64,000 nucleotides of DNA from Bacteroidota bacterium (lineage in GTDB: Bacteria; Bacteroidota; Ignavibacteria; Tepidaquicellales; Tepidaquicellaceae). The translations under genes were made by a program, and so were the position numbers. Below, piece by piece: positions 1 through 64,000 of the stretch (the first letter of the stretch is position 1; each line of letters begins with the position of its first letter). The notes under the pieces were generated by a model. It was not told where the DNA came from. It saw only the letters and a list, made by a program, of their open reading frames with translations, and did not search any database. The stretch spans positions 253 to 64,252 of the forward strand of contig JAFDZO010000009.1 of NCBI GenBank assembly GCA_018266845.1. The letters are read 5' to 3'.

Positions 1-110
1 TCCTGTAAGCTGTTTTGCTCGACTTGCGGAATTACCGAATCGAGCATAATTTTTAAATATTTTACTCTGTTAAATGTTGGTATTAATATGGAAAGTACAG
101 GTGCTGTCAA
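1..110 (-). CDS. Family 2 glycosyltransferase, N-terminal fragment cut by the window edge
   Basis: The reading frame starts at a TTG (110-108), one base after the stop of the upstream gene, and runs left out of the window. Its 36 full codons begin MTAPVLSILIPTFNR. The hydrophobic strand followed by P-T-F-N-R is the usual opening of GT-A fold family 2 glycosyltransferases, where this strand starts the nucleotide-sugar site, and a helix (KYLKIMLDSV) follows as in the family. No in-frame ATG or GTG lies between the upstream stop and the TTG. It is the last visible gene of the minus-strand polysaccharide operon and probably adds one sugar of the repeat unit. Donor and acceptor cannot be told from the fragment. 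Confidence 0.7.
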   Translation of the reverse strand, partial: MTAPVLSILIPTFNRVKYLKIMLDSVIPQVEQNSLQ

Positions 111-111
111 A

Positions 112-1026
112 TTATAATTCCGTAAACTTATTTATCATTTCTGTTTTTAGCCATAAGTCGTTTGAATTTTTATACAAAGAGTTCATAGAACTATTTTGAT
201 TTTCATCGTTCAAGGATTTAAGAAGCCTTTCTAATATAACAACTCTATTATCTTCGTTTTGGATTGCATCATTGGCTGTTTCAAAAGGGGAAATAAAATC
301 AATAATTTTGTTTTGTCTATTTTCCGCTTTAACTAAAAAAACTTCTTTTTCCGAGTTTGAATCAACTGTAAGCTTGCATTCAAATCCATTCTGATTTTTA
401 AATACTGAAGTCCATTTCTCTAAATCGTTGCTATTAGCACCGGAAGTTTCAGAAGAAACCACTTCGTTAAATCCAAAATTTATTAAAAGCGGGAAAAGAT
501 GAATTCCAAAAAAACGAATTACTCCGCCGCCTTCAGAATTGTATCTTTTCCAATTTTTGGCATTATGTTTATAGTGATGCGCTTTGAAAGTCCAGATAAT
601 TTCTATGTTCGTATTTTCAATAATTTCCTTTTCAAAATTCCCAAACCAATTAGTGTACAAAAAAGTATATCCTATTCTAAAAGATTTTTTAGAATCAGAT
701 AACTTAGAAAGAAATATTTGTGAGGTTTCGGGAGTAGAGGCTAAGGGTTTTTCAAGAATTACTTTTAAAATATTTTCTGCTGAAATTATTTTATTAAAAT
801 ACTCTTCCTGAATTTTCGGTGGAACAGAAACTATTAAGTTGTCAACAAGAGGTAAAAGCGAATCTATGTTATTACTCCATAAAATATTTTCTTTATATTT
901 TTGAAGTTCAGTTCTTGTTTCGAAAATACTTTTTGCCTCTTCTAATAATACTGCTTTGCCTTCAGTTTTTACAACTGCCGGAAAATAACCATAAAGCCCG
1001 AAACCTGCGCCAATAATACCTGTCAT
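112..1026 (-). CDS. Gfo/Idh/MocA family oxidoreductase
   Basis: This 304-residue NAD(P)-dependent sugar oxidoreductase has an N-terminal Rossmann motif GAGFGLYG (residues 6-13) and the family's E-K-P motif (ILEKPLA, near residue 92) at the end of the nucleotide-binding domain. The C-terminal half is the mixed beta-sheet substrate domain. Such enzymes oxidise or reduce nucleotide sugars or cyclitols, often during deoxy- or amino-sugar synthesis. The start overlaps the stop of the C-methyltransferase by one base, indicating translational coupling. It sits downstream of the CDP-glucose genes, so a role in finishing a CDP-6-deoxy sugar is possible. It is one of four family members in the locus. 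Substrate unknown. Confidence 0.85.
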   Translation of the reverse strand: MTGIIGAGFGLYGYFPAVVKTEGKAVLLEEAKSIFETRTELQKYKENILWSNNIDSLLPLVDNLIVSVPPKIQEEYFNKIISAENILKVILEKPLASTPETSQIFLSKLSDSKKSFRIGYTFLYTNWFGNFEKEIIENTNIEIIWTFKAHHYKHNAKNWKRYNSEGGGVIRFFGIHLFPLLINFGFNEVVSSETSGANSNDLEKWTSVFKNQNGFECKLTVDSNSEKEVFLVKAENRQNKIIDFISPFETANDAIQNEDNRVVILERLLKSLNDENQNSSMNSLYKNSNDLWLKTEMINKFTEL

Positions 1027-2261
1027 TAATTATTGTTGTCCAGAATATTTATTATCGTGCCTTTGAAACCATTTGACTCAAGATAATTAGCAATTTCTTT
1101 TTTGATATGCCAAGCATTATTTAAAATTACTTTCTCGTCAGCTAAAGTTTTAAACAATTCATCATCTGCTAAAATCGGAATTCTTGTGCCGGGTAAATAA
1201 TGTCCAACTTTCATTGAGCCGTTTTTTTCGTATGCAGCAGAAATCTTGTCGTTATCTAATCCCAATAGTTTTATCAAAATAGCTGCTCTGCCCGGAAAAG
1301 CCTTAGCTTTCAATTTTCCATTCTTTTCAACCGCATCATTTATGGTTTGCTTCATTTCCTTTTCCCATACTTCAATATCGGCTCTCATTTTTGCGAAGTC
1401 ATCAAAAAACTTTTTTTCTCTATCAAGAACTTCCTGCTGATTTTCATTGGGAATATTATGTAAATCTTTATTGCCCATAACTACTCTTATATTCCCGCCA
1501 TATCTTGAAGGGAATTCAACAGTTAAAACTGAAAGTCCCATTGATTTTGCTATGTGTTCAAATGAAGTGTAGCTGTATGTTCTGGGATGTTCGTGATAGA
1601 ATGTATCAAACTGATTTGATTTTAAAACAGAGCCGAGATAATGATTCTCAACTACAATTATAGTTTCAGGCTTTAGCATTACTTTTAATGCACCAAGTAC
1701 ACCTTTTAAATTTTCAATGTGTGCAAAAACATTCGTAAAAGTTATTACGTCCGGCTTTCCTGCCTCTGCAACAACTATTTTTGCAACATCATCAGTTAAA
1801 AATTCATTATAAACTCTGTGTCCTTTTTCTTTAGCGTCTAAATATGCGTCAGTAGGTTCGATACCGATTGTTTCCGCGCCTTTTTCGCGGAAGAAATCAA
1901 GTAAGCTGCCATCATTACATCCTATATCAATTACTCTTTTCCCTTGCAATGAACCCAAATATTTTTCGCAATCAGCTACTAACCCTTTCATACCGTTTAA
2001 AACGTCAGCTGTAAATCTGGAACGGTAGTGATATGTTTTCGGAAAAAGCTCAGCTTTCGGTATTTGATATTTTTGATGAGCCGTATTGCAAGTTTTGCAA
2101 TACAATATTTCAATGGGATATTCTTTACAAACTCTGTCATTTCCTACTTCAACTAAGTCATCACACATAGGGTGCAGCCCAAGATTTAAAACCGGATGCA
2201 GCTCTGTGCCTCCGCATACTTCGCAAGTAGATATTTCAATCAAATTTCCGTGTTCTTTCAT
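1026..2261 (-). CDS. SAM-dependent sugar C-methyltransferase with zinc-binding N-terminus
   Basis: The 411-residue protein has the three-part layout of the TylC3-type sugar C-methyltransferases. The N-terminal zinc-binding domain contains CEVCGG (near residue 13) and CKTC (near 55). The central class I methyltransferase domain contains VIDIGCNDGSLLDFF (motif I, near 109), and the C-terminal domain is the one normally paired with it. Family members methylate carbon 3 (sometimes another carbon) of NDP-4-keto-6-deoxy sugars. Directly upstream are the genes that make CDP-4-keto-6-deoxyglucose, so a branched CDP-sugar is the likely product (inference). It is 20 bp downstream of the CDP-glucose dehydratase gene. 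Confidence 0.88.
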   Translation of the reverse strand: MKEHGNLIEISTCEVCGGTELHPVLNLGLHPMCDDLVEVGNDRVCKEYPIEILYCKTCNTAHQKYQIPKAELFPKTYHYRSRFTADVLNGMKGLVADCEKYLGSLQGKRVIDIGCNDGSLLDFFREKGAETIGIEPTDAYLDAKEKGHRVYNEFLTDDVAKIVVAEAGKPDVITFTNVFAHIENLKGVLGALKVMLKPETIIVVENHYLGSVLKSNQFDTFYHEHPRTYSYTSFEHIAKSMGLSVLTVEFPSRYGGNIRVVMGNKDLHNIPNENQQEVLDREKKFFDDFAKMRADIEVWEKEMKQTINDAVEKNGKLKAKAFPGRAAILIKLLGLDNDKISAAYEKNGSMKVGHYLPGTRIPILADDELFKTLADEKVILNNAWHIKKEIANYLESNGFKGTIINILDNNN

Positions 2262-2281
2262 TTATTATATAGATTTAATTT

Positions 2282-3358
2282 TTAACTCGTAAATTTTTTT
2301 ATCTGCCTTTCGGTCAGTTCGGCAGCTTTTATTCCTTCAGAAAATTCTTTGTACCACTCTATTGTGAACTTTATTGATTCACTTGCAGTCATTTTTGGAA
2401 ACCATTCCAATTCACTTTTTGCTTTATCAATATCCAATTTTAATAAGCCGGCTTCATGAGGCTGGTTTTTAAGTTCAGGTGTTTCATACGTACCTTTGCC
2501 CCAATATTTAATCGCAAGCTTTACCAATTCTTCAACAGTTAAGTCATCTTCTATTTCGGGACCAAAGTTCCACGCTTCCGAATACTTTATCTTATCATCT
2601 GACATTCTAGTGGCAAGATGTAAATACCCGCCCAAAGGTTCTAGTACATGCTGCCATGGACGAATTGCGTTTGGGTTTCTTACAATTACAGGAGTTTCAC
2701 TTTGCAATGCTCTTATTATATCGGGAATAATTCTGTCTTTAGACCAATCACCGCCGCCAATTACATTCCCGGCTCTTGCACTTGCAAGCGAAATCGAATG
2801 ATTAGAATATTGTTTTGGATTGAAAAAGGAATTTCTGTATGAACTTATTACAATTTCTGCACATGCTTTGCTCGCGCTGTAAGGGTCATATCCTCCAAGC
2901 CTGTCATTTTCATTATATCTGTGGTGAGATTCCATATTTTCATACACTTTATCCGTAGTAATAGAAACTATTATGCATGGCTGATTTAAAAATCTTGCAG
3001 CATTCAAAACGTTTGCCGTGCCAATTGCATTTACATCAAATGTTTCAGTCGGAGTTTCGTATGATAATCTAACCAAAGGCTGTGCAGCCAGATGAAATAT
3101 ATAATCAGGTTTAAAATCTAAAATTTCTTTTTCGAGCTTTTCTTTATTTCGGATATCTGCAATTATGGAGTTACATAAAGTATTTCCTTTTATAGAATCA
3201 AAGAGATTTGCTGTACCTTCGGGAGCTAAAGCATACCCTTTTACATCTGCACCAAGCATATTAAACCAGTATAACATCCACGAACCTTTAAAGCCTGTGT
3301 GTCCTGTAAGAAAAACTTTTTTACCTTTAAAATATTTTTCTAAGTGTGAATAATTCAT
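2282..3358 (-). CDS. rfbG: CDP-glucose 4,6-dehydratase
   Basis: This short-chain dehydrogenase fold enzyme converts CDP-glucose to CDP-4-keto-6-deoxyglucose. Visible are the NAD-binding motif TGHTGFKGSW near the N-terminus, the catalytic Tyr/Lys pair in YDPYSASKA, and the family segment RAGNVIGGGDWS. I start it at the ATG at 3358 (MNYSHLEKYFKGKK), one base after the stop of the cytidylyltransferase gene. A start nine codons further upstream would overlap that gene and add residues the family lacks. With the upstream RfbF it forms the two-step entry into CDP-deoxy sugars. The 3-dehydratase RfbH that usually follows is not seen here. The neighbouring C-methyltransferase suggests a branched sugar instead. 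Confidence 0.93.
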   Translation of the reverse strand: MNYSHLEKYFKGKKVFLTGHTGFKGSWMLYWFNMLGADVKGYALAPEGTANLFDSIKGNTLCNSIIADIRNKEKLEKEILDFKPDYIFHLAAQPLVRLSYETPTETFDVNAIGTANVLNAARFLNQPCIIVSITTDKVYENMESHHRYNENDRLGGYDPYSASKACAEIVISSYRNSFFNPKQYSNHSISLASARAGNVIGGGDWSKDRIIPDIIRALQSETPVIVRNPNAIRPWQHVLEPLGGYLHLATRMSDDKIKYSEAWNFGPEIEDDLTVEELVKLAIKYWGKGTYETPELKNQPHEAGLLKLDIDKAKSELEWFPKMTASESIKFTIEWYKEFSEGIKAAELTERQIKKFTS

Positions 3359-3359
3359 T

Positions 3360-4139
3360 TTATTTCCAAATTTTCCATTGTGCATTACCGGAACTCCACA
3401 TGCTTTCTAATTCCAATCTGTCTCTCATTGCATCCATTGATTTCCAGAATCCGTGATGTTTATAAGCAGCGAGTTGACCGTCTCGGGCAATTTCACCAAG
3501 AGGTCCTTTTTCCCATTGAACATTGTCAACATCTCCTTGAAGATAATCAAAAATTTTCGGCTCAAGCACAAAAAATCCACCATTAATCCACATTCCGTCG
3601 CCCTCAGGTTTCTCCTGAAATTCATTAACTACTCCGTTATCATCAGTAGAAATATTGCCAAATCTTCCCGGAGTTTGAATGCTGGTAAGAGTGGCAATTT
3701 TCCCGTGTGATTTATGGAATTTAATAAGTTCATTAATGTTTATATCCGATACTCCGTCTCCGTATGTAAGCATAAAAGTTTCGTTGTTCACATGCTTCTG
3801 AATTCTTTTAATTCTTCCTGCTGTATTTGTATTTAAACCGGTATCAATCAATGTAACTTTGAATGATTCCGTGTTAGAATAATGAACGTCTATTTTATTT
3901 TTTTCTAATTCAATAGTTACATCTGAATTGTGCAGATAATAATTATAGAAGTATTCTTTAATGAAGGAGGCTTTGTATCCAAGACATAAAACAAATTCAT
4001 TAAATCCATAATGCTCATAGATTTTCATGATATGCCAGAGTATCGGTTTGCCGCCGATTTCTACCATTGGTTTTGGTCTGGCTTCCGTTTCTTCCATTAA
4101 TCGTGTGCCTAAGCCGCCTGCTAATATAACAACTTTCAT
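3360..4139 (-). CDS. rfbF: Glucose-1-phosphate cytidylyltransferase
   Basis: It makes CDP-glucose from glucose 1-phosphate and CTP. The 259 residues match the family length. The N-terminal nucleotidyltransferase signature is present (VVILAGGLGTRL, then EETEARPKPMVEIGGKP with the conserved Lys), as is the family stretch GYKASFIKEYFYNY. The central TYGDGVSD and the C-terminal EKGPLGEIARDGQLAAYKH are typical of RfbF rather than of the dTDP-glucose enzymes. It lies 25 bp downstream of an amidotransferase gene and one base before rfbG. No ribosome-binding site is obvious upstream. Confidence 0.94.
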   Translation of the reverse strand: MKVVILAGGLGTRLMEETEARPKPMVEIGGKPILWHIMKIYEHYGFNEFVLCLGYKASFIKEYFYNYYLHNSDVTIELEKNKIDVHYSNTESFKVTLIDTGLNTNTAGRIKRIQKHVNNETFMLTYGDGVSDININELIKFHKSHGKIATLTSIQTPGRFGNISTDDNGVVNEFQEKPEGDGMWINGGFFVLEPKIFDYLQGDVDNVQWEKGPLGEIARDGQLAAYKHHGFWKSMDAMRDRLELESMWSSGNAQWKIWK

Positions 4140-4164
4140 TATCTGTATTTAAAATTTTTGTAAA

Positions 4165-5325
4165 CTATCGGTTTTTCTTAACGAAGCTGGTAATCTTTGC
4201 CCTTAACGACTGCGGGAATAAATTCGGAAGATTAAACACAGTATCATAGAATTTTTTTTCTGAAGAATAATTATCATGGGGAATCTCGGGGCGCTTTAAA
4301 TACTCATCTAATTGCTCTTTAGTCCACATCATTTTTTTCAGGAAATATATTTTATCATCTTCTAAATCTTTCTCAGAAGGGTAGGGAATTCCGGCAAGAT
4401 CTTTTAATGCTTCTTCTCGAGTCATTTGTTTTGATGCAACAAGTGTTGCAAGGTGGACCATTCTTTTATCTATATCAAATTTTTTTGGAAGTATGTAGCC
4501 CTGATAAAATCTAGTGAAAATTGATTCATAGTGTTTATATGGGTACGGCTTATAAGCATAATCTCTCTGAAGTACTTCAAGCGCATGAAATTTATTGTAT
4601 GGGAAATAATCTAAAAATGGTGTGAGCTGAATCAGTCTGATATAATAATACCATAATCTTTCCCATGTACCGATTGACGGAAAAGTTTTTATTTTTACAT
4701 TACCGAACTTCTTTGCAAGACCGTAAATATTTTTCTTATCAAATTTATTCCATGCCCATCCTTGCGGAAGGGGAATTCCTTCAGTAGCTTTATTAATTCC
4801 CGTTAAGATAAACTTTACTTTGTTTTTTGCAGCAAGCTGATAGATTACAGCCAGCATAGCATTATCATATAAAAGCTCAATATCAATTACATCCGAATCA
4901 AAAAAAGATTGCATTAAGTTTCGGTACTCATCCCAATCAATAACATGTGTATATAAATCTACCCCCAGACCTCTTACTAGGTTTTCAATATTATTTTGAG
5001 CTAGTTCTGAATTCCATCCGTTATCCATGTGCACAGCAAGAGGACGAAGACCTAACTCTTTTGCAAGAACTAACGCCCATGAACTATCAACTCCACCGGA
5101 TACGCCAACAATGCAATCGTATCTTTTATTTTTTCCGTTTTTCTTCACCTTATCCACAAATATATCAAGCTCTCTTTTTTGAACAATAGGATCTTTATCC
5201 AGAATATGAGAAGTGTGTTTCAAAAAATCCGAACAGTAATTGCAAATTCCGTTTGCATCAAATTTAATGTCTTTTACTCTCGAATCCATTACACAACGTG
5301 TGCAGATTTGGTAATCTTTTTTCAT
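4165..5325 (-). CDS. N-acetyl-sugar amidotransferase (WbpG/PseA family), copy 1
   Basis: This is an ATP-pyrophosphatase (PP-loop) enzyme of 386 residues. Members turn an N-acetyl group of a nucleotide sugar or nonulosonic acid into an acetamidino group, using ammonia from a HisH/HisF-type pair. The N-terminal Cys pairs (CTRC and CNYC, residues 8-30) look zinc-binding, and the PP-loop VSGGVDSS is intact near residue 75. The next two genes downstream, HisF-like then HisH-like in reading order, complete the usual trio. Since a full pseudaminic acid pathway lies upstream, that sugar is a plausible substrate. Other N-acetyl sugars fit equally well. Confidence 0.9.
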   Translation of the reverse strand: MKKDYQICTRCVMDSRVKDIKFDANGICNYCSDFLKHTSHILDKDPIVQKRELDIFVDKVKKNGKNKRYDCIVGVSGGVDSSWALVLAKELGLRPLAVHMDNGWNSELAQNNIENLVRGLGVDLYTHVIDWDEYRNLMQSFFDSDVIDIELLYDNAMLAVIYQLAAKNKVKFILTGINKATEGIPLPQGWAWNKFDKKNIYGLAKKFGNVKIKTFPSIGTWERLWYYYIRLIQLTPFLDYFPYNKFHALEVLQRDYAYKPYPYKHYESIFTRFYQGYILPKKFDIDKRMVHLATLVASKQMTREEALKDLAGIPYPSEKDLEDDKIYFLKKMMWTKEQLDEYLKRPEIPHDNYSSEKKFYDTVFNLPNLFPQSLRAKITSFVKKNR

Positions 5326-5343
5326 TATATCAGTTTAGAAATT

Positions 5344-6102
5344 CTAATTAAATAATTGTTCCAGTTCTTTATATCTTGGATAAGTAATTAAAACAGCTCT
5401 ATGTGGTCCCTGAAAAACAAAGAAAGCGCCTGCGGATACAGCGCTTGCTCCTGAGTCAATCGCTGCTTTAATATCCTGCAAACTTCCAGCGCCTCCGACA
5501 GCTACTAAAGGCACTCCTATTGCTTTGCTTGCCTGTTTTATTAAATCCAAATCCATTCCTTTTAATGTTCCATCCCTGTCAACTGCATTTAATACAATTT
5601 CACCTGCTCCTGCTTTTACGGCATCCTGCATATGCTCAACCCAATTTTTACTCAGAGTTTTCCCCGTAGCTGCAGAATATAATTTAGCTTTTCCCAGCCA
5701 GTCCTTTTTTATATCAATAGAAACTAAAATACTTTGATTGCCATATTGCGCTGCTAAATCAGAAACAAGTTTCATATTATCTAAAGCAGCAGTTTGAATG
5801 CAGACCTTTTCTACTCCTAATGTAAAAATTCTTTGTGCCTGTTCTTTTGTTTTAATCCCGCCCCCGTAACATAACGGCATAAAACACTCGCTTGCAAACT
5901 GATTTATCAAATCGTAATTAGGCTCTTTGTTTTCTTTGCTTGCCGTAATATCAAGAACCATTAATTCATCAACTTCCTTATCATTGAAAATTCTTATAGC
6001 ATTGATGGGATCACCAACATATTTTGGATCGCTGAATTTAAGTGTTTTTACTAATCCTCCATTTCGTAAGAGGAGGCATGGTATTACGCGATTTTTTAAC
6101 AT
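5344..6102 (-). CDS. HisF-like subunit for acetamidino modification, copy 1
   Basis: A (beta/alpha)8 protein of 252 residues related to the cyclase subunit of imidazole glycerol phosphate synthase. It starts MLKNRVIPCLLLRNGG, whereas the true HisF has an Asp at the position of the second L in CLLL (residue 11), the catalytic acid. The second Asp (in LVSIDIKK) remains. Loss of the first Asp is characteristic of the HisF2 branch found with WbpG-like amidotransferases, which probably channels ammonia and does not close an imidazole ring. The start overlaps the upstream HisH-like gene by 7 bp. This marks it as a sugar-modification paralogue, not the histidine pathway gene. Confidence 0.9.
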   Translation of the reverse strand: MLKNRVIPCLLLRNGGLVKTLKFSDPKYVGDPINAIRIFNDKEVDELMVLDITASKENKEPNYDLINQFASECFMPLCYGGGIKTKEQAQRIFTLGVEKVCIQTAALDNMKLVSDLAAQYGNQSILVSIDIKKDWLGKAKLYSAATGKTLSKNWVEHMQDAVKAGAGEIVLNAVDRDGTLKGMDLDLIKQASKAIGVPLVAVGGAGSLQDIKAAIDSGASAVSAGAFFVFQGPHRAVLITYPRYKELEQLFN

Positions 6103-6713
6103 GGGATGTCAATAAAATTTTTCAATAATTCCATACCGAAACGGTGGCTTTTCTCAGGATGAAATTGCGCCCCGTAAATATTATCATGGCTTACGCTTGA
6201 TGTAAATTCTATACCGTAATTAGTTGTTCCAAGTATATCTGCTTCATTTTTGCAAACTACATGATATGAATGTACGAAATAAAATCTGTGCTCTTCCTCG
6301 GGATTTTTTATCAAAGGATTTTCTTTTTTTACATGAACCTGATTCCAGCCCATATGAGGCACTTTCAGATTTGTACCCTCAGGAAAATTGAATTTTTTTA
6401 CTTCCGCATCTATCCAGCCTAATCCGGGTAGAACACCTTCCTCGCTTTTTTTGCATAGCATCTGCATTCCTAAACAAATTCCTAAAGTAGGAATCTTACG
6501 ATTCACCACTGTGTCAGTAAGCTCTTCTGTCCAACCATGTTCAGCAAGCTTTTTCATTGCATGATCAAATGCCCCTACCCCCGGTAAAATGATTTTTTTT
6601 GCCTGCTTCAGAAGTGAAACGTCGCTAATAATCTCGGATTCACCTCCAACTTTTTTTATAATATTGGAAATGGAATTTAAGTTACCTACACCGTAATTAA
6701 TTATATAAATCAT
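6096..6713 (-). CDS. HisH-like glutaminase subunit, copy 1
   Basis: Class I glutamine amidotransferase of 205 residues that releases ammonia from glutamine for the partner HisF-like protein and the amidotransferase. The nucleophile sits in GICLGMQML, and the His and Glu of the triad are in QFHPEKS near the C-terminus, so the triad is complete. The family opening YGVGNLNS and GVGAFDHAM are also seen. It overlaps the HisF-like gene by 7 bp. The location in a polysaccharide operon, with no other his genes, argues for sugar amidination rather than histidine synthesis. Confidence 0.92.
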   Translation of the reverse strand: MIYIINYGVGNLNSISNIIKKVGGESEIISDVSLLKQAKKIILPGVGAFDHAMKKLAEHGWTEELTDTVVNRKIPTLGICLGMQMLCKKSEEGVLPGLGWIDAEVKKFNFPEGTNLKVPHMGWNQVHVKKENPLIKNPEEEHRFYFVHSYHVVCKNEADILGTTNYGIEFTSSVSHDNIYGAQFHPEKSHRFGMELLKNFIDIPC

Positions 6714-6714
6714 T

Positions 6715-8067
6715 TTATACTTGTCTTAAAAATTCATTTTTATACGCTTGATACATTGGGTGCTGAATTATTTTACCCCACCAATCATCTATATTGACAG
6801 TGTTTAAATGTTCCACCAATGATTCGATAGTATCATGAAAAACTTTCTGTTCCAAGAAGAAATCATAATAAGGTTTAAAAACAGTCGAACAGTCTAAATC
6901 TATCACCATTGCAACAGCAGGATGGTCAACGTAAGCGCTTTCGGTAAAAACAGTTTGAGGCCACACCCATTTAAAAGTTACCAAAATTTTTGAATGCGCT
7001 ATGATATATGCCATATCAGTCTTGCCCGAGTCAATAGATACGTTTGGATGCTGAATAAAATCTAGCTGTGATTTCAAACTACCCAGTTTTCTTACAGGAC
7101 GAGGTCTGCCCAAAATGCGGGGATATTTTTTCAGGTCAATATTTGTTAAAAAATAATCTGTAATAGGCTTAAAGAATTTTTTATCACTTTCTCCTATGAG
7201 ATTAAAAGCAAGCGTGCAGTCATACAATACTTCGTTATCGTAAGATTCAAATCTTTTTCTGAAACCGTGGCATCTGTATGCTTTTCCCGGGATCTGATTT
7301 GGGTCTATTTTCCAGCCCCAGGTTACATAGTTATCCGATACACTTGAATCATGGAATATTGAGCGGTCTTTGATTTCTCCGCCGCCACCTCCATGCTGAT
7401 AAAATAAAAGCTTTGCCCCATGCTCAACGTATTTTGCAACGAGAATTTTTACATACTCTGAAACTATGAACGATACATGGAATGCTTTCTTTTCAGGATT
7501 TACAAGAGGATAAAGATTATATATGTAATCAAAGTGCTCAACAAAAGCCTTTGGAAGTTGAAGAATTATGTTTTTATAAAAATTATTGCTGTAAGTTTCG
7601 GCAAGTTTATTCGCGCGTTCTCTTTTGCTTACATCTCCTTTTTGCAGAATAATAGGGAAATATGAAGGTATTAATTTTCCGATTTCCTTTTCAATTAACT
7701 CTGCATCATGAAATCCGTGCGCAATATTATCATAATTCTCCAGAACATGTTTAATTGTTTCTAAACTTTTACGGTTCTGAAAAGATTTAACCGAATAAAT
7801 TAAATTTTGAACTGCAGCCGTTTTAAATCCCTGAGAACTTGAAACAACTTTTTCTGAAAGTTCTTTTTTCCTCTGCAGCTTATAATTAACAAAATCAATA
7901 ACTATTAGTTTCCAGAATCTATATGAACGGTTTGTATTATGAATATGGTTCATAACTTTTACCATTTCATAAACAACCTCTTCAAATTCTCGTATGTTTT
8001 CTACAAAAGCGGGAGTTAAAATCTCGCTTTTATAAAATTCATCTATCGTTAAAATTTTTTTCTCCAA
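6715..8067 (-). CDS. LIC12162-type putative transferase
   Basis: This 450-residue protein resembles the putative transferases named after Leptospira LIC12162, found in lipopolysaccharide loci often beside nonulosonic acid genes. Its N-terminus is helical with HNTNRSYRFWKLIV, typical of the family. A glycine-rich turn, YQHGGGGGEIK, follows mid-protein, and later come DSGKTDMAYIIAHSKILVTFKWVWPQ-type segments resembling the acceptor side of GT-B enzymes. No signal peptide or TM helix is visible. It is packed between two amidotransferase/HisH/HisF sets, one base from each neighbour. A role in transferring a nonulosonic acid or another residue is inferred. No catalytic residue can be assigned. Confidence 0.75.
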   Translation of the reverse strand: MEKKILTIDEFYKSEILTPAFVENIREFEEVVYEMVKVMNHIHNTNRSYRFWKLIVIDFVNYKLQRKKELSEKVVSSSQGFKTAAVQNLIYSVKSFQNRKSLETIKHVLENYDNIAHGFHDAELIEKEIGKLIPSYFPIILQKGDVSKRERANKLAETYSNNFYKNIILQLPKAFVEHFDYIYNLYPLVNPEKKAFHVSFIVSEYVKILVAKYVEHGAKLLFYQHGGGGGEIKDRSIFHDSSVSDNYVTWGWKIDPNQIPGKAYRCHGFRKRFESYDNEVLYDCTLAFNLIGESDKKFFKPITDYFLTNIDLKKYPRILGRPRPVRKLGSLKSQLDFIQHPNVSIDSGKTDMAYIIAHSKILVTFKWVWPQTVFTESAYVDHPAVAMVIDLDCSTVFKPYYDFFLEQKVFHDTIESLVEHLNTVNIDDWWGKIIQHPMYQAYKNEFLRQV

Positions 8068-9327
8068 TTAATCTTCGTAATATCCTTTGCCTATTAAAAT
8101 GTAATTGTCGTCTTTATAATTTGGACGTTTGTTTGGAGTAATCTCAAATTCACATTTATCTTCAACTAATGATAATCTCGCATTATCTATTTCTTCTTTT
8201 GGTTCATTACCGGGAAGATTATCGTTCTTCAATTTCCAGTTCCAGTTTTCATCTCGTTCCCATATATCCTTATTTCTATGCTGGTCAATTAAAAATCTGA
8301 AGCTGTTTTCTGTAATACCTATCCAGTCTAAAAATAGCTTTAAATTTTTAGGTTCGATGTTTCTGTATTTTTTAACAAGCTCAATTCCTTCTTCGCGAGT
8401 CATTCTTCTTAATCTTATCTCTCTTGAAGCATGATCAGTTACTTTTCCGTAACCGTGCTTGCAGTATTTTATGTAATCATGCACATCAGAATAATTAAAG
8501 CAGTCAACATCGTTATAGGTATCGAATGTTCTTGTCTGGTAATTACTTTCGTATTCAAATTCGCGAATCATTTTTTCATGCTGCGCTTTACTGTCCCATC
8601 TGATATAATTATTAAGATAAATTCCTCTTACGCCTACACGTTCCAATTCTTTATCGTCAGGATATTTATAACCTATAATATCATTTTCAGTTATCTCATC
8701 AAAATCATTAATTAAATCTTCGGCTTCATATCCCATCAAGTCGTGTTCTTTTCTGTATTTTCTTGTCATTTCAACTTCATCCAGATGAGAGAACATACCG
8801 ACCTGGTCAACACCCTGATGAGCTCCCCATATAATCAAAGGAATTTTAAACTTAACTGCAACCTGCACGGGATAAACCGTTTGACCTGCCAAACAATGCC
8901 AGTAAATACTTCCCATTCTTCTTATAGAAGCAAGAGTAATCTTTTTAACAGTTTCAGGATTAATAGTCTGTGTCATTATATCGCAATCAAACTTAATCCT
9001 GAGGTTTGCCAAGTTTCTTATTCCAAAATCTGTATTGTATTGTTTGTTATAAGTAACAAGCAGGGGATTCATTCCATAAACATTTTTTATTGTATGAACT
9101 ATAAAGTGAGAATCTCTTGCTCCGCTGACAGGAATAATACAGTCATAATTATTGCCCGATTTATTTCTGTATTCTTCTAATATTTTTCTGAGCTTTTCGC
9201 CTCTTGGTTTCCAGTCAAGATAATCTTTTTCTTCGTGTACTCTACATCCGCTGCAAATACCTTCTTCGTCAAAAGTAATATTAAGCGGATGATTTTCAGG
9301 ATATAAACAGCGTTTACAAAATCTCAT
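8068..9327 (-). CDS. N-acetyl-sugar amidotransferase, copy 2
   Basis: A second WbpG-like enzyme, 419 residues, with N-terminal CKRC and CSGC pairs and a PP-loop reading VSGARDS, where the family normally has SGGxDS. The Gly-to-Ala change is conservative and may be a subfamily trait. It is about 30 residues longer than copy 1, with the extra residues mainly in an acidic, Asn-rich C-terminus. It precedes the LIC12162-type gene, and its start overlaps the upstream HisF-like gene by 4 bp, so it pairs with HisF/HisH copy 2. The substrate probably differs from that of copy 1, because the two are quite divergent. Confidence 0.88.
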   Translation of the reverse strand: MRFCKRCLYPENHPLNITFDEEGICSGCRVHEEKDYLDWKPRGEKLRKILEEYRNKSGNNYDCIIPVSGARDSHFIVHTIKNVYGMNPLLVTYNKQYNTDFGIRNLANLRIKFDCDIMTQTINPETVKKITLASIRRMGSIYWHCLAGQTVYPVQVAVKFKIPLIIWGAHQGVDQVGMFSHLDEVEMTRKYRKEHDLMGYEAEDLINDFDEITENDIIGYKYPDDKELERVGVRGIYLNNYIRWDSKAQHEKMIREFEYESNYQTRTFDTYNDVDCFNYSDVHDYIKYCKHGYGKVTDHASREIRLRRMTREEGIELVKKYRNIEPKNLKLFLDWIGITENSFRFLIDQHRNKDIWERDENWNWKLKNDNLPGNEPKEEIDNARLSLVEDKCEFEITPNKRPNYKDDNYILIGKGYYED

Positions 9328-10190
9328 ATTATTTCCTTTTCAATTTTTATAAATAACATTTCTTCAAGCGTTTTATCTTCTTTCTTTTTTAATCTTAACT
9401 CTTCATCAAAATTATTTTCGTGATAATCTGCATGTGTTTCGAGTCTTACATCAGTACTCTTTAAAATATTTCTTTTTGTTGTGTTCACACTGTGCTCTGT
9501 AAAATGGAAAAAGTTAGCTGCACAAGCTGCACTGGCATTTGTTTTAGTTAACACTTCAATAAAGTCATTTGCGTTTTTTGCGCCTCCGCAGCAGATAACC
9601 GGAACGGTAACTTTTGTACACACGCCGTTAATTAAATCTATATCAAAACCTTCATACGACCCGTCTCTATCTACAGAGTTAATTAAAATCTCGCCTGCAC
9701 CAAGCTCCTGCGCTTTATGACAGAATTCATCGGGAGTGATATCTAAAGTAGTTTTATTAATATAGTCGTGAACTCTATATCCATCTTTGGTTTTTAATGC
9801 ATCCACAGATACAATTATACACTGATCGCCGAAAACATGAGCAGCTTCATTTATCAATGATGGATTATTAATTGAAGATTGGTTCAATGAAATTTTATCG
9901 GCACCGCAATGCATTAGTTCCTTAATGTGTTCAATCTTTGTAATGCCGCCGCCAACTGTCAGAGGTACGTAACATCTTTCAGTTGCTTTTCGGATCATTT
10001 CAAAATCCGGTTCTTTACCATTCTTTGTTGCTGAAATATCTGTTAAAATTATTTCATCAATGCCCCAGTTATTTAAAAACTCCAAAGCAATCGGAGGTTT
10101 GCCCACGGGTAAATATTTCTTAAAATTTATGCTCTGCACAACAATGCCGTTTTTTACAACAACATTTGCTATTATTCTTTTCTTTAACAC
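9324..10190 (-). CDS. HisF-like subunit for acetamidino modification, copy 2
   Basis: Second HisF-like barrel, 288 residues, opening MLKKRIIANVVVKNG. The catalytic Asp of true HisF is replaced by Val in this strand, while the later Asp (VSVDALKT) is kept. The phosphate-binding glycines TVGGGI and CCGGAK are present. A charged C-terminal tail of about 35 residues (many Lys/Glu) is absent from copy 1. It is flanked by HisH copy 2 (contiguous) and amidotransferase copy 2 (4-bp overlap), so all three are probably one complex. It is not a histidine biosynthesis gene, for the same reasons as copy 1. Confidence 0.88.
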   Translation of the reverse strand: MLKKRIIANVVVKNGIVVQSINFKKYLPVGKPPIALEFLNNWGIDEIILTDISATKNGKEPDFEMIRKATERCYVPLTVGGGITKIEHIKELMHCGADKISLNQSSINNPSLINEAAHVFGDQCIIVSVDALKTKDGYRVHDYINKTTLDITPDEFCHKAQELGAGEILINSVDRDGSYEGFDIDLINGVCTKVTVPVICCGGAKNANDFIEVLTKTNASAACAANFFHFTEHSVNTTKRNILKSTDVRLETHADYHENNFDEELRLKKKEDKTLEEMLFIKIEKEII

Positions 10191-10817
10191 TTATTTTATT
10201 GAATTAAAAAATCCTCTGAAGAATTTTAAGCCGTTCGTTTGGCTTTTCTCGGGATGAAATTGTACTCCAAAAATATTTTCATGCTGCACAGCAGCAGTTA
10301 CTTTTATTCCATAGTTACACCAGGCTGCCAAAACTTTTTCTTCGCAGTCAAAGTAATAACTATGGTCAAAATAAAAATTTGAATCGTTGTCAACTTTACT
10401 GAACATCGGCTCTGTGTTATTTATAGTAATATTATTCCAGCCGACCTGAGGAACAGCATATTGTTCAGGAAGTTCAAGCTTCTTCACTTTTCCCTTCATC
10501 CATTTTAATCCTTCATGCCATCCGTTTTCTTCAGAACCCTCTGCAAGCATTTGCATACCTACGCAAATACCAAGTATCGGTTTTTTATTTATAAGCACCT
10601 CTTCATTTAAGATACCTTCTAAATTTCTTTTTCGTAGATTGTTAACCGCTTCTTCGTAAGCACCTACACCCGGTAAAATTAAAGCATCAGCTTTCTTAAT
10701 ATGCTCTTCGCTATCTGAAATTTTTAATTTCTTGTATCCAAGATAAGATAGAGCGTTGGATATTGAATGAGTATTTCCAATTCCGTAATCAATTATTACA
10801 ATGTTTTGCTTATGCAT
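10191..10817 (-). CDS. HisH-like glutaminase subunit, copy 2
   Basis: Glutamine amidotransferase of 208 residues. The nucleophile cysteine is in GICVGMQML, and the His/Glu pair is in QFHPEKS, so the triad is intact. It supplies ammonia to HisF copy 2. The start overlaps amidotransferase copy 3 by 8 bp, and its stop abuts HisF copy 2. A Shine-Dalgarno-like ATAGGAGAAG lies inside the upstream gene just before the start. The order copy 3 amidotransferase, HisH, HisF, copy 2 amidotransferase suggests that one ammonia supplier may serve two amidotransferases (inference). Confidence 0.91.
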   Translation of the reverse strand: MHKQNIVIIDYGIGNTHSISNALSYLGYKKLKISDSEEHIKKADALILPGVGAYEEAVNNLRKRNLEGILNEEVLINKKPILGICVGMQMLAEGSEENGWHEGLKWMKGKVKKLELPEQYAVPQVGWNNITINNTEPMFSKVDNDSNFYFDHSYYFDCEEKVLAAWCNYGIKVTAAVQHENIFGVQFHPEKSQTNGLKFFRGFFNSIK

Positions 10818-11946
10818 TAAAATCTTCTCCTATCTTAAATTTAGGTTTCCATCTTCCGTTTGAATCTTTTTCAAATAATTTTTTATTTACAGATTTATCT
10901 ACCTGCTCCCAGTATTGTTCTACTGTAATTCCAATGTAATCGCTGAAGCTCTTTATATATTTATCTGAACAAGTACCGTCATATTTTTGAATAATTTTTA
11001 TTCCTTCTTCTCTTGTCAAAAGTCCTTTACGAATATCTTCATTTACATAATCGGTAACTTTACCAAATCCGAATTTTAAATATTTAATCATCTGATTCAT
11101 TGTAACCCAATCTTCGTCCAGAGAGGAAACTCCGGCTGTATCACCAATATCTTCCGGCGGTTCATATCTGATTTCTAATCCTCTCAACGCAGAGAAAACG
11201 CCATTGTCTATCAATGACCAGTTATCCCAGAAATATCCAAGATATGTAATGCGTAAATTTGCTTGTTCCATTTCTCTATCAGATGGATAGCAGTACTGGA
11301 GAATTTCATTCTTTTTTATCTCATCACTTATAAGCCAGGTTATATCTCCACCGCTTAAAGTATTTGCATGTTTCATTTTATTACCGTCGGCACCGCTTTT
11401 TCCAAGCACACCTAAATCACCAAGCTGCAGCGCAACGTTTTCACCCCACCATATTAAAGGAATTTGGTATGCTATTGCTAAACGAGGCACACTGCTGAAT
11501 AAAGCAAGCTCAGTTGACTTACACCAGTTTGTAAATTCAAAAAAAGCTTTGCGCATTTCTTTGCGCCATATTTGCGGCGCAGGATTAATTGTAATGCACT
11601 CGAAACCGTGAGCAATCATATTAGAAATATTATCGACACCCCTCTGCGTTACCTGTTCCGGTGGATATCCCAAACAAACTAACAAAGGTTTCATCTTCAA
11701 AACATCTTTAACATAGAAAGCTTGGCGTGTACTATCCTTGCCTCCACTTACTCCGATAATACAATCATAGCCCGAGTGATTATTAGCCTTTCCGAATGCA
11801 ACAATTTCATCAATTTCTTTTCTGCGTTCTTCCCAGTCAACTTCTTTTAAGCTTTCATGATAATTGCATGCGGGACAAACTCCGTGTGCATCAAATTTTA
11901 TTCCGGGTCTGGTATCAGGCTGTAAACATTTTTTACAATATTTCAT
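10810..11946 (-). CDS. N-acetyl-sugar amidotransferase, copy 3
   Basis: Third WbpG-like enzyme, 378 residues, with N-terminal CKKC and CPAC pairs and a canonical PP-loop VSGGKDS. The protein contains RGLEIRYEPPEDIGDT and a C-terminal EDFNA tail. Neighbours are a GNAT gene upstream (4-bp overlap) and HisH copy 2 downstream (8-bp overlap). There are three amidotransferases but only two HisH/HisF pairs in the window, so either copies 2 and 3 share a pair or one works on a substrate that receives ammonia differently. The three copies differ in length and termini, so recent duplication is unlikely. Confidence 0.9.
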   Translation of the reverse strand: MKYCKKCLQPDTRPGIKFDAHGVCPACNYHESLKEVDWEERRKEIDEIVAFGKANNHSGYDCIIGVSGGKDSTRQAFYVKDVLKMKPLLVCLGYPPEQVTQRGVDNISNMIAHGFECITINPAPQIWRKEMRKAFFEFTNWCKSTELALFSSVPRLAIAYQIPLIWWGENVALQLGDLGVLGKSGADGNKMKHANTLSGGDITWLISDEIKKNEILQYCYPSDREMEQANLRITYLGYFWDNWSLIDNGVFSALRGLEIRYEPPEDIGDTAGVSSLDEDWVTMNQMIKYLKFGFGKVTDYVNEDIRKGLLTREEGIKIIQKYDGTCSDKYIKSFSDYIGITVEQYWEQVDKSVNKKLFEKDSNGRWKPKFKIGEDFNA

Positions 11947-12485
11947 TTCTTATTAAGTTTTCCGTATTCTATAATGTCAATGTAATGACCGTTTTTAAAA
12001 AGAGCTTCTTTTCTTACACCTTCCTGTTCAAAGCCAAGTTTTAAAGCAAGCTTTTGCATTCCAATATTTTCAGCTGAAGTTCCGCAATGAATTCTGTGAA
12101 GGTTTAATACATTAAAGCCATGCTCGATGATTAATTTACCTGCTTCCAGCATAACACCTTTACCCCAAAAATCTTTTTCACCAAGAATGAATGCTATCTC
12201 TGCGCTTCTGTCAATCCAGCTTATTCCCTGAAGGCTGATATTTCCGATATGTTTATCGCTTGCATTATCGACTACAGCCATCACAAGCGAGGTTTTAGAC
12301 TTTGAAGCAGCTCTAACAAATTCAATTAAGTTTTCTGTAGAAACAGGAAATCTGCCGTGAGAATTATAAAGAGTTATTTCGTAATCATTAAGCCATCGTG
12401 AATAATTTCCGTTTATATCGTCTTCATTCAGCGCTCTTAAATAAATCGTTTCGCCTTTTAAAAATATATCTTTTTTTAATTCCAA
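11943..12485 (-). CDS. GNAT acetyltransferase (RimJ/RimL type)
   Basis: A 180-residue acetyl-CoA-dependent N-acetyltransferase. It begins with the RimJ-like ETIYLRALNEDDINGNYSRW. The acetyl-CoA loop region is in FILGEKDFWGKGVMLEAGK (Gly-Lys-Gly turn), followed by the conserved GTSAENIGMQKLALKLGF. In such loci these enzymes acetylate an amino sugar made by an aminotransferase. The DegT aminotransferase lies two genes upstream. A PseH-like domain is already fused to PseG, so this one probably serves a second amino sugar. It overlaps both neighbours (10 bp and 4 bp). Confidence 0.85.
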   Translation of the reverse strand: MELKKDIFLKGETIYLRALNEDDINGNYSRWLNDYEITLYNSHGRFPVSTENLIEFVRAASKSKTSLVMAVVDNASDKHIGNISLQGISWIDRSAEIAFILGEKDFWGKGVMLEAGKLIIEHGFNVLNLHRIHCGTSAENIGMQKLALKLGFEQEGVRKEALFKNGHYIDIIEYGKLNKK

Positions 12486-13444
12486 TATTTTATTGCAAGT
12501 AAATTTTCTAATATATTACCTTTATCCACAATCTTGCCAACATTTAATTCCGCAATCGGATCAACATTCATCGGAACAGGAATGTATCTTAAAACTCTTT
12601 TCTTAAGAATTTCTGCTTCAAGTAAAAAAGATGAGAAAAATCCCATGACTAAGTCAGAATAATAAATGGATGTATTAGTCTCAACATTATCTCTCAATAA
12701 AATAAAATTTTCTTTGTCTATTATTATCTTTTCGATTTCTACTTTTTTCTGATTGGGATGTGCTTTTATCAAGACTTTGAATTCTGCTAAATCCTGTTCA
12801 TTCGAACGAAACATATTTATCAAATCATTTAAGGCTGTTAACTCATCAAATCCATACTTTTCTTTCCCGTTAATATTAGTTAGCGGATCCGGTGCAAATA
12901 AAATTAATTTCGAACCAGAATTTTCTAAATTTATTGATTTCAAAAAATCATTTTTTGAAACAACAGGTTTCCATTTCTTTAACCAGCTATGATAAGGATT
13001 GCCCGATATAAAAATCTTACTCTCATCAAAATTATTTTCTACTGCTATTTTCTTTGCGCGTTCATCAATCATCCATATCTGGTCAGGCTGCAATTGTGTA
13101 GTTTCATTTGTTCTAAATCTCAAATTCATATTTGTCCAATGGTCAACAAATGAATAACAGTCTATTCCGTTTCCCAAAGCTAATTTTATAAACTGCTTGT
13201 CAAAATCTGATGGATAAGATGTTCCTGTAAAAATCAAATCAGGCTTAAATGATTTAATTATGTCTTCCGGTTTATCGCTTGTTACTTTTACTTCTGATTT
13301 AAAGTCTTTGTAAAAAGGGTAACTTCTATCCGATACAACTAAATAATTTTCAATTTCTGATTCTTCAATAAGAGCAAGTATCGGTTTAGCACCGCCAGGG
13401 TCGCTGAATGCAAAAAGTATTTTCCCTTTATGCTTCGAGAGCAA
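12476..13444 (-). CDS. Putative GT-B fold transferase
   Basis: I do not recognise a named family for this 322-residue soluble protein. The pattern suggests two Rossmann-like halves. The first has ILFAFSDPGGAKPILALIEE and DLIFTGTSYPSDFDKQF. The second contains SGNPYHSW, LILFAPDPLTNI and KVLIKAHPNQKK. The last two resemble the donor-binding half of GT-B enzymes such as polysialyl- or CDP-glycerol-type transferases. Near the C-terminus, YYSDLVMGFFSSFLLEAEIL fits the usual donor-site helix. It overlaps the DegT gene by 17 bp. Sugar or polyol phosphate transfer is inferred from fold and context only. Confidence 0.55.
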   Translation of the reverse strand: MLSKHKGKILFAFSDPGGAKPILALIEESEIENYLVVSDRSYPFYKDFKSEVKVTSDKPEDIIKSFKPDLIFTGTSYPSDFDKQFIKLALGNGIDCYSFVDHWTNMNLRFRTNETTQLQPDQIWMIDERAKKIAVENNFDESKIFISGNPYHSWLKKWKPVVSKNDFLKSINLENSGSKLILFAPDPLTNINGKEKYGFDELTALNDLINMFRSNEQDLAEFKVLIKAHPNQKKVEIEKIIIDKENFILLRDNVETNTSIYYSDLVMGFFSSFLLEAEILKKRVLRYIPVPMNVDPIAELNVGKIVDKGNILENLLAIKYWN

Positions 13445-14735
13445 CTTCTTTTAGCTCATTAACATTTTCTGCAACCTTTTTGAAACCGTCTATCACGTCA
13501 TCTAAATCCTGTTTGCTTAATCCGGGCTTTATGTATTCGTGTGTGAATAGTTCTTCATAGTGAAGTTTTTCAACAACAGGACAAATTCCTTTGCTGTAAT
13601 CAACCGAACCTTTATACTTTTCACAATTAAATGAACAGTGAGTGGCACGCTGCTGATAAAGCGGAGCAAGGTATAATGGTCTTACATATCCGCCTGCTAT
13701 CAATGGAGTATCTTCTCTGCCAACTGACGAAGGAAGCTCAGCTTTAATTGCATTTAAAAAAGTTGTTCTATCTACTTCAAAAACTTCTTTGTTAAATTTA
13801 ATAGCATGCAAATAATAAACGTGTCTGCTGTTTCCTTCGATTTTCGGTAAAGTTAATCCTTCTATTTTTGATAGCTCCGAAGATAAATAATTTACATTCT
13901 TAATTCTTTCTTCAATTAATGAAGGAAGTTTTTTAAGCTGTTCAATTCCAACTGCTGCTTCCATCTCAGTCATTCTGTAATTGTAACCGAATGTATTGAA
14001 TGGATCCTTTACTCCTTTCGGTTCAACGATATTTTCACCGTGATTTCTAATCATATAAATTCTCTCTGCTAAATCATCATTGTTTGTTGTAATCACTCCG
14101 CCTTCACCTGTATGAATATGCTTGTGATAGTTAAGGCTGAAAATTCCAACATCACCAATCGTACCGACTAATTTATCTTTATAAGCTGCCATCGGCGCCT
14201 GAGCCGCATCTTCAATCACATATAAATTATGTTTCTTTGCGATAGCCATTATCTCATCCATCTTTGCTGGATTACCGAAGATATGCACAATTAAAATTGC
14301 CTTAGTTCTCGGAGTAATCTTTGATTCAATGCTTTCAGGATTTAATCCGAAGTTATCATAATTAACATCGGCAAAAACCGGAACAGCCCCGTAAATTATA
14401 GGAGCTAATGCACTGGCACTCATTGAGTACGGAGAAACAATAACTTCATCTCCCGGTTTTAAACCTAAAGCACCAATAGCTGTAAATAATCCCGAAGTAT
14501 TTGAGTTAACACTTATGGCATATTTGCTGCCGAACGCCGTTGCCCAGTCTTTTTCAAATTGCTGAACCGTAGGTCCGCCGAAAAAATCTTTATGCCATGC
14601 TCCTAAAAATTGCGAGAGATTGCCGCTATCCAATACTTTCATTACTGCTTTCTTTTCTTCTTCTCCGATAGTATTGTAGCCGGGAAATAAATTCGTTCTT
14701 ACAGGTGTTCCGCCGTTGATTGCAAGTTTTGCCAT
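13428..14735 (-). CDS. DegT/DnrJ/EryC1/StrS family aminotransferase
   Basis: PLP-dependent sugar aminotransferase of 435 residues. The N-terminus MAKLAINGGTPVR is typical of the AHBA synthase/StrS-like subgroup. The substrate loop SVNSNTSGL, the PLP-Asp region VIEDAAQAP, and the Schiff-base lysine in SLNYHKHIHTGEGG are all visible. It would aminate a keto sugar. The flanking Gfo/Idh oxidoreductase could supply the ketone, and the nearby GNAT would then acetylate the amine. It is long for the family, with a Cys-bearing insertion (CSFNCEKYKGSVDYSKGICP) near the C-terminus that I cannot explain. Distinct from PseC at 21472-22668. Confidence 0.9.
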   Translation of the reverse strand: MAKLAINGGTPVRTNLFPGYNTIGEEEKKAVMKVLDSGNLSQFLGAWHKDFFGGPTVQQFEKDWATAFGSKYAISVNSNTSGLFTAIGALGLKPGDEVIVSPYSMSASALAPIIYGAVPVFADVNYDNFGLNPESIESKITPRTKAILIVHIFGNPAKMDEIMAIAKKHNLYVIEDAAQAPMAAYKDKLVGTIGDVGIFSLNYHKHIHTGEGGVITTNNDDLAERIYMIRNHGENIVEPKGVKDPFNTFGYNYRMTEMEAAVGIEQLKKLPSLIEERIKNVNYLSSELSKIEGLTLPKIEGNSRHVYYLHAIKFNKEVFEVDRTTFLNAIKAELPSSVGREDTPLIAGGYVRPLYLAPLYQQRATHCSFNCEKYKGSVDYSKGICPVVEKLHYEELFTHEYIKPGLSKQDLDDVIDGFKKVAENVNELKEVALEA

Positions 14736-14736
14736 A

Positions 14737-15669
14737 TTAATTATTTAAATAGTTTAACATTTTTTGATTTAATTGTACTGCGTCAAGGAAATTATCTTTT
14801 CTTGAGGAATCCTTTAATAATTCTTTCGCTTCCACTAATACGTTTATCATATTATCCTTCATCGCGTCTTTAATAATTTCCTTAGATATTAAAGTAGTAA
14901 AACGATTTTCTGATTTTAATATTTCGATTGTTCTACCTAATTCTTTTATTTCAATTTTTGATGATTCAAAATAAAAATCTATATCGAAGTAGGGAAAAAG
15001 AACATTACTTAGTCCTAATATATTTACATTAGTTTCATCCCAATTAGCTGATAATGTCAAAGTCGGGTCATTTTCAAAATGGTCATAAATGAAATTACTC
15101 TTTTGAATATTTTTTAACTCAATTTTTTTATCAGTGAGAAATTCTATCAAATCAATTGCGTGGCTGCAATTATTTAAAAATCCTCTTTGATACCTAATAG
15201 AAATATTAGTCAGTTTTTCTACCTCTGATATAGTTTTAATCTTTTTCCGTAACTGTGAATAAGCAGGCTGAAATCTTCTTGTGTAATTTACCTGAACCTT
15301 ACTATCACCTAAATTATACCTTTCTAATAAAACGGGTAAATCGTTTTCATTAGAAGAAACGGGTTTTTCACAGATGATTACTTTTACTTTAGCATCAAAA
15401 CATTTTGTAAGGTATTCAAAATGTGTTTTTGTCGGAGAGCAAATGCTTACTAAATCAAAACTCTTAAGCATTGCCTCATTAATATCTTCTTCAGTATCAC
15501 ATTTATATCTTTCACTTACTTTTTTAGCTAAAATTTTATCAACATCAAAAACTTTGAAAGAAAAATTTTTATTTAAAGATAAAGCTTTTGCATGAGTTAA
15601 TACCTGTTCGTTTTCAAAGTCGTATCCGGCACCAATATTACCGCATCCTATAACTAAAGCGTTATACAA
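14737..15669 (-). CDS. Gfo/Idh/MocA family oxidoreductase
   Basis: 310 residues with Rossmann motif VIGCGNIGAGYDFE at the N-terminus and the E-K-P motif in VIICEKPVS. The AGYDFE segment after the glycine motif is typical of members working on nucleotide sugars in surface polysaccharide clusters. It lies one base after the DegT gene stop in operon terms and two bases from PseI. Likely product: a keto sugar for the neighbouring aminotransferase (inference). The C-terminal half is rich in Lys, Asn and Asp and has no extra domain. Confidence 0.83.
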   Translation of the reverse strand: MYNALVIGCGNIGAGYDFENEQVLTHAKALSLNKNFSFKVFDVDKILAKKVSERYKCDTEEDINEAMLKSFDLVSICSPTKTHFEYLTKCFDAKVKVIICEKPVSSNENDLPVLLERYNLGDSKVQVNYTRRFQPAYSQLRKKIKTISEVEKLTNISIRYQRGFLNNCSHAIDLIEFLTDKKIELKNIQKSNFIYDHFENDPTLTLSANWDETNVNILGLSNVLFPYFDIDFYFESSKIEIKELGRTIEILKSENRFTTLISKEIIKDAMKDNMINVLVEAKELLKDSSRKDNFLDAVQLNQKMLNYLNN

Positions 15670-15671
15670 AT

Positions 15672-16724
15672 CTATTTAATTAACTCCCATTTTAAAGCTG
15701 TTCCTTTGGGATAATTATTTGCAAATTTCCTGCCAAGAACTTCTTTATAATGCTTCGGATGCATTCCGTATCCGGGTCTGATTGATCTTACATTTTTCTC
15801 TGTAATTATATCACCGCCTTTTACATCTTCAGTAATATAAAGTGATCTTGAAAATTCTCTGCCTTTACTTTGCTTTTCGGTTAGTTGATAATTTACTTCA
15901 CCTATTGCTTTTTCTGCTTCACGTACAACTTTTACCATATTAGCAAATTCTTCTTCGTTTAGTGAGAACGATGCATCTGGGCCGCCAATGCTTCTATCAA
16001 GTATAAAATGTTTTTCAATAATCTTTGCTCCAAGTGATGTTGCCACTACAGGAACCGATATTCCCATGGTATGATCTGAAAGCCCGCTGATTACATCAAA
16101 CCTCTCTGCCAAATCTTTTATCATTAGCATATTTGCTTCTTCAATTGGTGCGGGATAACTTGATGTACATTTTAATAAAGCAATATCAGTGTTACCTTGT
16201 CCTTTGCAAGCGTTAATAGCTAATTCTATATCCTCAAGCTCGGCAATGCCAGTTGAAATTATAACAGGTTTTCCTTTAGAAGCAACATATTCAATTAAAG
16301 GAATATCTGTTATCTCAAATGAAGCTATTTTATAAGCGGGAGCATTTAAGCTCTCAAGCAAATCAACAGCAGTGTTATCGAACGGAGAAGAGAAACAAAT
16401 CAATCCTTCTTCTTCTGCAGCTTTAAATAATTTTTCATGCCATTCCCATGGCGTATATGCTTCCTGATATAAATCGTATAAATATTTTCCGTCCCATATC
16501 GTTCCTTGCTTTAATCTGAAATCATCAGTCTTTGCATCAATGGTTATAGTATCCGCTGTGTAAGTTTGCAATTTTATTGCATCAGCGCCTACTCTCTTTG
16601 CTGCTTTAATCGTAGCAAGTGCGTTTTCAAAACTTCCGTTGTGATTTGCGGAAAGCTCTGCGATAATAAACACAGGCGAATTATTATCAATCTTAAAATT
16701 TCCTATGTTAAAACCCTTATTCAT
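15672..16724 (-). CDS. pseI: Pseudaminic acid synthase
   Basis: NeuB-family enzyme of 350 residues that condenses 6-deoxy-AltdiNAc with phosphoenolpyruvate to give pseudaminic acid. The N-terminal barrel has FIIAELSANHNGS, ADAIKLQTYTADTIT and the metal/PEP region SSPFDNTAVDLLE. The stretch KCTSSYPAPIEEANM and SDHTMGI are family signatures, and IEKHFILDRSIGGPDASFS carries the catalytic metal ligand region. The C-terminal SAF antifreeze-like domain (residues about 285-350) is complete. The wording of several motifs fits PseI better than NeuB or LegI. The start overlaps the PseG-PseH gene by 4 bp. Upstream sequence AAAAGGAAG acts as a good ribosome-binding site. Confidence 0.94.
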   Translation of the reverse strand: MNKGFNIGNFKIDNNSPVFIIAELSANHNGSFENALATIKAAKRVGADAIKLQTYTADTITIDAKTDDFRLKQGTIWDGKYLYDLYQEAYTPWEWHEKLFKAAEEEGLICFSSPFDNTAVDLLESLNAPAYKIASFEITDIPLIEYVASKGKPVIISTGIAELEDIELAINACKGQGNTDIALLKCTSSYPAPIEEANMLMIKDLAERFDVISGLSDHTMGISVPVVATSLGAKIIEKHFILDRSIGGPDASFSLNEEEFANMVKVVREAEKAIGEVNYQLTEKQSKGREFSRSLYITEDVKGGDIITEKNVRSIRPGYGMHPKHYKEVLGRKFANNYPKGTALKWELIK

Positions 16725-18157
16725 ATCACTTCCTTTTCATATTTTATTTTATCTTCTTCAATTGTTTTTTTAAAACCTAATCTTTCAAAAGCTTTTACCG
16801 ATGGAATATTTTCTTCCATTACAAAACCGATTACGTTTTTCACATTCAATGAGCTTTTCTGAATTTCATTCTGCAAAAAATGTAATCCGTTAGTTAAGAT
16901 TATTAATCCCAATCCTTTACCGTGAAACTTAGGCGCAATTAAGTAGCTTATTATTGCTTCGTTGTTATTGAGGTCAAATCTTATGGAACCTATTTTTTCT
17001 CCATTCATTTCTGCAATAAGATACAAACAATTTTCATCGCTAATTTTTTTTGTAAACCAGCTTGAGTGCTCTTCAAAACTTATTTCATGTTTGCTGAAAG
17101 AAAATGCTCTGACAATAGGGTCTGCAGCCCATTCGTAAGTTGTTTGCAAATCTTCTATGGTGGCTTTTTTTAGAGAAACAGTATTTTTTAATACAATCTG
17201 GTTAAATAATTTTGAAAGTCTTTCCTTTGATTTCCCATCAATAATTTTTTTGCCGTGCGTTGAATTATTTATTGCTTTGTCTATTGCAGTACTTACATTT
17301 TCATCTTCAAACATCTTTGCATCCATAAATGCCTCTGTCATTAAGTAATTTGAGTAAACATATTTTTGATTATCAGCCGTCATTCCTGAAATAACTTTAC
17401 ACCCGCATGCTAAAGCTTCCAGTAAAATTCCGCTTGATGGCACAATCGCTAAATCACTTCCTGACATTAATTTACACATTTTTTTAGAATCTACCGAATG
17501 TAAATGTTCTATCCTTGTATCCGAACTAGTTAATAAATTCAGTTTATCTTTGTGTATGTAAGCTGAACCTGTTACAACAATTATTTTTGTGAATTCGGTA
17601 AAGTTTAAAACTTGTTTTAAAACGGATTCCGTTAAATTATTCATATCAGCACCGCCAAAGCATATAAAAACCTTCTCAATCCTATTAATTTGTCTTTCCT
17701 TTAAAGCTTGTTCAATAAATTCAGGTCTTAATAAGGCATAGCCCGTTCCAAGTGCAAACTGTGTGAACAAATTAGAATTATAATTCTCAGCTTTTATGCC
17801 GGGAGCATGATTTATTATCAAATCAGCTTCATATTTTTTGTCATGTAAATCATCTATACAAATCAGGTTACAGTTTTTATTTTTTATTTCTTTTTGGTAA
17901 TCAGTATCAAAGTTATAACCATCCAGTAAAACAGTATCGTTTGATTTCACTAAATCCAAAAAATCTTTCTCGTTATCAATTTTTTTTACAGCAAAAGAAT
18001 TTTCAAATTCAATTTTTGTCTGTTCTGGAATTTCTTTGCTAACGAATGAAACTTCAAAATTATCCTTTACCATATTTGCTAACGCAAAACATCTTATCAA
18101 ATGTCCGAGTCCGATTTGTGAATTTCCATCAGCTCTTATATACAACTTTGGTAGCAC
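16721..18157 (-). CDS. pseG: Fused UDP-sugar hydrolase (PseG) and N-acetyltransferase (PseH-like)
   Basis: A 478-residue two-domain protein. Residues 1 to about 315 are PseG, which removes UDP from UDP-2,4-diacetamido-2,4,6-trideoxy-altropyranose: IRADGNSQIGLGHLIRCFAL holds the catalytic His, and CFGGADMNN and EALACGCKVI are the GT-B-like donor motifs. Residues about 325-478 are a GNAT domain: LKKATIEDL, AADPIVRAFSFSKHEIS, IAPKFHGKGLG (acetyl-CoA loop) and ENIPSVKAFERLGF, resembling PseH, which acetylates the C4 amine one step earlier. Two consecutive steps on one chain imply coupling. The gene is contiguous with pseF and overlaps pseI by 4 bp. No separate pseH is needed. Confidence 0.9.
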   Translation of the reverse strand: MLPKLYIRADGNSQIGLGHLIRCFALANMVKDNFEVSFVSKEIPEQTKIEFENSFAVKKIDNEKDFLDLVKSNDTVLLDGYNFDTDYQKEIKNKNCNLICIDDLHDKKYEADLIINHAPGIKAENYNSNLFTQFALGTGYALLRPEFIEQALKERQINRIEKVFICFGGADMNNLTESVLKQVLNFTEFTKIIVVTGSAYIHKDKLNLLTSSDTRIEHLHSVDSKKMCKLMSGSDLAIVPSSGILLEALACGCKVISGMTADNQKYVYSNYLMTEAFMDAKMFEDENVSTAIDKAINNSTHGKKIIDGKSKERLSKLFNQIVLKNTVSLKKATIEDLQTTYEWAADPIVRAFSFSKHEISFEEHSSWFTKKISDENCLYLIAEMNGEKIGSIRFDLNNNEAIISYLIAPKFHGKGLGLIILTNGLHFLQNEIQKSSLNVKNVIGFVMEENIPSVKAFERLGFKKTIEEDKIKYEKEVI

Positions 18158-18849
18158 TATAATTTTGTCAATGCTCTTGCCAAATCTAAATCTTCATAGT
18201 TATCAACGTCAACTGCTCTCTTCCAGTCTATTTCCCACCATACATGTCCGGTACCGTAGAACGTTCCTTCTTTTTTCAGTGCTTCAATGTTTGCAATCCA
18301 AATGGCTCCGGTAGGGGAGAATAACTCCGGTAAATCTTGAGAGCGGGTTGTCTTTGCTTCGGGGTAAATCCATGTTGACTCATACTTATCATTCAGCTTC
18401 ATTGCCCACCAGGGATTCATCCATGCATATTTATAGCACGATAAAACAAAAGGTGCTTTTTGCTCATTGAAAAATTTATAGCTGTCGGTTATATCCTGCG
18501 CATTGCGTAATGGACATACTGTAAATAACTGCATAACATCGTCAAATTTTTCTCCTCTTTCTTCTAACTGAGTTAAAGTGCGTATTGTTGCTTCGCTTAC
18601 AGGACTTATATCATCAGCTTTATCATCTCTCAAGAAAGGAACTTCAGCACCCCACTCTTCACTGACTTTTGCTATTTCATCAGAATCGGTACTTACAATA
18701 ATTTTTGAAAAAAGTCCGCTTTCTTTAGCAGCTTCGATTGTCCAGGCAATTAATGGTTTGCCGTTAAAATCTATTATGTTTTTTCCGGGGATTCTTTTTG
18801 AACCGCCCCTTGCCGGAATTATTGCTACTACTTTTTTATTTTCTGACAT
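18157..18849 (-). CDS. pseF: Pseudaminic acid cytidylyltransferase
   Basis: CMP-sugar synthetase of 230 residues that activates the nonulosonic acid with CTP. The N-terminal P-loop-like motif IIPARGGSKRIPGKN is intact, followed by NGKPLIAWTIEAAKESG and VSTDSDEIA. The central LFTVCPLRNAQDI and the C-terminal EIDWKRAVDVDNYEDL (metal-binding Asp pair) complete the family pattern. Length is normal. It overlaps the upstream oxidoreductase by 14 bp. Assignment to pseudaminic rather than neuraminic acid rests on the neighbouring PseB, PseC, PseG and PseI. Confidence 0.92.
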   Translation of the reverse strand: MSENKKVVAIIPARGGSKRIPGKNIIDFNGKPLIAWTIEAAKESGLFSKIIVSTDSDEIAKVSEEWGAEVPFLRDDKADDISPVSEATIRTLTQLEERGEKFDDVMQLFTVCPLRNAQDITDSYKFFNEQKAPFVLSCYKYAWMNPWWAMKLNDKYESTWIYPEAKTTRSQDLPELFSPTGAIWIANIEALKKEGTFYGTGHVWWEIDWKRAVDVDNYEDLDLARALTKL

Positions 18850-19765
18850 CTATTTTTTCTATTATTTCTAATACTTTCATTGCTGAATTAAATGTTGCGT
18901 TTTCACTTTTTCCTCCATTAATAAATCCGATGAAGTCTTTCAATTGATTTACATACATATCATTGAACGCATTTTCATCAAAATGAATAATCTGTGTCGG
19001 TTCTAATTTTTCGTAAGGAGTGTATTCAACTGACTTCATCGTCCAAGCATATTTTCCTTTTTCAGTAAATGCCTCCCCGCAGTTTATATTCACAGGTGAA
19101 AAGAAATCGAGTTCAAAATTTATTCTGGCTCCGGTGGATGTTTTTGCCGTAAAGTAAGCAAAGTCATCACAATCCATTTCAAGGTGAGAAATTTTATCGG
19201 TTACTCCAGCTATACTTACCGGTTTTCCGAACCAATTAACCATCATATCAATTTCATGTGAAAAAGTTCTTATTACTCCGCCGCCTAATTTTTTTTGAGC
19301 TGCATACTCTGTTCTATAGTCTGCATAAGGATGAAACTTTGGAAGATAATATGAACGCTTAAAACTTATTTTAAAAATATTTTCTTTTTTTATTAATTCT
19401 TTGAAAAAAGTATTAATAGGATAAAATCTCATACAATATGCAACAAGAATGTCGTCGGCATAATCTTTTAATTTCAAACTTTCAGAAATAGAATCATCAA
19501 TTGGTTTCTCAATTAAAACCTTTATTCCTTTTTGTAAAAATGGAAGCGCTGTTTGAACATGAAGTGAAGTGGGATTTGCTATTAAAACTCCATCCGGTTT
19601 GTACTCTATAGCATCTTCAATAGTATAAAACTCCTGAATTGAAGATTTATCTTTTAAAGTTCCCTTGTTTGTTCTTAAGGCGGCAGCTTCAACTCCGGGT
19701 ATTTTGAGTAATGAATCTAAATGACGTTTACCAATCGAACCTAAGCCTGCTATTAAAATCTTCAC
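18836..19765 (-). CDS. Gfo/Idh/MocA family oxidoreductase
   Basis: 309 residues with Rossmann motif IAGLGSIGKRHLDSL and the E-K-P motif in VLIEKPIDD. The segment GGGVIRTFSHEIDMMVNWFG contains the conserved His of the active site. The family occurs in pseudaminic and legionaminic acid loci, and here it lies between pseF and another oxidoreductase (4-bp overlap). A good ribosome-binding site, GAGGTGAAG, precedes the start. Its exact substrate is unknown. It may act on a nonulosonic acid derivative or a separate hexose. Confidence 0.85.
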   Translation of the reverse strand: MKILIAGLGSIGKRHLDSLLKIPGVEAAALRTNKGTLKDKSSIQEFYTIEDAIEYKPDGVLIANPTSLHVQTALPFLQKGIKVLIEKPIDDSISESLKLKDYADDILVAYCMRFYPINTFFKELIKKENIFKISFKRSYYLPKFHPYADYRTEYAAQKKLGGGVIRTFSHEIDMMVNWFGKPVSIAGVTDKISHLEMDCDDFAYFTAKTSTGARINFELDFFSPVNINCGEAFTEKGKYAWTMKSVEYTPYEKLEPTQIIHFDENAFNDMYVNQLKDFIGFINGGKSENATFNSAMKVLEIIEKIDVRK

Positions 19766-20658
19766 CTCATCCCTTTCTCTATAATATCAACAATTTCAAG
19801 TGTCTCATTTCTGTCAAAATTTTCTGATGTCCTTTTTATAACATTTACAAAATTTTCCAATGAAGATTTGAATGCGTTATATGAATCATGAAATGTTTTT
19901 GTAACAGAACCTTTATCTCCGAAAAATTTTATTTCTAAAGGAACAGGCGTATTCCCGGTTACTTTCAAATAAGCTGAAATATTTTCCCAATTTACAAGAA
20001 CCTGATGAATCTCACCATTCTTAATTGCCTTTACATCTGACAACTCACCTCTATTTGGAAGCTGCGAAATTAAAGGTTCAAGAATATGAATTGAATAGGT
20101 GCTCCATTTTTTCATCACAGAGCCTTCAACAAATTTTATATTGCCAATCTTCTCCTTGTCTTCATCTGTTAAAATTAATTCCTTTGCAAATCTCAGAGAA
20201 CTGCATGTATATATTTGGTTTTCATTTTGCTGAGCATTAATCATTTTCCGCGCATCTGAAACTGTAGTTGCAAAAGGTTTATCTATAAAAATCGGTATCC
20301 CTGCTTTTAGAAAGGGGAGAGACATTTCCAAATGATTTTCTCCGTCATCTCTTGCCAATAACAATGCATCAATATTGTCAATCATATCTTCCATATTATC
20401 ACAAATATTTTCAATCTTTGATGCTTTTGCAATATGCTGCGAAATACTTTTATCTTGTGTCCAGATATAGTTAACATTTCCTAAATGAGATAATCCGTCA
20501 TCAGGAAACTTTTGTTTAGAAAGATAGTCAAGGATAACAGGGAAAGGACAATCTTTCATATACTCAGAATTATATCCGTTAAATATCGCGCTCCATGAAT
20601 ACGGATGTCCGTTTCCTTCGCTCATTCCTATTACACCAAGTCTTAATTTTTCTGCCAC
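19762..20658 (-). CDS. Gfo/Idh/MocA family oxidoreductase, divergent
   Basis: 298 residues. The Rossmann motif reads VIGMSEGNGHPYSW, longer and less glycine-rich than usual, and the E-K-P motif has become D-K-P (IFIDKPFA). Both changes recur in a subgroup seen with nonulosonic acid genes, so the protein may still be active, but cofactor binding should differ from its three paralogues in this locus. It overlaps the aldo/keto reductase by 16 bp and the next oxidoreductase by 4 bp. Substrate unknown. Confidence 0.8.
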   Translation of the reverse strand: MAEKLRLGVIGMSEGNGHPYSWSAIFNGYNSEYMKDCPFPVILDYLSKQKFPDDGLSHLGNVNYIWTQDKSISQHIAKASKIENICDNMEDMIDNIDALLLARDDGENHLEMSLPFLKAGIPIFIDKPFATTVSDARKMINAQQNENQIYTCSSLRFAKELILTDEDKEKIGNIKFVEGSVMKKWSTYSIHILEPLISQLPNRGELSDVKAIKNGEIHQVLVNWENISAYLKVTGNTPVPLEIKFFGDKGSVTKTFHDSYNAFKSSLENFVNVIKRTSENFDRNETLEIVDIIEKGMR

Positions 20659-21482
20659 AATGAAGGCATTAAAATATTTTCGGAAATATTTTTTGTAATC
20701 ACAGGTAAGTTTTCAGCGGTGCTAATTCCATTTAGATTATCTTTTAACTGAGAAAGATTTTCCACTCCGATAATCACTCTATCTATATAAGAACAATCGC
20801 AAACAAATTTTAATAAACTGCCTGATAAATTTTTTATGGAGTTTTGTAAATTTTTGATTTCAGGCTTTACTTCGTCAAAGTGAGAACTTAATGATTCACT
20901 TTCCATAAAAAACAAACCCTGTAAAAAAGCAGAACGTGTATGTATTTCACATCCTTTGGAATGTAAATCAATCATCTGTTCTTGAAATCTGTTATCGAAA
21001 TAATTGTAAGGGACTTGTATAAGGTCAGGAATAAAATTCTTTTCTAATAGTTTCGTAAGCTCTTCCGGTTTATTCAGAGAAAAACCAATTTTGGTTACTA
21101 ATTTTTCTTCTTTAGCTTTCAACAGCTCATCCCATTGATTTGGATTTTCTAATACATCCATCGGTCTATGAGCTAAGTAACCGTAAATATTTTTTTGCTT
21201 TAACTTCTCTAAACTTTGTTGAAGCTGAACTTTAATCGTTTCTTTTTCATTCGGAGGCATGAACTTTGAGATAACTCTAAATCCACCAAGATTATTCTCT
21301 CCGAGTATCTTTTCCGCTTCACCGTAAGCTGAAGCAGTGTCTAAGGTATCAATGTCGTTTTCAGAAGCATATTGAAGAATCTTTGAAACTTCTTCTGAAT
21401 TAGTTCTTCCCGATTTGTTTGAAATGCCATAATCTAATCCAAACTGTACTGTGCCTAATCCTACCTTTGAATTAAGATTCAT
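20643..21482 (-). CDS. Aldo/keto reductase
   Basis: 279-residue (beta/alpha)8 NADPH-dependent reductase. The catalytic tetrad looks intact: Asp and Tyr in TLDTASAYGEAE, Lys in VISKFM, and His in LAHRPMDVL. It starts VGLGTVQFGLDYGISN, as in the group common in nonulosonic acid loci. It lies between PseC (11-bp overlap) and the divergent oxidoreductase (16-bp overlap), so it is tightly coupled to the pathway, although the core pseudaminic acid route needs no such enzyme. It may reduce a side-branch keto sugar. Confidence 0.86.
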   Translation of the reverse strand: MNLNSKVGLGTVQFGLDYGISNKSGRTNSEEVSKILQYASENDIDTLDTASAYGEAEKILGENNLGGFRVISKFMPPNEKETIKVQLQQSLEKLKQKNIYGYLAHRPMDVLENPNQWDELLKAKEEKLVTKIGFSLNKPEELTKLLEKNFIPDLIQVPYNYFDNRFQEQMIDLHSKGCEIHTRSAFLQGLFFMESESLSSHFDEVKPEIKNLQNSIKNLSGSLLKFVCDCSYIDRVIIGVENLSQLKDNLNGISTAENLPVITKNISENILMPSLWQKN

Positions 21483-22668
21483 AAAAGGAATTTATGCAAT
21501 CAATTACATACTGCTGTTCATCGCTGCTTAATGTAGGATACATAGGCAGACTGATGCAATGCCTATAATAATTTTCTGAAAGAGGCATATCACCTTCTTT
21601 CCAACCGAATGATTTATAATAGGGCATCAAGTGAGTTGGAATATAATGTATCTGAGCAAAAATATTTTTTCCTCTTAGATAATTATATAGACCTAATCTA
21701 TTCTCCGCTTCGATTATATATAAATGATATGCGTGTCCCTCAACGGCTCCTGATTGTCCTTTAATATAGTTTTTTCCATTAAATGCTTTTTCATAAACAG
21801 CTGCAATTTCTCTTCTTCTTGCTAATCCTTCATCAGCTCTCTTTAACTGACTTGTGCCTAACGCAGCTTGAAAATCAGTTAGGCGATAATTGAAGCCCAG
21901 CATTTGCATTTCCATATACCAGTTCGGATAATCATTTCCTTTTACATCACTAGTTCCTGCTGCGAATTCAATCGTATTTTTATACGCATCATTACTTTTT
22001 ACAATGCCATGGGTTCTAAGTATTAATAGCTTTTCATAGAGGTCTTTATTATTTGTTGTAATCATTCCGCCCTCGCCGGCTGCAATGTGTTTTACAGGAT
22101 GAAAAGAAAAAATTGCAAGCTCTGCAAATTTTCCGTTTCCGCAGAATTGTTTTTCTCCTTTGCTATCTACAAAATATCCGCCCGGCGCATGACAAGCATC
22201 TTCAATAATCCATAAATTATATTCATCGGCAAGCTTTCTGAACTCTTCTAAGTTAACCGCCCTACCTGCAAAATCAACCGGTACAATTCCTTTATATGTT
22301 CCCTTTGGAGAGCCTTCCAATAATTTTCTTACATTGTTTATATCAATCAGATATGTATCAGGATTTATATCGGCAAATACAACTTCACCTCCGCAGTATC
22401 TGACGCAATTGGAAGATGCTGCAAATGTAATTGGAGGAGTAATAACTTTATCACCTTCTTTTATATCCAATGCAAGCGCGCATAAGTGTAATGCAGCAGT
22501 TCCGTTAGCAACTGCCACGGCATACTTGCAGCCGATGTATTTGGCAAAAGCTTCTTCAAATTCTTTAATCTTTGGTCCCTGTGTAAGATAATCTGATTTC
22601 AGTGTATCAACAACTGTATCAATATCTTCCTGTGTGATGTTTTGTCTTCCGTATGGAATTGCTTTCAT
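21472..22668 (-). CDS. pseC: UDP-4-amino-4,6-dideoxy-N-acetyl-beta-L-altrosamine transaminase
   Basis: PLP-dependent aminotransferase of 398 residues, the second enzyme of the pathway, adding an amino group at C4 from glutamate. MKAIPYGRQNITQEDI is the typical PseC opening. VANGTAALHL, the PLP-Asp in IIEDACHAPGG, and the Schiff-base Lys in FSFHPVKHIAAGEGG are present. The next gene in operon order is an aldo/keto reductase, and the gene before it is PseB, 2 bp away, matching the reaction order. No truncation. Confidence 0.94.
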   Translation of the reverse strand: MKAIPYGRQNITQEDIDTVVDTLKSDYLTQGPKIKEFEEAFAKYIGCKYAVAVANGTAALHLCALALDIKEGDKVITPPITFAASSNCVRYCGGEVVFADINPDTYLIDINNVRKLLEGSPKGTYKGIVPVDFAGRAVNLEEFRKLADEYNLWIIEDACHAPGGYFVDSKGEKQFCGNGKFAELAIFSFHPVKHIAAGEGGMITTNNKDLYEKLLILRTHGIVKSNDAYKNTIEFAAGTSDVKGNDYPNWYMEMQMLGFNYRLTDFQAALGTSQLKRADEGLARRREIAAVYEKAFNGKNYIKGQSGAVEGHAYHLYIIEAENRLGLYNYLRGKNIFAQIHYIPTHLMPYYKSFGWKEGDMPLSENYYRHCISLPMYPTLSSDEQQYVIDCINSFYES

Positions 22669-22670
22669 AG

Positions 22671-23687
22671 TTATACTGTAAATGTAGGATCTACGTGTTC
22701 TTTAATTAATTTTCTTAATGATTCAACTGATTCCCAATCAGTGTTTTCTTTCGAGTTGTATCTGAATCCGAACTCAACTTTTTTAGCATTAAATTTTTCC
22801 ATAAATTGATCATGTGTCCAGCTTATTGTCCAAGAGGGAAGTATTGTATAATATTTTCCTAAGTCATATGTATAGAAAGAATCTGAAGAAGTAATCATTT
22901 CTTCGTGAACTTTTTCTCCGGGTCTTATTCCTACTATTGGTTTTTCACAATCAGGTCCGATAGCTTCCGCAACATCAAGGATATTGTAAGAAGGAATTTT
23001 AGGAACAAAAATTTCTCCGCCCCAAGCATGCTCCATTGCGTGCATAATCATATCAACTCCACCTTGCAGAGAAATATTAAATCTTGTCATAGTCGGATCA
23101 GTAATGGGAAGCACACCTGAACTTCTTTTCTTTAAGAAGAAGGGAATAACAGAACCGTTAGAACCCATTACATTGCCATATCTTACAACTGAAAAGGTTA
23201 TCGGATTCCAGCCTTTAATATTATTTGCAGCAATAAATAATTTGTCAGAAGCTAATTTTGTCGCGCCGTATAAATTTACAGGCGCGCAGGCTTTGTCTGT
23301 TGATAATGCAACTACTCTTTCTACTTTTGAATCAAGGCAGGCATTTATAACATTTTCTGCTCCAAGTACATTTGTTTTTACACATTCAGTTGGGTTATAT
23401 TCTGCAATATGTACATGCTTCATTGCTGCAGCATGAATTACATATTGAATTCCCTGTAAAGCTTTTTTTAATCTGTCAATATCTCTTACGTCTCCAATAA
23501 AATATCTTATCTGCGGATATTTGCTTTCGGGAAATTCCTGAGCCATTTCAAACTGCTTTTGCTCATCTCTTGAATAAATTACAAGACGCCCAATATCAGG
23601 GTGATTCTTTAAAAAATATTTTGTTAGAGCCTTACCCAAAGAGCCCGTGCCGCCGGTGATAAGAATTGATTTGTCTTGTAAATTCAT
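22671..23687 (-). CDS. pseB: UDP-N-acetylglucosamine 4,6-dehydratase (inverting)
   Basis: First committed enzyme of pseudaminic acid synthesis, 338 residues. It dehydrates UDP-GlcNAc at C4/C6 and inverts C5. The NADP motif ITGGTGSLGKALTKYFL, the catalytic region STDKACAPVNLYGATKLASDK (S-T-D-K and Y-x3-K) and MKHVHIAEYNP are standard. The typical C-terminal RPGEKVHEEM is present. No Shine-Dalgarno is visible before the ATG. It is 19 bp downstream of the ABC exporter, at the start of the run of Pse genes. Confidence 0.95.
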   Translation of the reverse strand: MNLQDKSILITGGTGSLGKALTKYFLKNHPDIGRLVIYSRDEQKQFEMAQEFPESKYPQIRYFIGDVRDIDRLKKALQGIQYVIHAAAMKHVHIAEYNPTECVKTNVLGAENVINACLDSKVERVVALSTDKACAPVNLYGATKLASDKLFIAANNIKGWNPITFSVVRYGNVMGSNGSVIPFFLKKRSSGVLPITDPTMTRFNISLQGGVDMIMHAMEHAWGGEIFVPKIPSYNILDVAEAIGPDCEKPIVGIRPGEKVHEEMITSSDSFYTYDLGKYYTILPSWTISWTHDQFMEKFNAKKVEFGFRYNSKENTDWESVESLRKLIKEHVDPTFTV

Positions 23688-23706
23688 TTATTGTTCTGTT
23701 ATTTTT

Positions 23707-25509
23707 TTATTGCTGTAAATCCTGAAGTTCCACCATTCGTTTAAAATTAGGAACTTTTTTTATTAACTCGCCGAATTCTCCTACCTGAGCGATTTTTCCT
23801 TCGCTCATAAAGACAATTCTGTTTGCGTTTTTTATAGTTGAAAGCCTGTGCGCTACAATTAAAATTGTGTAATATCCTTTTAAGCTGTCTATGTTATCCT
23901 GTATGGCTTTTTCTGTCTCTGAATCGAGGGCTGAAGTTGCTTCATCTAAAATCAGTATATCAATGCTTTTATATAACTCGCGCGCTATCGAAATTCTTTG
24001 CTTTTGTCCGCCGCTTAGGTTTACTCCGAAATGACCAAGCACGGTATTTTCTTTTTCAGGAAGACTGTTAATAAATTCGTCAACGGATGCTTTCTTTATT
24101 GCATTTTGAAATTTTTTCTTATTCTCTTCCGAAGGAGTATCCCAAAAGCTTACATTATTAAATATTGTATCGTTGAAAATTACCGGGTCTTGAGTTATAT
24201 AGCCGATTCTATTCTGGTATGTTGCAATGTTTAAATCTTCCCGCAATCTTCCGTCAATAAGCATTGACCCTTTATCAAGAGGAAAAAGCCCTGAAAGTAA
24301 ATTTACGAGTGTAGTTTTGCCGCTGCCGCTTTCTCCCACAAATGCAATCACTTCGTTTTTTGAAACTATCAAATCAACATCCTCCAGAATCGGTTTATCT
24401 TTATAGGAGAAACTTGCATTTTTTAATTCTATCTTTGAATTAAATTCTGAAATTTCTTTTTTTCCTGAAATTTCTTTATTGCTTTCTAGTTTCTCGCCGA
24501 ACTCTTTCATATGCGTTAGTGAACCTGATACTGCAAGAAACTGATTCCATGTTCCCTGCATTAGCATAAGATATGAAAGTGCGCGGTAAAAGAATAATAA
24601 ACTGATAAGTATCGGTCCTAGTGAAGAACCAAGCACGCTTGTCTGAAGAAAGATTACAAGAGCAACAACTATAATGATAAGCGGTTCGCGGGTTGCAGCT
24701 AAAAATGAAGAAAGAACCCCGATTTTTTTATTTGTCTTTTCAATTTTGTAAACAGCTTCGTATAGCTTTTTGCTGTACTTAAAAAGATATGAGGTAGCTT
24801 TTAAATATTTAAAATTTGTTACGTACTGAATTATTAATCCCTGAAAAAAATTGTTATCTATCGTAAGCTTATATGAAACTCCATGAGTTTTTTTATAGAT
24901 TTTTTGATAGATAAAATTAGAAAGTCCGCCCCCGACACTGACAAGAATTGCAAACTGCGCATCTATAAGAAATGCGAATCCCATATACACAAGTACCATA
25001 ATTGCAAGTTGAATACCTATGAAATAATTGTCAAATGCCTTTACAACTCTTTCAACCTCACCCGTTAAAGAATTTTGAATCTGACCGACATCAGAGAGGA
25101 CAAACGATTTGTATCGCATTGAGTTGAGTCCGTCTATGTTGTTCAGTCTTATTTTTCTGATGAATAACTGCTGAACTGAAACGTGATAATATCCCTGATA
25201 AAAAAAGGCTATGCCTTTAAGGATAAAAAATACGCACATCAAAACAAGGATTGAAAATAAGTTTACTCCAAACCCAAGCATCTGGACAAAATTTACAAGA
25301 AATTTTAGATTACCCAGTGAATCTGCTGATACTGAAGAACTGTTATTGACCATCTGAAGCAGCGGTAAAAACATAGCAAGCCCAAAACCGTCCAGTACTC
25401 CGACAGCAATGCTTAGAGCCAATACGATGAAAACCCTGAATCGTAAATAGCGGAAAAAGTAGGAGAAGTTGGTGAAGTATTTTTTTATGAGCTGCTTAAA
25501 TTTATTCAA
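23707..25509 (-). CDS. ABC exporter with fused permease and ATPase (PglK/MsbA-like)
   Basis: 600 residues: an N-terminal permease of about six TM helices (first near residues 27-50), then an ATPase from about 355. Walker A GESGSGKTTLVNLL, signature LSGGQKQRISIARE, Walker B DILILDEATSALD and the switch His in VAHRLSTI are intact. Such exporters flip lipid-linked oligosaccharides (PglK) or lipids (MsbA). Position at the head of the polysaccharide operon, between the export kinase and pseB, favours flipping of the assembled glycan. About 205 bp separate it from the kinase gene, possibly with an internal promoter. Confidence 0.88.
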   Translation of the reverse strand: MNKFKQLIKKYFTNFSYFFRYLRFRVFIVLALSIAVGVLDGFGLAMFLPLLQMVNNSSSVSADSLGNLKFLVNFVQMLGFGVNLFSILVLMCVFFILKGIAFFYQGYYHVSVQQLFIRKIRLNNIDGLNSMRYKSFVLSDVGQIQNSLTGEVERVVKAFDNYFIGIQLAIMVLVYMGFAFLIDAQFAILVSVGGGLSNFIYQKIYKKTHGVSYKLTIDNNFFQGLIIQYVTNFKYLKATSYLFKYSKKLYEAVYKIEKTNKKIGVLSSFLAATREPLIIIVVALVIFLQTSVLGSSLGPILISLLFFYRALSYLMLMQGTWNQFLAVSGSLTHMKEFGEKLESNKEISGKKEISEFNSKIELKNASFSYKDKPILEDVDLIVSKNEVIAFVGESGSGKTTLVNLLSGLFPLDKGSMLIDGRLREDLNIATYQNRIGYITQDPVIFNDTIFNNVSFWDTPSEENKKKFQNAIKKASVDEFINSLPEKENTVLGHFGVNLSGGQKQRISIARELYKSIDILILDEATSALDSETEKAIQDNIDSLKGYYTILIVAHRLSTIKNANRIVFMSEGKIAQVGEFGELIKKVPNFKRMVELQDLQQ

Positions 25510-25714
25510 CGCTGCTAATGCTTGCTTTTATTCACCCGGATTGACAATTGCTGATTTCTTAAAAATCACATCTAACCGGCGGATAAAAGAAAAAAGGTGA
25601 GTATTTTCGAGTTTTATATCCCGGAGTATTGCGATGTTTCCCCGGGATATAATTGAAGCTTTGACAAGAATATTTTACGCGCAGATTTAAGAACTATGCG
25701 CCGAAAGAGTCAAG

Positions 25715-27952
25715 TTATGACTTTGATTCCTTCTTTGTCTGATCGTTATGGTAGTAATAGTAGTAATAATTGTAATAGTATCCGTATGATGACTTGTACT
25801 TAAAGTTATTCAAAACAACACCGAGCAGGTTATGTTTATTTACGCCTGTAAGCCTTGCATACGTAGTAAATAAAGCCTGCTTAATTGTTTTATTTGATTG
25901 CGCAATAAGTATTGCTCCGTCTGTTAAATTGTATAAAATTTCCGAATCTGTTACGCTAAGGAAAGGCGGTGAGTCAATAATAAGTATATCATACATCTCT
26001 TCAAGCTTTTGTATAAACTTTTTCATTTGCATAGAACCAAGAATTTCCGACGGATTAGGGGGGATTGTTCCGGCTGAAATTACAAATAAATTATCGAGTT
26101 CGGTTTTTCTTGTGATTTCTTCCAAAGTGCAGTTTGAAAAAAGATAATCACTTAGTCCGGGGTATCTTTCAAGATTAAAGAGAGAGTGTACTCTTGGTTT
26201 ACGTAAGTCGCAGTCCAATATCAATGTCTTCTTGCCTGCAAGCGCAAAACTTCCGGCAAGATTTACGGAAACAGTAGTCTTACCTTCTGAAGGAATCGAA
26301 GATGTAATAAGAATGGATTTTAAAGGCTTTTCCTCTAATTTTGAAAACTGTATCCTTGTTCTAAGAGCTTTGAATGCTTCTGATATATTAGACTTGTTCT
26401 TCATGTGCATGTGAAATTCATGCGAAGGCGAATTTTCAATATCTGCTTCTTCTATGTTTGGAATCCAGCAAAGAACGCTGACTCCTTTATTTTCAAGGTC
26501 TTCAGGTGTTTTAATGGTTCTATCAAACTTATCTAAGCCGAATACAAATAAAAATCCAAGAGCTAAACCGACTGAAGTTCCAATAAGAATTAATCTTACT
26601 CTGTTTGGAGCAATTGGTCCGTAATTATCTGTTCCCGGGTCAATTATGGAGGCATTTCCTAATCTTGATCTTTCATTGATTAAAGCTTCCTGATATTTAC
26701 CTTCAATTGTTGTGTAAAGTTTTTCGGAAGCGGTTTTATTTCTTTCTAACTTTGCGTATTCTATTACAGTAGAAGGCAGCTCGCTGAATTTTGCTTCGTA
26801 TCCTTTTGAAATTTTTGATATTGCGTTTTGCTTGTTCTTTAAAGATTTTGCTTCAACCTGCGCTTCTAACAATTTTGTTGACAAATTTTCTTTTTCACCG
26901 GGAGTTGTTGAGTTTATTCCCGATTTCAATATCTGCAATTGTGCGTCATAATCTTTTCTTAAAGCCGAAATTTTATTCTCAGCATCTTTTTCAATCTCTG
27001 TTCTTACCTTAGGATTTGTTGCTTCTGAGAGAGCCAGCTGCTTTTGAACTTCTACATTTGCTATCTCGCTAAGTATTTTATTGAAGTACGGCTGATTTAT
27101 TTGTGAATTTATATAGGAGGTTAACTGAGGGTCTATTTTGCTGTATTCTGACTGTAGCTGGTTTAGATTAGACTCTGCTACTTTTATTTCAATATCATTT
27201 TCATTTTTTAATGCCTCAAGTTCAGATGAGCGCTGGATAAGATTTTTTACATTATCCTCCATGCTAATAATGCCGGTTCTTCTTTCATAATCCTCAAGCG
27301 AAGCTTCAGCTAATGATAACTCGTCAAATTTTTTCTTTTTTTCCTCCTCAAGGAGCTTTCTGATTGATGTCAACTGCGCTCTGCTCATATCAAGATTGTA
27401 CTTGATATAGGAATTTGCAACTGTGTAAGCTATTAACTGATTCTCTTTAAACAAATTTCCTTTAACTGCTATTTCGAGATTATCAATTCCTTTTGGATTT
27501 GTAATTTCGACTATCTTGTACAGCAATTCTCTTAAAGCAAGCTCACTAATAATAGTAGTATCTTTTTCGTTCTTTACCTTGATTAGGTAATTGAAGTTAG
27601 AAAGATTTTTTTCTGTCTTTAAAGTATCAAGAAGACTTTTTGTGGCTAAATCCCTGACGATATAACTCCTGATTAAGGCTATTTGGTTAGAAATATAATT
27701 TCCCTGACCGCCGAATTCCGGTCCTCTTATTTCTTCAAGAACGTTTCCTTGGGGCTTATCAATTTTAATAGTAACTTTCGATTCGTAAACATCCTTCAGG
27801 GTTTTTGAGTAGAAAAAGGTTGTTAGGAAGCTTACAACCATTAATGCAATTACGATATACTTGTTTTGTCCTAATGAGAATAAAAACCGCCTTACCTCTT
27901 CCGAATATTCATTTTCTAATTTAGTCTTTTCAGTATCGTTGATGTTATTCAT
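25715..27952 (-). CDS. wzc: Polysaccharide co-polymerase with tyrosine autokinase (Wzc type)
   Basis: 745-residue inner-membrane protein. TM1 spans about residues 31-48, followed by a long periplasmic coiled-coil region and TM2 (about 460-480, starting RLILIGTSVGLALG). The cytoplasmic BY-kinase has Walker A in SIPSEGKTTVSVN (near 552-564), Walker A' in LILDCDLRKP and Walker B in LIIDSPPFL. The C-terminal tail carries 11 tyrosines within 16 residues (719-734), the autophosphorylation cluster, which is unusually dense. Wzc controls polymer length and export together with the outer-membrane Wza-like protein, here probably encoded by the gene 6 bp upstream. Confidence 0.92.
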   Translation of the reverse strand: MNNINDTEKTKLENEYSEEVRRFLFSLGQNKYIVIALMVVSFLTTFFYSKTLKDVYESKVTIKIDKPQGNVLEEIRGPEFGGQGNYISNQIALIRSYIVRDLATKSLLDTLKTEKNLSNFNYLIKVKNEKDTTIISELALRELLYKIVEITNPKGIDNLEIAVKGNLFKENQLIAYTVANSYIKYNLDMSRAQLTSIRKLLEEEKKKKFDELSLAEASLEDYERRTGIISMEDNVKNLIQRSSELEALKNENDIEIKVAESNLNQLQSEYSKIDPQLTSYINSQINQPYFNKILSEIANVEVQKQLALSEATNPKVRTEIEKDAENKISALRKDYDAQLQILKSGINSTTPGEKENLSTKLLEAQVEAKSLKNKQNAISKISKGYEAKFSELPSTVIEYAKLERNKTASEKLYTTIEGKYQEALINERSRLGNASIIDPGTDNYGPIAPNRVRLILIGTSVGLALGFLFVFGLDKFDRTIKTPEDLENKGVSVLCWIPNIEEADIENSPSHEFHMHMKNKSNISEAFKALRTRIQFSKLEEKPLKSILITSSIPSEGKTTVSVNLAGSFALAGKKTLILDCDLRKPRVHSLFNLERYPGLSDYLFSNCTLEEITRKTELDNLFVISAGTIPPNPSEILGSMQMKKFIQKLEEMYDILIIDSPPFLSVTDSEILYNLTDGAILIAQSNKTIKQALFTTYARLTGVNKHNLLGVVLNNFKYKSSYGYYYNYYYYYYHNDQTKKESKS

Positions 27953-27958
27953 TTATTA

Positions 27959-28498
27959 TTAGTTTTTGCTGTTGTTGATGGTTATAATTAATGATAAGAT
28001 TGAAGCGATCGGACCGACTAGAACAAAAGCTTCTTTTAAGTAATCCCAAAATGTTTTTTCGGGTTCCAGAGGAATGAGAAGTATATCTCCTGGTTTCACC
28101 AGTGGGTTTTCAGCTGAAAAGTCAGTTGTTTCTTTCTGAAAGAATTTTTTAAAGTTATACTTTACGACAGTTGCAGATTGATATTTGGCAGTGATGTCTT
28201 TAGTTCTTAAAAGTCTCACATTCTCAAGCAGGTCGCTGTTAAGAGGCAGACCGGCAAATGTCATTAAATCCATCATTGTAGTGCCTTCAGGTACTAAATA
28301 TTTTCCTGGATATTTGAATCCTCCCCAGGCTATAACTTCAAAATTTACTTTTAGCGGGTCGGAAAAATCATAATAATTTACCTTCTGTTTTGCAAGCTTG
28401 CTACCTATAGTCAGCGTAGTATCCTGAGCATTTAAGCCCGAAGCGAAAATAATTGTAATTGAAAAAAATGTAAGAAAAAATAACCTTTTAAAATTCAT
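27959..28498 (-). CDS. Polysaccharide export protein with SLBB domain, short Wza-like
   Basis: I start it at the ATG at 28498 (MNFKRLFFLTFF), because it gives a standard signal peptide ending in LNAQ. A longer in-frame start at 28549 would put a polar stretch before it. The mature protein (about 155 residues) contains a soluble ligand-binding beta-grasp segment with VIAWGGFKYPGKYLVPEG, then a C-terminal hydrophobic helix near residues 160-175. It lacks the N-terminal poly-export domain of full Wza. It is directly upstream of wzc. It probably forms part of the periplasmic exit path. Confidence 0.8.
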   Translation of the reverse strand: MNFKRLFFLTFFSITIIFASGLNAQDTTLTIGSKLAKQKVNYYDFSDPLKVNFEVIAWGGFKYPGKYLVPEGTTMMDLMTFAGLPLNSDLLENVRLLRTKDITAKYQSATVVKYNFKKFFQKETTDFSAENPLVKPGDILLIPLEPEKTFWDYLKEAFVLVGPIASILSLIITINNSKN

Positions 28499-29671
28499 CT
28501 GATAATCTTTTATTTTGCTGAATATTGTAGTATCTTTTAAGCTATGCAAAGAAAGTTTTCAGAAATTTCCATAGCTCCGCCAATCTTGTTACATTACAAG
28601 ATAAGGTTCAAAAAAGGCAAGTTTTAATATACTTATTATTTGAGGCATATTCAATATAGAATAATGTGGTTTTTATTTAAAAAACGCTTATTTTTGGCTA
28701 AAAAAGCATTTTTTCTATTATGAATTTTATTTATTTAATATACTTTTAATAAGGTTTCAGAGATGATTTTTTTTGCTTTGTGGTATAAGAAATGAACTTC
28801 CAGGGAGTGAAAATCCGGCTCGCGCTTTTTATAAAGAACTACTATAAATAAAAGCTACTGAAATCTGAATAGGATTGCAAGATAAAAAACTGTTTCGAGT
28901 TTACTTTCTCACTACACGACAAAAAATTTTTATAACTTATGATGTGTATTTAACCGCAAAGAACGCAAAAGATGACAGTAAAGTTCGCAAAGACCTTAAA
29001 AACGAACTCAAAATATGATTTCACAAATTCGAAACTGTTCTGCCAAAACAGACATTAAAGCGCAGCTAATTTTATGTTTGAGATATTTAGGAAAAATATT
29101 TTCTTTTTTGCGTGATTTGCAAAAACTTTGCATCTTTGCGGTTAAATACAATTTTTCAATTAGTTTTACTCGCTTTGTGAAATTTAGGGTTCTTTGCGTT
29201 TAAAAATCTGCTATCATTTCCTGCGTGGTATAAGCAATTACGTTTATAATAATTACTGTGCCAATTATTGCCGTGTGATGAAACTTTGAATATGGCATAA
29301 AAAAATGACTTTAAATAATAGATAAGATACCATATTTTTTTATGGACATTAAAGCAGGGATATTTCCCCCTTGAGCATTAACACAGCCATGAATTTTGCA
29401 GCAAAATTTTGGATTGTTAATTATTTTGCAGAAATGTTACAAGAATATGACAAAGTAACATTTTAGAGAATGAAAAATATTGAATAATCAATATTTAAAA
29501 TTCAAAATGTTACAATAATGTTACTTTTTAGCCAAGTGTAGAGAATGTAACAAACTATTGAAAATAGATCAAATTTGTTGTGTGATAAAGGCTTACTCTC
29601 GGAATAACTTGGAAATCTGAAAGCTTGAGATATTTAGGATTTACTTTATGTTTAAACTGTAAATTGAGTTC
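28499..29671. other. AT-rich non-coding leader of the polysaccharide operon
   Basis: No convincing gene here over 1.17 kb. Near the operon start is a short stem, CTTG-TTACATTA-CAAG (28586-28601). An 18-bp perfect inverted repeat stands at 28945-28962 and 29133-29150 (TGTATTTAACCGCAAAGA and its complement), spaced about 170 bp, with looser copies of the same CGCAAAG words between and after it. A cluster of TGTTAC/GTAACA words lies at 29435-29552, and there is a palindrome ATATTGA-ATAA-TCAATAT near 29478. A promoter for the polysaccharide operon is expected here, but I cannot fix its position. Confidence 0.6.
28945..29150. repeat. 18-bp inverted repeat pair
   Basis: TGTATTTAACCGCAAAGA at 28945-28962 is matched exactly by its reverse complement at 29133-29150. 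The arms are about 170 bp apart. Between and just outside them are degenerate copies of the word CGCAAAGA or its complement (for example near 28990 and 29190). Comparable ACCGCAAAGAACGC repeats are scattered in many genomes, so this looks like a decayed repeat unit rather than a defined insertion sequence. No transposase remnant is visible inside. Confidence 0.65.
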
Positions 29672-31435
29672 TTAACAGATTTTTTTAGTTAAAATCTCTT
29701 TGTTGATTTTCTCTATTATTTCAGGGATGACATTTTTTAACTTCGTATAATAATTTTCAACAAGCTCCCATAAAAATTTTACGTTTGACTGCTGTGCTAT
29801 CCTTACTAAAACTGAATACCTATCTATGAGGTTTGAACCCTGTGCTGTTTCTAAAAAGTAATTCAATAGCTCTTCCAGCTGATTTTCATATTTTTCTCTC
29901 AAATGTTCTTCGTTTTTATAGACGGCATCTTCGATAACGGAAATTCCCAGTTTTATCAATTCCACATATTTTTTGCCCGGCAAGGGTCGGGTTTTTTCCA
30001 TATTCTCAATTCTTTTTATAAAAAGCATTGCTCTTTTGTAGTTTCCTCTGTCTTCAGTAAAAAACTCCGCTGTAACGATTGTTTGGTATATTCCGGCATA
30101 AACGTAAAAGGAAAAGATATTTTTATAGTCATTTAAGGCATTAGTTGCCAGTTCATTTAGCTTTCTCATAGAAGCTATGTTAATTTCGTCAATAATAGGA
30201 AAATCAATACTAGTGTTATGGAGTTTATGAAACTTCCAAGTGAATGAATGCCGGTCTAATTTTAAATTTTGATATGCATACAACCTCCACCAGGCTTCAA
30301 AAGATGAAGATTCAATTATATTTGAATGATAGGATGATTTTACAATCTCCAGAAATTCTTCTTCGGTGCCGTGATGCGATAGCATTCTAAGCATTGCTCT
30401 TTCTATAACCGTAAAATAAGAACTTCTGGGAGTGATTTTTTTTGCTTTTTGATAACATTCATTTATTTCATTCAGGTAACTTTGATATGCTTTCGGTTTT
30501 AAAACCTCATGTCTAAAGCATACCAAAATGGCTTTGAATGTAATAATTTCAATTTCAATATTTCGTTCTACAGCAATGTTGTATGCCTTTTCAATGTAGC
30601 CTTGTACAACTGAATGATTTTCGTTTCGCAGACGCAAGTTAATATCGTCAATCAGAATTGTAATAAAAAACAAGTTTTCATAAGTTTTTTGAGATTCAGC
30701 ATGTTTAAAAGCCGCATAAAGCCGGTTAATTGCTTCGCGGTAATTTGCGGCATCGGAAGTTCTAAAGATAGTTTTTAAGCTTTGGGATGTGAGGTAAATC
30801 ATCGCAGCGTAAGCATTTTCTTTGCCGCTGAGATTTTTTTTATTCAGCTCAACTGACTTTTTTAATTTACCCCAGTAGAGATTGAACTTAATAGTGTTTC
30901 TGCATCCGAAATAGTATCGCAGTAGATAGCCATAGATGTCAACTAATATCATTAATTTTTCATTGTCCGGTTTAGGTTTCCTTTGTAAGTTAATTTTCCT
31001 TTCATATGCCGCAGCTAATTTCAAAAGGATTGTTTTTGCTTCCATCCGCATGCCGATTGCATACATCTTTTTTGCCTTTTCATAGGAGACAATATCTGAA
31101 TCCCTGAAGTTTGCGGGGTTGAACTCTTTTGTTGCAATTTCTTTCCAATTGAAATAAAAGTCCCTTAAATCTTCTAACAAAATCGATTTATGCCAATAGA
31201 GCATATTCTTGGTAATATCAAGCTTCTTGCAAATTTTATCGTCATCCCATTCATCCTGTTCATCTTTTTCAATTAAATCGAAGATAATTTTAATGAGCTT
31301 TACATTTTTTTGTTTACCTGCGTTTTTTCTTCTGAGGATTTTTTGCAAATACTTTTTCCTCGTATCTTCAGGAATAGAAGAAATATTTGCAAAAAAATGA
31401 TAGGAGGTTTTTTTAATTTTTGTCAGTTCTCTCAA
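29672..31435 (-). CDS. Large helical-repeat protein of unknown function
   Basis: A 587-residue soluble protein I do not recognise. Residues 1-110 are basic with a helix-turn-helix-like stretch (DDDKICKKLDITKNMLYWHK, about 63-82). The remainder is almost entirely alpha-helical, with repeated 35-40 residue units such as YEKAKKMYAIGMRMEAKTILLKL resembling TPR or similar solenoids. No signal peptide or TM helix. It has no close neighbour in its own direction. A DNA-binding N-terminus plus a solenoid would fit a regulator (inference). It is upstream of the long leader of the polysaccharide operon, so control of that operon is conceivable but unproven. Confidence 0.7.
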   Translation of the reverse strand: MRELTKIKKTSYHFFANISSIPEDTRKKYLQKILRRKNAGKQKNVKLIKIIFDLIEKDEQDEWDDDKICKKLDITKNMLYWHKSILLEDLRDFYFNWKEIATKEFNPANFRDSDIVSYEKAKKMYAIGMRMEAKTILLKLAAAYERKINLQRKPKPDNEKLMILVDIYGYLLRYYFGCRNTIKFNLYWGKLKKSVELNKKNLSGKENAYAAMIYLTSQSLKTIFRTSDAANYREAINRLYAAFKHAESQKTYENLFFITILIDDINLRLRNENHSVVQGYIEKAYNIAVERNIEIEIITFKAILVCFRHEVLKPKAYQSYLNEINECYQKAKKITPRSSYFTVIERAMLRMLSHHGTEEEFLEIVKSSYHSNIIESSSFEAWWRLYAYQNLKLDRHSFTWKFHKLHNTSIDFPIIDEINIASMRKLNELATNALNDYKNIFSFYVYAGIYQTIVTAEFFTEDRGNYKRAMLFIKRIENMEKTRPLPGKKYVELIKLGISVIEDAVYKNEEHLREKYENQLEELLNYFLETAQGSNLIDRYSVLVRIAQQSNVKFLWELVENYYTKLKNVIPEIIEKINKEILTKKIC

Positions 31436-31518
31436 TAGCCGGAATGGTAGTTTTTAAAAAACACCCAAGAAAATATATATTATTTAATTTGCATCATCAA
31501 TATATATATAATAAATTG

Positions 31519-31695
31519 ATGGTATTAATTGAGTCAAATTTAGAGATCAGGAAAATTCTTAGAGGTCTTAAAAAAAATACCCGAAGGCAAAGTTTTAGCG
31601 AGGTGAAATGAGAGTTTACAGCCTTATTATGTTTGATAAGTTATGTAAACTCTTGCGCTGGTGCCTGCTGATTTTCGGCAGGCACTTTTTTTTTG
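31519..31695 (+). other. Possible small transcript with tiny ORFs and tandem hairpins
   Basis: Divergent from the helical-repeat gene is a 30-codon ORF (31519-31611, MVLIESNLEIRK...). Its stop overlaps a second ATG (31608, ATGA overlap) preceded by a weak GAGGTGA. Just after comes a perfect 10-bp stem AGAGTTTACA (31611-31620) with TGTAAACTCT (31644-31653), followed by a strong terminator hairpin at 31661-31683. A short, stable transcript ending here is likely. Whether the peptides are made is unknown. Conservation in relatives would decide. Confidence 0.35.
31661..31694 (+). terminator. Rho-independent terminator
   Basis: Stem GTGCCTGC (31661-31668) pairs with GCAGGCAC (31678-31685), loop of nine bases, followed by a run of nine T. 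It reads in the plus direction and ends a small transcript that starts somewhere after 31436. Confidence 0.8.
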
Positions 31696-32030
31696 TTTTC
31701 TTAGAGGTTAAATTCTTGAAAAACTAATACCAAAATTTACGCCCCCTCGTAAGTTTTGACTTAAACTACTGTTATTACATTACCAATTAGCTGCCCAAAA
31801 TGTTGTTTTTGTTGTGAAAACAATAATTTAAGTCTATGGCTTCCAACATCCTACATAAATATCTCTCGCATCATTTTCGGGGGAAATCACTTAAAAGCAG
31901 ATATAAAACAAAATTTACTATTCAAAATTAATATTTTTGCGGCGCAATTACAATGTATCTACATAACGCAACGCTTGATTTTTACGCCGTTTACAAAAAG
32001 CCGTCCGAAAGAGCTTCCGCTACTAAACAA
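31696..32030. other. Non-coding stretch between terminators
   Basis: AT-rich, with short frames only. One frame from an ATG at 31951 runs through the tRNA terminator and the tRNA fragment and is not credible. I see no promoter or repeat that stands out. Confidence 0.5.
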
Positions 32031-32060
32031 AAAAGGGTTAGCAAAACTGCCAACCCTTTT
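32031..32060 (-). terminator. Terminator of the truncated tRNA-Ala locus
   Basis: AAAAGGGTT (32031-32039) pairs with AACCCTTTT (32052-32060), extended by GCA/TGC after one mismatch, loop AAAC. On the minus strand the stem is followed by TTTTTTGTTT. It lies 22 bases beyond the 3' end of the tRNA fragment, as expected for the original tRNA gene's own terminator, so this side is the ancestral chromosome. Confidence 0.75.
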
Positions 32061-32082
32061 CATTTTATGGGATTTATATTCG

Positions 32083-32128
32083 TGGAGCATAGCGGGGTCG
32101 AACCGCTGACCTTTTGAATGCCATTCAA
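32083..32128 (-). pseudogene. 3' fragment of tRNA-Ala(GGC): attachment site at left end of the integrative element
   Basis: Read on the minus strand, the bases give the anticodon arm TTGAATGGCATTCAA (anticodon GGC), the extra loop AGGTC, the T-arm AGCGGTTCGACCCCGCT and the acceptor strand ATGCTCC plus discriminator A. No CCA is encoded. Base pairing breaks at the first anticodon stem pair, and the D-arm and 5' acceptor strand are missing, replaced by unrelated AT-rich sequence. Tyrosine recombinases commonly integrate at tRNA anticodon or T-arms and leave such a 3' copy at the distal end. The intact tRNA should then lie at the other junction, to the right of this window. Confidence 0.85.
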
Positions 32129-32168
32129 TTAAAAATATCCTAAAATATTAACTACTCTATATATATGA

Positions 32169-32244
32169 GAATTACCTTTCTATAAAAAGGAGTATTCTCT
32201 CTAATTAATATTCATTTCTCTATAAATCGTAGCCAAATCGTAGC
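32169..32244. repeat. Hairpin and tandem direct repeat just inside the att site
   Basis: A stem GAGAAT...ATTCTC with inner CCTTT/AAAGG (32169-32201) is followed by two copies of AAATCGTAGC (32224-32233 and 32235-32244) one base apart. They lie within 120 bp of the tRNA fragment and may be arm-type binding sites of the integrase or part of the promoter of the next operon. Confidence 0.45.
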
Positions 32245-32361
32245 GAGAAATCTCAATTACTACTTGCAAATTTTGTATGAATATAAATATTACACCATTC
32301 AAATAAAGCATTCATTATATTTTAGAAATTATTTATTTTCTTACTTTACTATTAAAAAAAT

Positions 32362-33261
32362 ATGAGTGCTGAAGACGAAGATTTTTTAAAATTGAGTAGG
32401 ATCAGTGAAGACCAAGCCCCTTATCAGATATTGCTCAATAACTATCCACTTAAGGAATTTCTTGGGTTAACTCCTTCAGAAATGCATTGGATTATATATG
32501 ACCCATATGGAGAAGATTCTGAATTTCAAATTAAGAGAGTTGATAATGATGTTCTTGATAAAATCCCTTTTTTTCTTTTAGCAGAATATTTGCTACTGAT
32601 ACTCTATCGGGATAGAAAGATAAAACTAACTAAAAAAGGCTGTTTACCGCTTAAATACTGCGAAGAATTAGTTAAAACAAAAATCATCAACGAAAGTATT
32701 TATGAGCATGAGACATTAAAGATCATAAGAGAAGATTATCTGCCATCGATTAGAGCGGTAAGAATTGTCCTGATGCTTGGAGGTCTAGTAACGTGCAAGA
32801 ATAATACGTTGACAATATCTCAATATGGCTTTCAGCTTCTGGAAGAGAAAAATAGACAAGAGCTTTTTGTTGTTATATTTGAAACATTTACTGATGAATT
32901 TCTTTGGAAGTATTTAGATGGCTATACAAGTCAATTGATTGGCCAATTAGGTTTTGTTTTTTCTATTTCAATGCTGAAACATTTTGGCACAGATAGCCAT
33001 GAAGCAAATTTCTATGCACATAAGTATAAGGAGGCTTTTCCTCTACTGGAAAATCATCTCAGAGATTCTCGGTTTTTCCCTAAAAATGATCAATTTATAT
33101 CCTGCTATAATTTACGTGTGTTTCAAAAATTCTTTAATTGGTTTGGACTGGTGAATAAAGATGAGCATCTCACCTCGAATATTGAAAAATGTAAATATTT
33201 TAAAACAGATATACTAGATAAGCTTTTTGAAACTCCGGAATTATTAAAACAATTTTTATAG
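32362..33261 (+). CDS. Conserved protein of unknown function, possible winged-helix
   Basis: 299 residues, soluble. Residues 24-45 read LLNNYPLKEFLGLTPSEMHW, and residues 88-103 have KLTKKGCLPLKYCEEL, a pattern resembling the short winged-helix units (L-T-x-x-G-x-L-P) of widespread uncharacterised proteins. A second such unit may be around 150-170 (TISQYGFQLLEEKNR). The centre has ETFTDEFLWKYLDGY and IGQLGFVFSISML. It stands 88 bp before the NACHT gene in the same direction and may share its promoter, but similar proteins also occur alone, so membership in the system is uncertain. Confidence 0.6.
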   Translation: MSAEDEDFLKLSRISEDQAPYQILLNNYPLKEFLGLTPSEMHWIIYDPYGEDSEFQIKRVDNDVLDKIPFFLLAEYLLLILYRDRKIKLTKKGCLPLKYCEELVKTKIINESIYEHETLKIIREDYLPSIRAVRIVLMLGGLVTCKNNTLTISQYGFQLLEEKNRQELFVVIFETFTDEFLWKYLDGYTSQLIGQLGFVFSISMLKHFGTDSHEANFYAHKYKEAFPLLENHLRDSRFFPKNDQFISCYNLRVFQKFFNWFGLVNKDEHLTSNIEKCKYFKTDILDKLFETPELLKQFL

Positions 33262-33349
33262 ATAACCATTTGAAGTTTCTCAAATCCAGTCAAGAAATCT
33301 TACATGTCTCATTTTTGGATTTGCTTGTATAATTTACCTTAAATAAACA

Positions 33350-36300
33350 ATGAACTATATTGAACCGAATTTAAGTCATTTTAAAGCATATAAAGATTTA
33401 AAAGAAAGTAAACCAACCTTAGGTTCTGAATGGTGGTATGAAGATAAGAGAATCAAGTTTCAAGATTTATCAAAGTTTCAATTCTTATTTTTGCTTGCTG
33501 AGCCAGGATTTGGAAAGTCAGAATTTTTAAATCAAATAATAAAATTTAAAAATGATTATAAGGAAAAAGCTATTATCATTGATCTGAAAAAAGTTACTGG
33601 TGGGTTTTCCTTAGCAGAATACATTAATAGAATAATGTCTCGCCCTGAAATTAAAAAGACTGATGACTTTCAGTTAATTAACGATGCCTCTATTACCATT
33701 TGTCTTGATGCACTTGATGAAGTCGGAAAAAATAAAATCTCTACAATCATAGAAAGGATTAAAGAACTTGTAACTGACTTTTCTAGCATAAAGGTAATTG
33801 TTTCATGTCGCACACTATATTTTGATGCTTTCCAGGATGAATTTCGAGGCTATTTATTTGAGTTTCTCAGAATTGAGGAGTTTAATAATCAGCAAATATA
33901 TCAGTACTTAAAGAAGCTCTCGTTTACAGAAGAACAAATCGACATTATATTTCATAATTTTTTTCAATCAGGAAAATCTTCTGTCTTACATACCCCAAGA
34001 TATTTAGTCCTTTTGGCCGCCTTTCTTCTTGATAATGGTTTTACTGGTCTTGCGCATATATCAAGGTGCGATCTGTTCGATTTATTTATTTATAATAAAT
34101 TAAAAAAAGAAAAATCTATCTTAGAGAATATTGATATCAACATATTTGAGAATATACTAGAAACACTGGCTCTTACTATGGAAATTTACCAAACTAACAA
34201 CATTACAAGAGAAGAATTAACTACTTTTTTTGCCGAAATAAAAAACGATTTGAAATTACACATTATTTCTGATATAAGTATTGAAGAATTTCTTTATAAA
34301 AGTGTTTTAAAGAATAATATTAGTGAAATTGAGTTTGAAAATACTGAATTCCAGGAATATTTGTCCGCTAAAGCACTGTCAAAGCTACCTAAATATAAGC
34401 AAGTAGTTTTTGATTTAATGGTAACCGAAAAAACCAGAGACATTTACCCTTCCTGGTTTAATGTTTTAAATTATTTAGTAGAATTAAAACCAGATTTACT
34501 TGAAGAATTATTAGATTTCGGGTTTGATAATGGAAAAATAATTAACCAAGGTTTTTTAAATTTACTTACAAACATAAATGCTAATACTTTATCTAATGAA
34601 ATCAAAAATAGGATTTTCTCTGAGATAGTAATTTATCATCAGCAGAATAAGATGTTTATGGATTATACTTTAGCCAGGAATCTTTCATATTACTATACAG
34701 AAAATAATTCAGCATTATTAAAAGATTTATTCAATAGTGATTTTGAAAATGAGAGTGAATCGTTCGCCTTAAAAAGAAATATATTTAATGTTATTTATCA
34801 AATCCTGGAAAGAGGTTCATTATCAGATAGCGATAAAGAATTATGGCAAGAAAATTTAATTCTCACATTAAATAGTATCAGTGAAAATTTTTACCTGAAG
34901 TATCAAATATTAATTTTGACCAAATATTTTAAGAGCATTGAGATATTAGCTCTTATACAGGCTTTGTCAGAGACTGCCGATATTACTGATAACGAAGAGT
35001 ATTCTTTGCTTGAAGCGGCACAAAGAATAGATCCAGACAGTGACGTTACATATAAATTAATGTTACATGGAATTTCAGATGAAGATTCCAATACATTATA
35101 TTCATTTTTTGAGACAAGGTCTTTAGCTTTTTTGAAAAGGTTTTTTATTGACATTTCTGGAAACGAAAATTTAATGCATGACTTTCATAAAATATGCAGA
35201 AGTATTCATTCCGAAAACAAATTATTAGAGTTTATTGATTTTTTAAAAGGTACTGACGACGAGGAATTAATTACTATAGTAAAAACGTTCATTATAAGTA
35301 GTTATATCTATGACAGGGACATTAGTGCATATTATTCAAAAGTTTTACCGTTATTGATAGATTATATATCTTCTATACAGGATAATTTTGTTTTTGAATT
35401 AATTGAGGCATTTAAAAATTCTGAGAACATATTTATTTCTAAGCTTTCCTCAATATTTTCAAACTGTGTTACCCTGGATAATTTTGAAAGATTTGATGCA
35501 GAAGTAAAACAGTATTTTCCTGATTATACATTTTTAGTAGGTGCCACTCTTTATAGCCTTAAATATTCCAAAAGAAAAGATGCTGAAAAATTATTTGAAA
35601 TGGGAAGACCATTATATCCATTGTTGTATGCAGAAAACGACAAATATGTTCAAGAAGAAAAAGACCGGGAAGAAAAAGAGAATAAAAAAATCTATAATCA
35701 ATTTTCAGAATTTTTAAAAGATTCAACAGATCAAAATTATTCTTTGAATATGTTTGATTTGTATTCATACCAGAGTAAAATAATTGAAAAATATATTACT
35801 GAGGATGAGAAAAAGAGATTGATGTATTTTACAGAAAAATTTCTTTCATTTTTTAATCCCTCAACAGCAGATTTTACAATCATTAAACGTGAGCCAAATT
35901 CTGTTCAATTTAATACTCACCCTTATATTCAGCATTACGGGCCTGCCATTGCTTGTGCTGATACTTTGAATATGAATGTTCGTAATTATAGAATGAATAT
36001 AATTAATTATATTCCCTTTGCTTATAGTGGACAATTAAGTTCTATTTTTAATCTTATAAAAATTATTTCTTTCGATGAAGCCAAAGAGGTCATTAATGTT
36101 TATCTGGAAAGAAAAAATGATTTATGGAAACATAATCCTGAATATTTTATAAGAGTAATTCAGCATTATAACTTAAGTCAGTTCCTTCCTCAACTAATAG
36201 AAAAATTTAATTCTGACGAGAATGAATTAGAACATTACCCATATTATAAAGTTGAAGAACTGAATTTAATAAGCCAGTTCATGAATAGTGAGGAGTTCTT

Positions 36301-37366
36301 GCAAAAAATTTTTGATAAATATCTGCTTATTCCTGAAAAGAAGTTTTTAGCTAATGAAGCGAATAAACTTCTTATTGAAAAATATTCACAATTTAATGCG
36401 ATAAAATGGAGAATTGAAAGCATAACCGAAAAAGCTTTTGAATTCAAGCCACCCAAAGGTGCACATACAGTTGACAAAAAAGAGGAAGAGTTAACAAACA
36501 AACGATATGCTGCTCCTTTGATTCAGGTTGTTAGAGAAGATTGTATTACATTATTTTTAGAATTATACTCCAAGTCCTTTGAAATTGCCAAAAAAGGAAA
36601 AAATTATGAGAGCTATGTAAATTATATACATGAGCTAGTATTTGCTTTTTTTAATAATTTGAAAAAATATAGTAATTATGAATATTACTTGCTTTTTGAA
36701 TCAGAAGTAAAAAAGTACGACTCGGAAATTTTTTATCAAACCAATTTATATCAACTTGAAAAACTTAAAAACCAATATTTAGACTATTTCGGAAAGGGAG
36801 ATAATATTCAAGATTGTATTACAAAATATAATCATTTAAAAGCAAAGCAATATATTGATGTATATGATAGCAAAGATTTATTCCTGTTAATAAAAAATTC
36901 AATTGAGAAAGATTTGAACATTTGGTTAAAAGGAGAGGGAAGAAAATTAATAGATGCTATCAAGAAAAAGGAAGAAGCGAAAGAAACTGAGCTGCAAATG
37001 TTGATCAGATTGGAACTAGAAAGAATTTTATTGAGAACCGGTATCAGACCACAAGAAATATACATATATAGAGAAGTTCAATCTCTTGATGACAAAAAGC
37101 CGGATTTTCTTATTGGTTATGGTTTAATTAAGCCAGTTTTGGTTGAGTTGAAATTAAGCAGTCATGCGGATTTGAATGTTTCAGAAATCGAAAATACCAA
37201 ATCATACAAAAGTTTCATTACATACCGGGAAAATTTCAAAGTTGATTATTCTATTTTTCTGATATATGAAAATCAGGAAAGAGAGCTTGAATTATATGAG
37301 AAACAATTATTAAATATCAAAGAAGTTTTTGAGAAAGAATCTAATGTGAATATCATTGCTATTTGA
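33350..37366 (+). CDS. NACHT-like NTPase with C-terminal PD-(D/E)XK nuclease motif
   Basis: A 1338-residue STAND-type protein. Walker A is AEPGFGKSE (residues 50-58), Walker B CLDALDEVG (118-126), and the sensor segment VIVSCR (149-154) is typical of NACHT domains. IEFENTEFQEYLSA (327-340) matches the motif that closes the winged-helix part of NACHT modules. Residues about 345-1200 are a long helical solenoid, the expected ligand-sensing part. The last 130 residues carry PDF (D1252), 13 residues on VELK (E1266, K1268): a PD-(D/E)XK nuclease core. Known bacterial NACHT and Avs proteins mostly carry the effector at the N-terminus, so this order is unusual. No signal peptide or TM. Probable anti-phage sensor-effector. 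Confidence 0.82.
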   Translation: MNYIEPNLSHFKAYKDLKESKPTLGSEWWYEDKRIKFQDLSKFQFLFLLAEPGFGKSEFLNQIIKFKNDYKEKAIIIDLKKVTGGFSLAEYINRIMSRPEIKKTDDFQLINDASITICLDALDEVGKNKISTIIERIKELVTDFSSIKVIVSCRTLYFDAFQDEFRGYLFEFLRIEEFNNQQIYQYLKKLSFTEEQIDIIFHNFFQSGKSSVLHTPRYLVLLAAFLLDNGFTGLAHISRCDLFDLFIYNKLKKEKSILENIDINIFENILETLALTMEIYQTNNITREELTTFFAEIKNDLKLHIISDISIEEFLYKSVLKNNISEIEFENTEFQEYLSAKALSKLPKYKQVVFDLMVTEKTRDIYPSWFNVLNYLVELKPDLLEELLDFGFDNGKIINQGFLNLLTNINANTLSNEIKNRIFSEIVIYHQQNKMFMDYTLARNLSYYYTENNSALLKDLFNSDFENESESFALKRNIFNVIYQILERGSLSDSDKELWQENLILTLNSISENFYLKYQILILTKYFKSIEILALIQALSETADITDNEEYSLLEAAQRIDPDSDVTYKLMLHGISDEDSNTLYSFFETRSLAFLKRFFIDISGNENLMHDFHKICRSIHSENKLLEFIDFLKGTDDEELITIVKTFIISSYIYDRDISAYYSKVLPLLIDYISSIQDNFVFELIEAFKNSENIFISKLSSIFSNCVTLDNFERFDAEVKQYFPDYTFLVGATLYSLKYSKRKDAEKLFEMGRPLYPLLYAENDKYVQEEKDREEKENKKIYNQFSEFLKDSTDQNYSLNMFDLYSYQSKIIEKYITEDEKKRLMYFTEKFLSFFNPSTADFTIIKREPNSVQFNTHPYIQHYGPAIACADTLNMNVRNYRMNIINYIPFAYSGQLSSIFNLIKIISFDEAKEVINVYLERKNDLWKHNPEYFIRVIQHYNLSQFLPQLIEKFNSDENELEHYPYYKVEELNLISQFMNSEEFLQKIFDKYLLIPEKKFLANEANKLLIEKYSQFNAIKWRIESITEKAFEFKPPKGAHTVDKKEEELTNKRYAAPLIQVVREDCITLFLELYSKSFEIAKKGKNYESYVNYIHELVFAFFNNLKKYSNYEYYLLFESEVKKYDSEIFYQTNLYQLEKLKNQYLDYFGKGDNIQDCITKYNHLKAKQYIDVYDSKDLFLLIKNSIEKDLNIWLKGEGRKLIDAIKKKEEAKETELQMLIRLELERILLRTGIRPQEIYIYREVQSLDDKKPDFLIGYGLIKPVLVELKLSSHADLNVSEIENTKSYKSFITYRENFKVDYSIFLIYENQERELELYEKQLLNIKEVFEKESNVNIIAI

Positions 37367-37443
37367 TTGCTGAATAAAATATAAAAAAATAGGTTAATTA
37401 TCTAATTCTATATCTCATTTATTTCATAATTTAACTAAATAAT

Positions 37444-38913
37444 TTGTACGTTTATCAAACATATTCCGATTATTACAAAATTCACATATTACATGAGGAA
37501 GCTTACAACCAAATTAGAATTATTTTTTCTAAATATTCCAAGAAATTAATTCTAAGATTCATTTCAAGTGTTTTAATGGATTTAGACAGAACTTTGAATT
37601 ATGATGAAACAGCTCTCGCATATGTTCATACTAGATATTTACGAATGGGTGGAGTAATTAACATTATACATAGAAGAGCCACTCATTTATTATCGCAAAT
37701 GTTTTATTCGTACAATGACTTTTCTGAAAGCGATAGTTCTTCTATAGTGAGAACAGCAGATACATTGAATCTATATTTATATGCAAATACAATTCTAAGC
37801 ATAGCAGAAAGGGAAGATTATTCTTCTGACCTTAAGGTATTTTTTAATTCTTACAAATATTCAAATGATTACATAGATAATTTTGACCTTCAAAACATTT
37901 TCTATTTCTATAGTAAATTTTATCGAAAGCTTGAATCATCAATGCACTTTGAAGCGTTTAATACAGCTGTGATAGAAGAAGTTAATGTTAGTTTGAAAGA
38001 TTTTACGAATTCTTTGGAGGCTATGTATATGAGAACTGGAAATTTTGATAAATCCATTATGAAAGAAAACTTTGAAATAGACTTTGATGACACTTATTTA
38101 TATTGGAGTAACCGAATTCCCAAGATACCAATTCCTTTTGAATATAAGCTTCTTATGGAAAAGCCAATAATTAAATCGGGTGATGAGCAGTTCATAGTTT
38201 GCTCACAATATTTCATAACATTAGCTATTGCGAAAAAGATTTATTTTATCCTTAGAAAGATCGATGCACAAAAGTTCGGAAATGAATTTGGTAAAATAGT
38301 CGAGGAAGTTATTTCTGAGTATCTTGGCCAAGCTCTGAGCAATGAAACCTGCAAAACGATAAACTTGAAGTATGATGACAATAAAGAATATGGAGATTTC
38401 GGTATTGTAATGGATAAGCTGGTTTTCTTGTTTGAAATCAAATCAGGAACATTAAGTTTGGCTGAAAAATATGAGCAGGATCTTGATAAATTTAAAGTAG
38501 GATTTGATAACAAATTTGTAAACAAAGGAGTAATCCAACAATTAAAAATTCTTAAGGAAATAAATGATGACTATGCGAAATTTTGTTTAGTTACTGGATT
38601 AGATGAAAGTGTGAATTATCGCTTTATACCAATTCTATTGTTTTTGGATGAAGAATTTTTTTGCAACGGTTTCAACCAATATTTGAGAAGTAGATATGTA
38701 GAGACAATGATAGAACATCAATATTTTTTCCCTAACATTATTAGTGCTAGAGTTAATTCCTCTTTGATACTTAATGAATTAAAATCAGCAATTGAGTATC
38801 ATAAAGATCCTCAAAAGATTTTATATTCAATCTATTTCTATGCGGCTTTTTATAATATTAAAGACATAACGTACAAACCCTATGAATTTTTTGTTCATAC
38901 TTTTTTAATGTGA
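37444..38913 (+). CDS. PD-(D/E)XK nuclease-like protein of the NACHT operon
   Basis: 489 residues from a TTG at 37444. An in-frame stop at 37432 excludes a start further upstream, and the next ATG would remove 44 residues. Residues 1-250 are helical without recognisable motifs. From about 275 a nuclease-like core appears: helix FGKIVEEVISEYLG (acidic E287/E288), then D318 in YGDFGIVMD and E331-x-K333 in LFEIKSG, i.e. the D...ExK pattern of PD-(D/E)XK enzymes. It lies 78 bp after the NACHT gene and its stop overlaps the next start by 4 bp. It is probably a second effector or partner of the NACHT protein. Confidence 0.72.
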   Translation: MYVYQTYSDYYKIHILHEEAYNQIRIIFSKYSKKLILRFISSVLMDLDRTLNYDETALAYVHTRYLRMGGVINIIHRRATHLLSQMFYSYNDFSESDSSSIVRTADTLNLYLYANTILSIAEREDYSSDLKVFFNSYKYSNDYIDNFDLQNIFYFYSKFYRKLESSMHFEAFNTAVIEEVNVSLKDFTNSLEAMYMRTGNFDKSIMKENFEIDFDDTYLYWSNRIPKIPIPFEYKLLMEKPIIKSGDEQFIVCSQYFITLAIAKKIYFILRKIDAQKFGNEFGKIVEEVISEYLGQALSNETCKTINLKYDDNKEYGDFGIVMDKLVFLFEIKSGTLSLAEKYEQDLDKFKVGFDNKFVNKGVIQQLKILKEINDDYAKFCLVTGLDESVNYRFIPILLFLDEEFFCNGFNQYLRSRYVETMIEHQYFFPNIISARVNSSLILNELKSAIEYHKDPQKILYSIYFYAAFYNIKDITYKPYEFFVHTFLM

Positions 38914-39641
38914 ATCATAAGAAAGAAGAATCAAATAAAGAAGTACCGTTCATTCGATATGAAGAATCAGAGATCCGAAAAAATGTTCTTTTGTTTTTGA
39001 AAGGTTATCCTAGGCTTTATTCATATTTCGGTGAGAATTTTTTGTTAAAAATTCTAAAGCAATATTATAACCGTATTGATGCGAATAAACCCGCTTACCT
39101 TATCGCATATTTCATAGCATTTGCTTACCAACAACAACACAAGATTTTCTTTGACGAACTGGAAGCAATGCTCACTTATTTTCACTCTGAACCTCATTTG
39201 AACATTTACATTACAACTCCGAAGAATAAGCTAAAGTCAATGAAGCAAGATGATTTTCACGGTGTGTGGAGCGAGGTTATATTTGCTTATTTTCTTCACA
39301 AGAATGGATATAAGATCAATAAAATAGGTCAGGCAAAAGGAGAAGCTCGTGAGCATGCTGATATTTTCACCGACAAAGGAATTTTTGAAGTTACTGTAAT
39401 CCTTTCTAAAAGAGACTATTATGAGCCAGGATTTGTTTTTGCAGGTTCCAATGAAATTATCTATGACTCTATCCGTCTCGTTAATGATAAAATTTCAGGT
39501 AAAGAGAAACAGAACGAAGCGAAGTTCATTGTCATAGATTGTACATTCATGGATGACCTTACTGAAAAACTCTTATCTTCAAGATACTTAAATATTCCTG
39601 TAGATTTTGAGGTGTTCAAAAAGACCTCGAAAATGTATTAG
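38910..39641 (+). CDS. PD-(D/E)XK-like protein with degraded active site
   Basis: 243 residues from a GTG at 38910, overlapping the previous stop by 4 bp, so translationally coupled. The C-terminal half resembles the nuclease fold of its neighbours: VWSEVIFAYFLHKNGY (helix with E122), then HADIFTDKG (D151) and FEVTVI, where E160 is followed by T162 instead of the catalytic Lys. It may be an inactive structural or DNA-binding partner, or the lysine may be contributed from elsewhere. The N-terminal 110 residues are helical and unassigned. Last gene of the operon. No T-rich terminator is clear after it, only a palindrome at 39751-39764. Confidence 0.65.
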   Translation: MNHKKEESNKEVPFIRYEESEIRKNVLLFLKGYPRLYSYFGENFLLKILKQYYNRIDANKPAYLIAYFIAFAYQQQHKIFFDELEAMLTYFHSEPHLNIYITTPKNKLKSMKQDDFHGVWSEVIFAYFLHKNGYKINKIGQAKGEAREHADIFTDKGIFEVTVILSKRDYYEPGFVFAGSNEIIYDSIRLVNDKISGKEKQNEAKFIVIDCTFMDDLTEKLLSSRYLNIPVDFEVFKKTSKMY

Positions 39642-39828
39642 TTTTTATACGTCATCACATAACACATCAGGTGGATCTAGGTCAAAAAATCTAATTACAC
39701 TTCTATAATTTTTTTGTTATTTATGAAAAATTTCGTACGGTTTATTATGTCATTTTGCAAAATGAAATAAAGCATTAAGATTTTTTTAAAAGAAAACCCC
39801 TGTATGTATGTTTTAACTTTTTAAAAAA

Positions 39829-40722
39829 TTAATTCCAATCGTATTTATCTCTAGATACAGCTCTCAAAATATCGATACAAAATTTAGAGTCATATGGAAT
39901 AAAGTTAATTTTAGTTTGTACCCATTCTAAAGATTGGAAACTATAAATTCCAGTTATAAGCGAAACTATGTTTGGACAGGATAAAGCTATTTTGAAGCTA
40001 ATTTCTTTTATTAATTCATTTATATTAGTTTTGTAAATTTCAAAATTACCTAACATCTTTTTTTCAATTAATTTTTTCACAATATAATTTTTCCCTTTTA
40101 TTGTAAAAATTCTTCCTCTTGAGAATGGTGAGAAACCAATAATGGGTTTATTACTGTTATTCCTAAAAATCTCCATTAACAAACCCGACTGAAGAATATT
40201 AGTGTAACCCCCGATATAATCTATATGCTTCGACTCTATTGCAACCCGAAATTCTGTAGGACTTTTGCACATTAAAATTATTTTTGGTTTATATCCCAAT
40301 TCATCAAAAATACTCATGGCCGCAATTTCTACCCATTGTACCAAAGCAAGCTTATTATCTAAGTAGGCAGCTTCTCTATGATGATCCACCTCTATGCACA
40401 CTGCAAATGGAAGATAAAGCGGGCAATTTTGTTTCGTATTTTTCAATCTGCCGGTAAACTGAGTTCTGTCTTTTTTTAATAACGATACAATATCGCTTTC
40501 CAGTTTTGTGATATGAAAAACTTGCTTATTAAATCGGGTAAGCAATTTGCATACACGTTCTTGAGTCCCAAGATTGGCATTTGTGTGTATTAAATTTATG
40601 CCATTATTAATGATTTTTTTAAATAGTACCTCCCTCTGAAAATCATCAATATTACTTCTTAATCTTCCATTAAATAACATTGAAGTACCTAAGCCAATCT
40701 TTGAAATTGAATTTCTTGTCAC
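39829..40722 (-). CDS. Aldo/keto reductase-like protein lacking catalytic Asp and Tyr
   Basis: 297 residues of aldo/keto reductase type: ISKIGLGTSMLFNGRLR at the N-terminus and a C-terminal half with GFSPFSRGRI. In the catalytic segment GINLIHTNANLGTQE the Asp of the usual D-T-A is His, and the Tyr of V-Y-G is Leu. The Lys strand (VFHITKLES) remains. Either the enzyme works without the normal tetrad or it is a binding/scaffold paralogue. Its start overlaps the carbamoyltransferase stop by 4 bp, so it is the last gene of the radical SAM/SerRS cassette. Confidence 0.75.
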   Translation of the reverse strand: MTRNSISKIGLGTSMLFNGRLRSNIDDFQREVLFKKIINNGINLIHTNANLGTQERVCKLLTRFNKQVFHITKLESDIVSLLKKDRTQFTGRLKNTKQNCPLYLPFAVCIEVDHHREAAYLDNKLALVQWVEIAAMSIFDELGYKPKIILMCKSPTEFRVAIESKHIDYIGGYTNILQSGLLMEIFRNNSNKPIIGFSPFSRGRIFTIKGKNYIVKKLIEKKMLGNFEIYKTNINELIKEISFKIALSCPNIVSLITGIYSFQSLEWVQTKINFIPYDSKFCIDILRAVSRDKYDWN

Positions 40723-42428
40723 GCTAATGTCTTCCGTTTTATTAAATAACTACCCATTATGCAATAATCCAAACTACTGTCAATAAAATCAGCTAATGCA
40801 TCTTTGGGAGTATTAACTATTGGATTTCCTTTTATATTAAATGATGTATTAATTATAGCAGGTATACCAGTTAATTTCTTGTAATGGTTTAATAAATCCC
40901 AACATTTTTTATTAAAGTTTGAACTAACGGTTTGAATACGGGCAGTCCCATCTACATTTAGTGCTGCAGGAATATTTTTTAGTGCTATAGGTTTCGCTTC
41001 ACCAGTGCAGAGCATATAGTTCAATATTGATTCCAGTGATTCTTCTATTGTAAAATAATCTTTTAAGTACTCTGTAAGTATCATCGGAGCAAATGGACGA
41101 AAAGTCTCTCTTTCCTTTATAAGAACATTCAATTTATCCTTTATTGATATCGGATAAGCTTGCGAAAAGATACTACGATTTCCTAATGCTCGAGGTCCCC
41201 ACTCCATTCTTTCCTGAAACCAACCGATTATTTTTCCTTGACTCAATAACTTTGCGCCGACCAAACTTGGATCTTCTACGAATTCTGCTTCAAGCAAATC
41301 ACAATATTTGGAAATTTCTGCCAATATCTCCGAGGATGAATATTCAGCTCCTAAAAAAGGATTCCAAGTTATATTTTTAGTAAAATGAGGGCAAAAATTA
41401 TTAGCAATAATTAATGCCGCTCCTAATGCAGTTCCTGTATCGTTTGGGGCTGGGGGAATAAATAGTTTTTCTACTTCTTTAAATTTTGCAATATAAGAAT
41501 TGGCAACACAATTTAATCCAACACCACCGGATAGACATACATTTTTATATCCCGCTCTTCGTATTGCTTCTAAAACTAAATTAGATATTATTGTTTGAGT
41601 ATATTTTTGAAGAGATGATGCAATATTTTTATGGTTTTGTGAAATTGAGCTGCCCATTTCCCTCTTTGGTCCGAATATCTCTATTAAACCAGCAAATGTA
41701 TTTTCACCTTTAACTTTCCAAAAATCAAGAACATTTAAGTCAACTTTGGGTTTGTTATTATTTCTATAACTAAATATCGAAGATAATATATTTATGTATG
41801 TCGGTTCTCCAAATGCCGATAAACCCATAACTTTATATTCATCGCATTGTGGTTTAAATCCTAAATATTCTGTAAAATAAGAATAAAAATATCCAACTGA
41901 AAAAGGTATACTAATTCCTCCTAAAGATTGTATCTTTCTGTCTTCTGCTTTAAAAAAACCTACGGACAGATATTCACCTCTACCATCAATTGTAACAATT
42001 GTTGCTTTCCGAAATGGGGATAAAAAAAAAGATGAAGCTGCGTGAGCTTCATGATGATTTACATAAAAAACCTTCCAATTTTTATTTATGCAGTATTTTT
42101 TTATATAGAACCATTCTTTTAATCTTTTGAAAGATTTTTTCAATCCATATTTTAAAGAAACATAATTACGATAATGTATAAACATCTTCAGAGGGGCAAT
42201 AAAAGATACAAAAGGATTCATAAAATATACTACATATACCTTACTCTCATCATTAAGCGAAAACTTGGTTATGATATATTCTAAAGACTTTTGAGGAAAT
42301 TTCTTTGTATGCTTTTCTCGATTATAACGTTCTTCTTCAGCTGCGAATAGAATTTTCCCTTTTGAATACAGCACCACACTTGCATCATGTGAACCATAAT
42401 TTATTCCAATAATATATTTTGGCTTCAT
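40719..42428 (-). CDS. NodU/CmcH-family carbamoyltransferase
   Basis: 569 residues, the usual family length. The N-terminal Kae1-like half contains GINYGSHDASVVL, VNHHEAHAASSFFLS (metal-binding His residues), VTIDGRGE and LSGGVGLNCVANS. The YrdC-like C-terminal half contains GPRALGNRSIF and KERETFRPFAP, the carbamoyl-adenylate site. Members put a carbamoyl group on hydroxyls or amines of small molecules (nodulation factors, cephamycin, tobramycin, nucleoside antibiotics). Here it is in one operon with a MoaA-like radical SAM protein and a SerRS. Substrate unknown. Confidence 0.93.
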   Translation of the reverse strand: MKPKYIIGINYGSHDASVVLYSKGKILFAAEEERYNREKHTKKFPQKSLEYIITKFSLNDESKVYVVYFMNPFVSFIAPLKMFIHYRNYVSLKYGLKKSFKRLKEWFYIKKYCINKNWKVFYVNHHEAHAASSFFLSPFRKATIVTIDGRGEYLSVGFFKAEDRKIQSLGGISIPFSVGYFYSYFTEYLGFKPQCDEYKVMGLSAFGEPTYINILSSIFSYRNNNKPKVDLNVLDFWKVKGENTFAGLIEIFGPKREMGSSISQNHKNIASSLQKYTQTIISNLVLEAIRRAGYKNVCLSGGVGLNCVANSYIAKFKEVEKLFIPPAPNDTGTALGAALIIANNFCPHFTKNITWNPFLGAEYSSSEILAEISKYCDLLEAEFVEDPSLVGAKLLSQGKIIGWFQERMEWGPRALGNRSIFSQAYPISIKDKLNVLIKERETFRPFAPMILTEYLKDYFTIEESLESILNYMLCTGEAKPIALKNIPAALNVDGTARIQTVSSNFNKKCWDLLNHYKKLTGIPAIINTSFNIKGNPIVNTPKDALADFIDSSLDYCIMGSYLIKRKTLA

Positions 42429-42490
42429 GAAATCAAAATAAATTATACAAATAAAAAGGAGAGTTGAGAGTGTAATATAATAGAAAGCTT

Positions 42491-43762
42491 TTATTTATTG
42501 GCAATATATTCCTGGCCAACCCATTTACGTAAGATTTCTGGAACCACTATCCCACCTTGTGAATCTTGATTTTGCTCAACAATCGCGGCAAATAGCCTGC
42601 TTGTCGCGAGTCCCGAGCCATTCAGGGTATAAACAAAATCTGACTTACCTTTTTTCGTATCTTTATAACGAATATTAGCACGCATTGCTTGATAAGTTCC
42701 TGAGTTTGAAACAGAACTTACTTCTTTAAATCCAAGTGATGGTATATAAACTTCAATATCATATGTTCGTTTCATTGAAGCACTTACATCACCTGCTGCA
42801 AGTTTTGTGACTCTATAGTGCAACCCTAAGTTAGCTACTAATTTAGAAGCCTTTTCGACAAGTTCGTCAAAAGATTGATGCCAGTTGTTTGGGTGGGCAA
42901 AATGGAACATTTCAACTTTGTTAAATTGGTGACCTCTAATAGTACCTTTCTCCTCACTTCCATACCCTCCGGCTTCTTTGCGATAACAGGGGGTATATGA
43001 AAATAACTTTATAGGCAACAAATTTTCAGCAATAACTTCGTCTCTATAAATATTAACTAATGCTGTTTCGGAGGTAGGTAAAAGAAATTTTTGCCCTTCT
43101 TTCCCGTCATTGTTAATAGTAAAAACATCATCAATAAATTTAGGAAACTGCCCGGCTCCAACTCCGCTTTCATAGTTCAAAATATGAGGTGGCAGTATAA
43201 ATTTGTATCCATCGCTGATATGTTCTGCAATGAAATAATTAATCAGAGCCCATTCTAATATAGCTCCTTTATCGCAATACAACCAGTTACCACTACCTGC
43301 TAATTTAACTCCACGATCGTAGTCGATTAAACCCAAATTTCTACATAATGAAACATGATCCAGTTGGTTAAAGGCTTTCTGTTTTACAGAACCAAATATA
43401 CTTATAATTTCATTGTTCTCTTTTCCTCCATTTTTTAAATCTTCATCAGGTATATTAGGTAATGTAATAAGCAAACTATCCAACTGTACTTTCAAGGTAG
43501 AAGCTTGCTTTTCCAAAAATTTGACAGTTTCTGAAAGTTTCTGCAATTCTTCCTGTCGAGAATGTAATGTTTCATTTGCTGAATAATTTTTAGTCAACTG
43601 TTTTTGTCTGCTCCTTAACTCCTCATATTCTTGATTGGCTTTTTTCCATCTTGAATCAATGAATAAAATTTCTGAAAGAATATCACTAAAATCACCGCCC
43701 CTTTTATTCAACGATAGTAATATCGCATCTTTATTGTCACGGATTTCTTTAATACTAATCAT
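42491..43762 (-). CDS. serS: Seryl-tRNA synthetase, mobile-element copy
   Basis: 423 residues, full length. N-terminal coiled-coil arm (about 30-105) that binds the tRNA-Ser long variable arm, then a class II catalytic core: TSETALVNIYRDEV, motif 2 CYRKEAGGYGSEEKGTIRGH and motif 3 GSGLATSRLFAAIVE with the catalytic Arg. All look functional. It probably charges tRNA-Ser. Its place on a mobile element inside a biosynthetic-looking operon (12 bp after the radical SAM gene) suggests either immunity to a seryl-AMP-like product, as with the SerRS paralogue in albomycin clusters, or provision of seryl-tRNA as a building block, as in valanimycin. Whether another serS exists in the genome cannot be seen. 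Confidence 0.92.
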   Translation of the reverse strand: MISIKEIRDNKDAILLSLNKRGGDFSDILSEILFIDSRWKKANQEYEELRSRQKQLTKNYSANETLHSRQEELQKLSETVKFLEKQASTLKVQLDSLLITLPNIPDEDLKNGGKENNEIISIFGSVKQKAFNQLDHVSLCRNLGLIDYDRGVKLAGSGNWLYCDKGAILEWALINYFIAEHISDGYKFILPPHILNYESGVGAGQFPKFIDDVFTINNDGKEGQKFLLPTSETALVNIYRDEVIAENLLPIKLFSYTPCYRKEAGGYGSEEKGTIRGHQFNKVEMFHFAHPNNWHQSFDELVEKASKLVANLGLHYRVTKLAAGDVSASMKRTYDIEVYIPSLGFKEVSSVSNSGTYQAMRANIRYKDTKKGKSDFVYTLNGSGLATSRLFAAIVEQNQDSQGGIVVPEILRKWVGQEYIANK

Positions 43763-43773
43763 AAATTGATATA

Positions 43774-44889
43774 TTAATGTTTAATAGTTTGTGGATAGAA
43801 AACTTCCATTGGTTTAGGAGTTCCAATCGCTCCAAACCGCTGTGAACCAAGCTGATTATTGTAATGTTTTCTAATTTCTATCGGTCGAATACTCTCCAAG
43901 TCTGTCTCCCTGAAGTTCATAGCATTTTTTATCGATTCAATTTTATCGTCTAAAGGCTTACCTGCTAACATAACATCTGCTTCAGGATAGTCCATACAGA
44001 TTGATACTTTTCCATTAGGTTTTACTCTCAGTTTGTGGCAGCCTCCGCACCTGTATTTCCACGTATACATTGCTAATACTCCTACTATTACATCATAATT
44101 ACCAATCTTATAATAATTGTATGAAGGATTATCACCTAAAATATGCGTTCTGTTAATAGGAATTAACTCTCCAATCTCACCTAACTTTTTCAATATTTCA
44201 CTATCTTCAACGACTTCATTTTTCCAATATTCAGAACCTTTTTCTTCCAATTGTGCCGGATTTGAAGGGAAGAATTGATTCAGTTTTATAATCATTCTCC
44301 CAGCATTGTCGTTTCTTGAATTTATCATATTAGCATACTCTACAAATGACCGCAATTCAGATAATGTAGATCGCATAGTACAACAACTCATTTTCGTAGG
44401 TGTACTTAATTTTTTGACAGCTTGTTCTAAACCTGATAAAACCTTTTCAAAAATGTTTACTCCAGTTACTTCGTGAAATCTCTCGGCTATTAAGGTATCA
44501 AGACTTAAAATTACTCTTGATAAACCGTTCGCGATCATTTTATCAATATCCTTTGACAAACGGTAACCATTTGTAGTTATGATTTGCTCTTTGTATCCTA
44601 TTTCTTTAGCTTTTCCCATACATTCTATAATGTCTGTACGTAATGTGGGTTCGCCTCCTGTCCAGTGAACCCTATTAATTCCATTTGAATAGGCCGCCTC
44701 TAATATCTCAACTACTTCTTGAAAAGGCAATACTTTCTGCTGCGGAAAACCTCCCTCAGGCGCACAGTATCTGCAAAAGAAATTGCAATTTGGAGTTACG
44801 CCAAATCTTAAATGCCATTTTCCTGAAGCGTTTTCGGAATCAATATGGAAATATCCTCCCATTGATTTTGTTGCTTGTGTGCTGTCCAT
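43774..44889 (-). CDS. MoaA-like radical SAM enzyme
   Basis: I start it at the ATG at 44889 (MDSTQATKS). A GTG at 44928 in frame would add 13 residues. The core CNFFCRYC binds the SAM [4Fe-4S] cluster, and WTGGEPTLR and LSLDT are further radical SAM strands. The C-terminal CGGCHKLRVKPNGKVSIC (CxxC...C) matches the second cluster site of MoaA, the GTP 3',8-cyclase. It lacks the GG tail of MoaA and no other moa gene is near, so a nucleotide-related substrate in a different pathway is more likely than molybdopterin synthesis. First gene of the four-gene cassette. Confidence 0.88.
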   Translation of the reverse strand: MDSTQATKSMGGYFHIDSENASGKWHLRFGVTPNCNFFCRYCAPEGGFPQQKVLPFQEVVEILEAAYSNGINRVHWTGGEPTLRTDIIECMGKAKEIGYKEQIITTNGYRLSKDIDKMIANGLSRVILSLDTLIAERFHEVTGVNIFEKVLSGLEQAVKKLSTPTKMSCCTMRSTLSELRSFVEYANMINSRNDNAGRMIIKLNQFFPSNPAQLEEKGSEYWKNEVVEDSEILKKLGEIGELIPINRTHILGDNPSYNYYKIGNYDVIVGVLAMYTWKYRCGGCHKLRVKPNGKVSICMDYPEADVMLAGKPLDDKIESIKNAMNFRETDLESIRPIEIRKHYNNQLGSQRFGAIGTPKPMEVFYPQTIKH

Positions 44890-45112
44890 ATTTTTTATTT
44901 TTTTATTTTGAAAAATGAAAATAGACACTGTAAACCTTTTTAAATTACAGTATTACCAAGGGAAATTGACAGATATAACAAATATAACAAAAATCTAACT
45001 ATTAAAATATAGATAATACTTAGTATTATTACATGTAAAAATTTAATATTCTTACTATTATTCACAATATTGTTTACTATGTCTTGGTTGTTACAATTAG
45101 AACGTATTTATA
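44890..45112. promoter_or_regulatory. Upstream region of the radical SAM cassette
   Basis: Very AT-rich. A 7-bp inverted repeat ACTGTAA (44927-44933) and TTACAGT (44945-44951) with an 11-base gap lies 38 bp upstream of the radical SAM start and may be an operator. A minus-strand promoter is expected here. No clear -35/-10 pair could be chosen. A second AT-only stretch follows to 45112. Confidence 0.35.
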
Positions 45113-45249
45113 GTGTGGCTATTACGTCCTTTTAAAAATACTTAACAGTATTTTTAAAAGGACAGCAAACCCCATTTAACCGCCTCGTAATAAAAATTCT
45201 CGGACGCTATAAACGGGGTTTGCCGTCCTTAACGGACGAATAGCCACAC
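45113..45249. other. Cloverleaf-like intergenic element 1
   Basis: An outer 11-bp perfect stem GTGTGGCTATT (45113-45123) with AATAGCCACAC (45239-45249) encloses three arms with almost no unpaired bases between them. Arm A is a perfect 17-bp hairpin, GTCCTTTTAAAAATACT (45126-45142) with its complement at 45147-45163 and a 4-base loop. Arm B is GCAAACCCC (45165-45173) with GGGGTTTGC (45215-45223), extended by TTT/AAA beyond one mismatch. Arm C is CGTCC/GGACG (45224-45238). No ORF. Function unknown; a single-strand DNA or RNA structure is implied. Confidence 0.75.
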
Positions 45250-45338
45250 AATAAAATATTTTTAATACGTAATAGTGTTTTGGCTTTCTAGAGTCAGATT
45301 ATTTCGGATTAGCATTTAGTTTTTTTAAATAACTAGAA

Positions 45339-45370
45339 GGGCTGTTTACATTTGTAAGCAGCCCATTTCT
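45339..45370 (+). terminator. Terminator-like hairpin before the replication-relaxation gene
   Basis: GGGCTGTTTAC (45339-45349) pairs with GTAAGCAGCCC (45354-45364) with one G-T pair and loop ATTT, followed by ATTTCTTTT. It reads in the plus direction. It may end a transcript covering cloverleaf element 1, or act as a barrier ahead of the gene at 45441. Confidence 0.65.
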
Positions 45371-45440
45371 TTTCATATAAAAATAGCCATTGTAAAATTT
45401 TAATATCTAAATTTCATGCTCTGGATAATTATTTATTAAT

Positions 45441-46250
45441 ATGAACTCTAGAAAAATTTTGCTTAACAACCTACTTGATATTGGAGGTGTAGGAGCACTT
45501 AATAATTTCTATTCACCAAATGCAGTAAGTTACAAAGGAGGTTTATTATATACCCGTAAGCTATTTAAATCTTATATTGAGGACGGATTGATTGAAAAGA
45601 TTGAACCCATTGGAAAGCCAATGAACAAATGCCGGGAAGTGTTTTACTGCTTAACTAAAAACGGTGCAAGATATATAGGCAGAACAGATGAATACAAATA
45701 CAAAAAATATCAGAAGTCCCCCCACAACGTAATGCATGAGAGTATGAAATTTGATGTTGCGTTATCTTTCCTGCGTTATTTTCCAAATTGTAAGTTTACA
45801 TTTCGATATGACAGCAGTTTTTACGGTGTTCAGCCCGATATTTTAGTTAGAATTGAAAGCACTGAACCACGTCAAACGACACGTTTTATGCTAGTAGAAA
45901 TTGAAAGGAAAAAAACGGTTGATAGAGTATTTAATGAAAAAATAAAGCGATACGAATTGATGTTTAAGGCAATTGGAAAAAACAAATCTCACAACATAAA
46001 TCAATTTATTGTTTTATTTGTGTATGCGGATATTTGGTTCGATGTTTTTTTAAGACCACAACAATATACAGACCCGGTTGTAATTAATCACATTGAACGC
46101 ATTAGTAATTTGACTAGAAATCTAGTAATTCACTATTGTAAGTACCTCCCGGAAAATCTCTATAGGTTTACAGGATTTCATAATTTTTATCGTATTCATG
46201 AATCTGTATGGTTAACTCCTCGAGGAAATAGAGTTCAGTTAAATTTATAG
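45441..46250 (+). CDS. Replication-relaxation family protein 1
   Basis: 269 residues with the layout of the plasmid replication-relaxation family. The N-terminal half is winged-helix-like (YTRKLFKSYIEDGLIEKIEP, then the turn CREVFYCLTKNGARYIG). The C-terminal half is a restriction-endonuclease-like core with QPDILVRIE, FMLVEIERKKTVDR and AIGKNK. D...ExE instead of ExK suggests a nicking or non-catalytic role. Family members lie beside VirD4/TraD-type ATPases on mobile elements and are thought to act in mobilisation or replication initiation. No Shine-Dalgarno before the ATG. A second member is at 48461. Confidence 0.72.
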   Translation: MNSRKILLNNLLDIGGVGALNNFYSPNAVSYKGGLLYTRKLFKSYIEDGLIEKIEPIGKPMNKCREVFYCLTKNGARYIGRTDEYKYKKYQKSPHNVMHESMKFDVALSFLRYFPNCKFTFRYDSSFYGVQPDILVRIESTEPRQTTRFMLVEIERKKTVDRVFNEKIKRYELMFKAIGKNKSHNINQFIVLFVYADIWFDVFLRPQQYTDPVVINHIERISNLTRNLVIHYCKYLPENLYRFTGFHNFYRIHESVWLTPRGNRVQLNL

Positions 46251-46290
46251 CAGTAACAAAGTTCTTTAAAAAGTTAAGATGAGATTTCAC

Positions 46291-46447
46291 CTCACGCTAT
46301 CCGCATCTTTCATTTTAGCGTCAGCCCTTCCTCAGTCAAGGTAGTTGCTTCGCACTCCACCTTGACTGAGGCGGGCTCCCAGACGCTGTTTTTCAGATGC
46401 CGGACAGCGTGAGACGGAACGCTTTCGGTTTTTAATTTCCGTCGAAA
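46291..46447. other. Long structured leader element 2 before the ArdC-like gene
   Basis: A nested hairpin of 123 nt. The outer stem 46291-46308 pairs with 46395-46413 (CTCACGCT/AGCGTGAG, then TCCG and GCATCT arms with one bulge). The middle has AGCGTC/GACGCT (46317-46322/46382-46387) and AGCCC/GGGCT. The inner perfect 13-bp stem is CCTCAGTCAAGGT (46330-46342) with its complement at 46359-46371. A second hairpin GACGGAA...TTCCGTC (about 46413-46442) ends just before the ribosome-binding site AAAGGAG of the next gene. It is far more GC-rich than its surroundings. Confidence 0.72.
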
Positions 46448-46458
46448 GGAGAAATCAT

Positions 46459-47232
46459 ATGTTACCAAGAGTAAAAAAAGTTCTCGATCTCTTGATTGAA
46501 GAATTTAAAGAAGGTTCTAAAATACCTGAAGCAATAGCTTATTCATCATTTCCCATTCCGAACATACCAAGCGGTTCATGGAGTCTTATGAACCATATCC
46601 TAATGTATTTAGCCGGAACCAACGATGCTCGCGGCTACCGACAATGGAAACTAGTTCATCGCTTTGTTAAGAAAGGTTCTAAGTCATTTGATATTCTCGT
46701 TCCCAAATTCAAGAAACTAAAGGACGAAAAATCTGATGAAGAGCGAAGCGTGTTAACTGGGTTTATGTGTGCACCAGTTTTCAGAGTTGAAGATACGGAC
46801 GGAGAGCCGTTAGATTATGAAAACATTTCTCTTCCGGAACTTCCATTACTTGATTTAGCAAAGGAGTGGAATATTTCTGTAACAGCAGTACCTGGAAATT
46901 ACAGGTATTACGGATATTACTCACCAACCAAGAATGTAATTGCTTTGGCAACTCCCGAAGAAAAAACATTCTTTCATGAATTAAGTCACGCCGCCCATGA
47001 AAAAATTATCGGTAAACTTAAGAACGGACAAGATCCAATACAGGAAATTGTAGCCGAACTTTCAGCGCAAGCTCTTTGCCGAATTGTCGGTAAGGACGGA
47101 GATAAATATTTTGGCAACACATATCGTTATATCGAACTATATGCATCTGAAATGAAAATTACGCCCCATTCCGCCGTCCTTAAAGTTTTAACAGACGTTG
47201 AAAAGGTTTTAGCAATAATTCTTAACAAATAA
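46459..47232 (+). CDS. ArdC-like antirestriction protein with zincin domain
   Basis: 257 residues. The N-terminal part (about 1-100) has the layout of ArdC's single-strand DNA-binding domain (SGSWSLMNHILMYL... and RGYRQWKLV). The C-terminal part is a zincin: H173-E174-x-x-H177 in FFHELSHAAHE, with E200 in VAELSAQAL as the probable third ligand. ArdC proteins shield entering plasmid DNA from restriction. Strong ribosome-binding site AAAGGAG eight bases before the ATG. First gene of a tight plus-strand operon (46459-47977). This supports entry by conjugation or mobilisation. Confidence 0.85.
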   Translation: MLPRVKKVLDLLIEEFKEGSKIPEAIAYSSFPIPNIPSGSWSLMNHILMYLAGTNDARGYRQWKLVHRFVKKGSKSFDILVPKFKKLKDEKSDEERSVLTGFMCAPVFRVEDTDGEPLDYENISLPELPLLDLAKEWNISVTAVPGNYRYYGYYSPTKNVIALATPEEKTFFHELSHAAHEKIIGKLKNGQDPIQEIVAELSAQALCRIVGKDGDKYFGNTYRYIELYASEMKITPHSAVLKVLTDVEKVLAIILNK

Positions 47233-47241
47233 TTTAATCAT

Positions 47242-47466
47242 ATGAACTTTTCAAAAATAACTTTGGTAAATAAAACTCGATACTATAATGAACTTCCACA
47301 GATTGTGATAAACAAAGTTAATTACACGTTTGATAGCCGATTGAAAGAGTTAAGAGTTACAGAAAGACCTTGGGAGAATATTAAACTCTCAGCGCAGCAA
47401 GTTATATTATTAACATTTTCTATTTTAGAACAAGAGGAAAGGATAATTGGTAATGTACAGTCCTAA
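47242..47466 (+). CDS. Small protein of the ArdC operon, unknown
   Basis: 74 residues (MNFSKITLVNKTRYYNELPQ...), starting 9 bp after the ArdC-like gene and overlapping the next gene's start by 14 bp. No motif is recognised. A beta-rich N-terminus is followed by a helix (SAQQVILLTFSILEQEE). The placement supports it as real. Confidence 0.55.
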   Translation: MNFSKITLVNKTRYYNELPQIVINKVNYTFDSRLKELRVTERPWENIKLSAQQVILLTFSILEQEERIIGNVQS

Positions 47467-47740
47467 AATTAAATCAGATTTAATCCCGATTCTGTACCGG
47501 CTTTCTAAAGAGAAAGAAAAGCCGATGACTCGGATCGTGGATGACTTACTCAGACCGGAATTAGTTAGATATGAAGAACAAAAGGAAATTCCTCATTGTG
47601 TTAGCTGTTATTCGAGGCTTGAGATTTCAAGCAGAAGTGTAACAGCTTTCTGTAAGCTATGCCGTTCGGAGACATTTGTATTATACTCAGTTCCTTTAAA
47701 TGACTTTAAAGGTAAAGTAGATAGAAAGGAGGTAATCTAA
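47453..47740 (+). CDS. Small protein with ribbon-helix-helix-like start and zinc ribbon
   Basis: 95 residues from the ATG at 47453 (an upstream TTG two codons earlier is less likely; AGGAAAGGAT lies 11 bp before the ATG). Residues 3-35, YSPKIKSDLIPILYRLSKEK then PMTRIVDDLLRPEL, look like a ribbon-helix-helix DNA-binding fold. Residues about 50-77 hold CVSCYSRLEIS...FCKLC, a CxxC...CxxC zinc ribbon. A small DNA-binding regulator of the element is plausible. Partner for the CCGTATAA operator at 48434 is possible but unproven. Confidence 0.65.
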   Translation: MYSPKIKSDLIPILYRLSKEKEKPMTRIVDDLLRPELVRYEEQKEIPHCVSCYSRLEISSRSVTAFCKLCRSETFVLYSVPLNDFKGKVDRKEVI

Positions 47741-47977
47741 TTGGTTTTTAATAGTGGTTCGAATTTTATACTTGATGAATCAAAGCCACGTATTGATGAG
47801 AGCTTTGATGAAATTCTTAGTATTGATGAAGTGGATTTAAAACATAACGATATTGTTGAAACTGAGGCTTTGTGCGCTTCATGTTTTAATCCGCTTGATG
47901 TTGATGATAAGCAGGATATTGCTTATTGCGATAGATGTCAGACGACAGTTTTTGTAGAGAGGAGAAATATTACATAG
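47741..47977 (+). CDS. Small zinc-ribbon protein
   Basis: 78 residues from a TTG directly after the previous stop, chosen because of the ideal ribosome-binding site AAAGGAGG eight bases upstream. Acidic first half (DESFDEILSIDEVDLKHND). Second half CASCFNPLDV...YCDRCQTTV is a CxxC/CxxC zinc ribbon similar to that of the previous gene. Function unknown. Last gene of this operon. Confidence 0.68.
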   Translation: MVFNSGSNFILDESKPRIDESFDEILSIDEVDLKHNDIVETEALCASCFNPLDVDDKQDIAYCDRCQTTVFVERRNIT

Positions 47978-48067
47978 TTCTTTTTATTTTTTTACTGTTC
48001 TTTTTTATTAATTTTTTTGGTTAGTTCTTTTCATTGTTAATAGTGAGCGGTTAATAGTGAAAGGTGA

Positions 48068-48103
48068 AGCACTTGTTCTTTTTTGGGGCAAGTGTTTTTT
48101 TTC
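48068..48103 (+). terminator. Terminator of the ArdC operon
   Basis: AGCACTTG (48068-48075) pairs with CAAGTGTT (48089-48096), loop TTCTTTTTTGGGG, followed by T-rich sequence. It lies 91 bp after the last gene of the operon, in the plus direction. Confidence 0.65.
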
Positions 48104-48350
48104 TTACTAAATTGTTATTGAGATATTTTGTTTTTATTATTATTTTTATGGTATTCCATTGGTTAGTATTAAATAGTTATAATTTTTGTATCTATTATAT
48201 TTAATATGTTTATGGTTAATAGCTGATGTATTATTAGACCCGTAGCCTGCCCGAATCAGCTTTCTGTTATTACTGTTTGTTCTACACATTTGGTTTCCTG
48301 TTATAGAAGTTTACATTCATTTTATAATAGTTGCTGCGCCTTACCTGATG

Positions 48351-48453
48351 ACCGTATAAAACTTTCTAATCATTAATTTTTAGAGATTTATTTTTTAATA
48401 CCCGTATAAATTTCTTCTCTCTTTATCTGTTAGTTATACGGGTTCCGTATAAA
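48351..48453. promoter_or_regulatory. Repeated CCGTATAAA words, with an operator-like inverted pair before 48461
   Basis: Direct copies of CCGTATAAA are at 48352-48360, 48402-48410 and 48445-48453. An inverted copy (GTTATACGG) is at 48433-48441. The last two face each other as TTATACGG-GTT-CCGTATAA, an 8-bp perfect inverted repeat with a 3-bp gap ending about ten bases before the ATG. The first two are exactly 50 bp apart. This fits a repressor operator over the promoter of the 48461 gene, or an iteron-like array. Confidence 0.6.
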
Positions 48454-48460
48454 GCGTGTA

Positions 48461-49168
48461 ATGAAAATTGAATATCAAAAAATAGTAAAGGTTGATGAAT
48501 TATCTCAGTTAGTTCCAACTAAATCCGGTGCCACCTTCAGCCAGCTATGGCAAATTTTCTATTACACCAGATTGTTCAAGTATGTTTCTTACAAGCATTA
48601 TATTCAGATAAAATCTAGTTACAATAAAATATGTACTGAAAAGAAATTAAAAGCTTTGTGTGATTTAGGTTATTTAAAAAGCCCTCAAAATGACGTTTAC
48701 TGCGCAACTAACAAAGTGTTGCCAATTTTAAAAGAGGCTGGTTTTAATGTTGAATTACTTCCTAACGAGCCCGTGGGAATAGGTGATATTAATGAGCTTA
48801 ATAATACCGATGTATTCGTGCAGGCTTTAAAAAGAAAACATTTTTATACTCTGCTTTTCCCAAACTTCAAATACCTTATTCCCGATGCTTTATTAGTTGA
48901 GTTGGATAAAGAAAATTCAAAATATAAACTTACATTTTTAGAAATTGAGGCTAGCAAACCGAAATGGAATGAATATTTAGAACAGAAAAGAGATAATTAT
49001 CTGCGCTTAGCAAAGTCAATTGATTTTTACCAATACTGGATAGAAGCTGCGCCTAAAATAGGTTTAACGAAACCTTATATTGAGAATTTTAAATTTAACG
49101 TTCTTTTCGTTTGTGAAACTGAACGCAATTTTGGAAAAGGTTTTAATTTTGCAAAAAATGGAAACTAA
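48461..49168 (+). CDS. Replication-relaxation family protein 2
   Basis: 235 residues. As in the first copy, an N-terminal winged-helix region (KKLKALCDLGYLKSPQ, then YCATNKVLPILKEAGF) is followed by a nuclease-like core with YLIPDALLVELDKE and LTFLEIEASKP (D...ExE). It overlaps the next gene by 11 bp and leads the operon containing the VirD4-like ATPase, the pairing expected for this family. The operator-like inverted repeat ends just before its start, so it is probably tightly regulated. Not a duplicate of copy 1: the sequences differ throughout. Confidence 0.7.
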   Translation: MKIEYQKIVKVDELSQLVPTKSGATFSQLWQIFYYTRLFKYVSYKHYIQIKSSYNKICTEKKLKALCDLGYLKSPQNDVYCATNKVLPILKEAGFNVELLPNEPVGIGDINELNNTDVFVQALKRKHFYTLLFPNFKYLIPDALLVELDKENSKYKLTFLEIEASKPKWNEYLEQKRDNYLRLAKSIDFYQYWIEAAPKIGLTKPYIENFKFNVLFVCETERNFGKGFNFAKNGN

Positions 49169-49724
49169 AAAAACATCTAAAGAAGAAAAAGAAGAAATTA
49201 CTAAACTCGAGTATGAAAATATTCGTGAATATCTTTTAGAAAAGAAAAGACTAAGAGAAGAATCGGCAAAGAAAAAATCAAAAGATAGTGAAAAAGGTTA
49301 TTTCGCCACACTTGCAGTCTCCTTTATCTTTTGCACCATTCTCTTTTTCATATTATGGGTAACGTGGGAATTTAAAGGTGCCATAATAATCAGTATAGCT
49401 CTATTTTTTGCTATATTTTGTATTGTTACACTTTTGGGTGCCGTTAGTTCTGGTGTTGAACTAGGAAAGATTATACTTTCAGGTTTAAAAAATGAAGATG
49501 ATTTTTTTTGTCCCGTTTGTTTGAAAGCAATTTTATCTGAGAATATGACGGATTTAGAGTGTTCGTCGTGTGGTGTTGCAAACGGATTTATGACTCTGGT
49601 TGAGGGTTGTTCCAGATGTAAAAGACCATTGAAATATTTTCAATGCCCACATTGTAAAACAGACTTAGATTTCTTGACTCATAAATATAATTTAAAAAAA
49701 ATAGAGGACGAATATTATGGATAA
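49158..49724 (+). CDS. Two-TM protein with C-terminal zinc ribbons
   Basis: 188 residues from the ATG at 49158, preceded by GGAAAAGG. An upstream in-frame ORF part would overlap the previous gene by 89 bp and adds an unlikely N-terminus. A charged coiled helix (about 5-45) is followed by two TM helices (about 50-72 and 75-97), then zinc-binding pairs FCPVC/CSSC and CSRC/CPHC. It is likely a membrane-attached accessory of the transfer ATPase two genes downstream. The last bases overlap the next gene by 8 bp. Confidence 0.65.
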   Translation: METKKTSKEEKEEITKLEYENIREYLLEKKRLREESAKKKSKDSEKGYFATLAVSFIFCTILFFILWVTWEFKGAIIISIALFFAIFCIVTLLGAVSSGVELGKIILSGLKNEDDFFCPVCLKAILSENMTDLECSSCGVANGFMTLVEGCSRCKRPLKYFQCPHCKTDLDFLTHKYNLKKIEDEYYG

Positions 49725-50520
49725 AAATAAATTTACGGTTGTTCCAAAATACGAGAAACCTCCAGATTTCATTGAAACACTTAAAAAGCTGAACGATAGC
49801 TTACCTGTTTCTGAAGTTAATGTTTCTCTAGATAAAGTAAGTTTGGAGCAGCTACTTTCAAATCTCAAAACTAATCTTGATAAAAAACCTTCTTGGTTTA
49901 TTTTCATGAGGCATCGTGAAAATGAAAAAATACGAATTGAATCAGAAAAAGTTGAGCTTTTATACCAGCAAATGAATTCGCTACGTAAAACGGGAAGAGA
50001 ATTTTTAGAATTAAAGGCTGATGCAATTTTTAGTTCTGAATTACTCAGGTTATTAGTTGAGGATAGAAGATTAGAATTTATAAATCAGATGGAGTTGAAG
50101 ATAAAGCAGCATGAAGGAGAAATTCATAAACTTGATATTGATAAAAGAAGACGAGAGAACGAAATTTTAGTTCTAGAACTCGAAAGAGCAAAACTTAGAG
50201 CTGAGATAGATTTGTTAAATGCTAAAACTGATCAAGAAAAAGAAATAGCCAATCTTTTAAAAGCTATGGTTGTGCAAGTGAATGATGACATGTCAAATGC
50301 AGCAGTAGTATCATTATTTCATGATTTAATGAATAGATATAAAACTGTAGTATCTAATACAGAAAATAGAGACTTTGAATTTGACGAATTTTTAAGAGAG
50401 TTTAGAAAAAAAATGATGAATGAAAATTTGAAACAGACTAAAGCTGAAACTAAAATTCACAACTCTAAAGCCAATCTTGAAGAATACAAAACAAAAAATA
50501 AGATGAAGGATGATGTATAA
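49717..50520 (+). CDS. Coiled-coil protein next to the VirD4-like ATPase
   Basis: 267 residues. Residues about 75-200 are a long heptad-rich region, highly charged (LKIKQHEGEIHKLDIDKRR...). No signal peptide or TM. It overlaps its neighbours by 8 and 11 bp, indicating co-translation with the ATPase. Function unknown; a structural or tethering partner for the coupling ATPase is an inference from position. Confidence 0.62.
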   Translation: MDKNKFTVVPKYEKPPDFIETLKKLNDSLPVSEVNVSLDKVSLEQLLSNLKTNLDKKPSWFIFMRHRENEKIRIESEKVELLYQQMNSLRKTGREFLELKADAIFSSELLRLLVEDRRLEFINQMELKIKQHEGEIHKLDIDKRRRENEILVLELERAKLRAEIDLLNAKTDQEKEIANLLKAMVVQVNDDMSNAAVVSLFHDLMNRYKTVVSNTENRDFEFDEFLREFRKKMMNENLKQTKAETKIHNSKANLEEYKTKNKMKDDV

Positions 50521-51748
50521 ATTAAGGCTGGGTAAAAGTGAGAGATTTGAAGATGAAGTTCCGGAGATAAAAAATATTAATGATAGGTTTGAACATACAT
50601 ATATTGTAGGAAAAACCGGAATGGGTAAATCTTCATTATTGGAGAGGATGGCGTTGTACGATATTAATTTTGGCTCGGCTGTAATTGTAATTGATCCAAA
50701 AGGAGACAGTATTAAAAAACTCTATCATTTGACAGAAGATAAATCCCGCCTCAGATACATTTCAATAGACTCGCCAATGATAATAAATCCATTGAATAAA
50801 GTAGGGTACAAATTGGATAATATTATTCAGGAGTTTATTCAGATTTTAGATGTGCTGATTACGTTAACTGCATCCAATCCGGAAAGTACAGTTTTAATGA
50901 GAGAAATTATCGGAATGGCGCTACGTTCTATTACTAAAGACGAAGATAAAAATATAGATTTTTTAACTCGATTTTTACTATTTCCGGAGGTTCGTAAAAA
51001 GTTCCTATTTTCATTAAACCCTTCAAGCAGCGAATATGAATATTGGAAAGAGTTTGATGAACTACAGGTGAAGTCTTTTAAAAATAAAGACCGAATCGAA
51101 TGCGCAAAGAGAGTTGCCTCAAGACTTCATGAAATTTCCAACGGTGAAATGAAAGACTTCGTTATCGGAAAGAATGAATTTGATATTTCTCAAATTGTTG
51201 AACAGGGGAAAGTCATTTTAGTTGATACATCCCGAATGAATAGAAACAGCCGAATTTATCTTTCAAATCTTATAGTTTACGCAGTTCTTTCTTACTGTGA
51301 TTTCGCTGAAAAAAAAGAGAAGCCTTTGCTTGTGTATGTAGATGAGTTCCAAATTGTAGTGTCATCTTTGTTTTCAGAATTGTTAGCTCGTAGTCGAAGT
51401 TCCAAAGTCGGATTTACTTTAGCTCATCAGACTTTTCATCAAATCCCTAAGAATATTTTAAATGATATTTTTGGAACAGTTGGAACGCAGATCTGTTTTC
51501 GCTCAGGTGATGAAGAGGCAAGTCGTTTAGCTCCTATCTTTGGCGTAAAGCGTCAAGATGTTTTCAACTTACCAAAATATCAGGCATGGGTTAGATTAGG
51601 GACGGATAATATATTAATTGAAACATATCCACCACAGTTAAAAGAAGTACCACAAATTGATTTGCCTAAACAGAATTACATTCAAGAAAACATCAATTTT
51701 TCTGTAAAAGACTATGATTTTTTAGAGGAAAAATGGATTCCTCTGTAA
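50510..51748 (+). CDS. VirD4/TraD-like coupling ATPase without TM helices
   Basis: 412 residues. Walker A is VGKTGMGKSS (residues 33-42), Walker B LVYVDEFQ (274-281), with the typical VIDPKGD (59-65), VILVDTSRMNR and FTLAHQTFHQIP segments of type IV coupling proteins and related DNA-pumping ATPases. Unlike classical VirD4 it has no N-terminal membrane anchor. The two-TM protein in the same operon may provide one. No relaxase with a three-His motif is seen in the element, so transfer may rely on the replication-relaxation proteins or a helper. Two adjacent ATG codons; either could be used. Confidence 0.85.
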   Translation: MMYKLRLGKSERFEDEVPEIKNINDRFEHTYIVGKTGMGKSSLLERMALYDINFGSAVIVIDPKGDSIKKLYHLTEDKSRLRYISIDSPMIINPLNKVGYKLDNIIQEFIQILDVLITLTASNPESTVLMREIIGMALRSITKDEDKNIDFLTRFLLFPEVRKKFLFSLNPSSSEYEYWKEFDELQVKSFKNKDRIECAKRVASRLHEISNGEMKDFVIGKNEFDISQIVEQGKVILVDTSRMNRNSRIYLSNLIVYAVLSYCDFAEKKEKPLLVYVDEFQIVVSSLFSELLARSRSSKVGFTLAHQTFHQIPKNILNDIFGTVGTQICFRSGDEEASRLAPIFGVKRQDVFNLPKYQAWVRLGTDNILIETYPPQLKEVPQIDLPKQNYIQENINFSVKDYDFLEEKWIPL

Positions 51749-51829
51749 ATAATTCATGACATGCCTTTATAATCACCTATATCTTCTCTTAGTTAAAAAT
51801 TACCTGAAATAAGCCTTTTTTGTTAATAC

Positions 51830-51858
51830 TTGACAAGTTTCCAAAAACGTGCTAATAT
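51830..51858 (+). promoter_or_regulatory. Sigma-70-like promoter before the 95-residue gene
   Basis: TTGACA (51830-51835), a 17-bp spacer, then TAATAT (51853-51858). This is the best match to a -35/-10 pair that I noticed in the window, about 105 bp upstream of the ATG at 51967. The long 5' leader contains GGAGGTTAACC near 51925, which is not followed by a start codon. Confidence 0.7.
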
Positions 51859-51966
51859 ATATCCATAACAATTCTCTTTAAAAAAATTTGTTGGTTAAGT
51901 TTTGGCAATAATCATATTGTTACCGGAGGTTAACCAATAATAAATAAACATAAAGGAGAATTCCTC

Positions 51967-52254
51967 ATGAAAAACGTAATAAAAATCTTATCAAACTGTC
52001 TAAATTTATTCATTAATACCATTGTTACTCAAGATTTTAAACTTGAAGGCTGTACGTATATTACTTCTATTCCTCAACTCAATAGTACTCTGTATTTAAA
52101 AGGTATGAAACCAATCTTGTGCTTTCATGGAAAACAATGGGAGAAAAACCGTAATGCTTTCATGCTCGAAAAGCATGGACTAACAATTGAAGAAATGGAT
52201 AAGCCGGAAAACGCTTTCAAGTTCGTTGTAAAATGCAATTATCAATTTTCATAA
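51967..52254 (+). CDS. Small protein of unknown function in the element backbone
   Basis: 95 residues (MKNVIKILSNCLNLF...). AAAGGAG lies ten bases before the ATG and a good promoter 110 bp upstream, so it should be well expressed. The sequence TSIPQLNSTLYLKGMKPILCFHGKQWEKNR is followed by a terminator. No domain is recognised and no signal peptide is convincing. Standing alone with its own promoter and terminator, it looks like a small regulator or accessory gene. Confidence 0.58.
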   Translation: MKNVIKILSNCLNLFINTIVTQDFKLEGCTYITSIPQLNSTLYLKGMKPILCFHGKQWEKNRNAFMLEKHGLTIEEMDKPENAFKFVVKCNYQFS

Positions 52255-52278
52255 TTGGAAACTAAAATTATAAAACTT

Positions 52279-52313
52279 AAAGGCATTGAGAATAAAAACT
52301 CATTGCCTTTTTT
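52279..52313 (+). terminator. Terminator after the 95-residue gene
   Basis: AAAGGCATTGAG (52279-52290) pairs with CTCATTGCCTTT (52299-52310) with one mismatch, loop AATAAAAA, followed by a T-run. It separates the protein gene from the candidate RNA gene. Confidence 0.75.
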
Positions 52314-52329
52314 AATTTAATGTATTTGA

Positions 52330-52574
52330 TATAATATAAGAGTAAACTGCTACTATGATTAAGGGCAATCGTCCAATGGTATAAGACAGCTGTTATTTGA
52401 ATGTCGTGCATCCTCATTGGGGAAAAGCGGTAATCCGTAGTAAGCGGCATTCAGAGACGACCTCGGCTGGCTCAGACGTTCATAGGAGGTAGGTCGAAAA
52501 ACAAACTTCTATGTATGTTTGCAGTTTACTTTTTATTCTAAAAGGTTAGCTATTTTTATCAGCTGACCTTTTTT
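52330..52574 (+). ncRNA. Candidate structured RNA with closing stem and own terminator
   Basis: TATAAT at 52330-52335 (no good -35) precedes a 13-bp closing stem: 52338-52350 pairs with 52521-52533 (AGTAAACTGC against GCAGTTTACT is perfect and a G-T plus two A-T extend it). Inside are a 10-bp stem at 52397-52406 with 52445-52454 (two G-U pairs) and CGACCT (52458-52463) with AGGTCG (52491-52496). The 5' part has a tRNA D-arm-like segment, GTCCAATGGTATAAGAC. A strong terminator ends the unit (52540-52551 pairs with 52561-52572, one G-U, then T's). About 235 nt. No ORF fits. Confidence 0.6.
52540..52574 (+). terminator. Terminator of the candidate RNA
   Basis: AAAAGGTTAGCT (52540-52551) pairs with AGCTGACCTTTT (52561-52572), one G-T pair, 9-base loop and T-run. 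It is the strongest stem in the backbone region and lies directly after the RNA's closing stem. Confidence 0.78.
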
Positions 52575-52623
52575 GTTTTTTAAATATGGTATAATAAATT
52601 AAAAAAAATGAAAGGAGAGTACC

Positions 52624-53442
52624 TTGTCAAAGGAAGAATTTTTAAATTTCAAAGAAATTAGTTCAGCAATTTCATTTGAGGAAATGCTTAATTGGTTAAA
52701 CATTCCATTCACTAAAACAGAAAAGGAACTGAAGAATGAGGACTTCATTGTATCTATAGAAAAAAATTTATTCTTCTACCCTAAGAATGAAAATCTAAAA
52801 GGTTCAGTTATAAACTTTCTTGCTAATCATAACGGCATTGGATTACGGGAAGCAGCAAAGCTTCTTAAAGCTGAGTTTCTTTTAAAAGATAATTCCCATA
52901 TACCCAAAAGAATTATACCCAATCTTACTTTGGAACATCACCAGTATTTAATTGAAAGAGGAATTAAAAAGGAAGTTGCAGAGCAGTACGAAGTTGGTTA
53001 TGTAAAACAAAGAAGCATTATGGCGGGAAGAATAGCGTTTAAGATTTATGATACTAATGAAAATAATTTAGGCTATATCGGATATAAAATTGAAGACGGA
53101 ACTTGGTTTTTCCCAAAAGGATTTAAGCGACCACTTTATAATGCTCACAGAATTAAGAACGATGAATTTGTAATTGTTACGATTGATCCGTTTGAAGCAT
53201 TGAGAATTGTCTCACTGGGAATAAATGAAGTAGTGTGTTTATTAGCAAACTCAATGACAACAGAACAAGAGACGGAGTTGAAATGTTTTAAAAGTATTTT
53301 ACTGCTTCATAAAGAGCCACAAAATATTGTTAACAGGATAAGGACTGCAAGTTTTGTAAAAGCTCCGATTTATTCTAAATTATTACCTGAGATAACGGAG
53401 AAAGAGTTGCTTGCTATGATCTCACCAGAGGCTCAAATTTGA
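52624..53442 (+). CDS. DnaG-like primase with degraded TOPRIM motifs
   Basis: 272 residues from a TTG with ribosome-binding site AAAGGAG nine bases upstream and TATAAT at 52590. The N-terminal 100 residues resemble a CHC2-type primase start that lacks the zinc-binding Cys/His (FKEISSAISFEEMLNWLNIP). The middle (GRIAFKIYDTNENNLGYIGYKIEDG) matches the segment before a TOPRIM fold. The TOPRIM itself is degraded: FVIVTIDPFEALRIVSLG has T where the catalytic Glu belongs, and the D-x-D is LLLHKEP. It may be a structural remnant or a regulatory protein. Confidence 0.65.
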   Translation: MSKEEFLNFKEISSAISFEEMLNWLNIPFTKTEKELKNEDFIVSIEKNLFFYPKNENLKGSVINFLANHNGIGLREAAKLLKAEFLLKDNSHIPKRIIPNLTLEHHQYLIERGIKKEVAEQYEVGYVKQRSIMAGRIAFKIYDTNENNLGYIGYKIEDGTWFFPKGFKRPLYNAHRIKNDEFVIVTIDPFEALRIVSLGINEVVCLLANSMTTEQETELKCFKSILLLHKEPQNIVNRIRTASFVKAPIYSKLLPEITEKELLAMISPEAQI

Positions 53443-53517
53443 CCTATACGAGAGTTTAACAAGAAATTAGGTGTAATATACTTCGCAATAATTATTTGAC
53501 AAAAAGTACGAAAAATT

Positions 53518-53550
53518 GCTCTGGCTTTAAATTAGTCAGAGCTATTTATT
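53518..53550 (+). terminator. Terminator after the primase-like gene
   Basis: GCTCTGGCT (53518-53526) pairs with AGTCAGAGC (53534-53542), loop TTAAATT, followed by a T-rich stretch. A gap with no gene continues to 53705. Confidence 0.6.
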
Positions 53551-53705
53551 TAGTCGCGTATTTAAAAGATTTTTTTTCTTAAAGCATTTGCCAAATAAAT
53601 TTAAATGCTTGTGAAATTTTTTGATATAAAACACCTCAGTTCATAATATTAAACTATCATGAATAATGTATACACATTAACTAAGGTTAGAAATCTTAAA
53701 AATTT

Positions 53706-53831
53706 CTATTTTGTGGGCGTTATTCCCTTTTCAATAGACTCATTCGATGACATACCACCACCTGAACTTGGAGCTGGAGTTGGTGCAGGTGTTGAAGGAG
53801 TCGTCCCTGTTTGGTTTTTATAATTTTTCAT
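53706..53831 (-). CDS. 41-residue Pro/Gly/Ser-rich peptide
   Basis: ATG at 53831 overlaps the stop of the upstream gene. The frame runs 41 codons to TAG at 53706. Residues 8-25 are Pro/Thr/Ala-rich, then GGGMSSNESIEKG, which repeats a stretch of the gene upstream (GMSSNEIILKG). The overlap and the shared motif suggest a real, coupled small gene. Function unknown. Confidence 0.45.
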   Translation of the reverse strand: MKNYKNQTGTTPSTPAPTPAPSSGGGMSSNESIEKGITPTK

Positions 53832-54049
53832 TACTTTTTGTTTTCTTTGTTATCTGATAAATTCTTCCAAATATCTATATTGGTTTTTTGTGCCTCTGTC
53901 AGTACTTGACGTCCGTCTTCCCGTCCCTTGAGAATAATCTCATTTGATGACATACCTTGTATCTTGGAATTAACCTGAATAACTGGCTTAACTCCGTTAT
54001 TAGGAATGTCGGCGGAAGCACCTGTTTGTGTATCTTCTGTTTCTGCCAT
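53831..54049 (-). CDS. Small acidic protein, unknown
   Basis: 72 residues from the ATG at 54049 (MAETEDTQTG). A TTG start at 54127 would overlap the upstream gene by over 70 bp in another frame and is rejected. It contains QGMSSNEIILKG, matching the downstream peptide. Polar, no TM or signal peptide. Confidence 0.55.
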   Translation of the reverse strand: MAETEDTQTGASADIPNNGVKPVIQVNSKIQGMSSNEIILKGREDGRQVLTEAQKTNIDIWKNLSDNKENKK

Positions 54050-54054
54050 TTTTT

Positions 54055-54267
54055 TTAAAAAATATTTTTTTCTGAAATATCCGAGTTGAGGCTCTTTTCC
54101 ATATACTCGTTGTCTGACATTCTCCAACCTAGCAATTCATTCTGAACAGTGCTTTTCATTGGCTCGAATGCCTCGCTTGGCATTACTTTGTTGATTTCTA
54201 TTGGTTCGGTTTCTGTAATTGGCTGCTGAGAAACTTTTTCGTTCTCATTGTTAAAATTGTTTTCCAT
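54055..54267 (-). CDS. Small hydrophilic protein, unknown
   Basis: 70 residues starting MENNFNNENEKVSQQPITETEPIEINKV-type polar sequence, no motif recognised. Gaps of 5 bp to the next gene and 10 bp to the TM protein gene point to one operon. The low-complexity, disordered character resembles a linker or a phage-like adaptor peptide. Confidence 0.55.
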   Translation of the reverse strand: MENNFNNENEKVSQQPITETEPIEINKVMPSEAFEPMKSTVQNELLGWRMSDNEYMEKSLNSDISEKNIF

Positions 54268-54277
54268 ATTTATATAT

Positions 54278-54823
54278 TTAAAATTTATAAATCAAATACG
54301 CGGCATATAATAGTATAAAACCGATTATCAGTTGGACAGAAAAAATTAATTTTCGTTGTGGAGCTTTTATCAATTTGGCTTTCTCGGATAAAAGGTCACG
54401 GTTTTTTGAATTTGCATTGATATATTTTGCAATCAACTCCTGGTACATATTAATATCTGTAATATTATCATTCTGAACATAAAGTAAATCCCGTTCATTA
54501 AAAACCACAATCTCGAAATTTCCGAGTTTTAGTACGCAAAGTATATTGATGATTGCAACAGAGCATACGATAATTATCGTAACGCTCACCATTAAAATTG
54601 TATATACAAAAAGTAATTCGTATTTATCACCAAAGGAAATCTTTGGAACTATGTCTTTTAACAAAATCAGAAAACCGCCTGCAATAAAGGTGGCTACCGG
54701 GATTAAATACGTAGCTTTTTGTATTAGCTTTTCGTATTCACTGTTAAACATTTCATATACGCTTTTGGCATTCAAATATGCCTCTTTGTACTTATTAGTA
54801 TGGTCTATTGCGTTTTCTGCCAA
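54278..54823 (-). CDS. Three-TM membrane protein, possible effector
   Basis: 181 residues: N-terminal soluble helices (1-40), TM1 about 41-56 (PVATFIAGGFLILL), TM2 about 68-95 (FVYTILMVSVTIIIVCSVAIINILCV), a middle helical part, and TM3 at the C-terminus (VQLIIGFILLYAAYLI). A helix-plus-two-TM hairpin is a layout seen among SLATT-like and other membrane effectors of bacterial defence systems. The resemblance is of shape only. It lies in a five-gene minus-strand operon with no recognisable enzyme, 8 bp after the 195-residue gene. Confidence 0.6.
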   Translation of the reverse strand: MAENAIDHTNKYKEAYLNAKSVYEMFNSEYEKLIQKATYLIPVATFIAGGFLILLKDIVPKISFGDKYELLFVYTILMVSVTIIIVCSVAIINILCVLKLGNFEIVVFNERDLLYVQNDNITDINMYQELIAKYINANSKNRDLLSEKAKLIKAPQRKLIFSVQLIIGFILLYAAYLIYKF

Positions 54824-54831
54824 TATTATTA

Positions 54832-55419
54832 TTATTGAGTTTTCGGGGTGTTAATATTTAAATGCTCTTGTAATGCTTCCAGAATCTTTACTGAGATAGC
54901 AATGTTTGTCTCGTTGAAAACAGAATTGTAAAAATCCTGCTTATTAGCTTGGAGCCACATTAAAAGATAGCGATGACCAGCAATGCCCTCTTGTCTTAAA
55001 AATTTTTCAATTTCAGGTATTTCGTGTTCAAAAATGATAAAGAAAGGTTTATTATGCCCGGAAAAAAATTCCAAGGTAACTAAGTAATGCTTACGCTCCT
55101 TAAATGGCTCGGATGTATCAGTGTAACCACTGGAAGTAAATTGGTCTAGAACTTTCACTTTTTTAAGTTCTCCCAAAGGTTTTAATTTTCTAAGTACATT
55201 CAAAAGGTCACGAGCTATTGCTCTGGAATTGTCATCCGTATACTTTTTATCTGAGCCACCTTTGTGTAATATACTATTCAAAGCTTCTTCATAATCGTTA
55301 TATTGCAAGCCTTTGGCATCTAAAAGATATCCCGCCTCCCTTCCAATGGGGAAATTTTTAATAATTTCGTTTCGTAATTCTTCTAAGTTTGTAATTGTAT
55401 TTTGACTTAATCGTGTCAT
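54832..55419 (-). CDS. Soluble protein of unknown function, head of the small operon
   Basis: 195 residues beginning MTRLSQNTITNLEELRN, first gene of the minus-strand operon (55419 to 53706). Alpha/beta content is mixed, with no catalytic motif identified. The segment HYLVTLEFFSGHNKPFFIIF is a likely beta sheet. If the operon is an abortive-infection module, this could be the sensor for the membrane protein (inference only). Confidence 0.6.
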   Translation of the reverse strand: MTRLSQNTITNLEELRNEIIKNFPIGREAGYLLDAKGLQYNDYEEALNSILHKGGSDKKYTDDNSRAIARDLLNVLRKLKPLGELKKVKVLDQFTSSGYTDTSEPFKERKHYLVTLEFFSGHNKPFFIIFEHEIPEIEKFLRQEGIAGHRYLLMWLQANKQDFYNSVFNETNIAISVKILEALQEHLNINTPKTQ

Positions 55420-55563
55420 ATAAAAATTAGCTTAATAAGTTATGGTGAATTTATTGATAAAAAATCTATAATAAAAGTCAATATTTTATTTCTGTAAAAT
55501 ACTCTATATATAGAAATTTATAAGCTTTGGAAAACAGAAACAGTAAGAAGCTTAGTAAAAAAC

Positions 55564-55598
55564 AAATAGCTATCCTCATTTTACGAGGATAGCTATTT
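55564..55598 (-). terminator. Terminator after the secreted peptidase gene
   Basis: AAATAGCTATCCTC (55564-55577) pairs with GAGGATAGCTATTT (55585-55598), a perfect 14-bp stem, loop ATTTTAC. On the minus strand it is followed by TTTGTTTTTT. It lies 40 bp after the stop at 55638. Confidence 0.82.
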
Positions 55599-55637
55599 CA
55601 AATTGCCTTAGTTTGCTTAACGTATTTCGCCTTTACA

Positions 55638-58124
55638 TTATTTCACTAAGACCATTCTTTTAGTATCAATAAAATCTGTTGCTTCAATCTTATAAAAATA
55701 TACACCGCTTGCAAGCTTATTTGCATTAAATGAAATAACATATCTTCCTGCTTGCTTAAACTCATTTATTAATAAAGCAACTTCTTTTCCAAGCAAATCA
55801 TAAATTTTTATCGTAACAAAATTATCTTTCGGTAAGTCATATTGTATATTTGTTACAGGGTTAAATGGATTAGGATAATTTTGATGTAAATCGAATTTTG
55901 TTGGTATGTTTATGTCATTCTTTGGTCTGCCGAATCCATCTTCATCCCCAGATGGAGTCCCACTTGGATTATTTACGTATGCGCGACAAGAAGCAAAATC
56001 GGATAAATTTGAAACATCATCATATACGTCTACTGCCTGAACGCGATATCTTACATTTACACTCTTCCAACATGTAGGAGGACATGACTGATCAGGCAGC
56101 TCATTACAATACGCAAAACAATTTGCAGTATCAACATAAGAAGGTACTGTACCACTATCAATATCTACAGTAGCAAGCAAGGTGTAAATATATTCCGAAT
56201 AAGTTAAAGCATCCATAGGAACCCCTGCAGAATCTGCACTTTTTGAACGATAAACCTTATATCTTTTTTTCACATTTTCTCCTATTGTTCTGTTCATATC
56301 AGGCTCCATATTATGATTCCATGTAATTTTTATCCTGTTAAATCCTGAACCAGGATTATAACAGGTATCGAGCTTTATTCCCATTGGTCGAGAAGGAGGA
56401 GTTTCTTCAAGAATTGTTTCTAAATCTGTATCACCGCCTGCATTTACATCTCGATAAATCTTCAGTGCTGCTCTGTCATGGTCATCTGTATAGTACCAAA
56501 CAAAAACTCCAGTATAGCTATTATTCCACGCACAACTACTAGGACTAGAGTATGGTGAAAAAACTTCGTTGTAACCAGGTCTCCAAGCATCATATCTTTC
56601 TCCTCCGACATCACTATTTGTGTAAACTTCTTTTTGATTTACAAAAATTCTGTTTGTTCCAAGTTCACAAGAATTAGCTTCTTTTTTTCCAATTGCCCAC
56701 CATTTTGGAAAATTTTTCCAACGACCATCAACATATCTTGTATGATGAAAACTAATACCATCTCCAAATGTATATTGTTTTTCTAATCTGGAAGAATCAT
56801 TGAAGTAAAGTACTCTTTTAGGTTTATAATATGGCCAAGGTGTTCCGGCAGACTGAAAACAAGTTTGAGGTATAGTTTGGTAGTGCCATCCCTCTTCTTC
56901 CCATTCGTAATAGCCGTCTGCACACTCCATATCAGCAAAAGAAGTATCACTAGTTACAAGTTTATATGGTTTTGAAAAATGATAAATGTATAAACCCTTA
57001 TTGTATTCTTCAGGCGCTTTGTAAAAATTCATTATTGCCGTATCGCCAGTCATTACTCTGTCCCAATAAGTTTGACCTCTGAAAGCTAAAGCGAAAAAAT
57101 CACTTCCTCCTGTTGGAAGCCTTAAAAGATTCCCTGTAAAGTTCTGATTCCGGCTTGCATAATCTTCCAATAAAAAATCAGTGGAAGATGAGTAATCAAA
57201 AACCGTGTCCTGCATATATCCATTCGCAACAAAATCATTCGGACTAAAGAAGCCGTCAAAACCAAAGCCATAACTTACTGTACTATAAGTTGAGTGTCCG
57301 CCGCTGAATGAATTATGACCATGCTCGTGAATGAATCCTCCAAATAAATTATTGTAACCAAGCCAGCCTGCCATTGTAACACCCGAGCATATATAGTTGT
57401 CACTTGCGTTTATTCTTGTAGTATCACCACCCTGAATCATTCTATGATTGCCTGAATAATTCCAAGCAAAAGTATTATATCCACCATAGTCCTGATTCAT
57501 TCCCGGCGCGCGGCTTTTTGTCATGCGGTATATCATATCAACATAACCGTCTCTATGATGAGTAAACCGATGATTTGTGTTATCGTACCCCCACTTATCA
57601 TATAAGTTCCAGACAACCCCTTGAGCTTCTAGACTATCAAGAATTTCCTGATTCATTTCATATTCATCATCGTATTTAGATTCTACATCACTTAACACTA
57701 CTGAATATGCTTTCCCGAGAACATGAAATTTACCGCGACTAACTTCAAGCCATCGGTCAGAGAATCTTTGCGTGTACTGACTGTAAGCATCCCACCAGTC
57801 AGTCTGTCCGTTATAAGCACCAAGCCCTGCAATCATTGAATCAAGAAAAATCGGTTTACCGCTGTTTACATTTGGTGCAGGCCAGTCAAAAAATCCCGGG
57901 CTATCATGGAATTGTACAAAAACAATTATTACAGGAAAATAAGCATTGGAGATAGCCGTATCTCCTGAGTGAGTAGTTCGGTTAGGTTTAACTCTTCCTC
58001 CGTAAAATGGAGATAAAGTAGTAGATGAGGTCATAGAAACATTTCCGCATTCGAACATTTGAGAATGTGTTTCAGAAAAAATACAACAAAAAAACAGAGA
58101 AAAAATTACGATTAATTTTTTCAT
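55638..58124 (-). CDS. Secreted metallopeptidase (M6-like) with T9SS sorting domain
   Basis: 828 residues. Signal peptide about 1-21 (ending in THSQ). The N-terminal half has WLEVSRGKFHV (about 125-135), typical of M6 family peptidases, and the zinc site H266-E-H-G-H270 in GGFIHEHGHNSFSGGH. The third ligand is probably H277, one residue later than in the metzincin consensus. The C-terminal end (about 748-828, NYPNPFNPVTNIQYDL... to MVLVK) is the type IX sorting domain. It would be exported and attached at the surface, degrading host or community proteins. No Shine-Dalgarno. Confidence 0.8.
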   Translation of the reverse strand: MKKLIVIFSLFFCCIFSETHSQMFECGNVSMTSSTTLSPFYGGRVKPNRTTHSGDTAISNAYFPVIIVFVQFHDSPGFFDWPAPNVNSGKPIFLDSMIAGLGAYNGQTDWWDAYSQYTQRFSDRWLEVSRGKFHVLGKAYSVVLSDVESKYDDEYEMNQEILDSLEAQGVVWNLYDKWGYDNTNHRFTHHRDGYVDMIYRMTKSRAPGMNQDYGGYNTFAWNYSGNHRMIQGGDTTRINASDNYICSGVTMAGWLGYNNLFGGFIHEHGHNSFSGGHSTYSTVSYGFGFDGFFSPNDFVANGYMQDTVFDYSSSTDFLLEDYASRNQNFTGNLLRLPTGGSDFFALAFRGQTYWDRVMTGDTAIMNFYKAPEEYNKGLYIYHFSKPYKLVTSDTSFADMECADGYYEWEEEGWHYQTIPQTCFQSAGTPWPYYKPKRVLYFNDSSRLEKQYTFGDGISFHHTRYVDGRWKNFPKWWAIGKKEANSCELGTNRIFVNQKEVYTNSDVGGERYDAWRPGYNEVFSPYSSPSSCAWNNSYTGVFVWYYTDDHDRAALKIYRDVNAGGDTDLETILEETPPSRPMGIKLDTCYNPGSGFNRIKITWNHNMEPDMNRTIGENVKKRYKVYRSKSADSAGVPMDALTYSEYIYTLLATVDIDSGTVPSYVDTANCFAYCNELPDQSCPPTCWKSVNVRYRVQAVDVYDDVSNLSDFASCRAYVNNPSGTPSGDEDGFGRPKNDINIPTKFDLHQNYPNPFNPVTNIQYDLPKDNFVTIKIYDLLGKEVALLINEFKQAGRYVISFNANKLASGVYFYKIEATDFIDTKRMVLVK

Positions 58125-58150
58125 AATAATTTGTTTAAATTAAATAAAAT

Positions 58151-58228
58151 GGGCGGGCAGATATCTTTTTAAAAAGATATCTCTTGTATAAAGACCTGGC
58201 ACGGTTTTATTTTACGAGAGGCTCGCCC
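58151..58228. other. Three-way-junction element 4 between two secreted-protein genes
   Basis: An 8-bp outer stem, 58151-58158 (GGGCGGGC) with 58221-58228 (GCTCGCCC, one G-T), encloses two arms that abut each other. Arm A is a perfect 24-bp palindrome at 58159-58182. Arm B is CTCTTGTA (58181-58188) with TACGAGAG (58213-58220). The arms share their boundary bases, as in a stacked junction. No ORF. It separates two same-direction secreted-protein genes. Confidence 0.7.
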
Positions 58229-58244
58229 TGTTTATTAAAATTTA

Positions 58245-59498
58245 CTATTTTATCAATAGAAACTTCTTGGTAATTGAATTTTTTTCAGATGAAAGCCTGT
58301 ATATGTAAGTCCCTGATGGTAGCTTATCAGCTGTAAAATTCACTTTATAATTTCCTCCTTCCATTTGTTTATTAAATAAAGTTTCTACCTTTTTTCCCAG
58401 TATATTAAAAACTTCTAATTTGTAATTTCCTTTTTCTTTTAGTGAAAATTGGATTACAGTTTCATTGTTAAACGGGTTTGGGTAATTTTGAGATAATTCA
58501 AAATTTTTTGTAAGTTGAGTTTCATTACTTACAAATACTACGCTTTGTCCGGCTGTAGTAGTTTTAAAAATTTTCCCCGGCGTGCCGCATACGAAACCAA
58601 TTGAATCAGATTCAAAATTTATATCTATATATGAACCAAATCCAATGGCTTCCCTTAACCAATTTAAGCCAGCATTTGATGTCTTAAATAAAAGACCGCT
58701 TTCTCCTCCTATCCAACCGGTATTTAAATTTACAAATTCAATGCACATCATAAAATTATTTCCTGTCCCCTGAATTCTGGAAACTGTATCCCAGCTTGTC
58801 CCGAAGTTTGTAGTTTTAAAAACCCTGCCATCACCTGCTGGAACATAACCTGTCAAATCATTTACAAAGCTCATCCTGAGAAAGCTCGGCCAATTTGTGG
58901 GAAGATTAATTTGTGAATCAAACCAACTTGTCCCACCGTTTGTGGTTTTATATAAATCTTTTATGAAGCCGCTTGCAAGTCCTTCGTTCTCATTTTTAAA
59001 ATATATATCAGTAATATCTGAAGCCTGATTTATTGAAGTAGAGTCAAAAGTTATTCCGCCATTTGTTGTTTTAAAAATTTTTTGCGGAAACTCATTCCTA
59101 CCTCCTATCCAACCCGTATTTTCATTTATGAAATAGCATGATAAAAAAACATTTCCAATACCAAAAGGACCATTTCGTATTTCAATCCAGTTTACTCCAC
59201 CATTAGTGGTTTTAAGTATAGTCTCAAAATATCCGGCAACATATACAATATTTGTATCCACAATATGTAAGTCAGCTAGATACTTTCCTCCTGCGGGATT
59301 GCTTACCGAAATCCAGTTAGCGCCACCGTCAGTTGTTTTTCTTAAAAGTCCCCCTGCTCCACAGCACCATCCGGTATTTTTATTTAGAAACTTTACACGC
59401 TCAATAGCCGCTGTTGTTCCTAACGGATGTTGTATCCATTGAGAGAATGATTGTGAATAACTTAGTAATATGAAAAATATTATGGTGAAAGTTTTCAT
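58245..59498 (-). CDS. Secreted YCF48-like beta-propeller with T9SS sorting domain
   Basis: 417 residues with signal peptide (MKTFTIIFFILLSYSQSFSQ). Repeats such as NTGWCCGAGGLLRKTTDGG, TGWIGG...IFKTTNGG and TGYVPAGDGRVFKTTNFG belong to the YCF48/photosystem II assembly type of beta-propeller, at about 45-residue spacing and roughly six to seven blades. The C-terminus (about 335-417) is the type IX sorting domain with NYPNPFNNET and KKFLLIK. It is probably a surface scaffold or adhesin. Same direction as the peptidase gene, 120 bp upstream of it in operon order. Confidence 0.85.
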   Translation of the reverse strand: MKTFTIIFFILLSYSQSFSQWIQHPLGTTAAIERVKFLNKNTGWCCGAGGLLRKTTDGGANWISVSNPAGGKYLADLHIVDTNIVYVAGYFETILKTTNGGVNWIEIRNGPFGIGNVFLSCYFINENTGWIGGRNEFPQKIFKTTNGGITFDSTSINQASDITDIYFKNENEGLASGFIKDLYKTTNGGTSWFDSQINLPTNWPSFLRMSFVNDLTGYVPAGDGRVFKTTNFGTSWDTVSRIQGTGNNFMMCIEFVNLNTGWIGGESGLLFKTSNAGLNWLREAIGFGSYIDINFESDSIGFVCGTPGKIFKTTTAGQSVVFVSNETQLTKNFELSQNYPNPFNNETVIQFSLKEKGNYKLEVFNILGKKVETLFNKQMEGGNYKVNFTADKLPSGTYIYRLSSEKNSITKKFLLIK

Positions 59499-59814
59499 AG
59501 TCTTTAAATTTGGTGAATCAACTATTACTATTCAAGAAATGCTATTACAAATATTCTTACCTAGTATTTAGATTAATAGGGGTTTTATTAGATGTGCCAC
59601 TCGGTAAAAAAAATATATATTTATAATTAAAATAACAACTGTAATTTTAAGATAATTATATTAAATTTATGTAAAATTCTTGCACGCTTTATCGCATAGC
59701 ACTAAGCCAAAAAATTAGTACTTTAATTTTATTAAATTATCACACCAGTTATTGATTATCTAATGACTTTCCTATTATTTAAATTGACATTAATTTTGAA
59801 AAAATTGAAAAATT
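59499..59814. other. AT-rich divergent region
   Basis: Between the minus-strand propeller gene and the plus-strand gene at 59815. It should hold two divergent promoters, but I cannot pick convincing boxes. No gene and no stable hairpin. Confidence 0.5.
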
Positions 59815-60072
59815 ATGAAAGCAAATATCAGAAATATATTTAAAAATCATTTTGATGGTAAAGGTATTTCTATAATGAACGTTGATTCCTATAAAGAGAA
59901 TGATGAACCGGGAGAAAGCGGAAATATTCTTGCTTATGGAAGGCATTACTACATTGTGACGATGAAGCATAACAACGAACTTATTCCTTTAAGAATTAAT
60001 GACGATCAGGATGAGGAGAGTATAAAGAAGTCTTTTGAAGAAAAATTAAAAGATTGGAATATTATTTTGTAA
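59815..60072 (+). CDS. Small soluble protein of unknown function
   Basis: 85 residues (MKANIRNIFKNHFDGKGISI...). Balanced charge, no signal peptide. It ends FEEKLKDWNIIL. No family recognised. The next gene starts 27 bp later in the same direction, so they are probably cotranscribed. Confidence 0.55.
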   Translation: MKANIRNIFKNHFDGKGISIMNVDSYKENDEPGESGNILAYGRHYYIVTMKHNNELIPLRINDDQDEESIKKSFEEKLKDWNIIL

Positions 60073-60099
60073 GACTTTACACCATTCAAATATAACCTC

Positions 60100-60501
60100 A
60101 TGAAACCTCTTTTTCTGTTAGTCTTGTTATTTTTATTCTGTAATTTAAAAGCTCAAACATGGATAGAATTCAATGATGATTCTCTAACTGTTTCATATTA
60201 TAATCTCGAAACCATAACTTACGAATCTGCAAAAACTTATGGCACTTCATATTTAACCATTTCTATAAAGACTGTTTATAAAACTCCACTTAAAGTTCCG
60301 AGCGGTATGCAAATTACATATGGCATTCTTGATTACAGATTTATTTGTAATAATGCAGGTGTACTTGTCTATGATCTAATGGATGAATATCGGTTTTATA
60401 CAGATAAGTCATATCAAAGATTTAGACCCAATTATCCTGAACGGTATTACTTTACATCTGATTCAAAATTAAATATCGTTTACAAAAAATTCTGTCTCTA
60501 A
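60100..60501 (+). CDS. Small secreted protein, surface-adhesin-E-like
   Basis: 133 residues with a clear signal peptide (MKPLFLLVLLFLFCNLKAQ). The mature part, WIEFNDDSLTVSYYNLETI, then LTISIKTVYKTP and VYDLMDEYRFYTDKSYQ, follows the beta-strand pattern of small periplasmic or surface proteins resembling the adhesin E type. The match is by pattern only and tentative. No sorting domain. Confidence 0.55.
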   Translation: MKPLFLLVLLFLFCNLKAQTWIEFNDDSLTVSYYNLETITYESAKTYGTSYLTISIKTVYKTPLKVPSGMQITYGILDYRFICNNAGVLVYDLMDEYRFYTDKSYQRFRPNYPERYYFTSDSKLNIVYKKFCL

Positions 60502-60633
60502 AAAAATAAAAGTAAACACTTAATAATAAAAATACTTTATTACAATAAAAATTTAAAGACGTATAAATTTTAAAACCACAATGGAGTTTACATTTTAAGA
60601 TAAAAGGATTATTTTATTCCAGTTAAAATATTA

Positions 60634-60780
60634 ACGAAAGTTTAGGACGGCTTTCGTCTCGTTGCACAACGAAATCTGGTAAATTTCACACAACGCAAAC
60701 GGACGAAAGGTGTCGCTCCATGTATATTGGGGCGCGCCTTTTTTTATGTCTGCGTTGTAGGCTTACCAGAGCCTCGTTGT
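60634..60780. other. Nested stem-loop element 3 before the second propeller gene
   Basis: Hairpin ACGAAAG/CTTTCGT (60634-60640/60651-60657) is followed by three nested stems: ACAACGA (60666-60672) with TCGTTGT (60774-60780), TCTGGTAA (60675-60682) with TTACCAGA (60763-60770), and ACAACGCA (60690-60697) with TGCGTTGT (60751-60758). The apex (60700-60745) has an imperfect arm and the palindrome GGCGCGCC. No ORF, and GC-rich relative to its flanks. It lies 53 bp before the start of the next gene. Confidence 0.68.
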
Positions 60781-60832
60781 CGGCATAACTATGGGTTGCG
60801 TCCCTTTTTTATTAACTAAACTTTTATGGAGC

Positions 60833-62128
60833 ATGAAAAATTTAAATTTAATTTTCAAGAACTGCAGTTTAGCTTTGATTTTTTTGCTTTTAATATTTCC
60901 GACCAATTTATTAATTGCTCAAATTCAAATCGTTACAATTCCTAATTTTTACACTACTTCTCCACAGTATATAATGGATTTTCCTAGTGATAATGTTGGT
61001 TATATTGCTTGCAAGCAAAGAATTTATAAAACTACGAATGGAGGAATAAATTGGACAATGAATTTGTTTAGTCAGTTATCAAATGAGTTACGACAATTCA
61101 AATTTTATAATGAGCAGGTAGGTTTGTTGTCTAATTCCCAAGGGCAGCTATATAAAACAACTAATGGAGGTATAAATTGGATTAATGTAGCCCCGAGTTT
61201 AGCTACTGGCTACTACTTATTTAGCTTCTTTTCAGAAAATGAATTCATAACTGTTTCTGATGATGATTCCCTATATAGAACAACAAATGGAGCTCTAAGC
61301 TGGTCAAGTTTTTCTATCGAAGCACTTCCTAGTTCATATTATGTGTCAAGTATCAGTAAAGATGGAAATAATCTATATGGTATTACCTATAGCCCTACTT
61401 ACAATGTAAGTTCCTTAATTAAGAGTACTAATCATGGTCAGAATTGGATTTCAACTGCTTTCCCGGGATTTGGTGGGTATGTTTTTCAATCTTTAGAGGC
61501 GGTTAATGGTCATATAATAATCGGGGGTTGGAAATTAAGTCCAAATCCCGCGGTTGTATTATGGAGTGGAAATGAAAACAATGTACAGTTCTATAATAAT
61601 TTCCCTGGTGACGGGGAATGCCACTGGATAAAAATGTTTAATAATGGATACGGATATTCTACTTTATTATTTCAGGGGAGTTCGTACACAAGTTTAATGA
61701 AGACATCTAACTATGGACAAAACTGGGTTAACGATACAACGATTACAAGTTTTGGATATTGGAATTTAACATACTCTAAAATATTTGCACTTGCACCGAG
61801 TACCGGCTCTTTGCTTATCAAAAGTCAATCCGTTGGGGTTACAACACTAAATTCAGAAATCCCTAAATCTTTTGAACTATTTCAAAACTATCCTAATCCA
61901 TTTAATCCTTCAACTAAGATAAAATTCTCGATAAATAAAAATGAGTTTATTCAATTAAAAGTGTTTGATTCAAGTGGGAAAGAGGTTAAAAGTTTATTAC
62001 GAGAAAATTTAAAACCCGGAATTTATAATTTGGAATTTAATGGAGAATCTTTATCGAGTGGTATTTATTATTATCGAATGTATTCAAATAGTTTTTCAGA
62101 TACTAAAAAAATGGTCATTTTTAAATAA
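60833..62128 (+). CDS. Secreted YCF48-like beta-propeller 2 with T9SS sorting domain
   Basis: 431 residues from the ATG at 60833 (MKNLNLIFKNCS..., ribosome-binding GGAG six bases upstream). An in-frame start at 60791 would put 14 residues before the signal peptide and overlap the structured element, so it is rejected. Signal peptide to about residue 30. Blades carry RIYKTTNGG, QLYKTTNGG, LYRTTNGA and SLMKTSNYG. The C-terminus holds NYPNPFNPST and KKMVIFK, a type IX sorting domain. A paralogue of the 58245 gene, in opposite orientation. Confidence 0.85.
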   Translation: MKNLNLIFKNCSLALIFLLLIFPTNLLIAQIQIVTIPNFYTTSPQYIMDFPSDNVGYIACKQRIYKTTNGGINWTMNLFSQLSNELRQFKFYNEQVGLLSNSQGQLYKTTNGGINWINVAPSLATGYYLFSFFSENEFITVSDDDSLYRTTNGALSWSSFSIEALPSSYYVSSISKDGNNLYGITYSPTYNVSSLIKSTNHGQNWISTAFPGFGGYVFQSLEAVNGHIIIGGWKLSPNPAVVLWSGNENNVQFYNNFPGDGECHWIKMFNNGYGYSTLLFQGSSYTSLMKTSNYGQNWVNDTTITSFGYWNLTYSKIFALAPSTGSLLIKSQSVGVTTLNSEIPKSFELFQNYPNPFNPSTKIKFSINKNEFIQLKVFDSSGKEVKSLLRENLKPGIYNLEFNGESLSSGIYYYRMYSNSFSDTKKMVIFK

Positions 62129-62296
62129 TTAAAAATATTCTTAAAGATTAGAGGACAATTTCTTATGTCCTCTAATCAATAAACCTATTTTGACTTTTAA
62201 AATTTCCAGAAACTTTTTTCTTAACTTTAATTTACATCCGAAATATGTCATAATATATTTGACAGGTTCCAATGTTCCTATCTTTTTTTCTTCTTC

Positions 62297-63295
62297 ATGC
62301 AGGAAGTAATTCCAAAACATCAAAACAAAAATTCATTTCTTAAAGCTACCACAAGAGAAGAACAATCTCTACGAAGTCTCCATGAACTTTTTATAAAATT
62401 CAAGATATATGGCTCTCTTAAATCCAACGCTACCATAAGAAATTATACTTATAATTTTTATCTACTTTTGTGCTTTAAACCACAACTTACTCTTACAGAT
62501 TTAACAGAGGAAACAATTATAAATTTTTTTGCTTTTCTAAATAATCGGGAGCGGAAGGTTGGTAAAAAACTAGTTGTTCGTACCTATAAGAAATCAAGCA
62601 TTGCAATAGTCAGGTGTTCGCTAAATTGTTTTTTTGAATGGCTTTTGGAACGTAAATACATATCCTCTAATCCTTTTAAAAACATTCCATTCCCTTCAAT
62701 ATCTTACTCTGACCCAAGAGCATTTTCATCCAAAGAATTTGAAAAAATTTGTTTTGCAGTTAATACTAAATTAGAATGGTCGAGTCTTTTTGTTAAAAAG
62801 AGAAATATTGCTATTATCATGTTTTTAATGTTTACCGGGGTACGTAAAGAAGAGCTATTAAATGTAAAAATTTCAGACATAGATATAAGCAGAAAGATTA
62901 TTTGTATTAATGGCGAAACCTCAAAATCTAAAAGGACTAGGTTAATTCCTATGTCCTTTAAATTAATTCCTTATCTTCAAGATTATCTTAATTATAGATC
63001 AAAGTTTGCATGTCAGTATTTATGGGTATCTAGTACTCTTGACCGACCTTTTACGGAATACGGTGTTAAATACTTAATCAATCTGTTAAGTTGCACAACA
63101 AGGATTAATTGTCACTTACATAGATTCAGACACACATTTGCAACTAACTATTATATGCAATCGCATGACATTATTGGTTTGAAGAAACTAATGGGACATA
63201 AAAACTTGCGAATGACTATGAGTTATTTACGTTCTATACCTGATACGCATATAGCAGAACAAATGAATAAACTAACAATGAATGAGTTCATTTAA
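62297..63295 (+). CDS. Tyrosine recombinase (integrase)
   Basis: 332 residues. The N-terminal core-binding domain is about 25-125. Catalytic residues are R183 (FTGVRKEELL), H275 and R278 (LHRFRHTFAT), H301 (MGHKNLRM) and Y310 (MSYLR), with a plausible Lys near 212. All are in place, so it should be active. It is the likely integrase of the element whose left att site is the tRNA-Ala fragment at 32083. Similar recombinases cut at tRNA genes. A second recombinase starts 600 bp further on in the same direction. Confidence 0.93.
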   Translation: MQEVIPKHQNKNSFLKATTREEQSLRSLHELFIKFKIYGSLKSNATIRNYTYNFYLLLCFKPQLTLTDLTEETIINFFAFLNNRERKVGKKLVVRTYKKSSIAIVRCSLNCFFEWLLERKYISSNPFKNIPFPSISYSDPRAFSSKEFEKICFAVNTKLEWSSLFVKKRNIAIIMFLMFTGVRKEELLNVKISDIDISRKIICINGETSKSKRTRLIPMSFKLIPYLQDYLNYRSKFACQYLWVSSTLDRPFTEYGVKYLINLLSCTTRINCHLHRFRHTFATNYYMQSHDIIGLKKLMGHKNLRMTMSYLRSIPDTHIAEQMNKLTMNEFI

Positions 63296-63895
63296 TTTTA
63301 ATTCTAGCATGATTTATTCTTGACTGAAGGGTATATTTGGGGTAAAATGTCATGTAGCAGCTTAATAAATTAATAGGTTGCAGAGTAAATTCTTTCTACT
63401 ATTTTTTTATTTCATAGTGCGAATGTGCAATTAGTAGACTTACCTTAACCATTGAGGATTTTTATAAAAATGTTCATTTTCTTCAATGAAATAGGGGCTT
63501 TTATGCTAAATTGCGTGAGTCTGTTTATATGGAATAAGTAGACCTCTGTTTATTTATTTGAATTTGCGTAATCTTAGATAGTACTAAGCATTTTTGTACT
63601 TTTAAGAGGACACTATTGAAATAAAGAGGCCTACTCCTGCTGTGGAAAACTAAGATTCTTAATTGACCTTTTTTGATAAATAACAGGTCTAATATAAGAA
63701 AAAAGATTAGGTATTAAATTATATAAGTTTTTTGCTAAGATATATTCTTTGCTGCTAGCGGTATATCAAATGATTAAAAAAATAAAACAAATATAAAATT
63801 AGGATAAAGAAATAAGAACTATCAAACTAAATTAAATAAATAAAAAATAATTTGGATTGAATTAGTACACTGCAACCTATGTAAGTGTATTTTTT
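63296..63895. other. Non-coding stretch between two recombinase genes
   Basis: 600 bp, AT-rich, no credible gene. It is bounded by an inverted repeat: ATAGGTTGCAG (63373-63383) and CTGCAACCTAT (63870-63880), extendable to 14 of 15 matching bases. Inside are several GTAGAC words (near 63438, 63538) and a stem CATTGA...TCAATG (about 63451-63488). These may be binding or attachment sequences for the recombinases. Confidence 0.5.
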
Positions 63896-64000
63896 ATGTC
63901 TATTCAAATTTTATCGCAAAAGTTTTGTGAACATGCCCTCTATATTAAGGGTTTAACTCCCAAGACTGTCCGTTCATATAAATATGCCATTCGGCATTTC
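63896..64000 (+). CDS. Second tyrosine recombinase, N-terminal fragment cut by window edge
   Basis: ATG at 63896 opens 35 codons that run to the end of the window: MSIQILSQKFCEHALYIKG, then LTPKTVRSYKYAIRHF. The L-T-P-K-T-V-x-S-Y pattern is the standard opening of the core-binding domain of phage-type tyrosine recombinases. Two such genes in tandem suggest either a paired recombinase system or the neighbouring element's integrase. Confidence 0.75.
   Translation, partial: MSIQILSQKFCEHALYIKGLTPKTVRSYKYAIRHF

Follow-up and report, generated by a model that had tools for sequence, protein, structure and literature searches.

A four-gene cassette with its own seryl-tRNA synthetase, carried by a tRNA-Ala integrative element of Ignavibacteria: a candidate mobile biosynthetic operon

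What could a MoaA-like radical SAM enzyme, a seryl-tRNA synthetase (SerRS), a carbamoyltransferase and a relative of the aldo/keto reductases (AKRs) be doing side by side, and do they act together at all? The genes for these proteins lie on the minus strand of the window, the whole 64,000-nucleotide stretch of DNA that was analysed. In the direction of transcription they encode the radical SAM enzyme (43774..44928), a second SerRS that is divergent and complete (42491..43762), a TobZ/GdmN-type O-carbamoyltransferase (40719..42428) and an AKR-fold protein whose active site is degenerate by inspection (39829..40722). Gaps of 11 and 62 bp separate the first three genes and a 4-bp overlap joins the last two, so that the co-directional layout described in an earlier note on this DNA was recovered exactly, and the four genes are a single operon. 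The reading that we favour is a mobile pathway whose product is a carbamoylated metabolite derived from a nucleotide, and which brings its own SerRS. We put at roughly 0.45 the probability that the cassette is one transferable biosynthetic operon, the cargo of a tRNA-Ala element, with a small SerRS-directed or seryl-bearing metabolite as its putative product. A transporter, regulator, nucleoside kinase or seryl-transferase was found neither in the cassette nor among the element's annotated genes.

The linkage of the four genes is conserved. Ignavibacteria MAG_28, a genome of the same order and another family, has the same genes in the same order and with the same spacing, at the same place in a related element. 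The proteins of the two cassettes are 54-75% identical and third codon positions only 44-48%, a comparison that indicates purifying selection on the cassette genes in both families, while silent sites have become saturated. That a second genome repeats the whole arrangement although third positions have diverged is therefore more than chance. The distribution of the genes points the same way: the radical SAM gene is present in only 2 of the 391 genomes of the class (the window genome and MAG_28), a second full-length SerRS in only 2 of the 44 genomes of the order (again the cassette carriers), and the carbamoyltransferase and AKR-like genes occur in each carrier genome in the cassette only, the former as a sole copy and the latter without a close relative elsewhere. 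The earlier note had asked whether the gene set exists elsewhere and whether the genome has another serS, reasoning that a sole SerRS and genes unlinked in relatives would point to chance neighbours. An identical set was found in MAG_28 and both carriers keep a separate housekeeping serS; the recurrence, the silent-site divergence and the genome counts together rule out chance neighbours. The gene set was not found in viral contigs, nor was it recognised among the plasmid and phage matches and neighbourhoods inspected, which yielded only MoaA, ordinary SerRS and unlinked carbamoyltransferases. The cassette appears to be undescribed.

The cassette is cargo of an integrative element of about 36 kb, which is inserted in tRNA-Ala(GGC) and bounded by a 98-bp direct repeat. 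The left attachment repeat (32031..32128) holds the 3' part of tRNA-Ala(GGC) and is identical to positions 68094-68191 of contig C46 at the right end, beyond the window. The exact repeat at both borders, the tRNA-Ala(GGC) at the right end and an integrase abutting the right attachment site, outside the window, characterise a tRNA-targeted element. An end sequence, TCGTAGCCAAATCGTAGCGAGAA (32225..32250), recurs beside the right repeat and, in MAG_28, at the left end. The plus strand of the element carries an anti-restriction gene similar to the ArdC N-terminal domain (46459..47232), a TraD/TrwB-type coupling ATPase (50510..51748) and a further tyrosine integrase (62297..63295). The gene set, placed earlier on a Chlorobi-type mobile element, is indeed a conserved, mobile unit; its carrier is an Ignavibacteria-type bacterium and not strictly one of the Chlorobi. 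In sister elements the same slot is occupied by a type III restriction-modification (R-M) system with Hachiman, or by an RND efflux operon. A separate cargo operon (32362..39641, plus strand), present in the window copy only, encodes a large NTPase-like protein and nuclease-like proteins and is a putative defence locus.

The radical SAM enzyme probably starts at the ATG at 44889, codon 14 of the longest ORF, which aligns with the first Met of an archaeal relative. It matches the Radical_SAM profile with 90 bits, remains below the cut-off of Mob_synth_C, and scores 148 bits against the MoaA model TIGR02666, whose curated cut-off is 284. Both cluster motifs of MoaA are kept, the N-terminal CxxxCxxC and the C-terminal CxxC...C, as are the basic positions R41, R86, K179, K215, K299 and R301. 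The C-terminal GlyGly of MoaA is needed for cyclisation; it is present in the E. coli and Listeria enzymes and absent from the cassette enzyme and its relatives. Among solved structures its nearest relatives are MoaA (83 bits), AbmM of albomycin synthesis (63 bits), PqqE and BlsE, and the best fold match is MoaA 1tv7 (E 3.5e-12), from a set of cassette models of low confidence (pLDDT 56-62). A role in molybdenum cofactor synthesis is ruled out, because no moaA above the cut-off was found in the genome and the GlyGly tail is missing. Viperin membership is ruled out as well, by the score of the full-length NCBIfam model (50.7 bits, cut-off 180) and by a PADLOC pVip match of 61 bits that covers 113 residues only. 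Distant relatives, archaeal and class-level, adjoin an NDK-HD fusion, thymidylate-kinase-like and HD genes, or a PfkB kinase. The earlier suggestion of a MoaA-like enzyme without other moa genes that acts on a nucleotide was right about the missing moaA, and for the substrate the relatives of the enzyme point to nucleotides. The archaeal relatives have neither an extra SerRS nor a carbamoyltransferase; therefore, the link with SerRS is specific to the cassette.

The cassette SerRS scores 371 bits against the serS model TIGR00414 (cut-off 302), and its Seryl_tRNA_N (56 bits; the N-terminal tRNA-binding arm) and tRNA-synt_2b (class II core) domains are both above their cut-offs. In the tree, the pair of cassette enzymes is split from all other bacterial SerRS by a branch of 2.4 substitutions per site, which rules out a recent duplication of the host serS. 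Conservation in the pair extends to 70 of 96 near-invariant positions and to the residues of motifs 2 and 3. All core catalytic motifs are kept.

In the carbamoyltransferase both Carbam_trans_N and Carbam_trans_C lie far above their cut-offs, the motifs HHxxH, GGVGLN and RPFAP are present, and the best solved match is GdmN, a distant one. The last protein of the operon is harder to place. Its Pfam match to AKR is weak (13.5 bits, cut-off 24), whereas Foldseek returns AKRs as the best matches of its (beta/alpha)8 fold (E 6.6e-5; model pLDDT 62). By inspection, Asp and Tyr of the Asp-Tyr-Lys-His tetrad are replaced by His and Leu in an HTNANLG segment, a region where the global alignment is poor, and the residues usual for catalysis seem to be missing from the protein. 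Of the aldo/keto reductase-like label given earlier, the predicted fold survives; the sequence score does not reach the cut-off. No relatives of this protein were matched among plasmid and phage sequences.

If the cassette is a biosynthetic operon, the radical SAM enzyme would use the 5'-deoxyadenosyl radical to act on a nucleotide or nucleoside, which would be held at the C-terminal iron-sulphur cluster in the way that MoaA holds GTP. The TobZ/GdmN-type enzyme would then carbamoylate a hydroxyl or amine of the resulting compound, and the AKR-fold protein could help in a non-standard step. Two roles can be proposed for the SerRS. On the one hand, it could provide serine in activated form, the part played by AbmK in albomycin synthesis; on the other hand, it could shield the host as a copy insensitive to the inhibitor, should the product act on the housekeeping SerRS. 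We lean slightly towards self-protection, since no seryl-transferase was seen. A further-reaching version, in which the cassette is a transferable four-gene antibiotic factory whose carbamoylated nucleotide analogue poisons SerRS in element-free cells while its own SerRS confers immunity, so that the element both arms and addicts its host, we regard as doubtful; to our knowledge, no such SerRS-poisoning compound is known from this bacterial group.

Other readings have to be weighed against a biosynthetic operon. Viperins make chain terminators, and an anti-phage operon could likewise use the radical SAM enzyme to make a modified nucleotide, with the SerRS sustaining translation during the response or acting as a sensor. 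The type III R-M and Hachiman genes in the slot of a sister element, the adjoining NTPase/nuclease operon in the window, the partial similarity to pVip and the nucleotide kinases beside the radical SAM relatives are consistent with such a role. We consider it unlikely, however: the full-length viperin model is not reached, PADLOC has no match for the carbamoyltransferase or the AKR-like protein, and RND efflux genes are found in the same slot, which is therefore not for defence only. Seryl-tRNA would be the intermediate in another pathway, in which the carbamoyltransferase and the radical SAM enzyme act on transferred serine, for example towards O-carbamoyl-serine derivatives. In valanimycin synthesis VlmL makes seryl-tRNA, and a Streptomyces plasmid SerRS matched in our search sits in a valanimycin-like cluster with VlmB; the tRNA-binding arm and the catalytic motifs of the cassette SerRS would suit this route. 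The cassette nevertheless has no VlmA-like or other aminoacyl-tRNA transferase and its radical SAM enzyme looks nucleotide-directed, which makes the route improbable.

Decoration of a surface polysaccharide by the carbamoyltransferase and the AKR-fold protein is quite improbable. Plasmid carbamoyltransferases of the same family do lie in glycan-type regions (no SerRS was seen in the four plasmid neighbourhoods), and a large polysaccharide cluster is found to the left of the element, but that cluster is outside the attachment repeat, and the left flank of the MAG_28 copy showed no such cluster; moreover, we know of no role for SerRS in glycan or sugar-modifying pathways. That a duplicate SerRS and unrelated enzymes are merely hitchhiking, with no joint function, would agree with the rarity of the cassette in the class, yet all four closely spaced or overlapping genes have been retained together under purifying selection, and the SerRS is no recent duplicate; this reading is already largely refuted and very improbable.

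When a biosynthetic operon contains a SerRS paralogue, this is a recognised sign of an antibiotic directed at SerRS. In the cassette such a paralogue is accompanied by a radical SAM enzyme that resembles MoaA but belongs to neither the MoaA nor the viperin family, and the whole set is compact enough to be expressed in one piece. If the biosynthetic reading is true, the radical SAM enzyme would perform a nucleotide chemistry that is new, the product would probably be a new inhibitor of SerRS that comes with its own resistance gene, and the cassette would exemplify how elements exchange an antibiotic pathway as cargo, in a slot shared with restriction, Hachiman and efflux genes.

Among known systems, the MoaA GTP 3',8-cyclase shares the two iron-sulphur cluster motifs, the conserved basic residues and the fold, but the cassette enzyme is about 28% identical to it, with half the MoaA cut-off score and no GlyGly tail. 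VlmL-type SerRS of valanimycin is likewise a divergent SerRS in a small-molecule cluster; the identity is only 38%, and the cassette has no seryl-transferase partner. The TobZ/GdmN/NovN O-carbamoyltransferases share both domains and the signature motifs with the cassette enzyme, which is distant from them. Compared by enzyme class, the cassette resembles the albomycin (SB-217452) cluster of Streptomyces, where a SerRS paralogue for biosynthesis and immunity (AbmK), a carbamoyltransferase (AbmE) and radical SAM enzymes (AbmJ/AbmM) occur together (PMC9032320; PMC12691670), as the three classes do in the cassette; AbmM is also among the closest solved relatives of its radical SAM enzyme. In contrast to the albomycin cluster, the cassette lacks AbmH, AbmD, AbmF, AbmG, the N-methyltransferase and the siderophore and transport genes (of these, neither the AbmH/AbmD/AbmF/AbmG core nor siderophore genes turned up in the annotation of the element), and has instead an AKR-fold gene, in a group of four on a mobile element. 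The thmA-C cluster for 4'-thiothymidine in Photorhabdus is a very small radical SAM nucleoside-antibiotic operon with its own resistance gene (PMC12691670), but it has neither SerRS nor carbamoyltransferase, and resistance is through a nucleoside triphosphatase.

No Rfam families were found in the window. Between the cassette and a replication-relaxation mobility gene common to the sister elements (45441..46250, plus strand; PF13814-like, below the cut-off), there is a conserved three-way-junction folding element (45106..45262), which belongs to the element backbone and not to the cassette.

The four genes that the earlier note had read as a co-directional cassette were all found on the minus strand, with the positions and spacing it claimed. 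A MoaA-like radical SAM gene runs from 44928 (or, more likely, from the ATG at 44889) to 43774, and is followed by genes for a seryl-tRNA synthetase (SerRS, 43762-42491; TIGR00414, 371 bits), an O-carbamoyltransferase (42428-40719; both domains far above cut-off) and an aldo/keto reductase (AKR)-like protein (40722-39829), with gaps of 11 bp and 62 bp and then a 4-bp overlap. Curated families back the identities of the SerRS and of the carbamoyltransferase, whose signature motifs are intact. The AKR-like protein is scarcely detected by sequence profiles (13.5 bits), and its structure was predicted, with modest confidence, to be an eight-stranded barrel, for which aldo/keto reductases are the top Foldseek matches. 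The predicted fold agrees with the proposed likeness, but ordinary reductase chemistry is doubtful, because the segment expected to hold the tetrad Asp and Tyr reads HTNANLG by inspection.

A search of genome contigs with the radical SAM query detected all four genes, in identical order, on contig JAIOIK010000017.1 of Ignavibacteria MAG_28, a genome of the same order and a different family. Protein identities between the two copies are 75% (radical SAM), 72% (SerRS), 69% (carbamoyltransferase) and 54% (AKR-like), and since third codon positions are merely 44-48% identical, the proteins have been under long-standing purifying selection. These are the only two copies found: a protein closely related to this radical SAM occurs in 2 of 391 genomes of the class, and a second full-length SerRS in 2 of 44 genomes of the order, in each case the two carriers (G396 and G691, which show one identical contig, were counted as a single genome). 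The earlier note had conceded that a sole SerRS and unlinked genes would point to chance neighbours. This is ruled out, because both carriers possess a separate housekeeping serS, the linkage is conserved, and neither carrier genome holds a further copy of the carbamoyltransferase or AKR-like gene.

The supposed location on a mobile element was also borne out. An exact direct repeat of 98 bp has its left copy at window positions 32031-32128 and its right copy at contig positions 68094-68191; the right copy overlaps a tRNA-Ala(GGC) gene, with an integrase gene directly adjoining. The left end of the MAG_28 element contains a fragment resembling a tRNA-Ala 3' end, and TCGTAGCCAAATCGTAGCGAGAA is common to that end and both ends of the window element. 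Therefore, the cassette is carried by an element of about 36 kb integrated in tRNA-Ala, which encodes integrases, a TraD/TrwB-type ATPase, and replication-relaxation-like and ArdC-like genes. Sister elements elsewhere in the order, recognised by a shared mobility gene and the shared folded element (45106-45262 in the window), carry a type III restriction-modification system with Hachiman (G780), an RND efflux operon (G773) or an alpha/beta hydrolase (G728) in the cargo slot, and no cassette-like cargo was found in the G761 element. The cassette is one option among several for a cargo site.

The radical SAM protein retains both the CxxxCxxC and the C-terminal CxxC...C motifs of MoaA, and is MoaA-like as claimed, though its score is half of the MoaA cut-off. 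Positions with basic residues in MoaA, where they bind the GTP phosphates, have remained basic here (R41, R86, K179, K215, K299 and R301). Among solved structures MoaA is matched first (83 bits), then AbmM of the albomycin pathway (63 bits), PqqE, and BlsE of blasticidin S biosynthesis; Foldseek with a low-confidence model (pLDDT 56) likewise places MoaA first (3.5e-12), with AbmM and viperins below. In two archaeal genomes and a further genome of the class, relatives of the enzyme have as neighbours an NDK-HD fusion, a thymidylate-kinase-like/HD pair or a PfkB kinase. The basic positions, the solved relatives and these neighbours point to a nucleotide or nucleoside as the probable substrate. 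The enzyme failed the defining tests for MoaA itself (half the cut-off score, no GlyGly tail) and for viperin, and is neither of the two.

The cassette SerRS is full length and retains the motif 2 and motif 3 residues, while 26 of 96 positions near-invariant in other bacterial SerRS are altered, several of them near the active site (C322A, F328A, W339Y, R360M and H378Y). A branch of 2.4 substitutions per site divides the cassette pair from every other SerRS in the tree, and the enzyme is an old, specialised paralogue.

With linkage, mobility, the extra SerRS and intact motifs all directly observed, the best-supported reading is that the cassette encodes a transferable pathway whose product would be a carbamoylated compound derived from a nucleotide. 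The radical SAM enzyme would perform radical chemistry on a nucleotide, the carbamoyltransferase would move a carbamoyl group onto the resulting compound, and the SerRS would either be an immune target or supply activated serine. AbmK has both roles in the albomycin pathway (PMC9032320); here the balance tilts towards self-protection, because the set lacks a seryl-transferase. Defence through a modified nucleotide, also raised by the earlier note, is possible given that the cassette occupies the element's cargo slot, but neither viperin nor any other defence model fits.

Compared at the level of enzyme classes, the albomycin pathway and the cassette have three in common, whereas the remaining albomycin genes are absent; the cassette would work like a pathway of that kind, as a candidate member. 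The three-gene radical SAM cluster for 4'-thiothymidine (PMC12691670) is a precedent for nucleoside-antibiotic operons that are very small and carry a resistance gene of their own. A full-text literature search found no account of this four-gene set, which had looked undescribed to the earlier note. It looks like a new form of a known kind of cluster, nucleoside-type with a SerRS, and could well turn out to be something newer.

Several further loci deserve mention. At L005 8819-11068 (archaeon UBA583) and L014 7738-10407 (G556), archaeal radical SAM relatives (53% and 34% identical) adjoin the NDK-HD fusion or the thymidylate-kinase-like/HD pair, possibly forming a nucleotide-modifying pathway. 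The folded element at 45106-45262 is a conserved sequence of ~150 nt, foldable into a three-way junction and also present in G761, G728, G785, G691, G773 and G780; 8 of its 44 predicted pairs show compensatory changes (six sequences), and Rfam gave no match in the window. Wherever the neighbourhood was read, the replication-relaxation-like gene follows shortly downstream of this sequence, with or without the cassette. The sequence may be a transfer or single-strand origin of the element, or a structured RNA.

In MAG_28 the cassette directly follows the left end, while in the window a four-gene operon (32362-39641), absent from the MAG_28 copy, lies in between. It encodes an NTPase-like protein of 1338 aa, nuclease-like at its C-terminus, and two more proteins with nuclease-like motifs (both by eye), of no clear family, and looks like a putative undescribed defence system. 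The slot shared with the cassette holds, at L079 (G780:C157) 191-7408, a type III restriction-modification pair and Hachiman HamA/HamB. Next to another mobility-gene relative, L027 5681-7552 (G078) encodes, as cargo, a 623-aa ATPase-like protein that matched no defence model. Just outside the left att repeat ends a large surface polysaccharide cluster (112-28549, minus strand) with Wzz, an ABC transporter, epimerases and an Epimerase_2-GNAT fusion.
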